Shown piece after piece: positions 1 through 64,000 of a stretch of DNA of 64,000 bases; the stretch's first letter is position 1; the number at the start of each line of letters is the position of its first letter. The stretch comes from Ctena decussata (lineage: Eukaryota; Mollusca; Bivalvia; Lucinida; Lucinidae): the NCBI GenBank assembly GCA_963989385.1, contig OZ022498.1:6207501-6271500 (forward strand), read 5' to 3'. A program made the position numbers and the translations under genes. The notes beneath the pieces are model-generated. The model had not been told where the DNA came from. It saw nothing but the letters and a program-made list of their open reading frames with translations, and searched no databases.

Positions 1-102
1 GCATTAGTTGACCGATTATTTAGGTTAGTTGACCGATTATTTAGGTAATTTTGGAGGAAGAAAAAAAACAATTCTTTACTTTTGTCACAGTACCCTATAT
101 AT
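1..102. other. No gene or clear repeat seen
   Basis: Short AT-rich stretch at the window edge. It begins with a direct repeat of about 20 bp (two copies of a TTAGTTGACCGATTATTTAGG-like unit). No coding signal was recognised. Confidence 0.4.
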
Positions 103-289
103 CAGTGCTCCAGCTAAGAAGAGGTAATGGGGAGGATTTTCCTTATTTCTACATAAAAGCCTGTTGGGACCCTCATAATTGTCTCGCAGAGACACTTTCT
201 AATGAGAGGTTACAACATATATTCCCATTGAGAAATTAAAAAATACTATCTCAAAATCATCCTCAAACCCCACCTTATCTGGAGCTCTG
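103..289. repeat. MITE family A, diverged copy
   Basis: The ends read CAGTGCTCCAG..AAG and CTTATCTGGAGCTCTG, an inverted pair matching better preserved copies at 38201-38403, 57782-57983 and 60776-60978. The central palindrome has decayed here. No convincing target duplication is visible. Confidence 0.6.
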
Positions 290-558
290 TTTAAACATTT
301 ATCAGTAATTTATAAATTGTATCCTGTACTTTCTATATTGTTTAAACAGTATAAAAAAATCTCCTGAATTGGTCTGCATCAGACTTACAAAAAAATCAAG
401 TTAAATTATAAACTTCTAGGGGCACAAACTCCATATTGCTGCTTCTTTCTAGAGACTTGTATCTTATTTATAAACAACTGGTGCATTGCACTTATCTTTA
501 TAGTGCTTTATCGTGTAGAGCTACAGACAAGCAAAAATATGGGGGTAATTGCTGCACA

Positions 559-776
559 GAAATGAGCCACAACCACCAACAGTGGTGTATGCCCATGAAG
601 ACTCCAGTCAGCCTGGGCATTAGCCCAGTCTGATCAGACACTTCACTGTGTGCTTAAAGGGTAGCTAACGGTCTAAGCTAGCTCCATGCAGACAGCGAAC
701 TCTGATCAGACTGGGCACATGCCCAGGCTGGTCTGAGTTATCGCATGCCACTTGGTTTTGTTGCCCCGCAGCTCAA
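559..776. repeat. MITE family B (foldback), copy 1
   Basis: Inverted arms centre on CAGTCTGATCAGA and TCTGATCAGACTGGGC, with a middle segment related to the GCTAGCTCCATGCAGACAG type. The outer ends (near GAGCCACAACCACCAACA and GCCCCGCAGCTCAAAT) pair imperfectly. The same design recurs at 1095, 26491, 28700 and 37388. Confidence 0.7.
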
Positions 777-1094
777 ATATTAAATATGATAGCAAGATGC
801 GTTAAAAATTGGAGAAAACTAGAGACTGTTGGGAAAAGAATGCACACCCTGATCAGACTACTCATTTGAGCTGGATGTACAGTTTGGTGAGGCAATCTCC
901 TACGCTTTTGCTGTTCTATAGCTCTAAAATTGTTGGTTTTCTCTACATTAATAACTGGCTGTGTTGGTTTTCTGATTTATTGATCAATTGAAACTGCCAA
1001 GTTGGATATTGTCAAGTTTTGAAATGGAAAAGAAAAAATAATAAAAACACAAAAGTAATGTAGTTATGTTCTTTTACTTTCCTTGTTACATACA
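777..1094. other. Intergenic, nothing recognised
   Basis: AT-rich sequence between two MITE copies. Its short open frames show no recognisable protein. Confidence 0.4.
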
Positions 1095-1306
1095 AAACAG
1101 CCGCAAGATGACAAAACCAGCGCAGTGAAGACTGGTCAGCCTAGGCATCTACTCAGTCTGATCAGTCTTTGCTGTCAGCATGGCGGTAGCTCAGACCCTA
1201 CAAGTACACAGCGAAGACTGATCAGACTGGGCACATGACCAGGCTCACCCGAGTATTTGGTGAGGGCACATGCCACTGTTAGTTTTGTCGTGCCGCAGCT
1301 CAAATG
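1095..1306. repeat. MITE family B (foldback), copy 2
   Basis: Runs from CAGCCGCAAGATGACAAAACC to TTTTGTCGTGCCGCAGCTC. The internal arms are CAGTCTGATCAGTC and GACTGATCAGACTGGGC. It carries the family's central GTCAGCATGGCGGTAGCTCA segment. Confidence 0.7.
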
Positions 1307-3452
1307 TATACTGACACAAACAAGAAACGTCCGCTTTACAATTGTGTCTCTGAAATCCAAATGCACACAGACATTTCATTCAAATTTTTGTTTCAATAAC
1401 GTTGATTATTCAACAATGGTGTGTGCTGAACGGAAACGCGTTAAATAAACATCGGCGACAATGACAATGTCACAAGCGCCAGTACCTACATTTCAAAAGT
1501 CACAAATTTAGTATCTCGTGCGTTCTTCCCATCTTAACCATCACAGCTCGTCCTAGCATTATTAAGCAGACACGCTGCTGAGATTTTATGGGTGCTGGAT
1601 GCATTATAAATTGTCACAACCACTGGCATAAATCTGTCTGGTAAAGTGACGTCACAAAACGTCGATCGCGACAGTGCGTAGATACACGCAAACATTACCT
1701 TGTTGGTCCATCAGTTTGGAAGTTAATGGAAGGGGACTACTTCAGAATTCATTTCTAGCTATCAATAGCATTGAAATTAGTATCACTCAGCATTGCAAAA
1801 ATTTGGTTACAAAATTACTCGATTTATTTTTCTGTAAGAGGTGGGGTAATAAAACCGGGTTTTAGGGCACTGGGATTTCAGATTTCAGCCATAATTTTTA
1901 TGTTCTGGCGCATGTTGTTATTGTTGTACACAAGTATAGTCAAATGAAACAAAAACGGTGTCAAAATGATGACCGGTTATGGAGATACAGAAGCTCTAAA
2001 GTCATTATAATTTTAATTAAAAGGGAGATAATTTTATAAATCGAAGACTTTGGGCTGCTTTCTCGTTCATTTGATAAGAGGTTTTTGTTTTAAAATGGTG
2101 ATTTTTCGTTTCTCGATTTTTCTAACCCTTGTTTTACGCAACACATTTCAGGTTTTGATGAATAAAATGCTGCTGAGAATGAAAAATGGTGTTTCGACAT
2201 AAGGTTCGATAAATCTTGTTGCTATGGAGAAAAATTAAAATGGTTGCAACTGTATGTGCGCCTGACGCTCGGGCCACATTTTGTTATATTTTTTATGGCT
2301 ACAACTTTACTGGTTTAAAAGATACAGAACCTTAGAAAACGGACGTTTCTTTTTTGTGTCAGTATATTTAACCAATTTTATGGATCCTTATGAAACATTG
2401 TAGCCTGTTGGGAAAAGTATGTTCACAGGCTGTCCTGATGTCCATAGCACTTTTGCCTGGAGGATAAAAGTAGTGATGGAAGTGCAGTTAAGAAGAACCG
2501 TAGCCCTGGAAGTGCAGTTAAGAAGAACCATAGCCCTATTATAAATAATTCCACATCCTTTGTAATAGCTTGTCGGGAACGATGAACAATATGACTGACC
2601 ACAATAGCTTACCATCAGCTTTTAGTGCTCGGGTGAGCTAATTACAGACAGCCTCATTGTAACACCTTATTACAACAATACTTTTTTGGGATATTAAGCT
2701 GTCACGTCTTGTTTCAGATTAAGACTAAATGACAAAGAAACAAAAGGCAAACAGCATTTAATGCTCATTTGCCTTGCATTCCTTCTGTGGTTTAGTTTAA
2801 ATATAACCTCTTCCCTTATAGCTCTTATGACAGAATACTTTAAAACACTTACAATAGGCCATAACTTAACGTGGTAATGATGAAAATGGCACCAGTATTC
2901 AGTTTTCATTATATACGGAACAAAAGTGAAATTTTACACGTGAGCCGTCTTCAAATTATCTGTTTTATGAAGCCGAAAAAGAAAGATTAATGAACAAGAT
3001 CGCATTTTGAAGCTTAATACATGAGTAAGGCCAAGGTACTAGTGTAAAATTGTAAAAGCCATCTTAAAGCATTTCAGAGTGAACAGGCGGCACAAATAAA
3101 GTTGACCTGGCTTTTTAAACTTGATTAAACCAACAGAGTAGTGTACATGGTACAACCATTCTTCTTTTGGCATAGGCAAAGAATCAGTATACCAAAATGT
3201 CAAAAAAGGAAGCACACATCAATATGTGTTTACATGTCTTTGAAAACCAGTGTCGAAATAGCATTATCTTTCTTAAACAGCGAGAAGCCATGAACAATGG
3301 AAATCCCATAAAAAATTAATTCGTGGTTACCTGAAATATTGGTTCAATTTTCTTTGACTGTACTACAAAAAAGAATTTCTAATGCAAGGGAGATAATTTG
3401 TAATTTCAAAAAATAAAGCTTTTATTTTCTAGTTTTCTGAGTACCAGTCATG
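1307..3452. other. Host flanking DNA without recognisable gene
   Basis: About 2.1 kb of AT-rich sequence left of the Polinton. I recognise no conserved protein on either strand. Around 2477-2538 a 31-bp unit (GGAAGTGCAGTTAAGAAGAA core) is repeated twice in tandem. Confidence 0.5.
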
Positions 3453-3457
3453 AGTTT
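3453..3457. repeat. Left target-site duplication AGTTT
   Basis: AGTTT directly precedes the left end of the Polinton and is repeated exactly at 20826-20830 just after the right end. Polintons usually duplicate 6 bp, but only 5 match here. Confidence 0.75.
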
Positions 3458-3658
3458 AGTAGTGATATATTGGTGGTTTTACAATATACTATTAATAATT
3501 AAGCCAGTACAAACCAAGACCAGGCTTAATTTCACAATATATGGTAAATATGTTTTAGAATTAAGCCAGTACAAACCAAGACCAGGCCTTATTTCAATAG
3601 TATATCGTACATGTGTTTATAATTAATCCAGTACAAACCAAGACTAGGTCTTATTTCA
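3458..3658 (+). repeat. Polinton left terminal inverted repeat
   Basis: About 200 bp matching 20624-20825 in reverse complement with very few differences. It contains three internal copies of AAGCCAGTACAAACCAAGAC starting at about 3501, 3563 and 3624, a period of 61-62 bp. Confidence 0.93.
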
Positions 3659-3839
3659 TAGTATATCGTAATTTTTAAGGTTCGCGAATATGGATATCAA
3701 AATTTGAATGGATTAATAAATCTCGTAAATAAGTAGAGCAACTAGTCCTACAACGACGCCCCCGACTATCAGTGCTGTTTTGTGGTTTTCATGTTCTTCA
3801 GCAACAGTTTTTGGTGTGGAACTCAGTACTGGATGTGTG

Positions 3840-5147
3840 TCAGGTTTTGGTATTTTCAATGACTTGTGAGTCAGTCATGACATTTTTTGTGATAGCCTCA
3901 GGTTTTGTTTTATATATCTTCTGTGCCTGTTTCTCGGTGGGTATCGTTATTGGCATTCCAAGTGCTCCTATTATGGTTTTACCCTGGGCAGCTAAAGGGA
4001 TTGATCCAGGTTCTACATCAACCTTTGGTTTGTGTGTTGGGGTCCCACTCACATCAGTGTAAGATGTGGCATTGACAGGAAGGTTTACGGTTTTGTTCCA
4101 CCATAACTTTTGATTATGAGTAGAGAGTACAATCTCGTTGTTGTAATTTTTTATTGTCCCGATTTGCAATTCCATATTGCTTGGAGCCATGTAAAGGCCA
4201 TAGCCAAAAACATAGTCAACCTTGCTCCGGGCGTACTTCAAAGTATTTTGATACCGGGTAATTTGACTTGGTAAGTCTATTGGCCTTTGGACTCCATCTT
4301 CGTTTGCAAGGAATTCCTTCTGGACATCAAAAGCTGAGCCTATCCCTAGTATGTCGGATTTAATCTGAGACTGAGAGCCAAGAATGGCCCAACAGTAAGT
4401 CCTTATGGAATCATTTATTCGTTCAACGCCGGGTCTTGTAAAGCCATCTGATTTGTCGAGAATAAATGTGGACCAAGCATTTCGGACATGTTGTGCAATG
4501 TAGTCAATGTGATAAACATTATCAGGATGATTCCTTGAGAATGAATATAATTTATTATCATATTCACCTACACCTTTGACCGGTTGGTACCCAGTGTTTG
4601 TTACATACCAGTATATAGTCCCTAATCCGCTATTGTCATCTCGGTTTTGCCTCCAGTCGGTATGCACTGAGACTCCAAACTCGTCACAGATCCTCTCATA
4701 GGCCTTCTTGTCATAACTGTTGTCAAACGCATTCCAGCTGTCATCTGTTGGTAATGCCACTTTCATTTCGAATAATATTCTTCGCGTTTGATAATACACA
4801 TGAAACAAAAACAATGAACGTGCAAACAGTGGAATAGTGCCTGTCAGGTCGTCTTGCATAGAAACACCACATCCTGTAGTTGCGCACCACAAAGCAAAAT
4901 TTATCTGGTTTTGCCAAAACTGTATTTGGCATGAACGCCAATTTTGGGCGATGGCATCACTTTCAACGTAGGGCAGCACGTATTTTGCGAAGATGTCAGG
5001 GAATTTCACATCGAAGCCGCTTGGACTGTCTGAGGCATGTTTGACTTCTATTGTTTGGTTAATGATGTCTAGGTTTTTTGTGTTGTAAACTCCAGATGGT
5101 TGATATTGTGCGTTGGGGTTGTATGAAAATGCTTTGATTTGCACCAT
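3840..5147 (-). CDS. Conserved Polinton protein of unknown role, 435 aa
   Basis: Reads MVQIKAFSYNPNAQYQPSG at its start and is rich in aromatic residues. It shows no nucleotide-binding or protease motif and no obvious signal peptide. From memory, proteins with this opening (IKAFxYNPNAxYxPSG) and an interior LPSQITRYQ-type stretch occur in other animal Polintons, so a structural or virion role is plausible but not shown. The start ATG is 39 bp from the divergent start of the penton-like gene at 5187, implying a shared promoter. The frame stops at 3840-3842. Another frame directly downstream, ending with TAA at 3713-3715, encodes a basic stretch and one hydrophobic segment (TALIVGGVVVGLVALLIY). 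The native protein therefore probably ended in a membrane anchor now separated by a one-base change near 3845. Confidence 0.85.
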   Translation of the reverse strand: MVQIKAFSYNPNAQYQPSGVYNTKNLDIINQTIEVKHASDSPSGFDVKFPDIFAKYVLPYVESDAIAQNWRSCQIQFWQNQINFALWCATTGCGVSMQDDLTGTIPLFARSLFLFHVYYQTRRILFEMKVALPTDDSWNAFDNSYDKKAYERICDEFGVSVHTDWRQNRDDNSGLGTIYWYVTNTGYQPVKGVGEYDNKLYSFSRNHPDNVYHIDYIAQHVRNAWSTFILDKSDGFTRPGVERINDSIRTYCWAILGSQSQIKSDILGIGSAFDVQKEFLANEDGVQRPIDLPSQITRYQNTLKYARSKVDYVFGYGLYMAPSNMELQIGTIKNYNNEIVLSTHNQKLWWNKTVNLPVNATSYTDVSGTPTHKPKVDVEPGSIPLAAQGKTIIGALGMPITIPTEKQAQKIYKTKPEAITKNVMTDSQVIENTKT

Positions 5148-5186
5148 TTTTATAACAATGATTTTTTATATTATCAAATAAAAAAA
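5148..5186. promoter_or_regulatory. Compact divergent promoter region, 39 bp
   Basis: Only A/T-rich sequence separates the two divergent ATGs. It includes TTATCAAATAAAAAAA just before the plus-strand start, almost identical to the leader of the capsid gene at 9873. Transcription must start within this gap or inside the opposite gene. Confidence 0.5.
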
Positions 5187-5831
5187 ATGCATCTCATAAT
5201 TTCTGATATGAGCAATTCTGTAATCCTGCAACAGTATATTGACAACAGAGATGGATTCAAGCGGGTGGGATTAAACAGTTTTACATACTGTTTGGGTTGG
5301 TATAATGTTCATAATGAAGTCATTCAAAAACAAGGCGAGACTCCTGTTCGCATAACGCCTGGGTATTATAGTTTTCAGCAGTTAGCAGACATATTTCGCA
5401 GCCATAAAATCAGTATGTCTGTAGATGAAACCAACGGAATAGTGACTTTGACTACACCTATTGAGTTAAAAATAAGCAAAAGACTCAAGACAATGCTTGG
5501 ACTCCAGATTAAAGGCCGTTTTTTTCCAAAACACATTTATCAAGGTGAAAAGCCGCTGGACTTTGCTGTTATAAAATCTTTGTATGTTCATTTGTCGGAA
5601 ATAAATTCATCATATAATTACTTTAATGGCTCACCGAGTGATGTATTAGCAGTCATTCCCATTGAAAATAAAAGCTTTGGTGATATTATCACTGTCCGCT
5701 TTGAACACCCAGAACTCAAGCCGTTAAAGACAGGGGCCTTATCTGAATTGAAACTAGTTGTTAAAGATGAAAATAAAAACACGGTAGACAATCATGGTTT
5801 GCCCATGAGTTGTGTTTTAGAAATAATTTAA
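5187..5831 (+). CDS. Probable Polinton minor capsid (penton) protein, 214 aa
   Basis: The likely start is ATG 5187 (MHLIISDMSN), because an upstream in-frame ATG at 5139 would overlap the start of the opposite gene. The sequence has conserved blocks PGYYSFQQLADIF, NGIVTLTTP, SLYVHLSEI, PSDVLAVIPIEN and ELKLVVKDE, ending HGLPMSCVLEII. These match, from memory, the small Polinton protein predicted to be a single-jelly-roll penton subunit at the vertices of the icosahedral particle. It is predicted mostly beta, with no transmembrane segment. The frame is intact, unlike the major capsid gene. The structural assignment rests on recalled family patterns and was not tested by a search. Confidence 0.75.
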   Translation: MHLIISDMSNSVILQQYIDNRDGFKRVGLNSFTYCLGWYNVHNEVIQKQGETPVRITPGYYSFQQLADIFRSHKISMSVDETNGIVTLTTPIELKISKRLKTMLGLQIKGRFFPKHIYQGEKPLDFAVIKSLYVHLSEINSSYNYFNGSPSDVLAVIPIENKSFGDIITVRFEHPELKPLKTGALSELKLVVKDENKNTVDNHGLPMSCVLEII

Positions 5832-5849
5832 ATTTCATTTTATATAATA

Positions 5850-6224
5850 ATGAGCATTTTTGGAAAACAGAAAGAAGATGTTTTAGAAACAACTCTAAAT
5901 ATGGATGGTAAACGCATAGTCAATGTAGCTTACCCTCGAGACCCAGATGAAAATGCGGCGTTTGGCGGTGACGTGGTAACAGCAAAGGCTTTAAATGATT
6001 TAAGGAAACATTTGCTACACGAAGTGTTACAACGTCATACTGATAATGTTATGAATGGTAGATTAGATATGACCCAGCATCGAATTTCTGGTCTTGCGAG
6101 TCCTGTTAATCCTGATGATGCAGTAAATCAAGCCTAAATTACATCGAGGTTGCAGACCATAACGAATTTACTAAACGAGTTTAATAAACGTATTAATAAT
6201 TTGGAAAAAAATATAAAACAATAA
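5850..6224 (+). pseudogene. Small protein with fibre-like repeat, broken by one stop
   Basis: The first frame gives 95 residues to a TAA at 6135-6137. The same frame then stays open for 28 more codons to a TAA at 6222-6224, a coiled-coil-like tail (NLLNEFNKRINNLEKNIKQ). Two internal repeats have the pattern (L)xMxxxRIxxxAxPxxPDxxA: NMDGKRIVNVAYPRDPDENA and DMTQHRISGLASPVNPDDAV. This pattern resembles the collar repeats of phage tail-fibre proteins, so a trimeric fibre on the virion is one possibility. It lies 18 bp after the penton-like gene in the same direction, which would fit a vertex-associated fibre. The function is inference. Confidence 0.6.
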
Positions 6225-6227
6225 AAA

Positions 6228-6890
6228 ATGAAACCGCCAACGGCTCCTTATCAGGATTTGGGAGATGAGAAAATTTATCCGGATTTGTCTAAAGACTGTC
6301 AAAACTATCGCTTACAAAAAATATCAGAAATAGAAAAGCAATTAATAAGAGAAAAAGATGTTAGAAAGGCTTTATATAAAAAATATAAACGCGGAGTCAA
6401 CCTCACAGACGGCGTTGATACTGCATTGATTTCTGCAAGTGTCGTTATGGCTGGGATAGGCCTGGCAGTGCCAGTGATGCTGCCTTTAGAAATTGTTGCA
6501 ATTGTCTGCGGATGCATGGGCGCCTGCGTGAAATTGGTGAGACGTAAATTAATGTCAAAGGCACAAAAGCACTATGAGATTAAAACTCTTGGAGAAAGTA
6601 AGTTGAATTCTGTTAAAAATTTGATTTCCAAAGCCTTAAATGATGGACAGATATCAGAACAAGAATTTAAGATTGTTCTTGATGAGCTGGACAGATATAA
6701 TGATTTAAAAGATAAAACACACACCAAACAGTCTGGTCTGAGTGAGCAAGAAAAACAAGCTTTGATAGACAAAGGAGAAGCCAAAGCGCTAGAGCTAATC
6801 AAAACAAGAGCTCCGCTGAGCGGGGCAATATACGCCCGTTGGGGCTTAAAGTTGGAAAGAAAACAAGAGATGACAGAACTTTGCCAGTAG
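6228..6890 (+). CDS. Membrane-associated Polinton protein, 220 aa
   Basis: An intact frame starting MKPPTAPYQDLGDEKIYPDL. Residues about 25-65 are highly basic and predicted helical (QKISEIEKQLIREKDVRKAL). Residues about 70-105 form one or two hydrophobic segments (ALISASVVMAGIGLAVPVML, LEIVAIVCGCMGACV). The rest is charged and coiled-coil-like (LISKALNDGQISEQEFKIVL). I recall related ORFs from other animal Polintons but no assigned function. It could help particle assembly at a membrane or act as an internal virion protein. It begins 4 bp after the end of the preceding frame and is the last gene before the inserted array. Confidence 0.75.
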   Translation: MKPPTAPYQDLGDEKIYPDLSKDCQNYRLQKISEIEKQLIREKDVRKALYKKYKRGVNLTDGVDTALISASVVMAGIGLAVPVMLPLEIVAIVCGCMGACVKLVRRKLMSKAQKHYEIKTLGESKLNSVKNLISKALNDGQISEQEFKIVLDELDRYNDLKDKTHTKQSGLSEQEKQALIDKGEAKALELIKTRAPLSGAIYARWGLKLERKQEMTELCQ

Positions 6891-6899
6891 CTTAACTCT

Positions 6900-8475
6900 T
6901 CAATAATAAGGCAGATATAAAACTACAAAACAAACAAAGCTAATATGAAATTCCTAGACAAAAATTAGAAAGGGGCATAATTCCATCATAAATGGAAGTT
7001 CGGTTATGGTTCTTTTTCTCTTCATATTGTCTGATATTTGTACAAACTTTCGTGAAAAAATCTTAAACAGTTTTCAAGATATGGAGCAGACACAAAGCTA
7101 ATATGAAATTACTATATGAAAAATACAAAGGCATATAATTCCATCAAAACTGGAAGTAGGGTTGTGGTCCTTTTTCTCTGCACATTGTCTGATAATGCTT
7201 CATATTTGTATAAACTTTTATGAAGAAATCTTATACGGTTTTCGAGATATGGAGCAGAAAAATAATGTTACCTTTTGAACTTTGACCTCTAAGTGTGACC
7301 TTGACCTTTGTCAAAATTACAATACTAGAAACACAAAGGGGCTTAATTTTATTAAAAATGAAAGTAAGGTTATGTTTCTTTTTCTCAGCACATCGTTCGA
7401 TGGTGCTTTATATGTATACAAACTTTCATGAAGAAATCTTAAACAGTTTTCGAGATATGGAGCGGACATGAAGCTTATATGAAATTACTATAAAAAAAAT
7501 ACAAAGGGAAATAATTCCTTCAAAACTGAAAGTAGGGTAATGGTTCTTTTTCTCTGCACATTGTCTGATGGTGCTTTATATTTGTACAAACTTTCATGAA
7601 GAAATCTTAAATGGTTCTCGAGATATGGAGCGGACACGAAGATTATATGAAATTACCTTCGAAAAATACAAAGGGAAATAATTCCGTCAAAACTGAAAGT
7701 AGGGTAATGGTTCTTTTTCTCAGCACATCGTCTGATGGTGCTTTATATTTGTACAAACTTTCATGAAGAAATCTTAAACGGTTTTCAAGATATGCAGCGG
7801 ACACGAAGCTTATTATGAAATTACCTTTGAAAAATACAAAGGGAAATAATTCCGTAAAAAATAAAAGTAGGGTAATGGTTCTTTTTCATTGCACATCGTC
7901 TCATAGTGCTTTATATTTGTACAAACTTTCATGAAGAAATCTTAAACGGTTTTCGAGATATGGAGCGGACACGAAGATTATATGAAATTACTATAAAAAA
8001 ATACAAAGGGAAATAATTCCGTCAAAACTGAAAGTAGGGTAATGGTTCTTTTTCTCTGCACATCGTCTGATGGTGCTTTATATTTGTACAAACTTTCATG
8101 ATGAAATCTTATATGGTTTTCTAGATATGGAGCGGACACGAAATGTTACCTTTTGACCTTTGACTTCTAAGTGTGACCTTGACCTTTGTTGGACATCGTT
8201 GAAATATGTGTTCTGCACATCGTCTCGTTAAGGCAAACATGTGACCCAAGTTTCAAAAAAATCCTTCAAGGGGTTGAGGAGATATGGAGCGGACACGAAA
8301 AGTTTACGGACGGACGGACGGACAGACGGACGGACGGACAGACGGAAGGACGGACGGACGGACGGACGGAGGCCACGACATAATACGACCCGTCTTCGAC
8401 GGGCGTATAAAAAAGATAAGCCCCACATACTTTTGTTCAACAAATTTGTGTTTGTGAATGGTCCACCACCAAAAT
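6900..8475. repeat. Tandem array with (ACGG)n end, inserted in the Polinton
   Basis: About seven units with a period of 167-168 bp. CAAAGGG landmarks lie at 7334, 7502, 7669, 7837 and 8004, with a 208-bp spacing between the landmarks at 7126 and 7334. Two units carry TGACCTTGACCTTT (about 7300 and 8175). The array ends in a GGACGGACGGAC cluster at about 8309-8371, followed by the inverted pair CCCGTC/GACGGG. It encodes nothing recognisable and occupies the space where more Polinton genes could be expected. Confidence 0.85.
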
Positions 8476-8482
8476 ATCAAAA

Positions 8483-9831
8483 TTAAACACTTCCGGTTGA
8501 CCTACTTATTTTTTTTTTCAAAATCCATTCTTTAGCTGCCGCATATACCAACCCAGCAACAAGCACAACAACAGCCCACAGATTATTACCAAACCAGCTT
8601 ACAACCTTACCGGTTGCAGACAGCAGCCAAGACACAATTGACCCAACTATACTAGGCAACGCAGCTGCCGCTTTTCCAGCAAGATTTGCTAGTAGTCTAG
8701 CAAGATTATGAAGTTGTTTTTTAACCCATTCTTTCGCTCCACCTTGCGATGGTTTGGGTGTTGTACCACCGCCTCAAGAAGTTGGAATTACAGCTTCAAC
8801 TATAACACCAATAATCATGCCAAGAGCCGTCAAAATACTAACTATCGTTATACCTTGCTCTTTGAATAATGTTTTCAACCGCTCACGCAATGTCGTATCT
8901 TTTTTTAAGACTTTGTCAATTGTTTCTTTTATCCTGTTTATTTGACCCCGCAACTCTTCTTTGTTTGCACTGGCAGCCTCCAGTCTTGCGGCTCTTTCAT
9001 CTTCTAAGTTTTTCAAACAAGCCTTTATTTCATTTTTACTGATTTCATCCTCAGCCTCTTGTAATTTTCTTTTGCAATGTCTTTATCAAGCTCGGTTAGT
9101 TTTGCTAAATTATTTGTAAGCTCACCGCGGTTGCGTTGCAATGCCTTGTCTAATCCTTGAAGTTCCCGGAGTGTTAGTCCTTCTGTTTGTGTTTGAGAGT
9201 TTTTGACATCAGGCAGCTCCATCAACGTTTGTAGTGATGTCTCAACTTGGTTTGTGGCATCAACTGTTTTTTGAACATCTGTCTGTTCTGAAAAATCTTG
9301 CATTGGTATTTCTTCTGTTGCGGTATTTACTTCATTTTTTGCAGTGATCAAAGCTTGAAATTCTGCTCTTCCGGCCCTAAGTCTTGCGGTAGATGGTTGA
9401 TAGTCAGTTACACCTAATTCATCTCTCATAAACTTAACACCATACGTGTTTTGAATTGTGCCAAAAGATCGAAACTGTAATATAGCATCAGGGCTGTTTG
9501 ATTTGTAATATGAAAGTGGAACATCTTTACCGTCTGATTCTATACAAAATAGTGGTCTGCCAAACCGATCATTTTTGATAATCCAATCTGCCTCATCTTG
9601 ATCAAACCCCACTGGTACTTGATTTCTTTCATAAAATCGTTTTACCATCATTTTTACCAAATTTAATCTTTCTTTGTTTTGAGTTTCACCTCTGAGGTTA
9701 TTTAATGCTTCATACTTATTAGTCACTATTCTTTGAAATTCTGTTTCATCGGTAAAAGAGGTGTCTGGTTCTTCAATGTCTTCATGATCTTCATCAAATG
9801 TAGGATTCTCAAAATCGTAACCTTCGGCCAT
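8483..9831 (-). pseudogene. Polinton protein with C-terminal hydrophobic helices, broken
   Basis: The first frame (9025-9831, 268 aa, MAEGYDFENPTFDEDHEDIE) is acidic at the start and predicted coiled-coil later. Near 9060 the reading shifts by one base into the frame containing 8774-9016, whose end is hydrophobic (TIVSILTALGMIIGVIVEAV). After a TGA at about 8774-8776 the same frame stays open for about 95 codons to TAA at 8483-8485. That part has a glycine/proline linker, an amphipathic GAKEWVKKQLHNLARLLANL stretch and hydrophobic segments near IVGSIVSWLLS and WAVVVLVAGLVYAAA. I recall a multi-domain Polinton protein with the same closing pattern but no known function. Membrane remodelling or scaffolding is conceivable. 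It is divergent from the capsid gene, 41 bp between start codons. Confidence 0.7.
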
Positions 9832-9872
9832 TATTTATTTATTGAATAAAAATATATTTTTATCAAATAAAA
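9832..9872. promoter_or_regulatory. Palindromic divergent promoter of capsid gene pair
   Basis: The 41 bp between divergent ATGs are nearly self-complementary around AAAAATATATTTTT. Each half reads outward as TTTTTAT, then a short CAA core, then ATAAA and the start codon. Two inverted copies of one leader motif argue for a symmetric bidirectional late-type promoter. Confidence 0.55.
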
Positions 9873-11191
9873 ATGTCAGCCTACGGAAGTAAACTGGACC
9901 CCTATAGAAAACTACGAGAACCGCTAGGCGTAAAAGGAATTCGACAAAGCGTTGTAATCACTAACAACCCCAGCACTATAGACCAAAACCAGCAGCTGCT
10001 TGTGAGATTTCCAAATCTAAGTAATAATGATGTCATCGTCCCAAGAACTGCACGTCTCGCTTTCACTATTGAACTGACCAGCAAAGATCCCAATGCGACA
10101 GTCTATCAAAATCTTGGTAGAGCCATCGTGAAGAAAACAACCATTAAAATAAGCGGCAATGAAGTCATGTCAATAGATGACAGCGACATATTTCACTGTT
10201 ATGTTGACTTATGGAAATCCCCATCTGAGCGGATAAACATGGCCTACCAAGGCATCGGCAAATCAAACATGTTAAAACACAGAGTCGGGGCAGGAAACGC
10301 AACAGCTGACGCTGAAGACCAGGCCATTGCTGGCGCCTTCAAGAACAGGTTTTGCATCCCACTGGACTTTGAACTGCTAGAGACGCATATGCCTTTTTAC
10401 CAGGCCGGGCTCGGTGATAGGCTAGAGTATGAATTAACATTTAATGACTATTACAAAGTAATCAGCTCAACGGATGCCGACAGCAGTTATGCCATCAGCA
10501 ATATCTGTTTAGAATTCGACATGGTAACCGACTCAGAACTTGCATGAACAATCAGACAACAGGTCAGTGGCAGAATGGCGATATTGTATGACCGTATTTT
10601 GCGGCACAGAAAAATCACAAAAAAAAGTCTGATACCCTGTGGAATATCAACTTGAATGTCCCAGCAAGAAGCATGAAGGGGATTTTAATGTTGTTTGAAG
10701 ACCCGGACAGGACAACCACTGAAGATTTTTACAATCCAAAAATCACAAAAGTTGAAATGACAATAGAAGGCATACCGAATCAACTGTACAGCCAAGGCAT
10801 GCGGCAGTACCAACAGTGGGACGAAATCAATAAATACTTTGCGCTGACATCCAAACGCGACAAAGAAACCGATAAAGTTGCAAAAGACTTATACTTCAGC
10901 AACACTAACATTGAAAAATATCTCACCAAAAGATTCGCTTTATGGCTTGACTTGCGTTCCACGGATGACAACACCTTGCACGGCAGCGGCAGAAGGATTG
11001 AAAATGCCAGTGAAGGGATAACAATCCAAATTGAAAAAGAACAAGGAGCAGATGAAAATTTAAATATCTACCTTTTTATAATACAAGATGCGCAAATCAA
11101 TTTTGAAGATGGAAGATTTAGTGAAGTCAAATATTGGGTTTCCAAAATATCCACACTCAGCTGTCATCTCGGGTCAAACCGGATGTGGTAA
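9873..11191 (+). pseudogene. MCP: Polinton major capsid protein (double jelly-roll), broken
   Basis: The N-terminal signature DPYRKLREPLGVKG and blocks RTARLAFTIELTS, ISGNEVMSIDDSDIF, FCIPLDFELLETHMPFYQAG and LEYELTFNDYYKVI identify the major capsid subunit, which would trimerise to form the icosahedral shell. The second half, open from about 10652, has MKGILMLFEDPDR, TKVEMTIEGIPNQLYSQGM and YLFIIQDAQINFEDGRFSEV, the C-terminal barrel. A TGA at 10545-10547 interrupts the first frame. A one-base frame change in the A-run near 10618-10626 moves the rest into another frame. Intact length would be about 435 residues, normal for the family. Its tail overlaps the start of the ATPase gene by about 80 bp. 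Confidence 0.88.
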
Positions 11192-11762
11192 GACTTTGTT
11201 TGTCCTAGATTTACTTGAAAAAGAATACAAAGGTGTCTTTGAAAAAATAGTCATACTTTGTCCCACCGTGGAGTGGAACAAGGCCTACAAAAACCGGAAC
11301 TGGATTGGTGACGTGCGGCGTCCAAAAGACAAAAACACAATTATAGTAAACCCTGTGATGCGAGATGGAACAGAAGACTTCAAGAACTGCTGCGATATTT
11401 TTTTGATAAATTTGCTGGCCGACCTACATTGTACATCATCGATGACTGCTCTGCAACAAAAGAACTAACAAAGAAAAAAGACATGCTCTCACAGCTAGCA
11501 TTTTCCGGCAGACACGCAGAGCAAAGCGTCTGGGTCATTTCTCAAAGATATATTTCTGTCTTGAAAGACCTTCGAGAGCAGGCAAAATGGGTCTGTACGT
11601 TTTACACCAAGGACAGAGATAGTTTTGAACATTGCTTGAGGGAAAATGATGTTGTTCCTGCGGATGAAAGGCAGAAAATAAAAAAAAGAACTATCTGAGG
11701 TTAAACACCGTAAATTAATATTAAAAACTGACCAACCAACTGGGTATTGGTTAATGGATTAG
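11109..11762 (+). pseudogene. ATP: Polinton genome-packaging ATPase (FtsK/HerA type), broken
   Basis: Family members pump DNA into the capsid. From ATG 11109 the frame shows the Walker A motif GQTGCGKT (11172-11195) after SAVIS. A different frame from about 11420 carries Walker B (YIIDDC, aspartates at 11441-11446) followed by SGRHAEQSVWVISQRY, a typical sensor region. A frame change near 11410 separates the two halves and another near 11685 displaces the last 25 or so codons, which end with TAG at 11760-11762. With these counted, the length of about 217 residues fits the compact Polinton ATPase. It overlaps the 3' end of the capsid gene, suggesting coupled expression. Confidence 0.85.
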
Positions 11763-11970
11763 CTAAAAGCAAATATAGCAATGCTTAAAGCAAAATATAG
11801 CGCAAAAATAGCAATGCTTTAAGCAAAAAGCAATGCTTAAAACAAAAATAGCAATACTAAAAATGATACTCGAACTAATAACAATTGCTTCTGCCGCTGT
11901 TAATATCTCAGTCGGATGTTTGATTTTTTTCATTTATTTTAAGTTAAAATATATTTTCCAAAATATAAAA
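11763..11970. other. AT-rich spacer with short direct repeats
   Basis: Contains repeated AAAGCAAAATATAGC / AAATAGCAATGCTT units between about 11766 and 11855, then an open stretch with a hydrophobic peptide. The latter is in frame with the next gene but lacks its usual A-rich leader, so I treat it as non-coding or as an optional N-terminal extension. Confidence 0.4.
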
Positions 11971-12480
11971 ATGAACGCTGAAGATCTACCAGAAAATATT
12001 TCACTAGATACACCAGCTGAACGCCAAGATGTGCCAAAACGAGAGAGACTTTCAGCCATTATAGCCGAAGGTGGAAGTCGGCAATATTTAGGGCGTGAGT
12101 TGCAACTCTCAGACATAGATGAAATGACGCCCCAAGAAGTTGATAAGCTTTACTGTAGATATGAAGCCAGGCTTGGTGCAAGTATGACTAAGACGTTGGG
12201 CAATTCTTTTATTAATTTATATGTCATGGGGGTGTTAAAGTATTTCCATGTGGAAAACCCACCCAAGCTATTAGAAGATCTAGAAGAAGACCCATTTATC
12301 AATCATGCTCTGACAAGCGTTTGCTGTGAGCTGTATTATAAGTATGGAATGTACCTGGCTCCATTTACAGCAATGCTAACAACTGCAAAGCATATTAATT
12401 TTAACAAAAATAAAAATGCCATAGAAAAAAATGAATCAGGAATTTCAGGAAGCTCAGAAAACTCAAGAACCCCAGAGTGA
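11971..12480 (+). CDS. Conserved Polinton protein, 169 aa
   Basis: I chose ATG 11971 (MNAEDLPENI) because AATATAAAA directly precedes it, as before other genes of the element. An in-frame ATG at 11833 would add a hydrophobic N-terminus. The body contains LSAIIAEGGSRQYLGRELQL, LYCRYEARLGASMTKTLGNS and INLYVMGVLKYFHV, then a predicted helical region and a polar tail. Related small ORFs occur, as I recall, in other animal Polintons without known function. It overlaps the next gene by 50 bp in another frame. The intact frame and packing support a real gene. Confidence 0.7.
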   Translation: MNAEDLPENISLDTPAERQDVPKRERLSAIIAEGGSRQYLGRELQLSDIDEMTPQEVDKLYCRYEARLGASMTKTLGNSFINLYVMGVLKYFHVENPPKLLEDLEEDPFINHALTSVCCELYYKYGMYLAPFTAMLTTAKHINFNKNKNAIEKNESGISGSSENSRTPE

Positions 12481-12844
12481 ACCCCAGAGTGAACCCCAGA
12501 AAAGTGAAGGTCCACAAAAACGTGAAGAACCCCTAAAAGAAAAAAACCAAAAACGTGTCGCGGCTGGTAAAAAAGGCGCTGAAGCCAGATGGAAACAAAA
12601 ACAAGCCCAAACCCTGGAAGCTGAACCAATCAAAATAACAAGAGAGCCACAACTACCAGAGCGGCAACCAACAGTGACTGTTTATAAGAACTATATTCCG
12701 CTCTGTGTGATGATCGGAGCTGTAGGCGTTGGTATTTACATGATTTACAGTAAAACTGAAATAAAACAACCTCAATCACAACCTAAATCACAACCTAAAA
12801 TACCTGAGATACAAACGTCGATAGACCCTTTTGAAATGAGATAA
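12431..12844 (+). CDS. Single-pass membrane protein with basic stalk, 137 aa
   Basis: Begins with a Gln/Pro/Glu-rich tail containing a short tandem repeat (EPQSEPQSEPQ, from a 12-bp DNA repeat at about 12471-12494). Then comes the basic block NQKRVAAGKKGAEARWKQKQ, a second low-complexity region, one transmembrane helix (IPLCVMIGAVGVGIYMIY, about residues 97-114) and a Pro/Gln/Lys tail. The KRVAAGKK block resembles, from memory, a recurring block in small Polinton membrane proteins. The overlap with the preceding gene suggests translational coupling. A virion membrane or assembly role is inference. Confidence 0.7.
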   Translation: MNQEFQEAQKTQEPQSEPQSEPQKSEGPQKREEPLKEKNQKRVAAGKKGAEARWKQKQAQTLEAEPIKITREPQLPERQPTVTVYKNYIPLCVMIGAVGVGIYMIYSKTEIKQPQSQPKSQPKIPEIQTSIDPFEMR

Positions 12845-12878
12845 TTAAAATTAAAAAAACTATATTTTCACAAAAAAA

Positions 12879-13112
12879 ATGGCAGCCATTGACGGTAAAC
12901 AAATTGCAAACATGCTTTATCATGCCGGAGTAGAAACTCTTCTCACTGTTGGGTACTCAGAACTTGGCAAGAAACTCTTGAGAAGACCTGCACCAAAAGT
13001 GGATTTTAATGTGGGTGATATTGGAATGCTTTCTATTGATATACTGCTGGCGATGGCCACACGCGATATGTTGATTAAGCAGGGTATTATTCCAGCGGAT
13101 ATTATGAAATAA
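12879..13112 (+). CDS. Small conserved Polinton protein, 77 aa
   Basis: Reads MAAIDGKQIANMLYHAG to the end IPADIMK. The A-rich leader CACAAAAAAAATG directly abuts its start. Two hydrophobic helices (residues about 19-30 and 47-62) flank a basic KKLLRRPAPK linker, a pattern of small virion or membrane-interacting proteins. I recall no function. It is part of a plus-strand run of small genes ahead of the integrase. Confidence 0.7.
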   Translation: MAAIDGKQIANMLYHAGVETLLTVGYSELGKKLLRRPAPKVDFNVGDIGMLSIDILLAMATRDMLIKQGIIPADIMK

Positions 13113-13147
13113 TTTCTGTTTTAAACTTTTTTATCACGATAAACAAA

Positions 13148-13573
13148 ATGGCTAGTGCAGTAGCGATGATGTTAGGAGGTGCCGTGGTCAATGCCTTGGC
13201 GTTCACAGGAAGTAATTTTTTATTCTCAAAATTGGGAAAAAACAACGATGCTGAGGCGGAAAGAGAAAGGCATGATAAAGCAGTCGAACAATTAGAAGCG
13301 GCTCAAGCAGCTTGGAGCAAAAAAAGAACCCAGAGATTGGATTTTATCAATGAGGAAATACAAAGAGAACATCATGCTGAGCAGACGTTTGACAATGTTG
13401 ATCAGGCTATGAAACAATACTATTACATTACTGGCAAAAAACTTGACCCACTTCCTCAGGAGCCAAAGTTGAGTGATTATTATGCACCATCCCCAGATCA
13501 GCAAAACCGTGAATTGTTGTTTATTGTTGCGGGGATGGCAGCAACCGGGTTTTTTGCTTATAAGTTGATATAA
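13148..13573 (+). CDS. Polinton two-helix membrane protein, 141 aa
   Basis: Starts MASAVAMMLGGAVVNALAF, a hydrophobic N-terminus, and ends with a second hydrophobic segment (ELLFIVAGMAATGFFAYKLI). Between them lies a charged coiled-coil (DAEAERERHDKAVEQLEAAQ) and the block RTQRLDFINEEIQREHHAEQ. This arrangement is familiar to me from other Polintons, where it is a frequent but uncharacterised protein. The frame is intact and preceded by ATAAACAAAATG. It could be a minor virion or membrane-shaping protein. Confidence 0.78.
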   Translation: MASAVAMMLGGAVVNALAFTGSNFLFSKLGKNNDAEAERERHDKAVEQLEAAQAAWSKKRTQRLDFINEEIQREHHAEQTFDNVDQAMKQYYYITGKKLDPLPQEPKLSDYYAPSPDQQNRELLFIVAGMAATGFFAYKLI

Positions 13574-13615
13574 ATTTATTATTTTTTTAGTCTTAAAATT
13601 GGAATAAAAAAAATA

Positions 13616-14518
13616 ATGGAAAAGATTTACTACAGCCCAAAGGAGTTCTGGAAAGGGCTCCCCGCAGTAGAGAAACTAGCAAAAGAAGCAAAAGTCAGTA
13701 AAAAGCAGGCGCTTGAATTTTTAAAAAAGCAGGCGGCGTGGCAAATATATTTACCCGCACCAAAGAAAATAATACGGCCCAGGTTTGATGCGTCCACCCC
13801 AAATGAAATTCATCAGGCAGATTTGTTGTTTTTGCCGCATGATACAGTCAACCGCAAGACATACAAATATGCGCTGACAGTCGTTGATATTGAAAGCAGA
13901 TATAAAGAGGCGGAGCCTCTGACTTCAAAAGACAGCAAAGAAGTTGCGAAGGCGTTTGAAAATATTTACAAGCGAAAGCTGAACTTTCCCAAGCTTCTAC
14001 AGGTAGATCCGGGCAGGGAGTTCATGGGCTCTGTGACACAGCTGATGGCGAAACACAACGTAAGTATCAGACGTGGCAGGAAAGAGATCCACAGAGACCA
14101 AGCTTTGGTTGAGAGGTTCAACAGGACACTGGCTGAAAGGCTTTTTGGTTATCAGTATGCGAAGGAATTGGAAAATCCGCACAAACGCAACAGAGAATGG
14201 GTAAAAAGATTACCGGAAGTGATCAAAGCCATAAATGCGGAGACGAAAAAAAAACCTCCAGTGAAACAGAAACGGACTGTAGGGAACCCTATTTGTCCTG
14301 ATGCCACTGTAAGATATTTATATCAACCTGGAGAACAAGAAGGGGGCGTACGCCGTGCCACGGACCCAATATGGAGTGTCAGTATTCATAAGATAAGTCA
14401 TCACATTGTTCTGCAGGGCATCAGGGTTTATTATTTAATGCCGCCAGCTCCGCAGAGAGGTTTCGTAACAGAAGAACTGCTTATTGTTCCTGCTGATACC
14501 CAAACGCGTATGTTGTGA
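13616..14518 (+). CDS. INT: Polinton integrase (rve/DDE family), 300 aa, intact
   Basis: Catalyses strand transfer of the element's ends into host DNA. The N-terminal helical region carries KQAAWQIYLPAPKK. The catalytic core has D69 (HQADLLFLP), D131 (LLQVDPGREFMG) and E166 (DQALVERFNRTLAERLF), giving the DD35E spacing of retroviral-type integrases. The C-terminal part (ATVRYLYQPGEQ, DPIWSVSIHKISHHIV, RVYYLMPPAP) is the beta-rich domain seen in Polinton integrases. I see no HHCC zinc finger. The gene is complete with no stops. It converges with the polymerase gene, overlapping its 3' end by 38 bp. Confidence 0.95.
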   Translation: MEKIYYSPKEFWKGLPAVEKLAKEAKVSKKQALEFLKKQAAWQIYLPAPKKIIRPRFDASTPNEIHQADLLFLPHDTVNRKTYKYALTVVDIESRYKEAEPLTSKDSKEVAKAFENIYKRKLNFPKLLQVDPGREFMGSVTQLMAKHNVSIRRGRKEIHRDQALVERFNRTLAERLFGYQYAKELENPHKRNREWVKRLPEVIKAINAETKKKPPVKQKRTVGNPICPDATVRYLYQPGEQEGGVRRATDPIWSVSIHKISHHIVLQGIRVYYLMPPAPQRGFVTEELLIVPADTQTRML

Positions 14519-17500
14519 TGCCGTCTGGGGCTATCCAACGTTTCGTGTCTAGCGGCGAGAGTGTTGTTTTGTTAATTGTAAGGCCGTAGATGTGGTGCTT
14601 TTTGCTTCTCAGCATATTCATTTCGTGGCTGTATGTTTTCCGGTTGAATAGTGCATCTTTGTAGTTTGCAAAGTTGATTTGTTTATTGATGACATATTTC
14701 TTGACACCCTTTGCTTTTTTTATCAGCTGCTCATAAGCCCGCAGAATGGAGTACATCTTGGGACGCAGCCCGACATACTCAGCTATTGGGGTACCTTGAC
14801 ATTCATCCTTCCACTTTCCAATTAGTTTTTTGTTTTGCTCACTATAGAGCGGGTGATCCTTGGGGTAATCTGAGAAGTCATACTGGGTCCTCATGGTTGC
14901 CATATCAGCATATACATCTGGCGTTTTTAGGTCGACCAGCAGGCTGTCTGTGTCGGTGTACAGCAAAGTACAGTTTCTGCCGTACTTCTGTTTCAGTGTA
15001 TTGTAATACCAATCATACATCAGATGCTTGGATAAGTCCAAGACACACATGCCAACATATACTGGTTTGTTTAGTTTCAAGCGAGTCTTGTGTGTATGCA
15101 GGGCTGATAATTCATCAGAAAATATGACAGCCCGGTTGTAATTGGGTTTAGCGATTATTTTTCTTATCTGCTCTTTTTCTTTATCACCGCCATTTGTTCG
15201 GACAATTTTTATATCAACTCGCTTCCGGAGGTTTTCGCAAGTTTTACCAAATACCGAATTGTTCATGAGTTTGTAGAAGTCTTTCTCAAAGGGTGATTTG
15301 GCTTTTTTTCTGAATTCTGTGTTCATGCGAATATATGGTTCCATCCACGGCGCCTCGTTGAATTCTAATATTCTGTGGATTTTCTTGAGTTTCATTCCGA
15401 GGGACAGGTATAGCTGCAGATTTCTGTAATGCAAAACATATTTATTTTTGTCTCTGAGATTTGGGACCAGCTTCTCGGTGTTGAGCATACTGTTATTTTC
15501 AAGAAGGTATGACTGGTAATCAGACAACCATTCTTTTTTTACTTTTAATCGCTCCGGGGCAAGTGGGTAGTCATTATGCAAGTCATGGAGCTCGGCTGGA
15601 TATTCTAGGTCTACTTCTAAGATGCAGCCCTTGCCTGGTTCATCCGGCGGTTTATCAACCCATTTAAAACCAGAATAAGGTAGGGGCTGAGTCATAGCCC
15701 AGCCATAGAGATTATTTGCATCGTAATACATGATGTGGTTGTGCTGTTCGTTAGGATTATAGCCAGGCACGCTAGGGTTGTTAGCCTTAGCGTGTCTTTT
15801 TGAAGTCATGCTGACACGGCCACGCATCCCTTTTTCTATGAATAGATGCTGATCGTAGTCAGTCAGGAGCTCCAGTTCAGTACCGGTGTATTTGAGTAAA
15901 GCGTCCCAGGATAAGCCAGGGGCTGTATAATAATGCAGCGGATCCAGTTTGTATGCATTTATACAAGTTCTACGGAATGTTTGGAATACGTCTGCCAGCA
16001 GAGTCACATCTGTTTTTAGATAGAGATCATGGTAATCTCCCAGCGTCTCGCAGCTGAAAGTTTCCCATACTTTCTGGGCATGTTGGTAATCTTTCTCGGA
16101 TATACTCTCATCTGTTAGGCTGCTGTGGAATTTCTCAATAGGCGGCAGCTGAGTCTCCAGGAACCGGTCAAATGAATCCATATATTCGTATGGGTAAACG
16201 CCCTTTTGTAATAATATTTCAATGTCTGTTGACTGGTGGTTTCTGGTTGGACCAGGAATATCATAACCTTCATCCATTTCTTTTAAGGTGAACTCGATGC
16301 CACAACCTTCTAACACATGGCCAACACTTGATGAACATCCTTTAAGAATACCGGCAATGTCGGACACATTATTCTTGTAAATCATAAGTCCATCAAAAAC
16401 AAGAGAAGCAACCTCGATGCCTTTTCCATTTAAGTAATCGAAAGCAGCCATCAACGCTTTGTTTTCTAACCAGCAAAGTATGTGGTTAATCGTGGATCCT
16501 TCCAGATTGTAATTTGTATGTTTTGTTTTTTGTGCATATTCATACATCTCCGGATTGAGCTGGACAACAGCCTTTATGATACTGCGCATTCCAGTATAAT
16601 AATCGATTAACCACCGTGGATAATCTGGCTGCAGATTCATTTGCTTGCCATTCATTATTGCTAAGAGAAGTTTTTTTGCTTCATCCCGTGTGATGCGGCG
16701 CTTATTCATTAGATCCTGCAACATGGGATCCGGTGCTTGATGTAAGCATCCAGTGCTGCGCAGTTTATCCCGAGTTTGTGACAGTACCAGGAAAGCAGCG
16801 TTGGGTGCGCATTTTTCATGTCGATGTCAAACATGCTGTCCTTGCATATTGTATGACGGATTTTCCGGCTCATATTTTGAATGCCTAGCTTTTCAGCTGT
16901 CCAGTATCGACCAAACCCATGTCGCTGCCGGTATGACATTGGTCGTTCTCCATTCTGGTTTAACATGGAGAGATAATTACGAAGCAAGCTCAGCTGAGTT
17001 TCCTTGTCAGTATTTTGTCCATCCTGGAAACTGCTGCTGAGGTCAAACTGGTTGCTGTGATCTAATATGTAGGCTAGCTTACGCCTGTCGACACACTCCC
17101 GCAGAACGATGGGTCGACCATCTTCGGAACTAAAGCTGCCGTAAAGTCTTTTCTTGATTGGCTGTGGATTAAATGTCTTCTGGGTGATTTTAAAGTCATT
17201 TTTGTCAGTTGCATCAACTAACTTTGCCAAAGATGATGCCATAAACTGAAAGCTGTCCAGAAATTTAAGTTGACCAACGCTGAAAGAGATGTATTTTTCT
17301 GTGTTGTTTGGAATGCACAATAATCTGCTCGAGATTTTGTCAATCTGCTGCATGATTAAATGGCTGTCATATCCTTTGAGATTGTGCAAAACAACAGGGA
17401 TGGGTGTTACCCACGGTTTTATAGCAAGTTTAAGGTTGCAGAGTTTATGAGCAGCAGCTCTAAAGTGGCCTAGGATTCTACAGTGATCACGTACTTTGGG

Positions 17501-19039
17501 ATTTTTTTCATCGTTGAATTCTTTCTGGCAGATCCAGCATTGCGTTGCAGACTGGAAATCCTTCTCATTTTTCTCCGACATGTGTAGGGGCTTCGGCTTT
17601 GCAAATCTTGCATTAATTCCGACTACTTCCCGTTTCAGGGATTTCAAGAACTGCTCCACGGCATCTTCACCTCTGTAAATTCTTACACCAGATGATGCAC
17701 CATCATATCTAACAACCTGATATCCATAGCCGCATGCTTGATGTTTGCTTTTGATTTCAGATTTATCCCCAGCTGCCACTTGATGCGGTTTTATTATGCT
17801 TTCAAAATCGGCATATATGACGAAAGGCACCTGCATCTGTTTATGGTAATTTTTAAACTTTATTTTTTCCCCTGGGGCTGGCATTACAATCTTAGTTGCT
17901 CTGCCATTGATGCCGTAACATTCATCTTTGTGGCTGATTAGTAGGTCTTCACAGGAAAACCCGTAGAGACAGCGGTCGCAGAAGTATGTTTTACCTCCGT
18001 GTTTGTTTTTGTTAAATAGCAGTCTGGAAAGGTATTTTACCCAACAATAATGGTAATTGTCTTTCTTGTCATGGAGCAACAGCAGGTTGATCCGTGACAT
18101 TTCACTCGGCTGCCCAGAAATATGATATGGGACAACTGTCTGCTCATAGCCATATACATTGATGGCGAGATCGTTTTGTTTCTCTACTTTGTAAATTTGT
18201 GATACTGGTGTAGGAAAGTCAATTCCTTCCATGTTTAAATTGTCTTGTTTTGGATAGCTGTATGGGTTGTTGAGATTATTTTTAGCTGGAAATAAAGCTG
18301 ACCTTAAGGCCCATCTAAGGCATTCTTGATCTTGATTTTTCACATTGATTATTGCCTTTTTATTAGCCAAGACCTCAGGAAGTGGAAAATATGATGAGCC
18401 CTTGAGTGGCTCCTATTTTGCGATGTTAAGGTACAATGTATTGCATCTATCAATCATCCAGCCTGAGCCTTCCTTAGTGAATTTTTCGATTTTCTGCTCA
18501 ATTGCCGAGACTGCCTCGTCGTAAAAAGCTAGAATTTCTTGAAGAGACAATGTGGCATATTGATTGCTGTAAAATGTTCCCTGTATATTCTTTTTATCCT
18601 TGAAAAAGTCAACAATAAGCCCAAATTGCCATTTCAGACCGGATAGTTCTTGCAATTCAGCGGTGAGCTTGTTTTTTATAATAGTTTTCTTATCTTGAAA
18701 CATTTTCATGGGGTCTTTGTATCGTTTAACGGAAATTTCATGAGCTCTGAGATAGCCACATTTGGTTTTGTCCACAAGTTTTAATTCAGGCTCAGATTCT
18801 TTTGTCATAAAGAATTGATGGAGTTCATTCATGACGTTTTTGTGTGACTTTTTGTTTTTTTGGATTTCCCGTTTATGTTTCTTTCGTATACGCCGTTTTT
18901 TCCGCAGATTTTCCGACGTTTTTTTGGTGCCTGCCACTGGGGAAGGCGTTTCTAATGCATTTAATGCCTTATTTAATGCACTACCGTCGATTACTCCGTT
19001 TTCATACAACTGTAATAGTGTTTTGACAGAGTCAGACAT
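14481..19039 (-). pseudogene. POLB: Protein-primed family B DNA polymerase with inserted second polymerase domain
   Basis: Replicates the element. From ATG 19039 (residue 1), a basic N-terminal domain of about 210 residues runs to a TAG at 18413-18415. The same frame continues with LKGSSYFPLPEV, so the stop interrupts one protein. Next come a C2HC-like finger (CDRCLYGFSCEDLLISHKDEC), Exo I (YADFES, about residue 410), an endonuclease-VII-like cysteine/histidine cluster (CWIC...DHC...AHKLCN) and Exo II (HNLKGYDSH, about 556). A segment of about 315 residues with family-A-like motifs is then inserted. After it follow Exo III (YHDLYLKTDV, about 1004), motif A DANNLYGWAM (15693-15722), motif B KLMNNSVFGKT (15239-15271) and motif C YTDTDS (14943-14960). 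A one-base frame change near 16727 lies inside the insert. Intact length would be about 1,520 residues, longer than the usual 1,100-1,300. Confidence 0.93.
16226..17169 (-). other. Family-A/TV-Pol-like polymerase palm nested in POLB
   Basis: The segment lies between SLAKLVDATDKNDFKITQKTF, which in ordinary Polinton polymerases leads almost directly to KGVYPYEYMDSFDRF, and that second block. In reading order it has YRQRHGFGRYWTAEKLG and RKIRHTI. Motif A follows as DIDMKNAHPTLLSWY (aspartates at 16826-16828 and 16820-16822). Motif B is R-DEA-K-KLLLAIM-NG (16647-16688), exactly R(x)3K(x)7NG. Motif C is LVFDGLMIY (aspartate at 16392-16394), and KEMDEGYDIP follows. Family A DNA polymerases and T7-like RNA polymerases share R(x)3K(x)7YG and a His-Asp motif C. 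The closest family I recall is TV-Pol. The fold assignment is by motif only. A frame change near 16727 falls between motifs A and B. Confidence 0.72.
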
Positions 19040-19409
19040 TTTTTTTGTTACTATATATATTGCAGTATTTTCCCCTCTAATTAAAATTATTTAATTCCAC
19101 TCATGTAATTAACCCGCGCAGGCTTTTATTCGGGCTTATTTATGCAAGCATGTTAATCATAAATTGGGCCCCAGTATAAAACACCAAAAATTGAGCTTAT
19201 CTTAAGCTCTTGCGGTTTGAGGTAGGTTTTTCTTTCTGTCTTGTGGTTTGAGATAGGTTTTTCCGACGTTGAGTGTAATCTATAATAAGCCCGATTACGT
19301 TATCTTTCAGATAATACCGTGTGATTTAATCATATGATCTTTTGAAAATCCCGTGACTAGTTGTGAAATCTTATATTCTGAATCAGGCTAGGAAATTTAT
19401 TATTTGAAG
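19040..19409. promoter_or_regulatory. Divergent promoter region of POLB and the 231-aa gene
   Basis: The 370-bp gap between divergent starts contains TATATATATTGCAG-type AT-rich sequence near the POLB ATG. It also holds a direct repeat around 19206-19263 (TTGCGGTTTGAGGTAGGTTT and TTGTGGTTTGAGATAGGTTT) and repeated AAGCCCGATT/CGGGCTTATT pieces. No coding signal was recognised. Confidence 0.4.
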
Positions 19410-20102
19410 ATGTCTTTTATTGAATTTTGTGCTGATATTGATCAGCTTACTATTTTGTTAAGAGAACGATATCCAGATGACCAACAGATTCGTGACTGGA
19501 GTACAAAATACTGTGGATCATATTATAATGTATTAAAAAACCAAATATGGAACCCATCTGACTTGCAGACGGAAAATAAGAATTTGAAACAAAGAATTTT
19601 AGCGTTGGAGAGAGAAAATGAATCTCTGAAACAACAAAGTCAAAATCCATCAACATCTGGAGCTAATGAGACAAGGAAAACAACGTTGAAACAACAAAAG
19701 TTCAACAAAATTAAACGATGCGTTGAACTATCATTTTCTGAAGACAGACGGATTTCTGGTGAATTTCAGTACACCCCATCGGGAATAGAAGAATGTGTCG
19801 AAGCGTTGAAAAATCTTGATAGATGTATAGACAGTGATCAACGGAATATAATTTTAAATTCAGCCATCAAGGGACAGGTTTTGAAGGACTTTAAACAGTT
19901 TTCAAAAAGAAACGGGAAAGGGTTTTTGCAGGAGTTGAAAAGTCATGGTTTTCATTATTCATTGTCATATTGTAATTTTTTAATTAAATTCTTTGATTTT
20001 GCAACAAAACATGTTAACATTCAAAAGTGTTCTTTGCCAGTTCGATTTATTTATTTGAATTTTAATATCATAAAGCAAGTTTTTGAAGAATTACAATGGT
20101 AA
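19410..20102 (+). CDS. Unrecognised coiled-coil protein at right end, 230 aa
   Basis: The frame is intact. Either ATG 19404 (MKMSFIEF) or 19410 (MSFIEF) may start it, and I prefer 19410 for its position after GAAG. Residues about 55-80 form a leucine-zipper-like coiled coil (LKQRILALERENESLKQQ), followed by a Ser/Thr/Gln linker and a basic region (TLKQQKFNKIKRC). The C-terminal half (about 120-230) is helical with several Cys and aromatic residues, such as HGFHYSLSYCNFLIKFFDF. I do not recognise the family. Its place between POLB and the right inverted repeat, divergent from POLB, would suit an early or regulatory protein or a replication partner, but that is only positional inference. Confidence 0.65.
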   Translation: MSFIEFCADIDQLTILLRERYPDDQQIRDWSTKYCGSYYNVLKNQIWNPSDLQTENKNLKQRILALERENESLKQQSQNPSTSGANETRKTTLKQQKFNKIKRCVELSFSEDRRISGEFQYTPSGIEECVEALKNLDRCIDSDQRNIILNSAIKGQVLKDFKQFSKRNGKGFLQELKSHGFHYSLSYCNFLIKFFDFATKHVNIQKCSLPVRFIYLNFNIIKQVFEELQW

Positions 20103-20159
20103 TCAGTCCGGCATATTCTAACGGTCTTATACACATGCGTGATTTTGACCTTTGACGAA

Positions 20160-20440
20160 ATGTTATAAATAAAATCACCCATGCATATAATAACGTCGTT
20201 AGTATATGCTTGACTGAACTGGGATTTTCTTTTTGTGTTAAAATTACTGAACTGGGATTTTCTTTTTACGTTAAAAATAAAATCACTCATGCGTATAATA
20301 ACACCGTTAATATATGCTTGACTGAACTGGGATTGTCTCTTTTGTGTTATAATTACGTTAAAAATAAAATCACTCATGCGTATAATAACGCCGTTAATAT
20401 ATGCTTGACTGAACTGGGATATTCTTTTTTTGTGTTATTA
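20160..20440. repeat. Iteron-like repeats next to right terminal repeat
   Basis: Three copies of a block with AAAATCAC(C/T)CATGC, AATAACGCCGTTA and ATATGCTTGACTGAACTGGG start near 20171, 20279 and 20367. CTGAACTGGGAT occurs four times. No counterpart is seen beside the left terminal repeat. Confidence 0.7.
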
Positions 20441-20623
20441 TTAAAAACATTTACGTATGCCTTGTACTTCTTTATTCTTCCATAACACCACAATTAAACC
20501 CAATCTGGGTTTGTACTGGGCTATTTTTTTCATATCCGGATTTGCATAAGTTGAAGAATTAGGTCCAGTCTAGGGTTGTGCATGGTTAGTTTTTCAATAT
20601 ACAGAGCCTTGGCTCGGTATGTT

Positions 20624-20825
20624 GTGAAATTAGACCTAGTCTTGGTTTGTACTGGATTAATTATAAACACATGTACGATATACTATTGAAATAAGGCCTG
20701 GTCTTGGTTTGTACTGGCTTAATTCTAAAACATATTTACCATATATTGTGACATTAAGCCTGGTCTTGGTTTGTACTGGCTTAATTATTAATAGTATATT
20801 GTAAAACCACCAATATATCACTACT
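20624..20825 (-). repeat. Polinton right terminal inverted repeat
   Basis: Inverse of 3458-3658, ending CCAATATATCACTACT. It contains three 61-62-bp subrepeats carrying GTCTTGGTTTGTACTGG. A degenerate fourth copy may lie at about 20500-20590. Confidence 0.93.
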
Positions 20826-20830
20826 AGTTT
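20826..20830. repeat. Right target-site duplication AGTTT
   Basis: Exact copy of 3453-3457 on the other side of the Polinton. Confidence 0.75.
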
Positions 20831-20934
20831 TATTTTTTGTTTTGCTTTTTTGTCGAGCCTGCTTGCGGCGAGTGAGACACAGTTGTTACAACTTCAGTTC
20901 GGTGTATGTGCACATGTATCTGTCCGGATTTGTC

Positions 20935-21680
20935 CAGGCCATAACTTCTACATTAACGGATGGATTTCAAAATAATTTGGCACAATTTTTCTCCTTGATA
21001 GAAGTGCAATTTGGAACATTTGTTCACGTAGGTTGAAGGTCATTTGATTGATTGATTTGTTGCTTAATGTCCACGGTAAACAGCTAAGGTCATGTCGGGA
21101 CGGTCAGTTAACCTAACCAGACTATTCCTGGGCAGGCTTAGACCTCCTAAGCAGTTAACCAGTACAAAGTGCACATACTTTTGCCAGTAACTGACAACTG
21201 CCCTTCTTGAATCAGCGGAAGAAGAAACGAAAGTATGTGGCCAGACCAGGTTTCGAACCCAGGACCTCTGACTTAGTCAGGTGCCCTACCTATTGCGCTA
21301 CGCGGCCCGGTCAAGGTTACACTTGACAGTCAAATGTAGAAATTGACATGAAATGAGCTTGTCATGGCCATACCTTCTATATTTATGCATGGATTTCAAA
21401 ATAATTGTGCACAATTGTTCTCCTGAATGAGTAGAAGTGCCATTTAAAACATTTATTGAGGTAGGTCCAAGATCAAGGTCACACTTGAAGGTCAAATGTT
21501 GAAATTGTCATAAGTAGAGCATGTCCCAGCCATTACTTCTATATTATTTATGCATGGATTTAAAAATAATTTGGCATAACTCTTCTACTTGATGAGTGGA
21601 AGTATCTTGTGAAATATTTGTTCAGGTACACCCATGGTCAAATGATAAAATTGTCATAAATTGAGCTTGTTTGGGCCATA
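20935..21680. repeat. Diverged tandem array, interrupted by a SINE
   Basis: A unit with GGCCATAACTTCTA, ATGGATTTCAAAATAATT and TTGAAGGTCAAATG occurs around 20939, 21366 and 21532. The SINE at 21050-21308 is inserted in the first unit. Confidence 0.6.
21050..21308 (-). mobile_element. tRNA-derived SINE
   Basis: On the minus strand the head (about 21308 to 21233) reads like a tRNA, with an A-box region GTAGCGCAATAGGTAGG and a B box GGTTCGAAACC. A body follows containing CTTCCGCTGATTCAAGAAGG and a 3' tail GACATGACCTTAGCTGTTTA. The head is shared with 46920-47045, and the tail with the 3' end of the LINE fragment at 44430. Confidence 0.75.
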
Positions 21681-22466
21681 AATATAAATATGCTAAGCAT
21701 GATGTTTTTTGGCTTCTTTCTAATATGTGAGTGAAGCAGTTAGTTTTGACATACTTTTAGGTCATTAAAGCAAACAGTGGGCTCAACAACTTGTCCCTGG
21801 ACAACAATCTAGTCTATCATTCTGGTTGCAAGGCTTTAGATCAAAAAAGAAATGTGCATCTGCACATAGTTGGTGTATGACAAAAAAAACCCCACTTTAA
21901 CCAAATAAAATAGGGTATCATGTTATGTAGAGTATCAGATTCAGTATTTTAACGACATTCTTTCACTGAATTTCTAGCACAACTAAATTATATGTCCATG
22001 TATTAAAAGTATCATCATGTTAGTTTCAAATTGTCGTCTACAACGTAGCATTTTCACTTTTGCTATGTATATATGAAAAGGTAAACAATGTGTCTAAAAT
22101 TTGAAAGCATCAATATCAAAGTGCAACAATATGTGAATCTCATATAATTGTATATGTGTTTTACAGTAACAGTATTCTGTAAAGCTTTGCCACTAGCAGT
22201 ATCATCAAATATTTTTTTATCTGGGGCTCTGCCATAATTCATCTTTCCAAAGCCACGCACACTTTAAACAGGCATGCATCCCTCCACTAACTGTAAGGTG
22301 AAAATAACAGACATTGAGGGATATTATATACATGCACTTCTATTTGTGGGACTGTCATATGCTAAGTTGTTGTATTTGCCAGTTGTACACTCTCAGGTGA
22401 TCTTTGAGTGACACTCTGGGTGTAGCTCAGAACTACAAATTATTCAGATCTGCTCTTAAGTATGTG
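21681..22466. other. 3' flank of RNASEH2A, nothing recognised
   Basis: AT-rich DNA downstream of the stop codon of the minus-strand host gene, so part of it may be 3' untranslated region. No clear polyadenylation site could be chosen. Confidence 0.35.
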
Positions 22467-22602
22467 CTATAATGTTGAAACATTTTGTAAACATCTGTCT
22501 CTAAAGAATCTATGCCGTTGATCTCTCTCGTCTTTCTTGTTGAAGTAAGCGGAAAGTTTTGGGGTGTTTTTCAAATTCTCATCATCTTCATCATCGTCTT
22601 CC
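22467..22602 (-). CDS. RNASEH2A: RNASEH2A last coding exon
   Basis: The final exon of the catalytic subunit of ribonuclease H2, which removes ribonucleotides and RNA from RNA-DNA hybrids in the nucleus. The acceptor is TTTTAG|GG. The exon begins in codon position 3 and completes a Trp codon started in the 29004-29127 exon (RW|EDDD). It encodes an acidic run (EDDDEDDEN), PKLSAYFNKKDERDQRHRFF and the end RCLQNVSTL, stopping with TAG at 22467-22469. The (I/L)(T/S)xYF and HR(Y/F)F blocks match the C-terminal region of animal RNASEH2A as I remember it, including the part that contacts the B/C subunits. Confidence 0.85.
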
Positions 22603-23136
22603 CTAAAACATAAAAATACAAACTACTGTAATGATATTAACCCATTCCATTTGGGATACCCATTTAGGGGTATCTGGACAAACAGTTTGGATCCAGATCA
22701 GGCCTGCTCTGAGATCCAAGTTTGGATCAAGATCAGGCCACACAAAGGTGGGGCCTGCTCTGAGATCCAAACTGTTTGTTGCTTAGACATCATTTCTGCA
22801 AGAGTTAGTTAGACCAGACCAATAATTGTCAGAATTTGCTTGATCTTTGATGCAGACGACAATTTCAGCAGACGACAAAAAATACCCAGAATGCAATGGG
22901 TTAAATACAGGGACAGACTTGCAAAACTATGGTAATGATACTAAACAGGGGACAGACTTGCTTGAGCAAACAATGCAGACAGGGTTACCACTTATCCTCC
23001 ACATCAAAATTCCCTGACTTTTCCCTGATTTTTCTCTGACATTAATTTTACAGTTTTCCATAGCCTTTTACAGATCTAAAAGTTGATTTTACTCTTTACT
23101 TTAACAGTGCTTGTATCACTTTAAAATTGGGGGTTA

Positions 23137-23490
23137 CTCTAATGGAAACAAATTTGCTCAACTGGGGGTTACTCTTATAGGAAAGAATTTGCTCCCCCAG
23201 GAGCAAATTCTTCCCTTTAAGAGTAGCCCACAATGAGGAGGAAGATGTGTCTGAATAATCTGTCTAATGTATATCCTTTCCCCATGAACAGAATAAGTAT
23301 ATTTTTTAAAGACAAATTTGCTCAAATGGGGGTTACTCTTATAGGAAAGAATTTGCTCCCCCAGGAGCAAATTCTTCCCTTTAAGAGTAGCCCACAATGA
23401 GGAGGAAGATGTGTCTGAATAATCTGTCTAATGTATATCCTTTCCACATGAACAGAATAAGTATATTTTTTAAAGACTGCCATAGCCAAT
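23137..23490. repeat. Two-copy 164-bp tandem duplication with hairpin
   Basis: Two almost identical units each carry the hairpin AAGAATTTGCTCC..GGAGCAAATTCTT (near 23185 and 23350). Related hairpins occur near 30455-30500 and 39220-39262. Confidence 0.75.
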
Positions 23491-24147
23491 ATTTTTCAAA
23501 TTCCTGGACTTTTCAAGTCCTTTCCAAATTTCCATGACCAATCTCATAATTCCCTGGCCTGGAAAAATATTAGTTTTCCAGAGTTTTTTCCCTGACTATG
23601 GCAACCCAGTCAGACTGCCCCTTAACAGGATCTGCACTGTTTGTTTGTCTGTCAATCAACCATGACTCATAACAATGCCTCACCATCAGCACTTTGTGCT
23701 CCGGAGAGCTAAAATACAAAGGGCAATAACTTGTAATTACTTGAAACATATTATGATTTTTGCACTTTTTACTGTACTGTATCAGTGTGTCAAGTTTCAT
23801 TTAAATCCCGCCACTACTATCCGAGATACGCTCCAGACAACAACGTGACAGATGGTTAGATGGAGGATGGGGCTACTATATGCTCAACCTTTAGGGAGCA
23901 TAAAAATACTAAAGTTTGACAGCTCTGAAGCTGTGCCTAGCATTAGCCTTCATACATAAACATAAAATTAATTACTGTAAAACTTCTAAGTATTGGGAAG
24001 GATACGTCTGAGGCTCTGAGCAAACAGTGCAGAGCAAATAGTGCAGATCCAGATTGGGCAGTCTGTTCAGGGTACACGAAGCCATTCAATTCAATCTGCA
24101 TCTTTTGGATGCATTACAGAATTGCAAAACCAAACTGTTCCATTTTT

Positions 24148-26400
24148 AGCTCACCTGAGCCGAAGGCTCAGAGGTGAGCTTATAGGATGGGAGTCGAGCC
24201 GTCGTCCGTCCGTCCGTGGGTGCGTCAACACTTTCAAACATAAATATCTCAGAGACCAGTGGGCCAATCGCAATCAAATTTTATCTGAAGCATCATTTGG
24301 GTGGGGGAAAGGCTGCATTAGGTTTTGGTGCCGATCAGCTCAGAACTCTGGTTTCCATGGCAACAGATAGCCCCCATAGGGTTATAATGGGGAAAACGGC
24401 GTCATCACGTTTTCTCGACTGTTTTTGATTAGATCCTTATCATACTCGCAGGTAATGATGACATACGCAAGAGCTTGGATGAGTTCGAAATTTGGTCGGA
24501 TTCGATCACAGACTACGGAGTTAGCTGCCCTTGAGCGTTTGAAAAAAATCCCATAGGGTTATAATGGGGAAAATGGCGTCATCACGTTTTCTCAACTGTT
24601 TTTGCTTAGATCCTTATCATACTTGCAGGTAATGATGACATACATAAGAGCTTGGATGAGTTCGAAATTTGGCCAGATTCAAGCACAGACTACGGAGTTA
24701 GCTGCCCTTGAGCGTTTGAAAAAATCCCATAGTGTTATAATGGAGAAAACAACGTCATCACATATTTTTAGAAAAACTTTGTCATCGCTCTATTGCCTAC
24801 ATTTCTCAACGGATTTTAAAATAACTTCACACAAATGTAGGGCATGGCAATATCTCGAGCAAGTTTGACTTTCAGGATGCTGCGCCCAAGGTCAAGGTCA
24901 CTGTGGCTATTTTTAGAAAAACTTTGTCATTGCCCTAGCACCTTCATTTCTCAATGGATTTTACAATAACTTCATACAAATGTAGGGGATGACAATATCT
25001 CGAGCAAGTTTGACTTTCAGGGTGCTGTGCCCAAGGTCAAGGTCACTGTGGCTATTTTAAGAAAATCTTTGTCATCGCTCTAGCACCTACATTTCTCAGC
25101 AGATTTTAAAATAACTTCACACAAATGTAGGGCATGACAATATCTCGAGCAAGTTTGACTTTCAGGGTGCTGCACCTAAGGTCAAGGTCACTGTGGCTAT
25201 TTTTAGAAAAACTTTGTCATCACTCTAGTGCCTACATTTCTCAACCGATTTTAAATCAAATTCACACAAATGTAGGGCATGACAATATCTCAAACAAAAT
25301 TGACTTTCAGGGTGCTGCGACCAAGGTCAAGGTCACTGTGGCTATTTTTAGAAAAACTTTGTCAGCGCTCTAGCACCTACATTTCTCAATGGATTTTAAA
25401 TCAAATTCACACAAATGTAGGGCATGACAATATCTCGAGCAAGTTTGACTTTCAGGGTGCTGTGCCCAAGGTCAAGGTCACTGTGGCTATTTTTAGAAAA
25501 ACTTTGTCATCGCCCTAGCACCTTCATTTCTCCATGGATTTTGAAATAACTTGACACAAATGTAGGGTATGACAATATCTCAAGCATGTTAGACTTTCAG
25601 GATGCTGTGCCCAAGGTCAAGGTCACTGTGGCTATTTTTAGAAAAACTTTGTCATCCCTCTAGCACCTACATTTCTCAACAGATTTTAAAATAAATTCAC
25701 ACAAATGTAGGGCATGACAATATCTCGAGCAAGTTTGACTTTCAGAGTGCTGCAATCAAGGTTTTTGATTAGATCCTTATCATACTTGCAGGTAATGATG
25801 ACATACATAAGAGCTTGGATGAGTTTGAAATTTGGCCGGATTCGAGCACAAACTACGGAGTTAGCTGCCCTTGAGCGTTTGAAAAAAATCCCATAGTCTT
25901 ATAATGGAGAAAACAACGTCCTCACATTTTCATTTTCATCGGATCCTCTTCATACTTGCAGGTAATGAGGATATGCATAAAAGCTTGGATTAGTTAGCAT
26001 TTTGGCTAGATCCCACCACTGACTATGGAGTACCCGCCCTGAGCATCCAAAAAATCAATGTTGCTACTTTTTCTTGGTTTCTACTGATCTGATCCTTTTC
26101 AAACTTGCAGGTAATGAGGAAATGCATAATATCTTAAACAAGTTCAAATTTTGGCCAGATCAGGCCAACCACTACGAAGTTAGCTGCCCTTGACAGCTCT
26201 GTCTATTGTGCTCTTGATCGGATACTTTTTAAACTTGCATATATTAAATGAGGGCATACATAATGTTTTGGATGAGTTTAATTTTCAGCCTGATTGGACC
26301 ACTGACTGTGGAGTTAGCTGCCCTTGAGCATCTTAAATATCCCTATAGGTTTACAATGTCTCTCAGGTGAGCAATTGTTGCCCTTTGGGCTACTTGTTAA
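24148..26400. repeat. Hairpin-started repeat element with 145-bp array
   Basis: Starts with the palindrome AGCTCACCTGAGC..GCTCAGAGGTGAGCT and a CCGTCCGTCCG cluster. It ends with inverted CTCAGGTGAGC..GCCCTTTGGGC. Inside, GGTCAAGGTCACTGTGGC recurs at an exact 145-bp spacing six times (GGTCA ends at 24900, 25045, 25190, 25335, 25480, 25625). No protein is recognised, and the open frames are array artefacts. Confidence 0.85.
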
Positions 26401-26490
26401 GACAATTAAGGCAATTCTTGTAGGTTTTTTAAATTTTCAGAATTTTTACGGAACTACTGCCATGAAGGTATTCAGGCAAAATGTATAAAT

Positions 26491-26712
26491 GAGCTGCTAC
26501 ACGACAAAACCAACGAAGTGGCATGTGGGCCCAGGGAAGACTCAGATCAGCCTTGGCATCTTCGCCATCATCATGGAGGTAGCTTAGACCCTTAGCTAGG
26601 CTTTAAGGTCACAGCAAGGACTCTGATCAGACTGGACGGATGCCCAGGCTGATCCTAGTCTTCATGGGGGGCACCTGCCACTTTGTTGGTTTTCTCATGC
26701 CGCGGCTCAAAT
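26491..26712. repeat. MITE family B, copy 3
   Basis: Inverted ends GCTGCTACACGACAAAACCAAC and GTTGGTTTTCTCATGCCGCGGC, with inner arms CAGATCAGCC and GATCAGACTGGAC. Confidence 0.75.
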
Positions 26713-26826
26713 GTAAGAATGACCAACCAAGCTTTTCTTTTCCCTGTACGGATCCCTGCGGACCCATGAATTGTTGATGTGTCCAGGTGAAACTCTGGTC
26801 AGTCTGACCTCAGTCTTTGCTGGCAC

Positions 26827-26985
26827 ACAGCTCCAGATAAGCTGGGATTTTGAGCTTATTTTTGAGATGATTTAGAAAACTTATGTTGTGACCACGGTTC
26901 TAATGAGGCAGTCACAATGTATGTTTTTACAGAGAAATACAGAACATTATACCTAAATTATCCCTGTAACCCCTTCTTATCTGGA
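26827..26985. repeat. MITE family A, diverged copy
   Basis: Starts ACAGCTCCAGATAAG and ends CTTATCTGGAG, with half of the usual GGTTCTAATGAGG core between them. Confidence 0.55.
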
Positions 26986-27479
26986 GTAATGGATATGCCT
27001 TAAATAGGTGTACACCTCATGTTTTACCACCATTTTCTACTATGGGAAACAACTTTTGTGACTTCCTATTTGCTTCCCTGCACAAAGAAACCCTTCCCAG
27101 GAATTTGTTCCCTCCTAAAAGGGTTGACCCCCATTGAAAAAGAAGGCAAAAATGAAAATGACAGAGTTACTTTCCACCAAAGTGTTCCTACACACCTTCA
27201 GAAATCTTTTCTTGTGAAATAGCTCAAGTATTTCAAAGTTCTAGAGAGATAAGATGGCCTATAGTTAGATGCGTGATAATTTTCTTGTTTCTCCTTGAAA
27301 ACATGTAACCCCTAACCTGAACTGCATTGCCTAAGGGATTCAGATGAGGGGTGACAACAAGTATATGACAACTTATCACCAAACTAGAGAAAGTGAGCAG
27401 GGGCTCACGTATATCCCCGGCCAGCGCCACCGCCTAATGACATTAAACTTTAAACACAAAAATTTAACACATATCAGAT

Positions 27480-28690
27480 ACAAATTTCAAAATCTGTGAC
27501 CGTGACCTTTGGTCAGCAGCAGCAGCATATAGAGGATGTCAACTTATCTTCTGCAAGCTAGCAGTAAACCAAGAAATATATCAAACAGTTCCATTGAAGG
27601 ATATCTGAAACATTATAAAGCAGTACATTGATGCAACTGTTTAGTATGTGACCTTGACCTAATGTCAACAGCAGCATCCAGATAATGTAAATTGTTGCAA
27701 CCTAGAGGTAAACAAAGTCACATAACAAAAGGTCCTACAAAAGAAGACGGGAAAATTAAGCAAATCATATAAACTTAACTTAAAACCTTAAAATGGAAAA
27801 GCATGTCTGTGACCTTGACCTTGAGTCAAGGCATGTGTGGAGATGATATAGAATACATTATTAGACCAATACCTATAATCATACCAAAAATAAACCAAAC
27901 CAAAAAAAGGATTTGGATGACAATACAGACTTGAGATCTCAAAACCTTACTGCAAAACATTTTTGAAAATGTCTAAGTCAGTGACCTTGACCTCTATGTC
28001 ACAGGAATTTGAAAAGATGGTACAAAATAAAACTTTGGACATATAAACCAAACTGAACAAAAAGTTTAGATAATATAAGATCTTAATAAATTAAGTGCAA
28101 AACTTCAACATGAAAAGTCAAAGTCCATGACCTTGACCTCTAGGTTACAGGCATGGGTGGGAATGGTACAGAATAAAACTATGTACCAACATCTATCATC
28201 ATGCCAAACATAAACCCAACCCAACAAAGGGTTTAAATAATATAGAGATATTAAAAACATTAACGCAAAACTTTAACATGAAAAGTCAAAGTCCGAGACC
28301 TTGACCTCTATGTCACAGGCACGGGAGGAGATGGTACAGAATAAAACTTTGGACCAATATCTATCATCATGCCAAACATAAACACAATCCGAAAAAGGGT
28401 TTGAATTATACAGAGATCTTAAAAACTTTAACGCAAAACTTTAACATGAAAATTCAAAGTCTGTGACCTTGACCTCTAGGTCACAGGCATGGGTAGGGGT
28501 GGTACAGAATAAAACTTTGGACCATTATCTATCACCATGCCAAATATAAACCTAATCCATCCAAGGGTTTGGATTATATAAGATCTTAAAAACTTTAACG
28601 CAAAACTTTAACGCAAATGTTAACTTACGGACGGACGGACGGACGGGAGGACGGACGGACAGACGGACGAATGGACATCGGACGAAAGCT
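27480..28690. repeat. Tandem array of about 165 bp units with (ACGG)n end
   Basis: GTGACC(T/G)TGACCT landmarks lie at about 27498, 27650, 27810, 27980, 28128, 28297 and 28463. Units share ACAGAATAAAACTTTGGACC and AACGCAAAACTTTAACATG. The array closes with a GGACGGACGG cluster at 28624-28672. Confidence 0.85.
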
Positions 28691-28699
28691 ATATAATTA

Positions 28700-28972
28700 G
28701 CGACACAACAAAACCAACATAGTAGCGTGTTTGCTCAGCAAAGACTCAGATCAGCCTGGGCATCTGCCTTGTCTGAGCAGGATCATAGCTGTCTGCATGG
28801 AGCTAGCTTAGACCCTTAGCTGCTTTTTAAGTGTACAGCGAAGACTCAAAACAGACTGGGCAGATGGGCAGTACGACAATACGCCAAAAGCGGACAGTAT
28901 TTGATTGGAAGAAGAAGATCTGAGACTTAGCATGGCAAAAATGCCACTGTGTTGGTTTTGCAATGTCTCTAA
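28700..28972. repeat. MITE family B, copy 4
   Basis: Ends GCGACACAACAAAACCAACA and GTGTTGGTTTTGCAATGTC. It carries about 50 bp of extra sequence in its right half compared with other copies. It lies 32 bp from the next RNASEH2A exon. Confidence 0.7.
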
Positions 28973-29003
28973 ATTAAAACAAATAAAGTAAATGAATACA
29001 AAC

Positions 29004-29127
29004 CATCTAAACACAGCCCCATTTTTCTCTATGATAGTGTACGCTGTTGACCAACTTACTCGAACAAACTGAGGAAAACCAAAGACTTTGTCTAGGCTAC
29101 TCGCCATAAATTTTTTAGTATTAGGAT
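29004..29127 (-). CDS. RNASEH2A: RNASEH2A exon
   Basis: Acceptor TTTTGCAG|AT, inferred donor AGATG|GTTTGT. It starts with two bases that complete an Asp codon (PS|D) and encodes PNTKKFMASSLDKVFGFPQF, VRVSWSTAYTIIEK and NGAVFR, leaving two bases of the Trp codon. The PVFGFPQFVRxSWxTAxxIxEK block is a strong RNASEH2A signature. Phases on both sides agree with the neighbouring exons. Confidence 0.88.
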
Positions 29128-32100
29128 CTGCAAAATAAATGGAAAGGATTAAGGTGCATGAACACATGCCATGGCTTGGCAATGGTGTTTTTACAGTGGA
29201 AGACAACTGTAACAGCAAATTTGCTCCACTGGTAAGTGAATCTTCTCTGCAAAAGAATCCTGGGCCCAGTTGTACAAAACTAATGACCTTGTTCGTTAGC
29301 AAGAGAATAAAATTTAAAATGTTTTATACGCAAAAACACTGCCATTATTTTGCAGTGCAAAAAACTCCTCTCATTTTTGCAGCAGAAAATTGCACACTTG
29401 ATTTGTGTGTACTGGAAGACTTAACGAATCTTTGACTAACGACTTTGTTAAGCTAACAATTCTCCGAACAACAGGCCCCAAAGTGAACACAATCGCCTTC
29501 TTGCGTAACAAACTATACAAGAAGATGAAGAGACAATAAAAAGTCTAAGTAGAAATACTGCTTTTAAAAGCTAGAGTAAGTAGGCAGGCTCTGCCAGTGC
29601 CACTGTCAAACTTTGAGCAATCGAAGAGGCTTATTGTAAAAGTCTTACATAAAAGTTGACTAGCAGTCAGACAAATGGATGGACATAAGATTGGACTGAA
29701 TGACAAAAACTATATATACATTATATGCCATTAGTATTAAATCAGTTATGGATACTTGTAAGCAATATTTTGGGAAATAAAAATCCTTGTTCTTTTCTTT
29801 TTGCACAAAATGTATATTGTAAAGTCTTTTTGGAATCCCCTATATCAGACAGTTCTAATAAAGTCCAACCAGTTTATGAATAAAGAAGAATATATAACAT
29901 TCTGTACCACAAAATTTTGGCTTCTGTTTTTTCCAGAGGTATGTACCAGGACACTCACTCCGTGCTGCACTGCACTGCTTCAGTAACATAAACTCTTATT
30001 ACCTTAATGGCTCTAAATGTTGCCAAAGAAATGTTTCAGAAAACAACGTAGACCCAGATCAGACTGCTCCAAGAAGCTGACTGACCAGCTTCCGCAATGT
30101 GTTACAACCATAATATTTGACATCCACCAACAAGACAGACTGTCAAAATTTCCCAGCTGATGCAATCAATTACAGGGACAACTGAGGTGTCCCAACAGTT
30201 AGGTCAAAGACGATATTTGCCTTGCTCTAGACTGACTTCAGCATCATTAGTTCTTTCCTCCCCAGACAAGATCTGTATGTCCTCCAGTTAATATGGCAGC
30301 AATTAAACTGCTCGGTCTCTCCATTAACAGCATGCTAGACATGTGAATCACTCTAATATGAAAGTCATTAAAATGAATGGGTACATTTTTGGGGGAAGCA
30401 ACTCTTCCATTTTCATTTTTATCTCCCTTTTCATTAGGGATCAACTCTTAAAGAAAAGAATTTGCTCCTGCAGGAGCAAATTCTTTACTTTAAGAGATTA
30501 TCCTATTTTGGAATGGCTTCTTTGTCCAGGGAAGCAAGCAGGAAGTAACAAAAGTTGTTCATCTTTGCAAAGATAGAAAAATATAGAGGTGTATCCGTAC
30601 AGCTTTATAATAAGTGCACCAGCACTGAAATGATGCTGTATTTACTCTAAAATTGACAACTTCATCTATTTCTGTAATGGGCTCTTCCGATCCTCAAATT
30701 CGGAAAAGTCTATTTGTCTTACCAGGGTACCTTTGATAAAACTCTTGGCGAACTCAAATAGAGCAGACCTAAACAGACTTCTCCGAAGGCAAGCCTTGCC
30801 CCTGACAAAACCCTCAGATGTATTAGAGTGTTTCTACCTCATACATATGAAAGATACTATTCTAACATGACCTTATCATTTACCCCATTGAACACATGGA
30901 AGTGGCGTTGTTTGCAAATTTGTGATAATTCCTATTGCTAGCGTCGGGACATGCCAATTTCCTTGAAGAGGTCGACTGTAAACATTTGGTTCTGCCAGCA
31001 TCCGCCTCAAAAATAGTCCTTTACAAAACTTGCATTTTCATTCTGAATTATATACAGACTCAAAACAAGTTCAGATACATGAATATATTTTGTTACTGTG
31101 GTTACAACATGAGTAAAAGCCCCAGATTTTCATTTTTTCAAGAAAGAGTGCCCATTTGTCTATGCTACATCCAATTTGATTTGTTGTTCCTACTCTCAGT
31201 ATGTTACAAGAATGCTTTAAACATCACAGAGTCACCCATCGTTTTCTCAGAACAAACATTGAAATTGCTGAATTTGGAATGTCAAACATGTTCCCTACAA
31301 TGAAAACTTTTTCCCAGCTGTACTATGCTACACTGAGATTGACATTCAAGCTGTTAAGCTGCAAAGCAATTGTAAAATTTAACCGCTTCACAAAGAAGCA
31401 TAAAATCCTGGACTTAAGCTCCTTCATGTAAAAAGAAACTGTGCTTATTGTCACTTACAATAAAAACTCCATAGGAAATTAAAATCGTTAGAAAGTTTTA
31501 GGGATGTGACTTTTGAAATTTTTCTTCAATACTAAACATCTTGCCATATAGGGACAATGATTATAAAGCAGTACTGAAGGAGTTACGAATCAATTGTGAC
31601 AGACACAGAAAGTATGACAGTTCTAAAATCTCTCTATGTTTAATTCAAAGGGTGACAATCAGAGAGTCTGAGAGATTCAAACCTTGCCTGTAATGTCTGA
31701 TTAGAAGACACTGAAACATTTAAGTGCTATTTGAGGTCCATTCCCAATGACCTGTAATTTGCAGTAAAGTTTTAAAATATGTGTATGTGCATTGTCATCT
31801 TCCGACCCAAAACACTCCAGATAAATATTGCAAGATAACTTAAACGGAAAGATTTGGTTTCAAGACTTTTCTGCGCTTTGTAGCTGAATGTTTGTTTGAT
31901 GCATCAAAAGTCGTATTTCTGTTCATCAATCACCAGGTGACTGTCAAATTTACTCAGAAGTTGGTGGTATCGTTTCTTTTTTGAGTCAGTATATAAGAAT
32001 TGAAATGTAATTTTTCCTTACCGTGAACTATCACTGATTAACACATGTTGTTGGGCACATACGAACATCAATTCACTTCCGCTTTGTCGTCATGAATTAA

Positions 32101-32815
32101 TATTTAGTGATCGGCCTTCCAACAACTTGTGTTAGCAATAATTCAATAGTAAGGCATAATTATTTCTCAATTATTCCTAGATTTGTTTCTGTTATTTAAG
32201 GAATGAAGATTATTTTTTTTAACTTTTACTGAAGTAGAAACTACATTGATTCGAGAGCAAAGTAAGTGAACCTGGAAGGGGTTTACGTAAACTTTGCTCT
32301 TGACCTGATGTAGTTTATACTTCAGTAAACGTTTAAAAAATAATGTTTATTCCTTCTATTTATATTATTAAACAATGCTTTTCATCAAAATAGAGATAAA
32401 CAAAAATAAGAAATACACATATGAGAATCGTTTTAGAAACATTACCGGTCGAATTTTCATACAATTTGGAACAGCCGCATTGTCACTGCCTACCAGTAAA
32501 ATCCACCTCCTGCTGCAGATTTCGGGTGCAAGTAGGCCTAGCGAGCTGTCATACAATGTTTGCTAGCCATTCAAGTACATGTCATGTTGTAGATTCCACA
32601 TGCTAGTTAGTGAGGTGAGCTGACACTCAAAACCACGAGGCACAATGTAATTATTGACTTGTAAACAACGCTGACTCCGGCATAACTTAAATGGGTTTAC
32701 AAAGAGCTTTGCACTGAAAATGTAAATATTTCAATTTGAGTTACCACATCATGTCTTTATGTCATTAACACTCCCTTTTTCTGGCATTACGATCATCAAT
32801 ACTCTGTTAACTTAC
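29128..32815. other. RNASEH2A intron
   Basis: Contains a hairpin related to the AAGAATTTGCTCC family near 30455-30500 and the foldback at 32205-32345. The rest is AT-rich with no coding signal seen. Confidence 0.6.
32205..32345. repeat. Foldback repeat
   Basis: Arms TTTTTTAACTTTTACTGAAG and CTTCAGTAAACGTTTAAAAA pair, as do GAGAGCAAAGTAAG and CTTTGCTCTTGA, giving a long interrupted hairpin. Confidence 0.65.
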
Positions 32816-32900
32816 CACTGGGATACCCGGAGCCATAACTCTCTTCAAACTGGAAACCCTCTATAAAAGTCCAGTTCTTTACTGCTTTATCTCTTGCTAC
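32816..32900 (-). CDS. RNASEH2A: RNASEH2A exon
   Basis: Acceptor TTTCCCAG|GTAGC and donor CCAGTG|GTAAGT. Encodes VARDKAVKNWTFIEGF, QFEESYGSGYPS and one base of the next Asp codon. VARDxAVKxW and the YGSGYP loop, whose tyrosine helps recognise the RNA-DNA junction in RNase H2 enzymes, are both present. Confidence 0.9.
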
Positions 32901-33434
32901 CTGGGAAATAAGTACAGAAAATGTTCTAAGTATTGGGACAGACAGGCTAAGTACCGAGACACACAGGTATGAGCAAACAGTGCAGACCCAGATAAGACTC
33001 CTCCTAGAGGAGCAGTTTGATCAGGGTCTTCACTGGTTGCCACTGTGTCTGCACCTTTTAACACATTACCGCACTGAAAAACCAAACCAAACTGATTTTA
33101 TAATTGTTACGGTAATCATCCTTTTGAAAGCCAAATAAGCTACCAACTGTTCTTTGTAAAAATTCTAAGTATTGCAACAAATAGGTCTGAGCAAACACAG
33201 CAGATCCTAAAGAGGAGTCTGTTCATCTGATAATGGCCTAAACTGTCTGCCTTTGTTTCAGATGCATTAATGCACTGTAGAATCAAACTGTTCCTTTTAA
33301 ATTTTTTTGAATTACTGTGGTTATTTATATTTAAGGTGTCTTAATTTCTTTAATTTTTATGGTAATCTTTCAATATACACATTGTGCACCAACTTCTACT
33401 GGAGAGTGCCCCACTTCCTATGATACCGAATACA

Positions 33435-33800
33435 TGGTAATATTTGCGGTGTTCCATTTTTCGCGGTATTTCGCGGTCACTTAGAAACCGTGAATATCTA
33501 AATCGCGAAAAATTTCCAGTTTCTTACAAAGTGTCTTCTGTAGACACAGTGTTCATATATTTTGTTTGTTTTTGCTTAGGTAGTAGCTGGTACTTTTCAC
33601 TTGAGCCAGTTCTTTCATTAACCTGCTGCGGCCCTGCCGCAGGTTAATGAAAGAACTGACTCAAGTGAAAAAAAAAATAGTTTTGCTTTTCGAGCATGTT
33701 GCTAACCGTGAAAATTAAAAATCGCGAAAATTAATAATAATGTTTTTGACCCTTAACCACGAAAATTTGAACCCGCGAAAAATTACCGCATATACGGTAA
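33435..33800. repeat. CGCGAAAA-rich MITE with hairpin core
   Basis: The outer parts repeat (A/T)CGCGAAAAA motifs in inverted orientation (TTTTTCGCGGTATTTCGCGG on the left, CCCGCGAAAAATTACCGC on the right). The core 33594-33671 is a 33-bp arm hairpin with one mismatch and a short loop. Confidence 0.65.
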
Positions 33801-33884
33801 GTCTGAAGAAATTCCTATTTAAGGTGTATGGTACTGCCATGTGTTCCCACCATCTTTACAAAGGGAAAAACTTCCATGTCTTCC

Positions 33885-34200
33885 TGTACTCCTTGGAGGA
33901 TGAAGCTGTTTCAAAAAGGGTCTACTCTTGAAAGAATTTCCTAGGGGTGAGTTAATTCTTGCCTTTTAAGAGTTGACTCATTGAGAAGGGAAAATGAAAA
34001 TTACAGAGTTGCTTACCCTGAAAGTGTATCCACTTACCTTAATGTTAGGGCAGGAATATTATAGTGACTAGTGACCAGAAGCAGCGACAACTTATCACTT
34101 ACTAGCGAACAGTGAAATACTGTAGTTTATACTGCATTTTTACTCCTGGGGATATATGTACCATGTTTATTTGGCTAGGTAGGGGTTTGTCCTCCCAAAA
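33885..34200. repeat. Duplicated block, copy 1
   Basis: About 315 bp nearly identical to 35327-35640 in the same orientation, offset about 1,442 bp. Confidence 0.85.
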
Positions 34201-34257
34201 CCGCAAATATGTAAATCAGCTCACAGGACATGGACTTTTACCATACTTATGTGGCTG

Positions 34258-34270
34258 TAAGTGGGTGGGT

Positions 34271-34309
<39 letters not shown>
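34258..34309. repeat. Poly-G tract
   Basis: Almost uninterrupted G run of about 45 bases. Its length may be inexact in the assembly, and it could form G-quadruplex structures. Confidence 0.8.
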
Positions 34310-34310
<1 letters not shown>

Positions 34311-34883
34311 ACACAAGCAAATTCGGTGAATTTATATCCCCCGCCAAAGTGGCCCTGATTTGTTTATGGTGTAAGCTACATTAAATTTTGTTCACTGGTT
34401 ACTTAAGTTACGGCTGAACTGAGGCCATCCTGATGAAACTTTATGTGCATAACAGTGTTATGGTGATACATATTCAGTTTAAGTTTTATGAATTGGTTAT
34501 ATAGTTATGGCTAATTTAATTGATTTTAAGTCAATTCAAGGGCAATAACACATGCATTACTGAAGCTAGACTAACGAAACTTCACATGCATCAGTGGGTT
34601 ATGGTGAAATATATTTATCATAAGTTTCATGAAATTCCGTCCAGTGATTACTTAGTTATGGCTCATTTTACTGATTTTTCGTCAATTCAAGGGCAATAAC
34701 TCATGCACTACTGAAGCCAGTCTGACGAAACTTCATGTGCATCAGCGGGTTATAGTGATATATTTATTTTAAGTTTCATGAAATTCCGTCCAGTGGTTAC
34801 TTAGTAATGGCTCCAGACGGACAGACAGATGGAAGGACGGACGGACATGGAGAAAACTATATCCCTCCGCGTTTGGCTGGGGA

Positions 34884-35330
34884 TAATAATCAGTGTTGTG
34901 CAATGCAGCTCACAGGACATGGACTTTTACCATACTTATTTGGCTGTAAGTGTGTGTGTGTGTGTGGGGTGGGGGTTCTCCTCCCCAAACCATAAATATG
35001 TAGATCCCTGTTGTGCAATGCAGCATACAGGACTTGGACTTTTACCATACTAATTGGCTGTAAGTGTGTGTGTGTGGGAGGGGGGTTCTCCTCCCCAAAC
35101 CATAATTATGTAAATCAGTGTTGTGCAATGCAGCTCGTAGGACATGGACTTTTACCATACTTATTTGGCTGTAAGTGTGTGTGTGTGTGTGGGGGGGGGG
35201 GGTGTTCTCCTCACCAAACCATAAATATGTAAATCCGTGTTGTGCAATGCAGCTCACAGGACATGGACTTTTATCATACTTATTTGGCTGGGGGGGGGGG
35301 GGGGGGGGGTTCTCCTCCCATGACTTCCTG
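34884..35330. repeat. Tandem array of about 118 bp units
   Basis: Four units share GTGTTGTGCAATGCAGCTC, GGACATGGACTTTTACCATA, a GT/G-rich tract and TTCTCCTCCCCAAACC. Single related units lie near 34205 and at 35730-35950. An (ACGG)-like cluster at about 34815-34847 precedes it. Confidence 0.8.
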
Positions 35331-35640
35331 TTCTCCTTAGAGGATGAAGCTGTTTCAAAAAGGGTCTACTCTTGAAAGAATTTCCTAGGGGTGAGTTAAT
35401 TCTTGCCTTTTAAGAGTTGACTCATTGAGAAGGGAAAATGAAAATTACAGAGTTGCTTACCCTGAAAGTGTATCCACTTACCTTAATGTTAGGGCAAGAA
35501 TATTATAGTGACTAGTGACCAGAAGCAGCGACAACTTATCACTTACTAGCGAACAGTGAAATACTGTAGTTTATACTGCTTTTTACTCCTGGGGATATAT
35601 GTACCATATTTATTTGGCTAAGTAGGGGTTTGCCCTCCCA
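35327..35640. repeat. Duplicated block, copy 2
   Basis: Same-orientation copy of 33885-34200. Confidence 0.85.
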
Positions 35641-36239
35641 AAACTATGGTTACTTACCGCTGAGCCACTTGGGGAATGTCATTAGGAGAATTGAACTGAA
35701 CTGAACTGAAATTTGCCCTCCCAAAATCACATATGTAAATCAGCTCACAGGACATGGACTTTTACCATACTTATTAGGCTATAAGTGGGGGGTTCTCCTC
35801 CCCAAACCATAATTATGTAAATCAGTGTTGTGTAATTCAGCTCACAGGACATGGACTTTTGCCATACTTATTAGGCTATAAGTGGGGGGTTGTCCTCCCC
35901 AAACCATAAATATGTAAATCAGTGTTGTGTAATTCAGCTCATGTGACATGGGCTTTTATCCCCAATGAAGAACAAGAAATCCCAGTCTATAAATAAATTT
36001 GCAATAAAAAATCAGAGTCCTGTGTTCAGCTATAAGATGGGTTTTTCTCTTCCAAAACAATCACAAAAATCTAGATCCATATTGCAAGACCGATCTTGTG
36101 TTTTGGGATTGTTTTGGCAAGGGAAAACCCATTGTATAACCGAATAAATGTTGAAAGAACATTTTTCATCATTCTGAACCAACTTTTTCCCAGCATCAGA
36201 TACCAGGCTCTTATTCAACTGGCTGTATCAATGCTCGAA

Positions 36240-36340
36240 TGTGCTTAAGTATTGGGACACCTAAAACCATTAATTTTCCATTTGTCCCAAATGGAAAATA
36301 AATGGTTTTTAGGTGTCCCAATATTTTAGCACATTACGGT
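36240..36340. repeat. Near-perfect foldback beside an exon
   Basis: GTATTGGGACACCTAAAA and TTTTTAGGTGTCCCAATA pair, with the inner arms TTTTCCATTTG and CAAATGGAAAA close to the centre. It ends about 25 bp from the exon at 36366, in the downstream intron. Confidence 0.75.
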
Positions 36341-36365
36341 ATATCTGTTTTTCATTACCGCTTAC

Positions 36366-36503
36366 TTTGGCACATATACTGGCAGCTCCAACTATCTGAT
36401 AATCTGCATCAGCCTTCGCCGCTACTGTGATGTCTAACTGGGGGAATATTTCCTTCAGTTTGGCCTGATACTTGCCAGGGTCACCTACAGTGTCAACATA
36501 AAC
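36366..36503 (-). CDS. RNASEH2A: RNASEH2A catalytic exon (two active-site Asp)
   Basis: Acceptor TTTTCAG|GTTTATG and donor GCCAAA|GTAAGC, 46 codons in phase 0. Encodes [35 protein letters not shown] and [11 protein letters not shown]. The aspartates in VYVD and in AKAD, 28 residues apart, correspond to the third and fourth members of the DEDD metal-binding tetrad (D141 and D169 in human numbering, from memory). The first two (Asp-Glu of DEAGRG) are on the exon not found. Tyr-Gln-Ile replaces the usual YPVVSAAS wording, a mild divergence. Confidence 0.93.
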
Positions 36504-37068
36504 CTGAAAATACAAATAAACCACATTTTCTACGGTTATGAAAGTTTTTTTTCCCTTTCAAAACAGATACAGAACTAGACATTCTTGGTAAACCCTGTCT
36601 TCTCATAGCCAAATAAATACGGTATTCAGAACATTCAGTGATATACTTGGTACTAGTCACAGTGATATTTTACAGTTACTGACCTTTGTTGAGATGAATA
36701 TGCTGTTTTATGAACCAAAAGTATATATGACTGATTTAAAGCAGAGGCCACAATCCAAAGTTTGCATGTCCTCGAAATAAAATTCAATTTCATGTTATAT
36801 GATAATTATACGCCTGACATAAAACTTCAAAGTCCTTTGATACATATTCATGGTATTATCTTCTGACACAATGTCACTGACATAATGCAATGTTACATAA
36901 AAAATACGAAAGACATCAGGATAAAAGTATTATTGACTAACCAGTCAGTAGCACAAAACATTGACTCCGCACCTGATTTTGATTCAGCCTGTAAACTTGT
37001 ATGTTAATAATGGTCTTATATGAATATTATCTTGATTATCATCATACAGTTGACTGTACTACACCTGC

Positions 37069-37156
37069 CTCCTTAATGTTGACTCCTCTGTCCAGCACTT
37101 TTTGAATCAAGCCAATAGCACAATCATGGGACAAGGCATTTAGGTTGTACTTGAAT
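37069..37156 (-). CDS. RNASEH2A: RNASEH2A exon, GC donor likely
   Basis: Acceptor TTATTACAG|ATTC. Encodes FKYNLNALSHDCAIGLIQKV and LDRGVNIKE after one base completing an Arg codon. To keep the frame into VYVDTVG, the exon must end at AAGGAG with intron start GCAGGT. The nearest GT (GGCAG|GTGTAG) would shift the frame. The 88-bp length and aligned residues fit a GC-AG intron. Confidence 0.88.
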
Positions 37157-37387
37157 CTGTAATAAATCAAAATCATTAAGGCTATGAAGCTGTATCACCA
37201 GCTGATTTCATATCACACAGTATCTACTCAGCTAAAAACTACTTTCATGTTTGTACAGGCAACTGTTCTTTTGTATAGGTTACTTTCATACAGGCATTTT
37301 CATACATACAATTATACTTACATATTATAGGCTAGCTAAAAACTGTACCTTCATACAGGCATTTTGAACACAGGCAAGCTAAACTTG

Positions 37388-37610
37388 TGCTGCGACATGA
37401 CAAACCAACAAAGCCGCATGTGCGCCTAACAAAGACTCAGTTCAGCCTGGGCATCCGCTCAGTCTGATCAGAGTCTTTGCTGTCAGCATGGAGGTAGCTT
37501 AGACCCTCAGCTACCCTTTATGTGCACAGCAAAGACTCTGATCAGACTGGGCTGATCTGAGTCTTTGCTGGGCACACATGCAACATTGTTGGTTTTGTCG
37601 TGTCGCAGCA
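37388..37610. repeat. MITE family B, best preserved copy
   Basis: Inverted ends TGCTGCGACATGACAAACCA and TTGGTTTTGTCGTGTCGCAGCA. Inner arms CAGTCTGATCAGAGTCTTTG and AAAGACTCTGATCAGACTG pair almost perfectly. It lies 31 bp from an RNASEH2A exon. Confidence 0.85.
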
Positions 37611-37641
37611 AGTATTTCTTGACACTGTAATGAACAGTTAC

Positions 37642-37768
37642 CTTCTCAACATACTGTTGGATATAAATGTTGGAGAGAGAATCTCTATCATCCAGCCGAT
37701 CAAGTTCTCTGTTTTATTTAACATTTCAAAGATTTCTTCTCGCTTTTCTTCTGTCAATGTTTTAGAAT
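37642..37768 (-). CDS. RNASEH2A: RNASEH2A exon
   Basis: Acceptor TATTTCAG|ATTC and donor GAGAAG|GTAACT. Encodes (D)SKTLTEEKREEIFEML, NKTENLIGWMIEILSPTFIS and NSMLR. DSKxL, WxxxxLSPxxIS and SML(x)R are classic RNase H2 subunit A blocks. Split codons agree with both neighbours. Confidence 0.92.
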
Positions 37769-38200
37769 CTGAAATAAACATACAGAGTCCCAGATACATG
37801 TAATTTTTTTCAACACATTCACTCATCAAAATTTCAATATTTTGCATAAAACCTTATCATGGTTATGGCAAGTGTGTGATGCTAATCATGAAATAACGAG
37901 GTAATTGAGAAGTCCATGAAACCATAAAGAAATCTTCCAGCTTTTAGTATGATTTATCTGTAATGCATTAATTATTTGAAGTACAACAAGACTTCCGTGC
38001 ATACAGGACAGCACACTTGACAAAACATCTTAATTCAAAGTCTGAATGTACATGTGTAAGTTTTAATTTCAAGAACTCAAACTGATTTTAAAATAGGCAA
38101 CTGCTGGTGACAACCAGCTGTCAGAAGCATATTAGGCTAGTTAATGTATGCTAAAAATTCTAAATACTGAGACAGATAGGTTGTAGCAGATAGTGCAGAC

Positions 38201-38403
38201 CAGAGCTCTAGATAAGAGGGGTATTTGATGATAATGGAGGGATAATTTTCTTTATTTCTCATTGAAACCATATGTTGTGACCCCTCATCTGAACCGTCTC
38301 GTCGAGACGGTTCAGATGAGGGGTCACAACATATGTTTTTATCCAGAATTAACAAAAATTATCCCTCATTATCACCAAATACTCCCTCTTATCTAGTGCT
38401 ATG
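38201..38403. repeat. MITE family A, with 8-bp target duplication
   Basis: Starts CAGAGCTCTAGATAAG and ends CTTATCTAGTGCTATG. The centre is the palindrome GAACCGTCTCGTCGAGACGG with arms extending over about 100 bp each. GTGCAGAC flanks it on both sides (38193-38200 and 38404-38411). Confidence 0.85.
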
Positions 38404-38699
38404 GTGCAGACCCATATCAGGCTACTCCTGAAGGAGAGTCCACTGTTTGCCATTCCATCTGCATCTTTTAGATACATTACTGCACTGAAAAACCAATCTG
38501 TTCAAATTTAGGACAGTTATGGAAACTATTTTAGGTGTCCCAATTTTTTTTATTTTTACGGCATACATTTTAAAGGGAATGTGACAAATATTTGGCCACT
38601 GAGAACATGCATATTAACCCTGAGATGAGAACCATAAATAAATACATGTACTAAAATTTTAACACCAAATTTTTTTGTTATCAATAACCCAGTGGATAC

Positions 38700-38771
38700 C
38701 TGCAAAATTAAGGTCTTTCAATTCCTCTTTCTTTGATATCGGACTGTAGCATGTTCCATACACCATAGGAC
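38700..38771 (-). CDS. RNASEH2A: RNASEH2A exon (most upstream found)
   Basis: Acceptor TTTTGCAG|GTCC and donor TTTGCAG|GTATCC. Encodes (G)PMVYGTCYSPISKKEELK and DLNFA plus one base of Asp. GPMVYG follows directly after GRGPVL in the family, so one upstream exon with the DEAGRG active-site motif, about 45 residues, must exist. I could not find it in the window. Confidence 0.88.
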
Positions 38772-40460
38772 CTGCAAAATACAAATATATACCATTGTTG
38801 GTGATGAGTGACATCACTCCCAAAATTTAGGCAGTGTCCCAAACCATTACTGACTCAAAAATTTCAGTGGCCCACACTACCATCAGATGTAGCTGATGAT
38901 TTCCTGTATCTAATATTCAAATGGATGGATGGATGACTTGCTATTTTATGTCCTTTTAACAGTATTCCAGTCACATCAGGACGTTGGGTGGATGATAATG
39001 AAAAGATGTGTACAACGGATCCCAATGGACCCAGTTTACGATTAAAAAGATTCCCGTCTACAGCAAGGCTCAAATTTGAGACCGCTTGATCAGCAGGCCG
39101 GCGCTTAACCCACTGAGCTACTGGAGCTCCTATCTGATATTCAAGGTGAATGGGTACATATTCCGGGGAAGCTACTGCTATTTCCATTTTGTCTCCTTTT
39201 TCAAATGGGGTCAAATCTTACAGGAAAGAATTTGCTTCCTTAGAAGCAAATTCTTTCCTGTCAGAGCAGACCCCACTTTAGAAGGGCTTCACTGTTCAGG
39301 AAAGCAAACAGGAAATCATAGACATTGTTCCCCTTTGTAAAAGTGATGGAAAAACATGGAGGTGTACCCATAATACACTTTCATAATTTTTGGTTATTGT
39401 TTTTTTTTCCAAGTGGATTATCAATTATTGCCATGTGGATTATCAATTATTGCCAAGTGGATTATCAATTATTGCCAAGTGCATTTGTTTGCCTCTGACC
39501 ATGTGATACCTTCTCCTATAGCGGCTACTCTTAAAACATTAACTCTTTAAGCCCCAGTGACGCATTTAGCAAAATTTGCAAACAGTGTAGATCCTGATGA
39601 GGCAGCTCATAATGAGCCGCCTCATCTAGATCTACATTGTTTGCCCTCTAGTCTTTGAATTCTCAATATAAAAAGTCTTGGACAAGGCATTTTTTTAATT
39701 TTTGCAGACGTAAATTTTGTCGTCTGCTTTTTGGTACTGAAAGAGTTAAAGAGAGAATAAGCTTTTTTTCTTCTTCCAGGGGAAGGACATCAAAAGCTGA
39801 AAACTTACACCCTCTGAAACAATAAAAGAGAGCAATGCTCCATATAAGGGGAAGCAGGGATAATTTAGGGGTACATTTCCATATTTGTAAATAAAAACAT
39901 GTTTTGACTTATCATTAGAACCGTCTTTATACCCACTCTTATCTGGAGCTCTGGGAGACTCAGAGTCTATCACTTGAAATGGCTGAACTTCACAAATATT
40001 TATGACAGAACCAGACAAATCATCCACAAAACACAATTCAAAACATTGTGCAATTAACCCTCAAAGACTTTCGCGAACTCTGACCACCAAAATACCGCGA
40101 AATATATCGTGTGCTGTACCTGTGCTCAAGAAGATAGCAGTGTGGCTATTATTGGCCAAATACAGAAATTAAGAGGTATGTACTTCAAGATCAGTCATGA
40201 AATTTTAAGATGTCACCTGTATTAAGGGATAACTTTTGTGATTTCTCTTTACAGACCTGTTTACTCTCAGACTTTGCCATGTGTAGTCAGGAAGGCAGCT
40301 AAGCCTGTTTTACAGTAAATGTGTAGTCCAAGCATGTGGTGAGTGGTGGTTGGGGGGGAGGGGAGAGGTTTTATTTTTTTTAAATTTGACAAATTTGACA
40401 TAGTGGTTTCTAGCCTAGGCTGTTTCTCTCTTTATAAAATAAGGTCTTTCATGGTATGAG
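38772..40460. other. RNASEH2A first intron or upstream DNA
   Basis: Contains a hairpin of the AAGAATTTGCTTCC type (39220-39262), a short tandem of ATTATCAATTATTGCCA(A/T)GTGG (about 39412-39482), and a decayed MITE A copy at about 39827-39953. No coding exon was recognised. Confidence 0.5.
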
Positions 40461-43258
40461 CAGGGCTGTCACACCCCTTTTTGGGAATGGGGCCGGGGCC
40501 TTTAGAATTGGGAAAAATAGCGTCGTTTTGTCTAAAATTGGGAAAATTTTCATTGTTTTATGTGTGAAGCTTTCATTGTCAGACCAACACAGCTTACATA
40601 TGGAATTGTTATATTTTCAGAGGAATCCAGTCAATAGGCAGACATAGATCTAGCAGATAGTGAATCATAATAAACTTTATCAAATAGTTGGGATATTAAA
40701 TAATAACAAAACTATTTGTATGTGTTGAGTTTTTCTTTATTTCCTTTGAACTGGCAACTTCCCCACCTTGCCACTCTCAAATTGGAGACAAGACTGGGAC
40801 CTAGAAAACAAGAGGACCATTGGTCCTGTAGCTCACCCGAGTCCATTCAGCCTCAGTACTCTAGGGTAAGTTACTCTAAGGCCATCGGTCAACTGGTTCT
40901 GGAGAAAAAGATTTTTAAAGGTTTTAACCATATATAGGCATGGAGGACATGTTGGTCATGTGACCTGGACATTTGAAAAAATTTCTTTCCCTCAACCCCC
41001 TGGAGGCTCTATATGAAGTTTGGTTTCAAAACTGGCCCAGGGGCTTTTGAGGAGATGGTTTGATATTGTCAAAATGACAGATTTCTGGGTCAAAAGTCAA
41101 AGAATGACCTTGATCTCTTGTACTCATAAATCTTCATGTACTCATTAAGATGACTGTAGATATCAATTTTTAGGCATAAATCTTCAAAACTTTCCATGAA
41201 ATCTAATGTTCTAGCATTTTCCCACATTTGACCTTGCCGTAAAATAGTCAAGGTCAACCCAAGGTCATCATTTTGAACAATCTTGATAGTACTGGAGATC
41301 CCAATGCTACATACCAAGCTTCAAGGCCATCAGTCAATTGGTTCTGGAGAAGAAGATTTTTAAAGGTTTTTACCATATATGGGCCTGGCAGCCATGTTGG
41401 TCATGTGACCTGGACCGTTTGAACTAATTTTCATTCCCTCAAACCCCTGGAGGCTCTATATGAAATGGTTACAATTGGCCCAGTTGTTTTTGAGAAGATG
41501 GTTTGATATTGTCAAAATATGAGAAATCTGGGTCAAAGGTCAAAGAATGACCTTGACCTCTTGTACTCACAAATCTTCATGTACTTATTAAGATAACTGT
41601 ATATACCAATTTTTAGGCATAAATCTTAAGAACTTTCCATGAAATCTTATGTTCTAGCATTTTCCCACATTTGACCTTGCCGTAAAAAAGTTCAAGGTCA
41701 ACCAAAGGTCATAATTTGAACAACCTTGATAGTACTCGAGTACCCAAAGCTACATACCAAGTTTCAAGGCCATCTGTCAAGTGGTTCTGGAGAAGAAGAT
41801 TTTTAAAGGTTTTTACCATATATGGGCGTGGCAGCCATATTGGTCATGTGACCTGGACCGCATGAATAAATTTTTGTTCCCTCAACTCCTGGAGGCTCTA
41901 TATGAAATTAGGTTTTAATTGGCCCAGGGGCTTTTGAGGAGATTGTTTGGAATTGTCAAAATATGAGAGTTCTGGGTCAAAGGTCAAAGAATGACCTTGA
42001 CCTCTTGTACTCATAAATCTTCATGTCCTCATTAAGATGACTGTAGATACCAATTTTTAGCCCAAAATTTTCAACAGTTTCCAAGATATCTTATGTTCTA
42101 GCATTTTGCCATAGAAAAGCACAAGGAAGAAAATTTGACCTTACCGTAAAAAAGGTCAAGGTCAACCTAAGGTCATAATTTGAACGATCTTGGTAGTACT
42201 CGCGTACCTGATGCTACATACCAAGTTTCAAGGCCATCGGCCTACTGGTTCTGGAGAAGAAGATTTTTTTAGGTTTTTACCATATATGGGCATGGCGGCC
42301 ATGTTGGTCATGTGACCAGGACCGTTTGAACAACTTTTCGTTCCTAAGGTCCCAGGAGGCTACATATGAAATCTGGTTACAATTGGCCCAGTGGTTTCAG
42401 AGGAGAAGTCGTTTGAAAATGTTGACGGACGGACGACGGACGGACGGACGGACGGACGGACGGACGGACGACGACGGACGACGGAGCCTGACCATACTAT
42501 AAGCTCCCCCGGAGCCTCTGGCTCAGGTGAGCTAAAAAGTGTTTCAATATAACATTAGTATAACACTCTAGGTTTGAAGCATCTGTGAACTAAGCATAAT
42601 GTGAAATTGAGAGAAAGTGGACTGTCACAATGCAGAACATGACAAAACTTTCAGTCCTGCAAGTACATTAACATCCACGGTATGTCACTATCACTATACT
42701 AACTCTTGGATGTCCTGGTAATCCTGTTTATGATTTTGGATATGGCCGAAAATGTCTGTGAAAATCGATTCAGGTACGAAATGCAAAAACAGCAGAATCA
42801 TCCACCATAGGTGAAAACTCCGATCAAATTTTAGCATGGGAAGGCTTTAAATTAAAGAATAAGTCAAAATATTGTTCACCACAACAATACTGGCCCTTGA
42901 AGCAAAGAAAATATTAACATATTGCAGCGAAAATCGCTAAGCTATTCGCCATCTAATGGAAGGGAAGTAACTCTAACAGTACATGATAAAACCCGGTACC
43001 ACTTTTCAGCAACAAACCATGACGATCGTGATTGAAAATGTAATCGCTTCCCGATTTTTAAAGTTATAAATTATGTTCACATTTTTAGTTATAGGTGGTT
43101 TTTAATACATTTTGCATTGATGCAACTGCAGTATTCTTGGACCAAACTGGCTTAGTCAGATTGGGAATTTTTCATCTGGAATTGGGAAAAAAACATACTT
43201 TTTGGCATTGGGAATGGGGCCGAATTTCGGCCCCAAATTTCGGTGATCGAGAGCCCTG
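40461..43258. mobile_element. hAT-like non-autonomous element, 2.8 kb
   Basis: Ends CAGGGCTGTC and GAGAGCCCTG are inverted, and subterminal TTGGGAATGGGGCCG motifs lie near both ends. ATGAG is repeated on both sides (40456-40460, 43259-43263). CAGGG termini with a 5-bp duplication fit hAT5-type elements. No transposase was found; the interior is mostly another repeat. Confidence 0.65.
40809..42538. repeat. Hairpin-started array of about 445 bp units, (ACGG)n end
   Basis: Begins with hairpin AGGACCATTGGTCCT and GCTCACCCGAG, and ends CTCAGGTGAGC. GTTCTGGAGAA landmarks at about 40896, 41341, 41783 and 42247 mark four units. Each has GTCATGTGACC, GAATGACCTTGACCTCTTG and a CAAGGTCAAC block. ACGGACGG runs lie at 42424-42483. 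It is nested in the hAT-like element. Confidence 0.85.
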
Positions 43259-43263
43259 ATGAG

Positions 43264-44429
43264 TAAGGCAGAAATGAGTAAAAGAGCTGGGGATGGCAAC
43301 TATGACTCATCTTTGGCAAGTGCCAGCATCCATAGTACCACTCTTTTCCATCCTAATAGATAGTAGTGAAATATTTACACACACCTCAATAATCTCTGTC
43401 AGTTAATGAGTTTGTTTTCGCAGGATAAATTATACACCTGTAATGATGATCAATAATAATATTCTGACTTCTTCATTGCAGCCATTAACTCAGTTATGAT
43501 CAACTTTTTTTATCGCGAAAACACATAACAATGGAGTGTAGCTGACAAAATGTTTGATATCATGATATAAACTCAACAGACCATGACTAATATTGCCATT
43601 GTTGAACTTCTCTTGAAGATTAGTGACTGGCAATTACACATGCAGCATAATTTGATTGTTTGTTTGCAGTAAAATGCCCTGTTCACAGTTCAGTTCAGTT
43701 TTATTCTCTTATCGACGTTACCCAAGTGACTCAACGGTACCTAACCATAATTGCACACACTTGGCCCCGTGTGTCTGTCCAAGCCCTGTTGACCAGTTAT
43801 TATCTGTGTTAAATAGACTCTTTAATTAGGGGCCAAAACGTCCAAATATGGTCAGAATCAAAAGAAAAGGACTGAAAAACGATTAGCTGTCTCGCATAGT
43901 TTCAGATGGTTGAAACGTAGTGTATATTTTTAAGCCAAAAAGCGTAGAAAATACGCCAAAAGCATGGTTGTAAACAGGTCTGTCTTTAGCTTTAGGTGAC
44001 CCCTTCAAACAAGTTTGACTGTTAGTGTGGTTCAGGGGTGTCATTATTTAAGAGGCGAGAGGTGGGGATTTTCCCTTCTACTCTGGCCTTATTCCCTGCC
44101 TATGTTTTGGAAATCTGTATGGGAAGTATATGGAAAACATATAAAATCCCCCGCCTACTTTGCCTTGACCACCAGGTGCCAAAAAAGTTAATGAAACCCC
44201 TGGTGGTTGACAGAAATATCAGGGATAAAGACTAACAACTTTGACTGAGGGGCCCACAATACCAAAATTCCAAATTTAACATTAGGGGTATGGGCATTTT
44301 CTCCCAAATTTCAGGGGCCAAACCCAAACTTTAGGGGCTGTGGGCGACTGGACCCCAGTTAGTCTTTATCCCTGAATATTTTTACCACTCAAAATTCTCT
44401 CTATTTGAGACCCCAATCTCCCTCTGTTA
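43264..44429. other. Intergenic, nothing firm recognised
   Basis: Includes a short repeat near 43690-43770 (CAGTTCAGTTCAG, CGACGTTACCCAAGTGACTC) related to pieces at about 35640-35715 and 57280-57335. No coding signal was recognised. Confidence 0.4.
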
Positions 44430-45467
44430 TTGTTGTTGTGTTATTGTTTAATGTCCATGGTAAACAGCTATGGTCATGTTGGGATGGTCAATTACAGAGC
44501 TCCAGATAACTTTCTTCAGCAGGGAGTTGCAGAATACTCACTTTGTGACAAGGGAGTTTTTCTGCAACATTTGGGAGAAGTCTTTCACTCACTCCACGTA
44601 CTTGTCGGATGTACTGCATTCTGTCACCATTGAAAGCTGGACACTCCGCAAGAAAGTGTTGGTGGGTTTGCGGGGGTTTGGCAAAGCTGACATGTAGGAT
44701 CAACGGTGTGCTGGTTGAATACTGCCTTGTTACTCTGCAAGGTGTAGGTGCCAGTAAGCAGACGATATTTCACTTGGGCTCTCCTACTGTCGTAGACACT
44801 GTCTCTGAATGACGCCCACACGGGATGTGACTGTCCCATCTTAACTCTAGCCTGGTTAATATATTTCAGCGAGCTCTTTTTCTGTATATCCTCCCTCCAT
44901 GTTTCCTCTACTTGTCTGCTAGTAGCATTATCTACCGCCGACTTCCATTTACTTTTAGATGGAGGGTTCTCCATAAGCTCTGAAGGGGAAGGAAGATGGT
45001 ATTGTTTAAGCAAGTCACGGATCCAGTTGAACCAAAAACTTTCTGTTGGGACCTGCATGGCAAGTTGCCAGAGACATATCTCCTTCTCTATTCCTTCACT
45101 GGTTATCCATCTCCAGAAGAGGCCAAGCATATTCTTATGGAGGACCACCTCAACCGGGGCAACACCAAGCAGGGCTAGGGACACAGAGAGATTTCCTCTG
45201 GTACTGCTCCAATTGACTGATATCTGACTGCCTGAGCTCCAGAACCTCGAGCCCATATAATACTCTGGGTATGACATATGTTGCTCACAACTTCCCAATA
45301 ACGCTCTGTTTCAAACCATTCAGATTGTGAAAACCTGCCCCCATCAGCGAATATGCAGTTCTCATGCCTAGGTTAATTTTTTCAAGGATGTTAGGTTTTT
45401 GACTAGTATTTCTGAGTATGCCAATGTGCTTTGTTTGACTTCCTTGTTGTACCTGGTCTCCACCCAT
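44430..45467 (-). pseudogene. LINE 3' end (reverse transcriptase C-terminus), degenerate
   Basis: Minus-strand frames 45285-45467, 44624-45298 and 44488-44703 together give a non-LTR retrotransposon tail. It shows LGMRTAYSLMGAGFHNLNGL, RRAQVKYRLLTGTYTLQSNK, a Cys-x2-Cys knuckle (CQLCQTP) and HFLAECPAF. It is broken by frame changes. The 3' end has GACCATCCCAACATGACCAT and TTTACCATGGACATTAA, a tail shared with the SINE at 21050. The same family as the fragment at 60.3-63.1 kb, judging from the RRAxVKxxLLTGTxxLQSN block. Confidence 0.75.
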
Positions 45468-45649
45468 AGTTTAAATCACTTCTGGGGTAAATGTCAACGG
45501 CAATTTACTATATCTATTATAATTATCAAAATAACTGATTGGTGGAGGGTGAGGAAGACGTGTTTTCTGGCAAAGGGACAATTCTTAAATTTTTTTTTAT
45601 GTTTTGAAGCGTTATTTTAAACTGGTTGTGTGTACAAAGTTTGTAAATA

Positions 45650-46915
45650 AGTTGGCAAATGACCGGTCAATATGAGTATTGACCAGACCGGTGGTCATTA
45701 CTGGTTATAACCGGTTATTACCGGTACTGGTCGATTGGTCGATTGAAATAACCATGGTCAGTTGAAGATACTTAGCATTTGTTATCCCATTTTTACTGGA
45801 GTTTATAAACAGAGTTAAAATAGTTTCAATACAAGATAATACAGGCTTAATTGAAAATGTGTTTTATGAGTTGCTGTTGCTCAGAACTGTATTTAAGAGG
45901 CCGTAAAACATACAAAATCTGAATGTTAATAGTTTCACTCAGATCTTCAGTCTCAATCAGGCTGAATCATTACCACCCAACTTTCAGTTCAGACTATAGA
46001 CCTCTAACTTATTTTCTGTAACCATTAATAAAAAATAAATAGGAAAGCAAATGCAAGTAATAATAAAAATTAATAAATTTTAAAAGTAGCTTTTTCATAT
46101 TCATTAAAAATATTTAGCTCAGTAAATGATTTAACCGAAGCAGTGAACTGAATGAATGTTACAGAATAAATGAAACAATTTACTTCAAAGAGATCATCTT
46201 GTTCTAATTAGTGAGGCTCTATTAGCTAAAATGCAAATTGGTCTGGCTTCTTACATAAGAAGACAAAAGTGTGAAAATTGTAATGAAAACACTAACTGTT
46301 AAACAAGGGGTAATTCTAACTTTAACTGCCCCAGAACAAACAAAATTGTCAAAATACTGGGCCTGTCTCTCTAACTGAAGAAGGTGTGTCCAGTTTATGA
46401 GAATTATCCAATCACTGGGCTTAAAATGCACAGGGTAATTTTGTGACACCTGTGTTTATTCAGATGTGTGAAAGAGTGGCCATTCTGTTATCTGCTGTTA
46501 TCAGTGAAGTTAATAATTAAAGTTAATCAAAGTGTCATAATAGTGTCAAAATGAAGCCCAAAGACCCTATATGGAACTTTTATTCTGCCCTTGATGATGA
46601 AAAAAAGACTGTTGTTAGGTGCCTGGACTGTAATGCAGAAGTCAGTGCTAAGGTCTTGAGACTGAAATCACACATGATGAGTACCCTTGGCAGGGACGAA
46701 ACAGTTCATTTTTTTCAATATATACATGTAGAACATACTAAAACCTGACCAAATATATCAGTCCACCATTAAAACACATAGAACCACTTAAAATTTCCAA
46801 TCGACCATTCTGACTAGTATTGACCAGTATTGACCACTTTGGGGAGTATTGACCAGGGCGGTTATAACCGGTTAAAACCACTGGTTAAAACCAGGGGTGG
46901 TTTGGACTGCCCAAC
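45650..46915 (+). mobile_element. BED-finger DNA transposon remnant
   Basis: Both ends carry diverged inverted GGTTATAACCGGTTA and GGTCAATACT-type motifs (about 45655-45775 and 46790-46910). The only recognisable coding part is 46551-46748. It reads KDPIWNFYSALDDEKKTVVR, CLDCNAEVSAKVLR and LKSHMM, a BED-type zinc finger start as in hAT-like transposases. The catalytic domain is absent, so this is a deletion derivative. Confidence 0.65.
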
Positions 46916-46917
46916 CT

Positions 46918-47045
46918 TGACAAATGACAACTGCCCTTCTTGAATCAGCGGAAGGGGAAATGAAAATAAGTGGCCGGACTGAGTATCAAACCCGGGACCT
47001 CTGGCTCATAAGTCAGATGGGCTACCGACTGTGCTACACGGCCCA
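46918..47045 (-). mobile_element. tRNA-derived SINE, truncated
   Basis: Shares the tRNA-like head (minus strand, B box GGTTTGATACTC region degenerate) and CTTCCGCTGATTCAAGAAGG body with the SINE at 21050-21308. It lacks the tail. Confidence 0.65.
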
Positions 47046-48169
47046 GCAATCTCCCTCTGAGGAATCCCAAATCTCCCTATCTGGGTCCAAGAAAAGATCG
47101 CATATATGGAGAGAGCAGTGCAGGAAACACGCAAGATTTATGTGGTGGCCCAAAAGCTAAACAGGCCTAACTTTCAGTGGCCCAAATTATCCTATACCTA
47201 AAGTTCCCATTCATTTGGTATTGCCAGTAAGATAAATTTGGGCCACTAAAGGTCATATTTTGGTGATTTCTGGTGGCCTGAAACAAAGATTAGGGGCATT
47301 TAGCCACCAGGCCGCTGGCCATTTCCAGCACTGATAGAGGGTTATTTAATGCATAGATAGACACATACATGTGATGTCTCCCGGATCATCCGGGAGTCTC
47401 CCGGAAATGAAACCCAGCTCCCGCGCTCCCGGAAAGCCTTCAGAATCTCCCGGATGCTGAGTTTTCCCTTCATAATTTTTTTCTGAATACCCTGACAGTA
47501 AAAAGATATCCACATGTGTATTCACAGCATCAAATATTGTTTTGACTGTGAAATAAACAAGCACATCATGTCTGTTGACATTAATCCCATTATTCAGGTC
47601 ACTAATAAACTCACTGACCCGTGAAAACACATGGCCGTGTTTCAAAAAATTACCAATGAAATGTGTTAAAGAAGATATGTCACGTGAAAAGAAGCCTATA
47701 GCCCTGTTTCACAACTACACAAAATAAACATGCGCAATACAGCCGGAGACTTGTTTTCACTGCTTAGATTCCCTTAGATGCATAGACAATAGATGCAAAA
47801 CTCTGTTCAGACTGCACAGAGGTGCAGGCTGATCGTGTTTTCACTTGTCGCTCTCTCCGTACGGTATTTTTTTCCCCAAAGTGCAAAATATATCTGGATA
47901 AGTTTGATCTCCCTGAAATGAAATCCAAATCTCCCACATGGTCATTGGGAGTTCATCACATGTATCTAGACAGAGAAGTGACCTGTAATGTGTTGTTCCT
48001 TGTCCACAGTTTTCTGTATTTCTTACTGTAACTTACTGTAACCTTTACACCAATCAAGCATCATCTGCTTCTATAGGTGATTCTCGATACATCGATTGTC
48101 TGTGTCCGCTGTTATGCGCAATGTAGCAGGAGGCGTTGAATTAGAATGGGTGACTTTGCCAGTGATTAT
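47046..48169. other. Intergenic, small inverted pieces only
   Basis: Near 47375-47455 several TCCCGGA motifs repeat (GGATCATCCGGGAGTCTCCC). Otherwise no gene or known repeat was recognised. Confidence 0.4.
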
Positions 48170-48332
48170 TAAGGCGGCTCTTAAATGAGTTTAGAGAGGG
48201 TGCCCTAATTACAGTTTCTGGTAGAGAATTCCATGTGTCAATCACTCTAATGCTGAAACTATGACACCTTACGTTTAACCCAGCTCTGGGTTTAAACAAT
48301 TTGAGAGAATGGCCCCTGGTTGCTCCATGTTT
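48170..48332 (-). pseudogene. LINE C-terminal fragment
   Basis: The minus strand reads GHSLKLFKPRAGLNVRCHSF, SIRVIDTWNSLPETVI and APSLNSFKSR, the conserved closing segment of CR1/Jockey-type ORF2 proteins. The related closing block at 56191 differs in sequence. Confidence 0.75.
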
Positions 48333-48617
48333 TCAGGTGGACGAAATTGTGTTACTGTCGGACTTCAATAATTCCATAATTTCAAACTGTAGTAAATCAA
48401 GTCATTTCGACAAACCTAGGACGGGACCCCGTCCAGCTTCATCTATTCCCAACCAACATGGTTCTGACTTTGTGCAGTCAGGAACTGGCGACTCCAGTAC
48501 ACAGTTTTTCATATTATTTTCTTCAAATTGTGTCTGATCCATGTTTTCTCTGTCCCGCCATCTAAAGCCGTACTTGCTTTACACATAGTTGGCGTCAGCC
48601 GGTTTAGCAGCACCCTT

Positions 48618-49812
48618 ACTACTAAGAGGGCCATCATGGCCCTAAATCGCTCACCTGAGTATCATGTGACCCAAGAATATTCCAGTTATCTTACTAACCT
48701 TGGTGTAAAATAGGCCAAGGTCAACCCAGTGTCATAATATGAAGAATCTATGATGGGCTCTAGTCCCCAATGCTACATACCTAGTTTCATTGCAATCGGC
48801 CAATCAGCCTACTCAGTATACAGGTCACTGGCCTACTGCTTCTGAAGAAGATTTTTTAAGTGACCTAGTTTTAACATGATGTGGTCCATATTTGAACTTG
48901 GCATAGACGTGGTCCATATTTGAACTTGGCATAGACGCTGTCAAAACAAACATTCTGACAAAGTTTACAAACATTCATTGAACAATGAAGCATCTGTTGT
49001 GAAACAAGGTTTTTCACTGATTTGACATAGTGACCTAGTTTTCAAACTGATAAGACCCATGTTCGAACTTGCCCTCTGAGATGTCCACAGGTATGACAGA
49101 CGAAGTTACACAAAGATTCAATGGAAAACGAAGCTTTTATTGTGTACCTAAATTTTTCTAAGATTTGACCCAAATGACCTAGTTTTTGACCAACATGACT
49201 CAGTTTCAAACTTGGCCTTAATTTAATAAAGATAAACATTCTGACAAAGCTTCATGAAGATTGGATCAAAACTGTGCCCCCTAGAATGTACACACAGTTT
49301 TTCAAATATCTGACCTAGTGACCTAGTTTTTCACCCGACATAACCCAGTTTTTAAATTCATATATACTTCATAGAGATTAACATTTCGACAGTGTTTTAA
49401 AAAAGATTGGATCAAAATTATGCCCTCTAGAGTGTACATAATGTTTCTCTTAGGTTTGACCTATTGACCTAGTTTTTGAATTAACATGATCTAGTTTCAA
49501 ATATGAACTGGATTTTTAAAAATAAACATTCTGACAAAGTTTCATGAACATTGCATTAAAACTAAGACCTCTATAGTGAAAAATAGATTTTTCTAATATT
49601 TGACCTAGTGACCTAGTTTTTAACCCGACATAACCCAGTTTAAAACTTTATCTAGATTTCTTAGAGATAAACATTCTGACAAAGTTTCATGAATATCAAA
49701 TCAAAACTGTGCCTTCTAGAGTGAACACAAGGTTTTCCTAAGATTTGACCTAGTGACCTAGTTTTTTTACCTGACATAACCCACTTTCAAATTCGGTCTA
49801 CATTGCTTAGAT
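48618..49812. repeat. Hairpin-started array of about 170 bp units
   Basis: Starts with hairpin AGGGCCATCATGGCCCT and GCTCACCTGAG. Units contain TTTGACCTAGTGACCTAGTT, CATTCTGACAAAGTTTCATG and CAAAACTGTGCC. The same unit appears in reverse at 60020-60190 and 63740-64000. Confidence 0.85.
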
Positions 49813-49852
49813 ATGTTGACCCCAATCCAAATTGTCTGTGATGATTGTTATT

Positions 49853-50293
49853 TGGCGGACTGAGCCTGTTCCAATCTGTGCTAGTACATACATTCTTCAA
49901 GGAAAGAAAGTAAAATTTGGACCGTCCTATGCCTCTTCTGCATTGTGCCCATTGTGCAAAGAGGAAGACAAAACCATAGAACATTTCTTGCTAAATTGTA
50001 GTAGCCTCAACATTGTCAGAGAAAGTGTCCTTAATGAGTTAGCCTCAACATGTAACGAGGAGCTACACTTGGATTTTAATAAATTATCCACAAACAGTCA
50101 AATACAGGCAATTTTAGATATTAGCAAGATTTATGAGACCCTGACCATTGTGAATAACAAAGACAGTATCCCTAAATTTGAATACTTGAGTCGCAAGCTA
50201 TGCTTCATACTACATAGTGCTCGCCAACGTATTCTTGGATCGTCGCGGGATAACTCTAGACGGAGAAAACAGTGTACCAACAGAGTCACCTAA
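49853..50293 (+). pseudogene. LINE C-terminus with Cys/His knuckle
   Basis: An open frame encodes SYASSALCPLCKEEDKTIEH and FLLNC, a C-x2-C-x7-H-x4-C knuckle. LSRKLCFILHSARQRILG follows, matching the closing segment of the LINE at 62.8-63.1 kb (FSRNLCFALHLERT). The upstream reverse transcriptase part is missing. Confidence 0.7.
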
Positions 50294-50539
50294 AAAAAAA
50301 CCCTGAATTTGAAAAGTAGACCTAGATCTGTGCTGAATAAAAAAAAACCCAGAAATGACTTGTAAAATATTGTATAAATCGTGCGTGATACTGTGGTTGA
50401 GGATATTTGTAAATATAGCCCCATATTCCAAAGAAAGTCCACACATCTACGACGCTGGATTCCAGTGGTTGTCCTATGAAGGACGGTCAAAGATTTCTAC
50501 AAGTACAATTGGAGAGAGTAATTAAAGTGTCGTGATTTG

Positions 50540-51018
50540 TTTGCTAGGGAGATGCCGAGTCACCCTCATAGAATGACATTTGGCAACACTAAATTTCATT
50601 TGCCAATCGGTCTCCCATTGTGCGAGGTTGTTCAGGTCATCTTGCAAGATCTGGCAATCCATGGGGGAGAAGATATTCCTATACAAAACACAATCATTAG
50701 CAAAAAGACGAACAGATGCCCTGATGTTATCTGGAAGATCAGTGATGAAAATAAGAAAAAGAACCGATCCTAAGACCGATACTTGACGGACACCAGATAG
50801 AACCGGGACTGGATCTGAGGCTTGCGGCCGACATACTCGAAAACCACTTTTTGAGAGTGCTCAGAGAGCCATGAATTGATTCACTTATGAGTAGATCCTC
50901 TAATCCCAAAACAGTCTAATTTGTACAGTAGCCTCCTGTGTGTGAAACATTGTCAAAGGCCTTTGCAAAATCCATAATAATCACATCAGTCTGCTTATCA
51001 AAATACTGTCGTACAAGA
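50540..51018 (-). pseudogene. LINE reverse transcriptase fragment
   Basis: The minus strand shows DVIIMDFAKAFDNVSH (motif with the first catalytic Asp), a degenerate GVRQ.SVLGSVLFLIFI block, LPDNIRASVRLFANDCVLY (the second box reads FAND instead of YADD) and MDCQILQDDLNNLAQWETDW. Stops and frame changes are present. CR1/Jockey-like by pattern. Confidence 0.75.
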
Positions 51019-51024
51019 CGTATA

Positions 51025-51345
51025 ACCAATAAGAAGATTCACAGAAAGATCCAAGCAACCATTAGAGAATATGATGAACTCCTGACGCTGGTCATGAAAC
51101 GGAAACTAAGGTGGTTTGGCCACTCTGGCTTGGGCTAAGGCGATTCTACAGGGCACAGTGAAAGGAAAAAGAGAAGAGGTAGACAGAAGAAGAGGTGGGA
51201 AGACAATATTAAAGAATGGACAGAAATGGATTTTGCCAGCTCAACTAGGGCAGATGAAAAACCGTCAAACAGGACAAGGTGGAAAGGGATCGTCTCGAAG
51301 TCATCTGTGCTGCCCCAACGACCTTGTAAGGCTATGGGATAGAAT
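51025..51345 (+). pseudogene. LINE 3' end, RTE/I-like
   Basis: Plus-strand frames encode TIREYDELLTLVMKRKLRWF and GH, then in another frame RRGRQKKRWEDNIKEWTEMD, and end just before GTTGCCGG-like GGGGC at CTGCCCCAACGACC. This is the common tail of endonuclease-reverse-transcriptase LINEs. Confidence 0.75.
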
Positions 51346-51940
51346 AGAATAGAATCATGGCAATATAGATTTGAAGGATAAATGTATATAAACAATACCC
51401 CAGCATACCTTCATACTGGTTTGCTGTGCTCATTATGAGTCCACATTGTATTGTAGAGCGAAGAGTCAGGAAAAAGACTCTGGGTTCCACCGTTTTGTCT
51501 GTTCAGTGGTTGTTCAGCGTTTCAGGAGGATCTGTATATAGACAGTGCTTTATGACTGTGTGTGTAGTGTATTTGACAGTTTTAGTCAACTTCTTAGTGT
51601 GATTTGACAGTTTTAGTCACAACTTTTATTTTTATAAACACTATACTGCGTAATGTGAACGCATGTGCTCCTATCAACAGGAAGGAAATAAGAACAAAAG
51701 AAAGAAAGAAAGACAATACTTCCTCTTCACAGAGGCTGAGGCACAAGCTGTCCTCGGCATGAAATGATTCTTAAATGCTGATTTTGTCATTAAAAGAACC
51801 TTTTGCCCACCCTTGTGTTGTCTGTATTACGCATTTACTAATTTTGAGCCTACCCTGTGATACCTTGAAACTGCCTAGTTGTATTTAGAATCTACCTTGC
51901 AGTACCTTGTGCTTCTTTTAGGTACCTTGCGGTATCTACT
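51346..51940. other. Intergenic, nothing recognised
   Basis: AT-rich, including a small duplicated TTTGACAGTTTTAGTCA piece near 51570 and 51605. Confidence 0.35.
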
Positions 51941-51954
51941 ATGACCGCAATTGC

Positions 51955-52392
51955 ATGCCCATGTGGCCCTTTTCGACTCGAACTAAAGTTCCTACCATAG
52001 TAGTATTTTTGGGCATGCACACTCGCATTACCAGTCGAACGCCAAAGTTGCTACAATAGTAGATTGTCATGGAAACGGAAATAAATACTGTGCATTTCAT
52101 TGCCTTTTTCATGCATGTCGTCTTTAAAAACGATGATTTTATGGATTATTTTATAGATTAAATGATAAAATGTGCCCTAAAATAATGGAAAAGAAACAAC
52201 TCAGTAAAACAAATACTTGTTAACGCGAGAGTCTTCAGCGGCCGCCATCTTGCAACTAGAGTAACGGCGGTCCAGACCTCGGTTGATCTTTAGTAAAATC
52301 ATGACGTCATTTTAGTAGCTACCATCGCACTTTGACTGGAACTTTAGTTAATATAGTAGCTACTACAGTTCGAGTCGAAGTGGGCCTGTATT
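51955..52392. repeat. Inverted-repeat element of about 440 bp
   Basis: GGCCCTTTTCGACTCGAACT..AAAGTTCC at the left pairs with GGAACTTTAGTT..AGTTCGAGTCGAAGTGGGCC at the right. No coding content, a MITE. Confidence 0.7.
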
Positions 52393-52399
52393 TTATTCC

Positions 52400-53930
52400 A
52401 TAACAATGCAAGGCTGTTGGGGCACCACAGATGTCCTTGCAATAATCCCTTTCCGCTTTGTCCTGTTTTCAGCTGCCCTTGTTGTGCATGTAAGGTACAG
52501 CCCTAGTGTAGTATAGTCTATCCCGGAACCTTGCAAGGTCGTTGGGGCACCACAGATGTCCATCCCAATCCGATCTTAAATATTGTCTCCCCACCTTATC
52601 TTGCCAAACCACCTCAGTCTCTGTTTCTTTACCATCGCAAGGATTTGATCAAATTCTCCAATGACTGCTTGGAACATTCTGCAAACAGTCTCATTAGTGA
52701 CATAGTCCATGTACCAGATAATAGGACTTCATCTAAATTTTTATATATATCAATCTGATGCCAAAGCCCACGACTCAAAGGCATAGAAATGTAGATATGA
52801 CAAGGGACTGCATCAGTTTCACCTTCGGCGAACATTCTCATTAGTTACATGGTCCATGTACCAGATATTCAGTAACCTTCAATAGGATCTCATCTCATTT
52901 TTTTTTATATCAACCTGATTCCAAAACCCATGACTCACAGACATACAGAAATATAGATATGACAAGGGAGCGCATCAGTTTCACCTTCGATCCAAGAGAT
53001 ATGTTGTAATGTCTCCAAACTGGATTCAGCTTTGCAAGAACTGCAATGGCTTGTGCAATCCTTGAAGGAAGCTCCGGTTTTGAGCCATCAGCTGAAACAA
53101 TTGCACCCAAAGTTACCTGAAGCCTGTACCCCTTCCCAACTTCTACCATTCTACCTTGATCTCTTTCTGGATGCAATTGACGCTGTTTGTTATCAGTTTG
53201 GTTTTCTCCGCACTTATAGCCGTTTTATACCTTGTGCCGGTTTTGTCGAGACTTCCAACTAGGACTTATAGTTCCGGCGCTTTCTGAGCAAGAGTGTTAA
53301 TGTCATCAGCAAACCAGAAATTTGTGATAGTTCTGCAGCTTATGTTTGCTCACTTTCCGATCATGTTCCTCTGGAACATCAGACATAATCCTTTCGAGAA
53401 AAATGTTGAAGAAGGTCGGTCAGAGAGGGCATCTTTGCCTAACCCCAACTATTGTTCTGAACTATTCTACCGCGCTGCCATTCATCACAACTGCACTTAT
53501 AGCCTTGCCACAGAGGTGCTCAATGGCGCTAACTAGATTTGCATTGATATTGTACTTCTGCATGGTGGCCCATAAGGCTACATGCCATTCCCTGTCAAAT
53601 GCTATTTTTTAAATCTTTGAAGACGTGGTACAGATTCTGCTGCTTTGCACTGGATTTTGAGCTTGATGATCTGTTCTGTGGTGCTTCTTCCGGCCCTAAA
53701 CCTAGATTGTTCTTCGGTATTTATCTCTTCAGCTTGGGGTTTAAGGATGTTCAAGATGACTTTAAGTATGACTTTGCTCGGATGACTGATGAGGCTGATG
53801 GTTCTGTAGTTCTGTCAGAGCTGTAAGTTCCCCTTCTTAGGCAATGTGGTTGAGTCCATAGGGTATGCCATTTTCCTGTTCTCCAGACCATGTTACAAAT
53901 ATTTGTTAAAATATCAATTATGGCTCCCCG
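52400..53930 (-). pseudogene. LINE (RTE-like) reverse transcriptase remnants
   Basis: Minus-strand pieces include RTISLISHPSKVILK, EEQSRFRAGRSTTEQIIKLK (about 53830-53630) and FADDI-like sequence near 53300. AKLNPVWRHYNISLGSKVKL, MRSLVISIFLYVCESWVLES follow (52910-53176). Two pieces of the 3' tail GGGCACCACAGATGTCC recur at about 52420 and 52540. Frames are shattered. Confidence 0.75.
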
Positions 53931-54525
53931 CCTGCTTGAACAAGCTCTACTGATATACTATCAACTCCGGACCGGGTGACTTCCCTTTTTCAGTGCTGCT
54001 ATCGCAATCTCAACCCACTCACGAAGGATCGGTTGTAGATCTTCTTCTGGGTGCTGAGTGCAGCCCAGAACGATAGGGGCTATGGATCAGTGGTTGGTGC
54101 ACTTGGCTTAGCCTGGCATTCGGCCCATGTATTTAGGTCCTGGCTTTGTGTATGGCAAGGTACATTACCGGTACATTACTTTCACCAAGATGTTTTATTA
54201 CTTGCCCATTCCTGAAATACATGGGCCTGGAGAAGTATCTTCTTGGGACCCAATATAAAGGTTCCCTCAGGAAGGTCAGCAAAGTTCAATTTCCTCTCTT
54301 TTACTAGGGACAAGTTATCTGACCTCTGGCAGAAAGTTCACAGACAGGTTATATATGTAATAGTTTACAAACTCTGGCTATTGCTTATCAGATATCTAAA
54401 TACTGCAGGTTTTGAAGCTGGTAATATAATGTGTATAGATGTCCCAGAAATATCAGTTCGTAAAAAATAAATCCCGTAAACATTTTAAAAACTGGGCCTT
54501 TAAGCATTTAACATAATAATTTTCA
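53931..54525. other. Intergenic, nothing recognised
   Basis: No conserved protein or known repeat was seen. Confidence 0.35.
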
Positions 54526-54529
54526 TTAA

Positions 54530-55185
54530 GGTTTACGCATCTTAAGGCATCAGTCTTATCAGGGTCTACATCCTAAAGCAGCAGTCTTATCAGGGTCTAC
54601 ATCCTTTAGGAGCAGTCTAATCAAAATCGCCATCCTAAAGGAGCAGATTTATTAGGGTCTTCATCTTAAATCAGCAGTCTTGTCAGGGTCTTCATCCTAA
54701 AGAGGCAGTCTAATAAGAAGTCAGTATCCTAGCAGTCTCATCAGGGTCTACAATCTAAAGGAGCATCAGGGTTTACATCCTTAAAGAGCAATCTTACCAG
54801 GGTCTTCATCCTAAAGAGAAAGTCTGATCAGGGTCTAAATCTTAAAGAAGCATTCTCATCACAGTCTACAACCTGAGAGAGCAGTCTTATCCGGCGGGGT
54901 CATCATCCTAAAGGAGCAGTGTCATATGGGTTAACATCCTAAAGGAGCAGTCTAATAATGGTCAATATCAAAAGTAGCAGCGCATTAGGGTCTGTATTCT
55001 AAAGGAGCATCAGGATCTACATCCTGTAAGAGCAGCCTTATCAGGTTCTTCATCCTAAGTGAAAAGTCTTATCAGGATGTACATCCTAAAGGAGCAGTCA
55101 TATCAGTGTCTCCAGCCTAAATGAGCAGTCTTATCAGTTGTCCATTCTAATCTACGTCTTAAAGGAACAGTCGTATCAGAATCCA
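54530..55185. repeat. Minisatellite, about 31-bp diverged units
   Basis: About twenty units around CATCCTAAAGGAGCAGTCTT and ATCAGGGTCTA, of variable length and sequence. Confidence 0.85.
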
Positions 55186-55599
55186 CTTGATTGCCAATGC
55201 AGAAATGCAGTGACAGAAATGCAAAAATGTAAACCCTGATAAAACTGCTTCAGGAGCAGTCTGCAGTGTGATCTGGCTTGACACTGTTTTTGTAAAGAAT
55301 CAGAACCTCACTGTTGTTCAGACCTTTGTGTGTAACTTTTATTTCAGAGATAAATCACAGAATTGGACAAGAATTCAGTAACTGACCACCGGCAGACAAA
55401 CATTGAATGGGGTCAACAGCAGAGATATATATCTGATTTTCCACATGCCATTAGCATGGCTTCAAGGAGTTATAAATTAACACTCTCAGCTGTGCATACC
55501 GTTCCCCAGTCCATTAAACATATTTCGAAATGTAGTGATAGAGTATGATATGTATATTCATTTTCATGTATTCATTTATGATCTTGTTTTATTTAATGG

Positions 55600-55925
55600 A
55601 CTGACACCAGTCTACACTTGACTCTGAAGCCAGAGGTCGTGGGTTCGATCCGCCACGCCCGAGGCGAAATCTTCCTATATCCGAACGCGTTTTTCTAGCA
55701 TCGTTTGCAGGGATGATGCTTACAAGTGTGTCTTCGTTCGGATCGGGACGTTAACTGGAGGCCCCCTGTGCAGAGAGAGTCTTCCACTGTGCAGGTTAAA
55801 GATCCCTACTATAGCTACATGGCTATATGTAGGCTTTCATCCTGCAACACCGGGGTGTACAAAAATACACCGTCTGTGTCCCCTTCAGGGGTTAAGGCGT
55901 GAATGGAAGAAAGAGAAAGAAAAAA
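55600..55925 (+). mobile_element. tRNA-derived SINE-like repeat
   Basis: Contains a B box (GGTTCGATCC at about 55648) in the context GAGGTCGTGGG..GCCACGCCC. A non-tRNA body follows (GCCCCCTGTGCAGAGAGAGT, CTTTCATCCTGCAACACCGG) and a purine-rich AAGAAAGAGAAAG tail. A good A box is not evident. Confidence 0.55.
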
Positions 55926-56190
55926 GAGCTGCAGTGTCGCCATATCTGTCATAACTGTATAGCTCTGAGCAATATTTAGTTCATCTGCTATGCATCTCTT
56001 GTTGTTCAGTTAGACATTTGCCAGACTTGACCTGGATAGTTGCGGATCTACCCGGCTGCTCCGAAGTTAGATACTTCACCAGCTGATATGCTCAATTGCT
56101 GTTGTTTTTGTTCAGGCAAATTTCAGTCTCGTCGCACTGAGTACCTATCCAGTTCTCATTTGCTTTCTCTGGGCCATCTGAACCTAGGGG

Positions 56191-56440
56191 TTAAGCGACT
56201 GAGTTATTATAAACCCCATATATTTCCTGAAAATGTCTGTCAATGGTGTTTTTGAATCCGTTCACTGAAACACTTGTTATAACCTGCTCTGGAAGTTGAT
56301 TCCATGTATTTATTACTCGTTGACTGAAGAAGTTCTGCCCGATGTTTAATCTTGAACGAGGTTTATTTAGCTTCAAGGAGTTTCCTCTTGTTACTTCTTG
56401 TTATCTTCCCCGTATTCGTTAGCACCTTTGGCATTATTGT
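56191..56440 (-). pseudogene. LINE C-terminal fragment
   Basis: Encodes LNKPRSRLNIGQNFFSQRVI, NTWNQLPEQVITSVSVNGFK and NTIDRHF, the closing block of CR1-like ORF2. The preceding TRGN-like region is frame-shifted (RSNKRKLLEAK). Confidence 0.75.
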
Positions 56441-57449
56441 AAATATTAAATCAAAAGTATAAAAAATAATAAAGTGGTTATAAATGCTTTTTAAATTGTA
56501 GTTTGTAGTGGTTTCTTGATATTTGGGGTGGTTTGTTGTGGTTTGCGGTGATTCGCGGTATTTCAATGCTCCCGGTGGTTTTGGGGTGTTTCCATGGACC
56601 GCCAGTCAATCAACTAAACAAGTGCAACCACAGATGTTTTTGTAGCTTTGTAGAATTGTCTGTAACTTGACTTAGAATTGACCATAAATAGTAAGTAAAG
56701 TTTATTCTTTGATACAACCATTACGTGTAATTAGAAAGTATACAGAATGTAGGTGACACTGGGCATTACAGTTTTTGACCCAACATGTAACAGTCAATCG
56801 AAAACACATTCATTCCTCCTGAGTGATCAATGTGTGTTAGTTGATGAACAAACTCCCAAATAGAATTGATGTCATTGCACAAATGTGCTTTTAGCTCACA
56901 AAGTGCTCAAGGTGAGCTATTGTGATCCAGATCGATATTTGTCCGTCGTCTATCGGTTCATCATCAACAATTTCTTCAAGGCAGTGGCTAGGGGTACGGA
57001 TCCGTACCTCTAACCTGCGAGGCTAGAGATACAGTTTCTTTCCTGGCATCCGCGGCAGTGTTCGCAAAATTCACTTAAAGGGTGGGACATTTTCTGTATT
57101 CCGATATTGCTTGATGGCAATATTAAACGCAGAAATGTCCTCAAATGTTTCCCCCCCCCCCCCCCCCCCCACACACACACACGCACACACATACCTCAGC
57201 GGAACAGATCCATAGCCGCAGTAACGGGGCACAGATCGTCCGTCCGTGACACAAAAAATGTTCTGTTCAATTCTCCTTACGACGTCCCCCAAGTTGCTCA
57301 GCGATACGAAACCATAGTTGCACGCACTGATTATGCTGTTACATTAATTGCCATAATTGTATTGTTTGTACAGATTAGGTCAGATCAAGGCGTTCCTATG
57401 TAGGACATTAAGACAGTGGGTTCTTTAAAGTTTAAGATGTCTTTGCGGT
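56441..57449. other. Intergenic with repeat fragments
   Basis: Includes GGGGTGGTTTG-type direct repeats (about 56500-56600), a fragment of the hairpin element (AGCTCACAAAGTGCTCAAGGTGAGC at about 56893-56917 with a CCGTCGTC cluster), GGTACGGATCCGTACC near 56993-57008 as in the 58.5-kb foldback, and a C-run plus CA repeat at 57150-57190. Confidence 0.5.
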
Positions 57450-57457
57450 GTGTCATT

Positions 57458-58126
57458 TAGAGGTGCAACGATTCACTTCGATGCACCGAAAAACCGGTTC
57501 ACAAGGGCCGATTCGATTCCGATAACAACTCCACTAATTTCGATTCGATTCACAATCCCCCGCATGGGCCCTCAATTTAAACGGAAGTCCGTGTTTTAGA
57601 CCCGCTCTTAATCTTATAACGCTGTTTATAACGTAACATACGATTGGTCAGTAATAATAAGGTCATCCAATCAATACGGGTGTTTCGTTTCCTTATCGGT
57701 AGGGTTATCAAAATGGCGTCTAACGATGACTCGCAGAAACCTGTGCTCAAAGATGCACCCAAAGATAAATAGAAGTGTAAACAGTGCTCCAGATAAGAAG
57801 GGGTAACAGGGATAATTTAGGGATAATTTTAAATATTTCTCCATAAAAACATATGTTGTTACCCATCATTAGAACCGTCTCGCTGAGACGGTTCTAATGA
57901 GGGTCACAATGTATGTTTTCGTTGAGAAATAAGAAAAATTATCTTTGAATTATCCTTAATACCCTCTCTTATCTGGAGCTCTGGTAAATATAACAAAATA
58001 AAGTGATAAACATGATGAATTAAGGTGCCATAAAATCAATCATGAATCGAATCGAATTAATCGAATCGAGGTGTCTGAAATCGAAATCGAATCGAATCGG
58101 TCGTTGGGTGAATCGTTGCAGCTCTA
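57458..58126. mobile_element. hAT-type MITE with perfect 8-bp target duplication
   Basis: Ends TAGAGGTGCAACGATTCA and TGAATCGTTGCAGCTCTA are inverted copies, and subterminal TCGATTCGATT/AATCGAATCGA repeats follow. GTGTCATT occurs at 57450-57457 and 58127-58134. Length 669 bp including a nested MITE of 202 bp. Confidence 0.92.
57782..57983. repeat. MITE family A nested in the hAT MITE
   Basis: Starts CAGTGCTCCAGATAAG and ends CTTATCTGGAGCTCTG, with centre GAACCGTCTCGCTGAGACGG. GTAAA flanks both sides (57777-57781 and 57984-57988). Confidence 0.85.
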
Positions 58127-58134
58127 GTGTCATT

Positions 58135-58490
58135 CGACTCCGAATTAGTGGATGTTTTTCTCACCTTCGGGCATAAAACAAACCGATATTTAAACTTGTT
58201 TTCCAAACAATTTAAAGTTGTTCATTTTTTAAATTTTTAACAATAATAATTAGATATTTTTAATGATAATAATGATAATCGCCCAACATTATTGTGTTTG
58301 GTCCTGTTCCATTGCAAAAGTCGTAATCACTTTAGTGGTTGCCTTGATCGTTAGAGTTATTCTGTCTAAGACAACGCAGGAACATTTCTATTTCGTATTT
58401 CTAAACAATTATCAGGATAATTAAACCAAGATTGTGTCAAACCCTGTAATTACCGAACCTCTAGCCTCGCCTATTGGGAAATGCTGGGGA
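58135..58490. other. Intergenic, nothing recognised
   Basis: AT-rich with a small AATAATGATAAT repeat near 58260. Confidence 0.35.
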
Positions 58491-58499
58491 TACGGAACC

Positions 58500-59165
58500 G
58501 TATGACTAGCCTGGCAGGCTAGGGGTACGGATCCGAATTAGGGATATAACGGACCGCGGACAAAACGGACCACGGACATCACGGACCACCCTTAGGACAA
58601 AGCGGATCACGTTCAGGACGAAATTGACCACGTTTTTCGGACAAAACGGACCACGTTTCAAGACAATACGGACCATGTTTTCAGACATACGGATTATCTG
58701 ACCATCTAATAATGAATACATTTGACTTAAAAGTACATTAACTATTTTACTAAAATCAAATAAATAGGGGAAAAACAGAACCAACAATCATCAGCGGTTA
58801 GATTGACTTATTTATTAATGTCTACGCGTTTCGGTCTTACAAAGTTATGAGCTATGGTTAGATTGTTTTGAGAATCAAAGATAGTTGAGAGCATGAACAG
58901 AAGTCAAGTAAATGTGACCATATAACACTGTCTTTGGAAATTATATACTCTTTCATCTTTTAAATGGCACCTATTAATGGTCTGGTTTGTCTTGTAGCAT
59001 GGTCCGTTTTGTCTTGAAACGTGGTCCCTTTTGTCCTGAAACATGGTCGGTTTTGTCCTTACCGTGGTCCGTTTTGTCCGGTCCGTTTTGTCCATGGTCC
59101 GTTTTGTCAGAGTACCACGGATCCGTACCTCTAGCCTCACAGGCTAGAGGTACGGATCCATACCC
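58500..59165. repeat. Foldback element with GGTACGGATCC ends
   Basis: The left end GGCTAGGGGTACGGATCC and right end GGATCCGTACCTCTAGCC are inverted. Inside each arm a unit built on ACAAAACGGACCACG (left, 58545-58680) or CGTGGTCCGTTTTGT (right, 58980-59115) is repeated several times. Confidence 0.8.
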
Positions 59166-59320
59166 GTAGCCACTGCCTTTCTTCAAACTACATCTACATC
59201 TATCTACCAATTAAGTGCATGGCCAATATTGGCATAGTCGCACTGTGAACAACCTTAAAACATTCGTGCTGGGAGGCTCTAATGAACAGTTAAAATCAGA
59301 TCAAAACATGTTGTTCACAA

Positions 59321-59730
59321 TCACGGTCTTAGGACATCTACACTGATAAGGAGCTTGAAGTCATCCAGAGTCGGTGCAGATATGACCTTGGCAGGCAGAC
59401 CATTCCAGAGACGGACTGTTGATGGAAAGAAGGATCCCTTGTAGGCGTTGATGGAACAAAATATTGGCAGGAATCGTTGATGGTGTCCTCTAGTTGCTAC
59501 TCCTGTGGCTGTCAGGTACTGGCCTGAAGGGATTTCAACGAGGTTGTTGACGATCCTGTACATCATTGTGACTTTGCTCTGGTCTCGCCTTGATTGAAGG
59601 TCCTCCCATCCAAGTTCTTGCAACATTGAAGTGATACTGCTGTTTCGGCGGTTGTCATTGCAGCAAAACCTGGTGGCTCGCCTCTGTACAGACCCCAATT
59701 TAGCTATGTTGGACTTTGTCACATCTTAGA
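59321..59730 (-). pseudogene. LINE C-terminal fragment, CR1/Jockey-like
   Basis: A 133-codon open frame reads KLGSVQRRATRFCCNDNRRN, SSITSMLQELGWEDLQSRRD, VTMMYRIVNNLVEIPSGQYL and FFPSTVRLWNGLPAKVI. It is a recognisable closing domain with no upstream RT. Confidence 0.82.
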
Positions 59731-59739
59731 CCAGTAAGC

Positions 59740-60190
59740 CAATTTCAAAATAATTTCACACAAATGTTTCTGTTGTAGCCCTGTAACAACAACAGGGCTA
59801 AAATAGTTCCGCTCGCCTGAACAAAATGGCCGCCAGAGCTAAAAACATAAAAACCTTTAAACAAGATCTCTCAAGGCAATGGCTTGATTTCAAAATAATT
59901 TCACGGAAATGTTTGACTCTTAGCCTTGAACCAAAATTGCTAAACGGTTTTGCTCCATGGAACAAGATGGCCGCCAGAGCTAAAAATAGAGATAAAGCTG
60001 TGAATGTATTAGAGGGCACAGTTTTGTTCCAGACTTCCAGTCCTCATGAAACTTTGTCAGAATGTTTATCTTTATTAGATCTAAGCCAAGTTTGAAACTG
60101 GGTCATGTCGGGTCAAAAACTAGGTCACTAGGTCTAATCTTAGAAAAACCTTGTGTACACTCTAGAGGGAACATTTTTGTTCAGATGTTC
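59740..60190. repeat. Two short tandem arrays
   Basis: Two units 141 bp apart carry ATGGCCGCCAGAGCTAAAAA (59826 and 59967). Then comes one inverted unit of the GACCTAGTGACC array with CAAACTGGGTCATG wording (60020-60170). Confidence 0.7.
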
Positions 60191-60349
60191 ATGAAACCTG
60201 AAAAGGAGGATTAATTGGCGAAAATGTAATCTGGTGGAATATGGTGCGGAAGTGGAGGAAGGGCTCGAAGGGGTGTCCAGTGATGTCCCCGATACCAGCC
60301 TTGAGGTGGAACTCCTATTACTGGGGCTGACAGGTGTTCTCTACAATCA

Positions 60350-63118
60350 TTCAATTGAGCATGCATGGCCTCAAGGCAGTGCGTCAGGCGGAAGAAATCT
60401 AATGCAGGTCTACCAATCTGGACTGATTCTATTAGGATTGCAGCACAAGAAAGTAAACTGGCACATTCCAATTGGAAGAGAGCTGGCCGTCCAAAGTGGG
60501 GTTCCGATCCTGTTGTTGTGAGTAGGAAGCAGGCTAGGTGTGCGCTGAGGAGACGTATACGGGCTGAACTTTCTATCAGAAGAGAGACATTCTTGTCCAC
60601 TATTATGGATGCTCAGGAGTCAGACTCTAGAACATTCTTCAGGACTATGAAGAAGCAGCGTACAACTAAATCTACCAATACTCAGATGTTATGCTATAGG
60701 GATGAGGTGCTTGATGGCACTGAGGAAGTGGCTGGTGGATTTGCTTCCCATTTTGAAGCCCCAGCGACACCTGAACAGGGCTCCAGATAAGAGGGGGTAT
60801 TGAGGATAATTTGAAGATAATTTTTTTTATTTCTCAATGAAAACATATGTTGTGACCCCTCATTAGAACCGTCTCGACGAGACGGTTCTAATGATGGGTC
60901 ACAAAATATGTTTTTATGGAGAAATATGGATAATTATCCCTAAATTATCTTTGTTACTCCTTCTTATCTGGAGCACTGCTGAAGAAGACCCGACATTTGA
61001 TGTCCATTATAAGGACCAGGTTTCCCTGGATAGGCTATTGATTGGGGATATTTGTAAAAACCAGAACCCCCAATTTCCACCCACAATGTCCGTAGAAATC
61101 TCCAAGCTGGTCCAGTCTTTCAAGAATAATAAGGCCCAAAATGTCCAGGGCCTGACGGCGGAACACTTGAAGTTTGCTCCAGATGTTGTTTATATTCTTC
61201 TGTCTAACCTGATGAATTACATCCTGCAGTCTGGCTATATTCCACAACAAATGAAGCAAGGGGTGATAACTCCAGTTCTGAAGAAGGACAAATACCCTCT
61301 GCTTCCGACAAATTACAGAGGTATAACAGTTCTATCAATAATTGGTAAGGTTCTGGAGAAGGTTTTATTGAAACAAACAGAGAGCACCTTGTGTCATGAT
61401 CAATCAAAGTTCCAAAGGGGCTTCACGAAAAACTCCTTATCTATCAGTGCAGCCCTTATCATAGCTGAAGTCCAAAATGAGGCCAAACTTAATAAGCAAA
61501 GCTTGCATCTGGTGACCCTCGAAGCTTGTAAGGCTTTCGATGTGGTGTGGCAAGATTCGTTGCTGAGGAAAATCTATTTTGCTGGGGTTGATGGATCCTT
61601 GTGGTTGACACTTAACAGTCTAGTAAGTGATGCATCTTCTTCTGTGAAGTGGTCAGGACACTTTTCTAAACCATTCATGATACAGTAGGGTGTACGGCAG
61701 GGTGGGGTGTTGTCTACTCTCCATTATAAATTTTTCAATAATGATCTGCTTCATATGCTAAAATCATTTTACCTGGGCGCCTTTATTGGAAGCATTAATT
61801 GTTGTGCCCCAATATGCGCGGATGATGTTGCCCTTCTCGGCTGTTGTTGGAGTCATCTCTGGGAGATGTTGTACAATGTGTGGTTTTACAAGGGGCGTGA
61901 GAGGTAATTAATTAATGCGCAAAAATCAGTCTAGGTTCCGCTGAGCACTTTCAAGAAGTTAATAGAAATGGAACAACTCACACTTGATGATGTCCCAATT
62001 CCCCAGGAGTCAAGGACTGTACATCTTGGAATCGATAGGAACCTGAAAGCATCAGGGAATGTGGAGAAGAAAGCACAGCTTGGGCGAAGAACAATGTATG
62101 CTTTGATGGGGGTTGGTTCATATGGTAACTCGGGACTTAATCCCTTAGTCTCGTCAAAATTGTGGAAAACCTTTGCACTTCGGAGAATGTTGTACGGCTT
62201 GAAGTGTGTAATGTGCGGCAGGCAGATATAGGGCTGCTGGACGCTGTTCAGAGAGGAATTCTACGAAGGATACAATGTCTACCGAACGTGTGGCCAATGT
62301 CGCAGTCTATGGTCTGTTGGATATACGACCGATTGAGCAGGAACTGGATTATAGAAGGCTTAGCCTATTGGCTTCGGTGTTATTTGATGAGACGTCGCTT
62401 GAGTATGAAATTGCACAGAGACAGCTAGCGGTCAAGGATATCAGTTCTGATAGTTGGTTCATGCATTGTAACTCCCTGTTGCATAAATATGGTCTCCCAA
62501 ACGTTTATTGTATTAAGGAGGTCTTTCCTACAAAGGGGAAGCTTAAAGAGGCATTTAAGGATGGGGTTGACACTTGACAAGTATGTTGAAAAGCAATGGC
62601 CGACAGAAGCCAGTACTTGGTCATCATTGAAGTATCTAACGTCGCTTCATGTGGTGTTGGTCAATTTCACAACTCCTGGAAGTTAACTAGTAATAGTTCC
62701 AGAGACGTGCGTAGAGCTCATGTTAAGGCGAAACTCCTTACTGGGACAAATATGCTCCAGTCGAATTGCGCAAAGTATAACAAGCATATAACTTATCCCA
62801 AATGTCTCCTTTGCCTGGGTGCTTCAGAAGATCTGAAGCATTTCTTGCTTGAATGTCCTAAACTGCAGCATGTCAGGGTTGGGTATGTTTCTGAGGTTGA
62901 ACAGTTGCTGTCACAGGCAGTCCTGGATTGTGCTGCCGGATGTTGAGCTCATGTGCAGTGCAATCATGGACTGCACAGTGCTAGGAGATAATGTCAGTAG
63001 GGAGCCCTGTAATGGTTTCTGGGCTAAGATGGAGTTTTTTAGTAGAAACTTATGCTTTGCTCTACATTTAGAGAGAACCTCTTTACTGAATGATTTGGCC
63101 ACTAAACAGATTAACTAA
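60350..63118 (+). pseudogene. LINE ORF2 remnant with reverse transcriptase
   Basis: A non-LTR retrotransposon, 5' truncated, lacking the endonuclease. The first part (WTDSIRIAAQESKLAHSNWK, RKQARCALRRRIR) is the pre-RT linker. The RT spans about 60979-61900: VITPVLKKDKYPLLPTNYRG, LEACKAFDVVWQ (first catalytic Asp region), a stop at 61686-61688, GVRQGGVLST, and ICADDVALLG in place of YADD. Further frames hold RRTMYALMGVGSYGNSGLNP, RRAHVKAKLLTGTNMLQSN and a CLLCLGASEDLKHFLLEC knuckle. Multiple stops and shifts. A MITE interrupts it at 60776-60978. Confidence 0.82.
60776..60978. repeat. MITE family A inserted in the LINE
   Basis: Starts CAGGGCTCCAGATAAG and ends CTTATCTGGAGCACTG, with centre GAACCGTCTCGACGAGACGG. 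CTGAA is repeated on both sides (60771-60775, 60979-60983). Reading across the junction without the insert keeps the LINE frame. Confidence 0.88.
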
Positions 63119-63735
63119 ATTATCAGTTATTCAGCATAGATCTAATTGAAAAATTAGTGCAGATAACTTAAATGTTATTACAAGATACCTTTCCTATTTT
63201 TATTTTTATATACCATATTTACGCAATGACTTTTTAGTTACCTCGACTTTGTAAAATTTTTGTAAATATGTTGAGATTCTGGTGGAGGGTAACCTGGGAT
63301 ATCTGAGAGGCCACAGCGCGAACTGGTGATAGGAGTAGCTTGAATGATGATCAGCTGTGACTGACAGGGTCGGAGTGTTCACTGATTGTTAGGAGTATTA
63401 ACTCTCATCTGTGCCTGTGGAAAAAGGGTTGCTGTAGTGATTGTTAAGTAAAAGATTAGTGTCAAGTGATACTGGAGACTGACGTTATTAAAACTGGATA
63501 TTGTGGAGGTTTATTCACTATAGGCTAATGTAAGCAGTGACCTGAGCCTGCAGCCGCGAGGTAACTGCCCTATGTATGCTGCCCAGTGAGAATAAGAACT
63601 GTTAAACAAGATAATTTTGCCCTGCTGTGTCATTGGTGTATGCTGCCTGGTATATATGTATGTAAAAAAGAACAATAAATAATAACTCACGAAGACGACG
63701 TATATCATACGGTGATCCTATCAAGGATGGAATTC
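63119..63735. other. LINE 3' flank, nothing else recognised
   Basis: May include the 3' untranslated region of the LINE (AACAATAAATAATAACTC at about 63670). No gene was seen. Confidence 0.4.
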
Positions 63736-63739
63736 CATT

Positions 63740-64000
63740 AGTTCAAGTTCAAGAAACTTTGTCAGAATGTTTATCTATATGAAATCTTGGCCAGGTTTGA
63801 AACTGGGTCATGTAGGGTCAAAACTAGGTCACTAAGTCAGACATCAGAAAAACCTTGTGTACACTCTCCAGGGCACAGTTTTGACCAAATCTTCATGAAA
63901 ACTTTGTCAAAATCTTTATCTCTATGAAATTCAGACCAAATTTGAAACTGGGTCATATTGGGTCAAAAACTAGGTCATTAGATTAAATCTTAGAAAAACC
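63740..64000. repeat. Inverted copy of the GACCTAGTGACC array
   Basis: Two units (TTGAAACTGGGTCATGTAGG and GTTTGAAACTGGGTCATATT; AAACTAGGTCACTAAGTC) in reverse orientation to 48.8-49.8 kb, running off the window end. Confidence 0.8.

What the first reader, a model, noticed from the sequence alone, without database searches (positions are those of the whole stretch)
16226..17169. A second, family-A-like polymerase palm nested inside the Polinton PolB exonuclease domain
Seen: between the Exo II block (HNLKGYDSH...LDSFQFMASSLAKLV) and KGVYPYEYMDSFDRF/Exo III there are about 315 extra residues. They contain DIDMKNAHP, then R-x3-K-x7-NG, then VFDG in that order. Known: family A DNA polymerases and T7-like RNA polymerases use motif A Asp, motif B R(x)3K(x)7YG and motif C HDE/HDS, and TV-Pol is a mobile-element family of this type. 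Inferred: a single protein would have two polymerase active sites, one embedded in the proofreading domain of the other. It could supply priming, lesion bypass or RNA synthesis. I recall no such arrangement from described Polintons.
Basis: partly seen in the sequence, partly recalled or inferred. Interest (0 to 1): 0.92.

Follow-up and report, generated by a model that had tools for sequence, protein, structure and literature searches.

The report
Second polymerase inside a transposon's polymerase
A family of virus-like jumping elements in this genome carries a DNA-copying enzyme whose proofreading part contains a second, differently built DNA-copying domain, which by its sequence looks intact and preserved by selection.

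Summary
The window holds a 17.4-kb Polinton (3457-20826) whose PolB carries about 315 extra residues (about 16230-17173, minus strand) between Exo II and Exo III. The window copy is broken, so I searched its pieces apart. Six of 18 copies loaded from the same genome read as one open frame of 1529-1535 codons. The insert is homologous to TV-Pol, the transposon/virus branch of family A polymerases: 49.9 bits against a TV-Pol profile (best of 2000 shuffles 3.9; rest of PolB -1.7 or no score); in 7.3 Gb of plasmids its only two matches (E up to 1) are Polaromonas genes of that type. It keeps the conserved Arg, motif A Asp, RxxxK...NG and motif C Asp. A related Polinton family lacks it at a clean junction; seven insert-bearing PolBs form one clade (100/100). 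104 places with insert sequence were found. Two unbroken, diverged inserts show dN/dS about 0.08; recent copies, with few changes, show 0.26-0.66. So one polypeptide holds two polymerase motif sets of different families, one nested in the other's proofreading domain. My searches of the held papers found no such arrangement. What the second site does (priming, gap filling, bypass) is inferred. No usable structure model was obtained.

The parts
3457..20826 (.). Whole Polinton element with terminal inverted repeats 3457-3668 and 20615-20826
   Evidence: Arms 212 nt, 97% complementary; both ends begin AGTAGTGATATATTGG; integrase ORF hits Pfam rve, E 1.3e-8
18416..19090 (-). N-terminal part of the pPolB frame (where described Polinton pPolBs have the terminal-protein region; label by position, not tested); split off here by a stop codon at 18413-18415
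   Evidence: in 6 of 18 loaded copies this part lies in the same open frame as the rest
16712..18412 (-). pPolB piece 1: Exo I (YADFES, about 17815-17800), Endonuclease-VII-like stretch (about 17554-17429), Exo II (HNLKGYDSH, 17386-17360), first half of the insert
   Evidence: Endonuclease_7 E 0.0039, below its cut-off; phrog_423 endonuclease VII E 0.00055
16230..17173 (-). Nested TV-Pol (family A type) polymerase domain, about 315 residues; the frame changes within 16709-16826 in this copy
16856..16909 (-). Conserved Arg block GR...Q...R of the insert (aligns to PolI TGR...LQN)
16802..16828 (-). Insert motif A DIDMKNAHP; Asp codon 16822-16820 and His codon 16807-16805, both invariant in the five-row alignment
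16647..16688 (-). Insert motif B RDEAKKLLLAIMNG (RxxxKx7NG, fingers)
16389..16400 (-). Insert motif C VFDG; Asp codon 16394-16392
14484..16826 (-). pPolB piece 2: second half of the insert, Exo III (YLKTD, 16022-16008), pol motif A YYDANNLYG (about 15728-15701), pol motif B KLMNNSVFG, pol motif C YTDTDS (about 14960-14943)
   Evidence: motif names from general knowledge of family B polymerases
13577..14515 (+). Polinton integrase (rve)
   Evidence: Pfam PF00665, E 1.3e-8, above its cut-off

Best explanation
What it is: in one Polinton lineage a TV-Pol type (family A) polymerase domain of about 315 residues was inserted between Exo II and Exo III of the PolB, most simply once, and has been kept since with its polymerase motifs intact, as a second polymerase site in the same chain (sequence evidence; about 0.93). 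How it most likely works (inferred; about 0.4): PolB starts at the element's ends by protein priming and copies by strand displacement, which exposes single-stranded DNA. The nested TV-Pol site, like the biochemically studied TV-Pol CcPol with its partner MP, binds that displaced strand and makes or extends short DNA primers on it, so that the second strand is copied in cis by a single replicase. The exonuclease and PolB motifs are also intact, so the insert adds to proofreading and polymerisation and does not replace them.
For: Homology: N piece vs a Polaromonas plasmid TV-Pol, blastp E 4e-7 in a two-sequence database; TV-Pol profile vs 430 window ORFs ranks the two insert ORFs 1 and 2, colinear; unbroken insert 49.9 bits incl. 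a motif C block, 0 of 2000 shuffles as high, rest of PolB -1.7 bits or none; tblastn of the insert against 7.3 Gb of plasmids returns two records with E up to 1, both the Polaromonas genes, E 2e-4 and 3e-3; profile-profile insert vs TV-Pol P 1.3e-11, control PolB vs TV-Pol 0.24. Active site: D118, H123, R163, K167, NG, D261 in the insert; in 38 held rows (32 distinct places) with insert matches R163, K167 and H123 are kept in 37 of 37 readable, D118 in 35 of 37, D261 in 36 of 38. Real gene: 6 of 18 loaded copies with one open frame of 1529-1535 codons; 104 places with insert sequence, fragments included. Derived gain: an insert-free relative aligned end to end, 53 of 150 junction rows run straight across the site, seven insert-bearing PolBs one clade 100/100. 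Constraint: ML dN 0.158, dS 2.0, ratio 0.079 between two unbroken inserts. Function by analogy: CcPol-MP primes DNA de novo with its family A active site (PMC7581432, passages; PMC10061031, part 1 of 5).
Against: No structure: single-sequence model pLDDT 46 and bacterial TV-Pol model pLDDT 42, neither usable. Pfam, PHROGs, NCBIfam and PDB sequence searches give no polymerase hit for the insert or its pieces. The direct link to PolI is weak: P 2.2e-4 with the insert included, 0.0029 for the TV-Pols alone, and 4 of 200 column shuffles scored as high. Motif C reads FDG where the TV-Pols in hand read HDG. CcPol needs a partner protein for de novo priming; none was sought here. In 13 comparisons of recent copies with L046 the insert's dN/dS is 0.26-0.66 (4-12 nonsynonymous, 4-8 synonymous changes), higher than that of the downstream polymerase part in 12 of the 13 (there 0.15-0.37, one 0.63): few changes and not independent, but they do not show strong recent constraint. 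The decayed copy L054 has 0.82. The dS of 2.0 is near saturation, so 0.079 is rough. Only close insert-bearing copies are in the tree, so a single gain is not tested for the L052 lineage. No expression data.
Confidence: 0.5

Rival explanations
1. The nested domain is an active polymerase that does not prime: it fills gaps or copies past damage, taking over the 3' end when PolB stalls near the exonuclease site.
For: Same domain evidence; a family A site placed beside an exonuclease channel could take a stalled end (inference); CcPol alone only extends primers (PMC7581432 passages).
Against: No direct evidence; a transposon-derived family B polymerase of Entamoeba is itself reported to bypass lesions (title and start of abstract only, PMC3511435), so a second enzyme may not be needed for that.
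Confidence: 0.25
2. The domain is kept for binding DNA or for shaping the replicase, and its own catalysis is unused.
For: Phe in place of the motif C His; two of 37 readable rows carry N at the motif A Asp (L061, L066); dN/dS of the insert among recent copies is not low.
Against: Both catalytic Asp and RxxxK are unchanged between two lineages near saturated synonymous divergence; rows with changes are few.
Confidence: 0.15
3. The insert is a selfish passenger that spread by homing into a tolerated loop of PolB, as homing endonucleases do in Polinton PolBs.
For: [quoted passage not shown] an Endonuclease-VII-like stretch lies in the same exonuclease domain.
Against: The insert-bearing rows tested form one clade; no nuclease or splicing family was found in the insert; the divergent tract between lineages is wider than the insert, about residues 600-1000 against 633-947, so the insert seems to travel with its flanks; constraint.
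Confidence: 0.08
4. Chance resemblance or an assembly artefact.
For: The window copy is frame-broken.
Against: 104 places, unbroken frames on several contigs, selection, shuffles.
Confidence: 0.02

Closest known systems
TV-Pol family (Iyer, Abhiman and Aravind 2008, PMC2579912): e.g. Microcystis phage Ma-LMM01 gene MAP_030, Polaromonas plasmid genes (labels mine, by motif and profile)
   Same: Conserved Arg block, motif A D....H, fingers K...NG or YG, motif C DG
   Different: The paper describes TV-Pols as stand-alone, with an N-terminal helical domain, or fused to a D5-like helicase, and says that they never show fusions or conserved neighbourhood links to nuclease domains. Here the domain lies inside the exonuclease domain of another polymerase.
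Polinton pPolB (TP-vOTU-Exo-Palm; PMC11071308)
   Same: Position and order of Exo I-III and pol motifs A-C; N-terminal extension
   Different: The passages I saw report homing endonuclease domains inserted in pPolB, and mention no second polymerase
PolA(TVpol)-S3H replicases of virophages and Polinton-like viruses
   Same: TV-Pol used in the same wider virus group
   Different: There TV-Pol stands in place of pPolB and is fused to a helicase; here both polymerases are in one chain
Helicase SF1-pPolB fusion of Oxyrrhis marina PLV (PMC12721341)
   Same: A pPolB enlarged to about 1500 aa by a replication domain (passages)
   Different: An N-terminal helicase fusion, not a nested polymerase
CcPol-MP primase of SCCmec elements (PMC7581432, PMC10061031)
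   Same: Family A polymerase of the TV-Pol group in a mobile element; the biochemical model for what such a site can do
   Different: Two-subunit stand-alone enzyme; an MP-like partner was not looked for here

Membership tests
TV-Pol | Significant profile match to TV-Pols over the catalytic core | tested here: met
   49.9 bits, 0 of 2000 shuffles as high; profile-profile P 1.3e-11
TV-Pol | Conserved Arg before motif A | tested here: met
   R89 invariant in the 5-row alignment, kept in 37 of 37 readable rows
TV-Pol | Two catalytic Asp (motifs A and C) | tested here: met
   D118 and D261 invariant; 35 of 37 and 36 of 38 rows
TV-Pol | RxxxK in the fingers | tested here: met
   RDEAK; R163 and K167 in 37 of 37 readable rows. 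Of the reference TV-Pols all have the K but none the R
TV-Pol | Thumb module of two helices before the Arg block | tested here: inconclusive
   About 80 residues precede the Arg block; no usable structure
TV-Pol | Reported setting: stand-alone or with a D5 helicase, no nuclease linkage | tested here: not met
   Inserted between Exo II and Exo III of PolB. This is the setting reported in the source paper, not part of the domain definition
Family A DNA polymerase superfamily | Sequence or structure match to PolI-type enzymes | tested here: inconclusive
   Motif-correct alignment to E. coli PolI/T7 pol, P 2.2e-4, but 4 of 200 column shuffles as high; no PDB or Pfam hit
Polinton | Terminal inverted repeats, rve integrase, protein-primed type PolB, size 15-20 kb (recalled definition) | tested here: met
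   PolB recognised by motifs, since Pfam gave no PolB hit
Polinton | Capsid proteins and packaging ATPase | not tested
   ORFs 9846-11191 and 11082-11698 are present but were not searched against families

The most novel reading that the evidence does not exclude
A single replicase with two polymerase sites of different families, one that starts on a protein at the ends and one that starts by itself on the displaced strand, so that one polypeptide copies both strands of a virus-like element at one fork.
Probability: 0.3. Interest if true: 0.93.

Novelty: new variant of a known kind. Interest (0 to 1): 0.8.

Why it matters
One published scenario puts polintons at the root of several eukaryotic DNA virus groups and describes pPolB and PolA-type (TV-Pol) replicases as replacing one another (PMC11071308 passages). 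A lineage that carries both in one protein would be a natural intermediate for such swaps and would make replicase replacement testable. It also raises a direct biochemical question: can two polymerases of different families in one chain hand DNA to each other, and does the second one solve second-strand priming for a protein-primed element?

Tried and rejected
Family libraries: Pfam, PHROGs and NCBIfam found no polymerase in the insert pieces, nor did Pfam in the unbroken insert or in four TV-Pol references; PHROGs and NCBIfam were not run on the unbroken insert. PDB by sequence: only chance-level hits. IMG/VR scans with the window pieces found no relative of the insert; with the TV-Pol alignment they found 12 loci, all close to the Ma-LMM01 gene; a scan of GTDB contigs gave two; a pattern scan for a KG..YPY[DE]Y-type motif gave 15 loci that I did not use. 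L001 was not followed. Structure: both jobs gave models too poor to search, so no fold search was made. Exact homing of the insert was considered and put low, because the divergent tract is wider than the insert. In the dN/dS table simple counting saturates for the insert between L046 and L052, L053 or L055, so I rely on the ML value for the two unbroken inserts (YN00 failed there). Rows left out of the tree: L093 and L094 (start motif not found), L095 and L096 (under 250 aa), so 17 rows of 21; diverged or broken insert-bearing copies such as L052-L057 were not given to it. The 53 uninterrupted junction rows were counted by eye, with start at residue 48 or before and end at 125 or later; row C12:55621049 (61-184) and row C7:33316407 (35-190, inside an insert-bearing copy) were not counted. 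The 200-shuffle control is crude: one shuffle scored 136, far above the real 37.4, so gap columns distort it. One search failed through a wrong option and was redone; one search was an empty script.

Full report
What is there. The window carries a complete Polinton: inverted repeats at 3457-3668 and 20615-20826, 97% complementary, with the same end sequence on both sides, and an rve integrase at 13577-14515. On the minus strand the polymerase gene lies in three open pieces, 19090-18416, 18412-16712 and 16826-14484, split by a stop codon at 18413-18415 and a frame change within 16709-16826. The family B motifs can be read directly: Exo I YADFES, Exo II HNLKGYDSH, Exo III YLKTD, then YYDANNLYG, KLMNNSVFG and YTDTDS (the names come from general knowledge; Pfam gave no PolB hit). 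The window copy was not read through; its pieces were searched apart.

The gene in other copies. The C-terminal piece of the insert has 117 matching rows there, which merge to 104 places, fragments and decayed copies included. I loaded 18 places; six of them (L046-L051) show one uninterrupted frame of 1529-1535 codons that holds N-terminal region, exonuclease, insert and polymerase; the other 12 are broken somewhere. In L046 the insert is residues 633-947. The part of PolB downstream of the insert gave 77 rows, 75 places (75 of 501 first-look candidates were scored); 73 have an insert match within 1500 nt and 2 do not.

A natural empty site. One of those two, L074, has an unbroken frame of 1228 codons that aligns with L046 from end to end except for the insert...FKLTRKEFGDQS is followed directly by EILLRKGVYPYEY. 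A probe across this junction, searched in the same genome (150 of 519 candidates scored, 150 rows), runs straight through in 53 rows, counted by eye, with identities from 100% to 39%; nearly all other rows start after the site, as expected for insert-bearing copies. A tree of the polymerase part (17 of 21 rows used) puts the seven insert-bearing rows, all close copies, in one clade with 100/100 support; the insert-free L074 is next to it (93/96) and the other insert-free families lie outside. The simplest reading is one gain in the window's lineage; the diverged insert-bearing copies (L052-L057) were not in the tree.

What the insert is. No family library used names it. Following Iyer et al. 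2008 (PMC2579912; parts 1 and 2 of 3 read) I looked for TV-Pol references and took gene MAP_030 of Microcystis phage Ma-LMM01. It was chosen by its motifs and its place beside a transposase gene; the record calls it hypothetical, so the label TV-Pol rests on that paper, which names this phage, and on the motifs. Its relatives on plasmids are a Calothrix and two Polaromonas genes, and two more came from bacterial contigs. The N piece of the window insert matches a Polaromonas gene with E 4e-7 in a two-sequence database. A profile of eight such sequences, of which three are near-identical and two partial, ranks the two ORFs of the insert first (E 1.3e-7) and second (E 0.64) among 430 ORFs of the window, colinear on the model. 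The insert of an unbroken copy scores 49.9 bits, most of it (45.1) from the motif A-B block and little (2.7) from the motif C block; of 2000 shuffles none came near (best 3.9), and the rest of the same PolB scores -1.7 or nothing. Without my profile, tblastn of the insert against 72,556 plasmids finds two records with E up to 1, both these Polaromonas genes, over insert residues 88-183 only. The phage collection gave no match.

Active site. Invariant across the insert and four TV-Pols are, in insert numbering, Y81, R89, Q99, R106, D118, H123, G135, C138, K167, L171, G176, P186, A202, E237, D261 and G262. The insert also has an R at the RxxxK position (R163), which these four TV-Pols lack. Order and spacing resemble family A enzymes: insert D118, R163 and D261; E. 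coli PolI D705, R754 and VHDE at 880; T7 polymerase D475, R518 and VHDE at 652. A profile-profile alignment to those two enzymes pairs D118 with D705, H123 with E710, R163 and K167 with R754 and K758, and GR...IQN with TGR...LQN, but the score is modest and 4 of 200 column shuffles reached it; the TV-Pols without the insert gave only P 0.0029. The link from TV-Pol to family A therefore rests mainly on the 2008 paper and on the biochemistry of CcPol (PMC7581432 passages; PMC10061031 part 1 of 5).

Constraint. L052 is a diverged copy whose frame of 731 codons holds the whole insert unbroken. Against L046 its insert differs at dN 0.158 and dS about 2.0 (near saturation), ratio 0.079, while the motif A, B and C blocks are unchanged. 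The upstream exonuclease part of the same pair has dS only 0.20; the diverged tract runs from about residue 600 to about 1000, judged on L052 up to 954 and on the broken copy L053 beyond, and so includes flanks of the insert. I read this as recombination between Polinton sublineages that both had the insert, not as separate homing of the insert; a single genome cannot settle it. Among recent copies the picture is weaker: in 13 comparisons with L046 the insert's ratio is 0.26-0.66 from 4-12 nonsynonymous and 4-8 synonymous changes, above that of the downstream polymerase part in 12 of 13. In 38 held rows with insert matches (32 distinct places; L041, L046 and L068 are one copy, for example), R163, K167 and H123 are kept in 37 of 37 readable, D118 in 35 of 37, D261 in 36 of 38, R106 in 35 of 37 and G262 in 35 of 38.

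Function. Shown: two sets of polymerase motifs and one set of exonuclease motifs in one open frame, and long-term constraint on the second set between two lineages. Inferred: the second site is an active polymerase. Inferred by analogy: it primes or fills on the single strand that protein-primed, strand-displacing replication leaves behind. TV-Pols were predicted to be primase-polymerases, and one, CcPol with MP, makes primers de novo using its family A site, while CcPol alone only extends. No MP-like partner was looked for here, so plain primer extension, gap filling or bypass is a serious rival.

Novelty. Searches of the held library for TV-Pol with Polinton, new polymerase family, Polinton with bivalve, with family A polymerase or PolB, with mollusc and endonuclease, for TVpol and virophage, for Polinton, DNA polymerase A, inserted and exonuclease domain, for two or dual polymerase and for Maverick, TVpol, PolB and mollusc listed no paper whose title or displayed abstract describes a polymerase inside a Polinton PolB. 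Several of these lists were cut (25 of 69, 10 of 51,871, 8 of 134). I read passages of the nearest ones (PMC11071308, PMC12220804, PMC12721341, PMC11348598). Those report homing endonucleases inserted in pPolB, pPolB-helicase fusions and TV-Pol-helicase fusions. [quoted passage not shown] Most subscription papers are not in the library.

Verdict. It is a new variant of known kinds (Polinton pPolB and TV-Pol) in an arrangement that my searches did not find described. The mechanism is open and testable. On rechecking I added results against the reading (recent dN/dS, shuffle control, limits of the tree); they were known when the odds were set, so the odds stand.

Noticed in passing
L051, L058, L059, L060, L062, L077 (residues 1-218 of the PolB frame): The N-terminal region, where Polinton PolBs have the terminal protein, differs from L046 at dS 0.56-0.96 while the other parts of the same genes differ at dS 0.02-0.08: a swapped or fast-evolving N-terminal domain. 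L051 is unbroken there; in others frame breaks may inflate it.
   Followed up: partly
L053 vs L046, residues 400-1204: Identity changes in blocks along PolB (nt identity from 0.56 to 0.98), a mosaic suggesting recombination among Polinton copies; L053 is a broken copy, so part of this may be frame effects.
   Followed up: partly
G000: The same genome holds several other insert-free Polinton-type PolB families (39-62% identical at the junction), some with open frames above 1000 codons.
   Followed up: partly
window 7354-8142: Tandem array of a 167-base unit, 4.7 copies, inside the Polinton.
   Followed up: no
window 9846-11191 and 11082-11698: Further ORFs of the element come as pairs of adjacent or overlapping open pieces, as if also frame-broken in this copy; not tested.
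   Followed up: no
window 3457 and 20826 flanks: Target-site duplication looks imperfect: AGTTT on both sides (5 bases), the sixth base differs (read by eye).
   Followed up: no
L061 and L066: Asn in place of the motif A Asp of the insert in these two copies.
   Followed up: no
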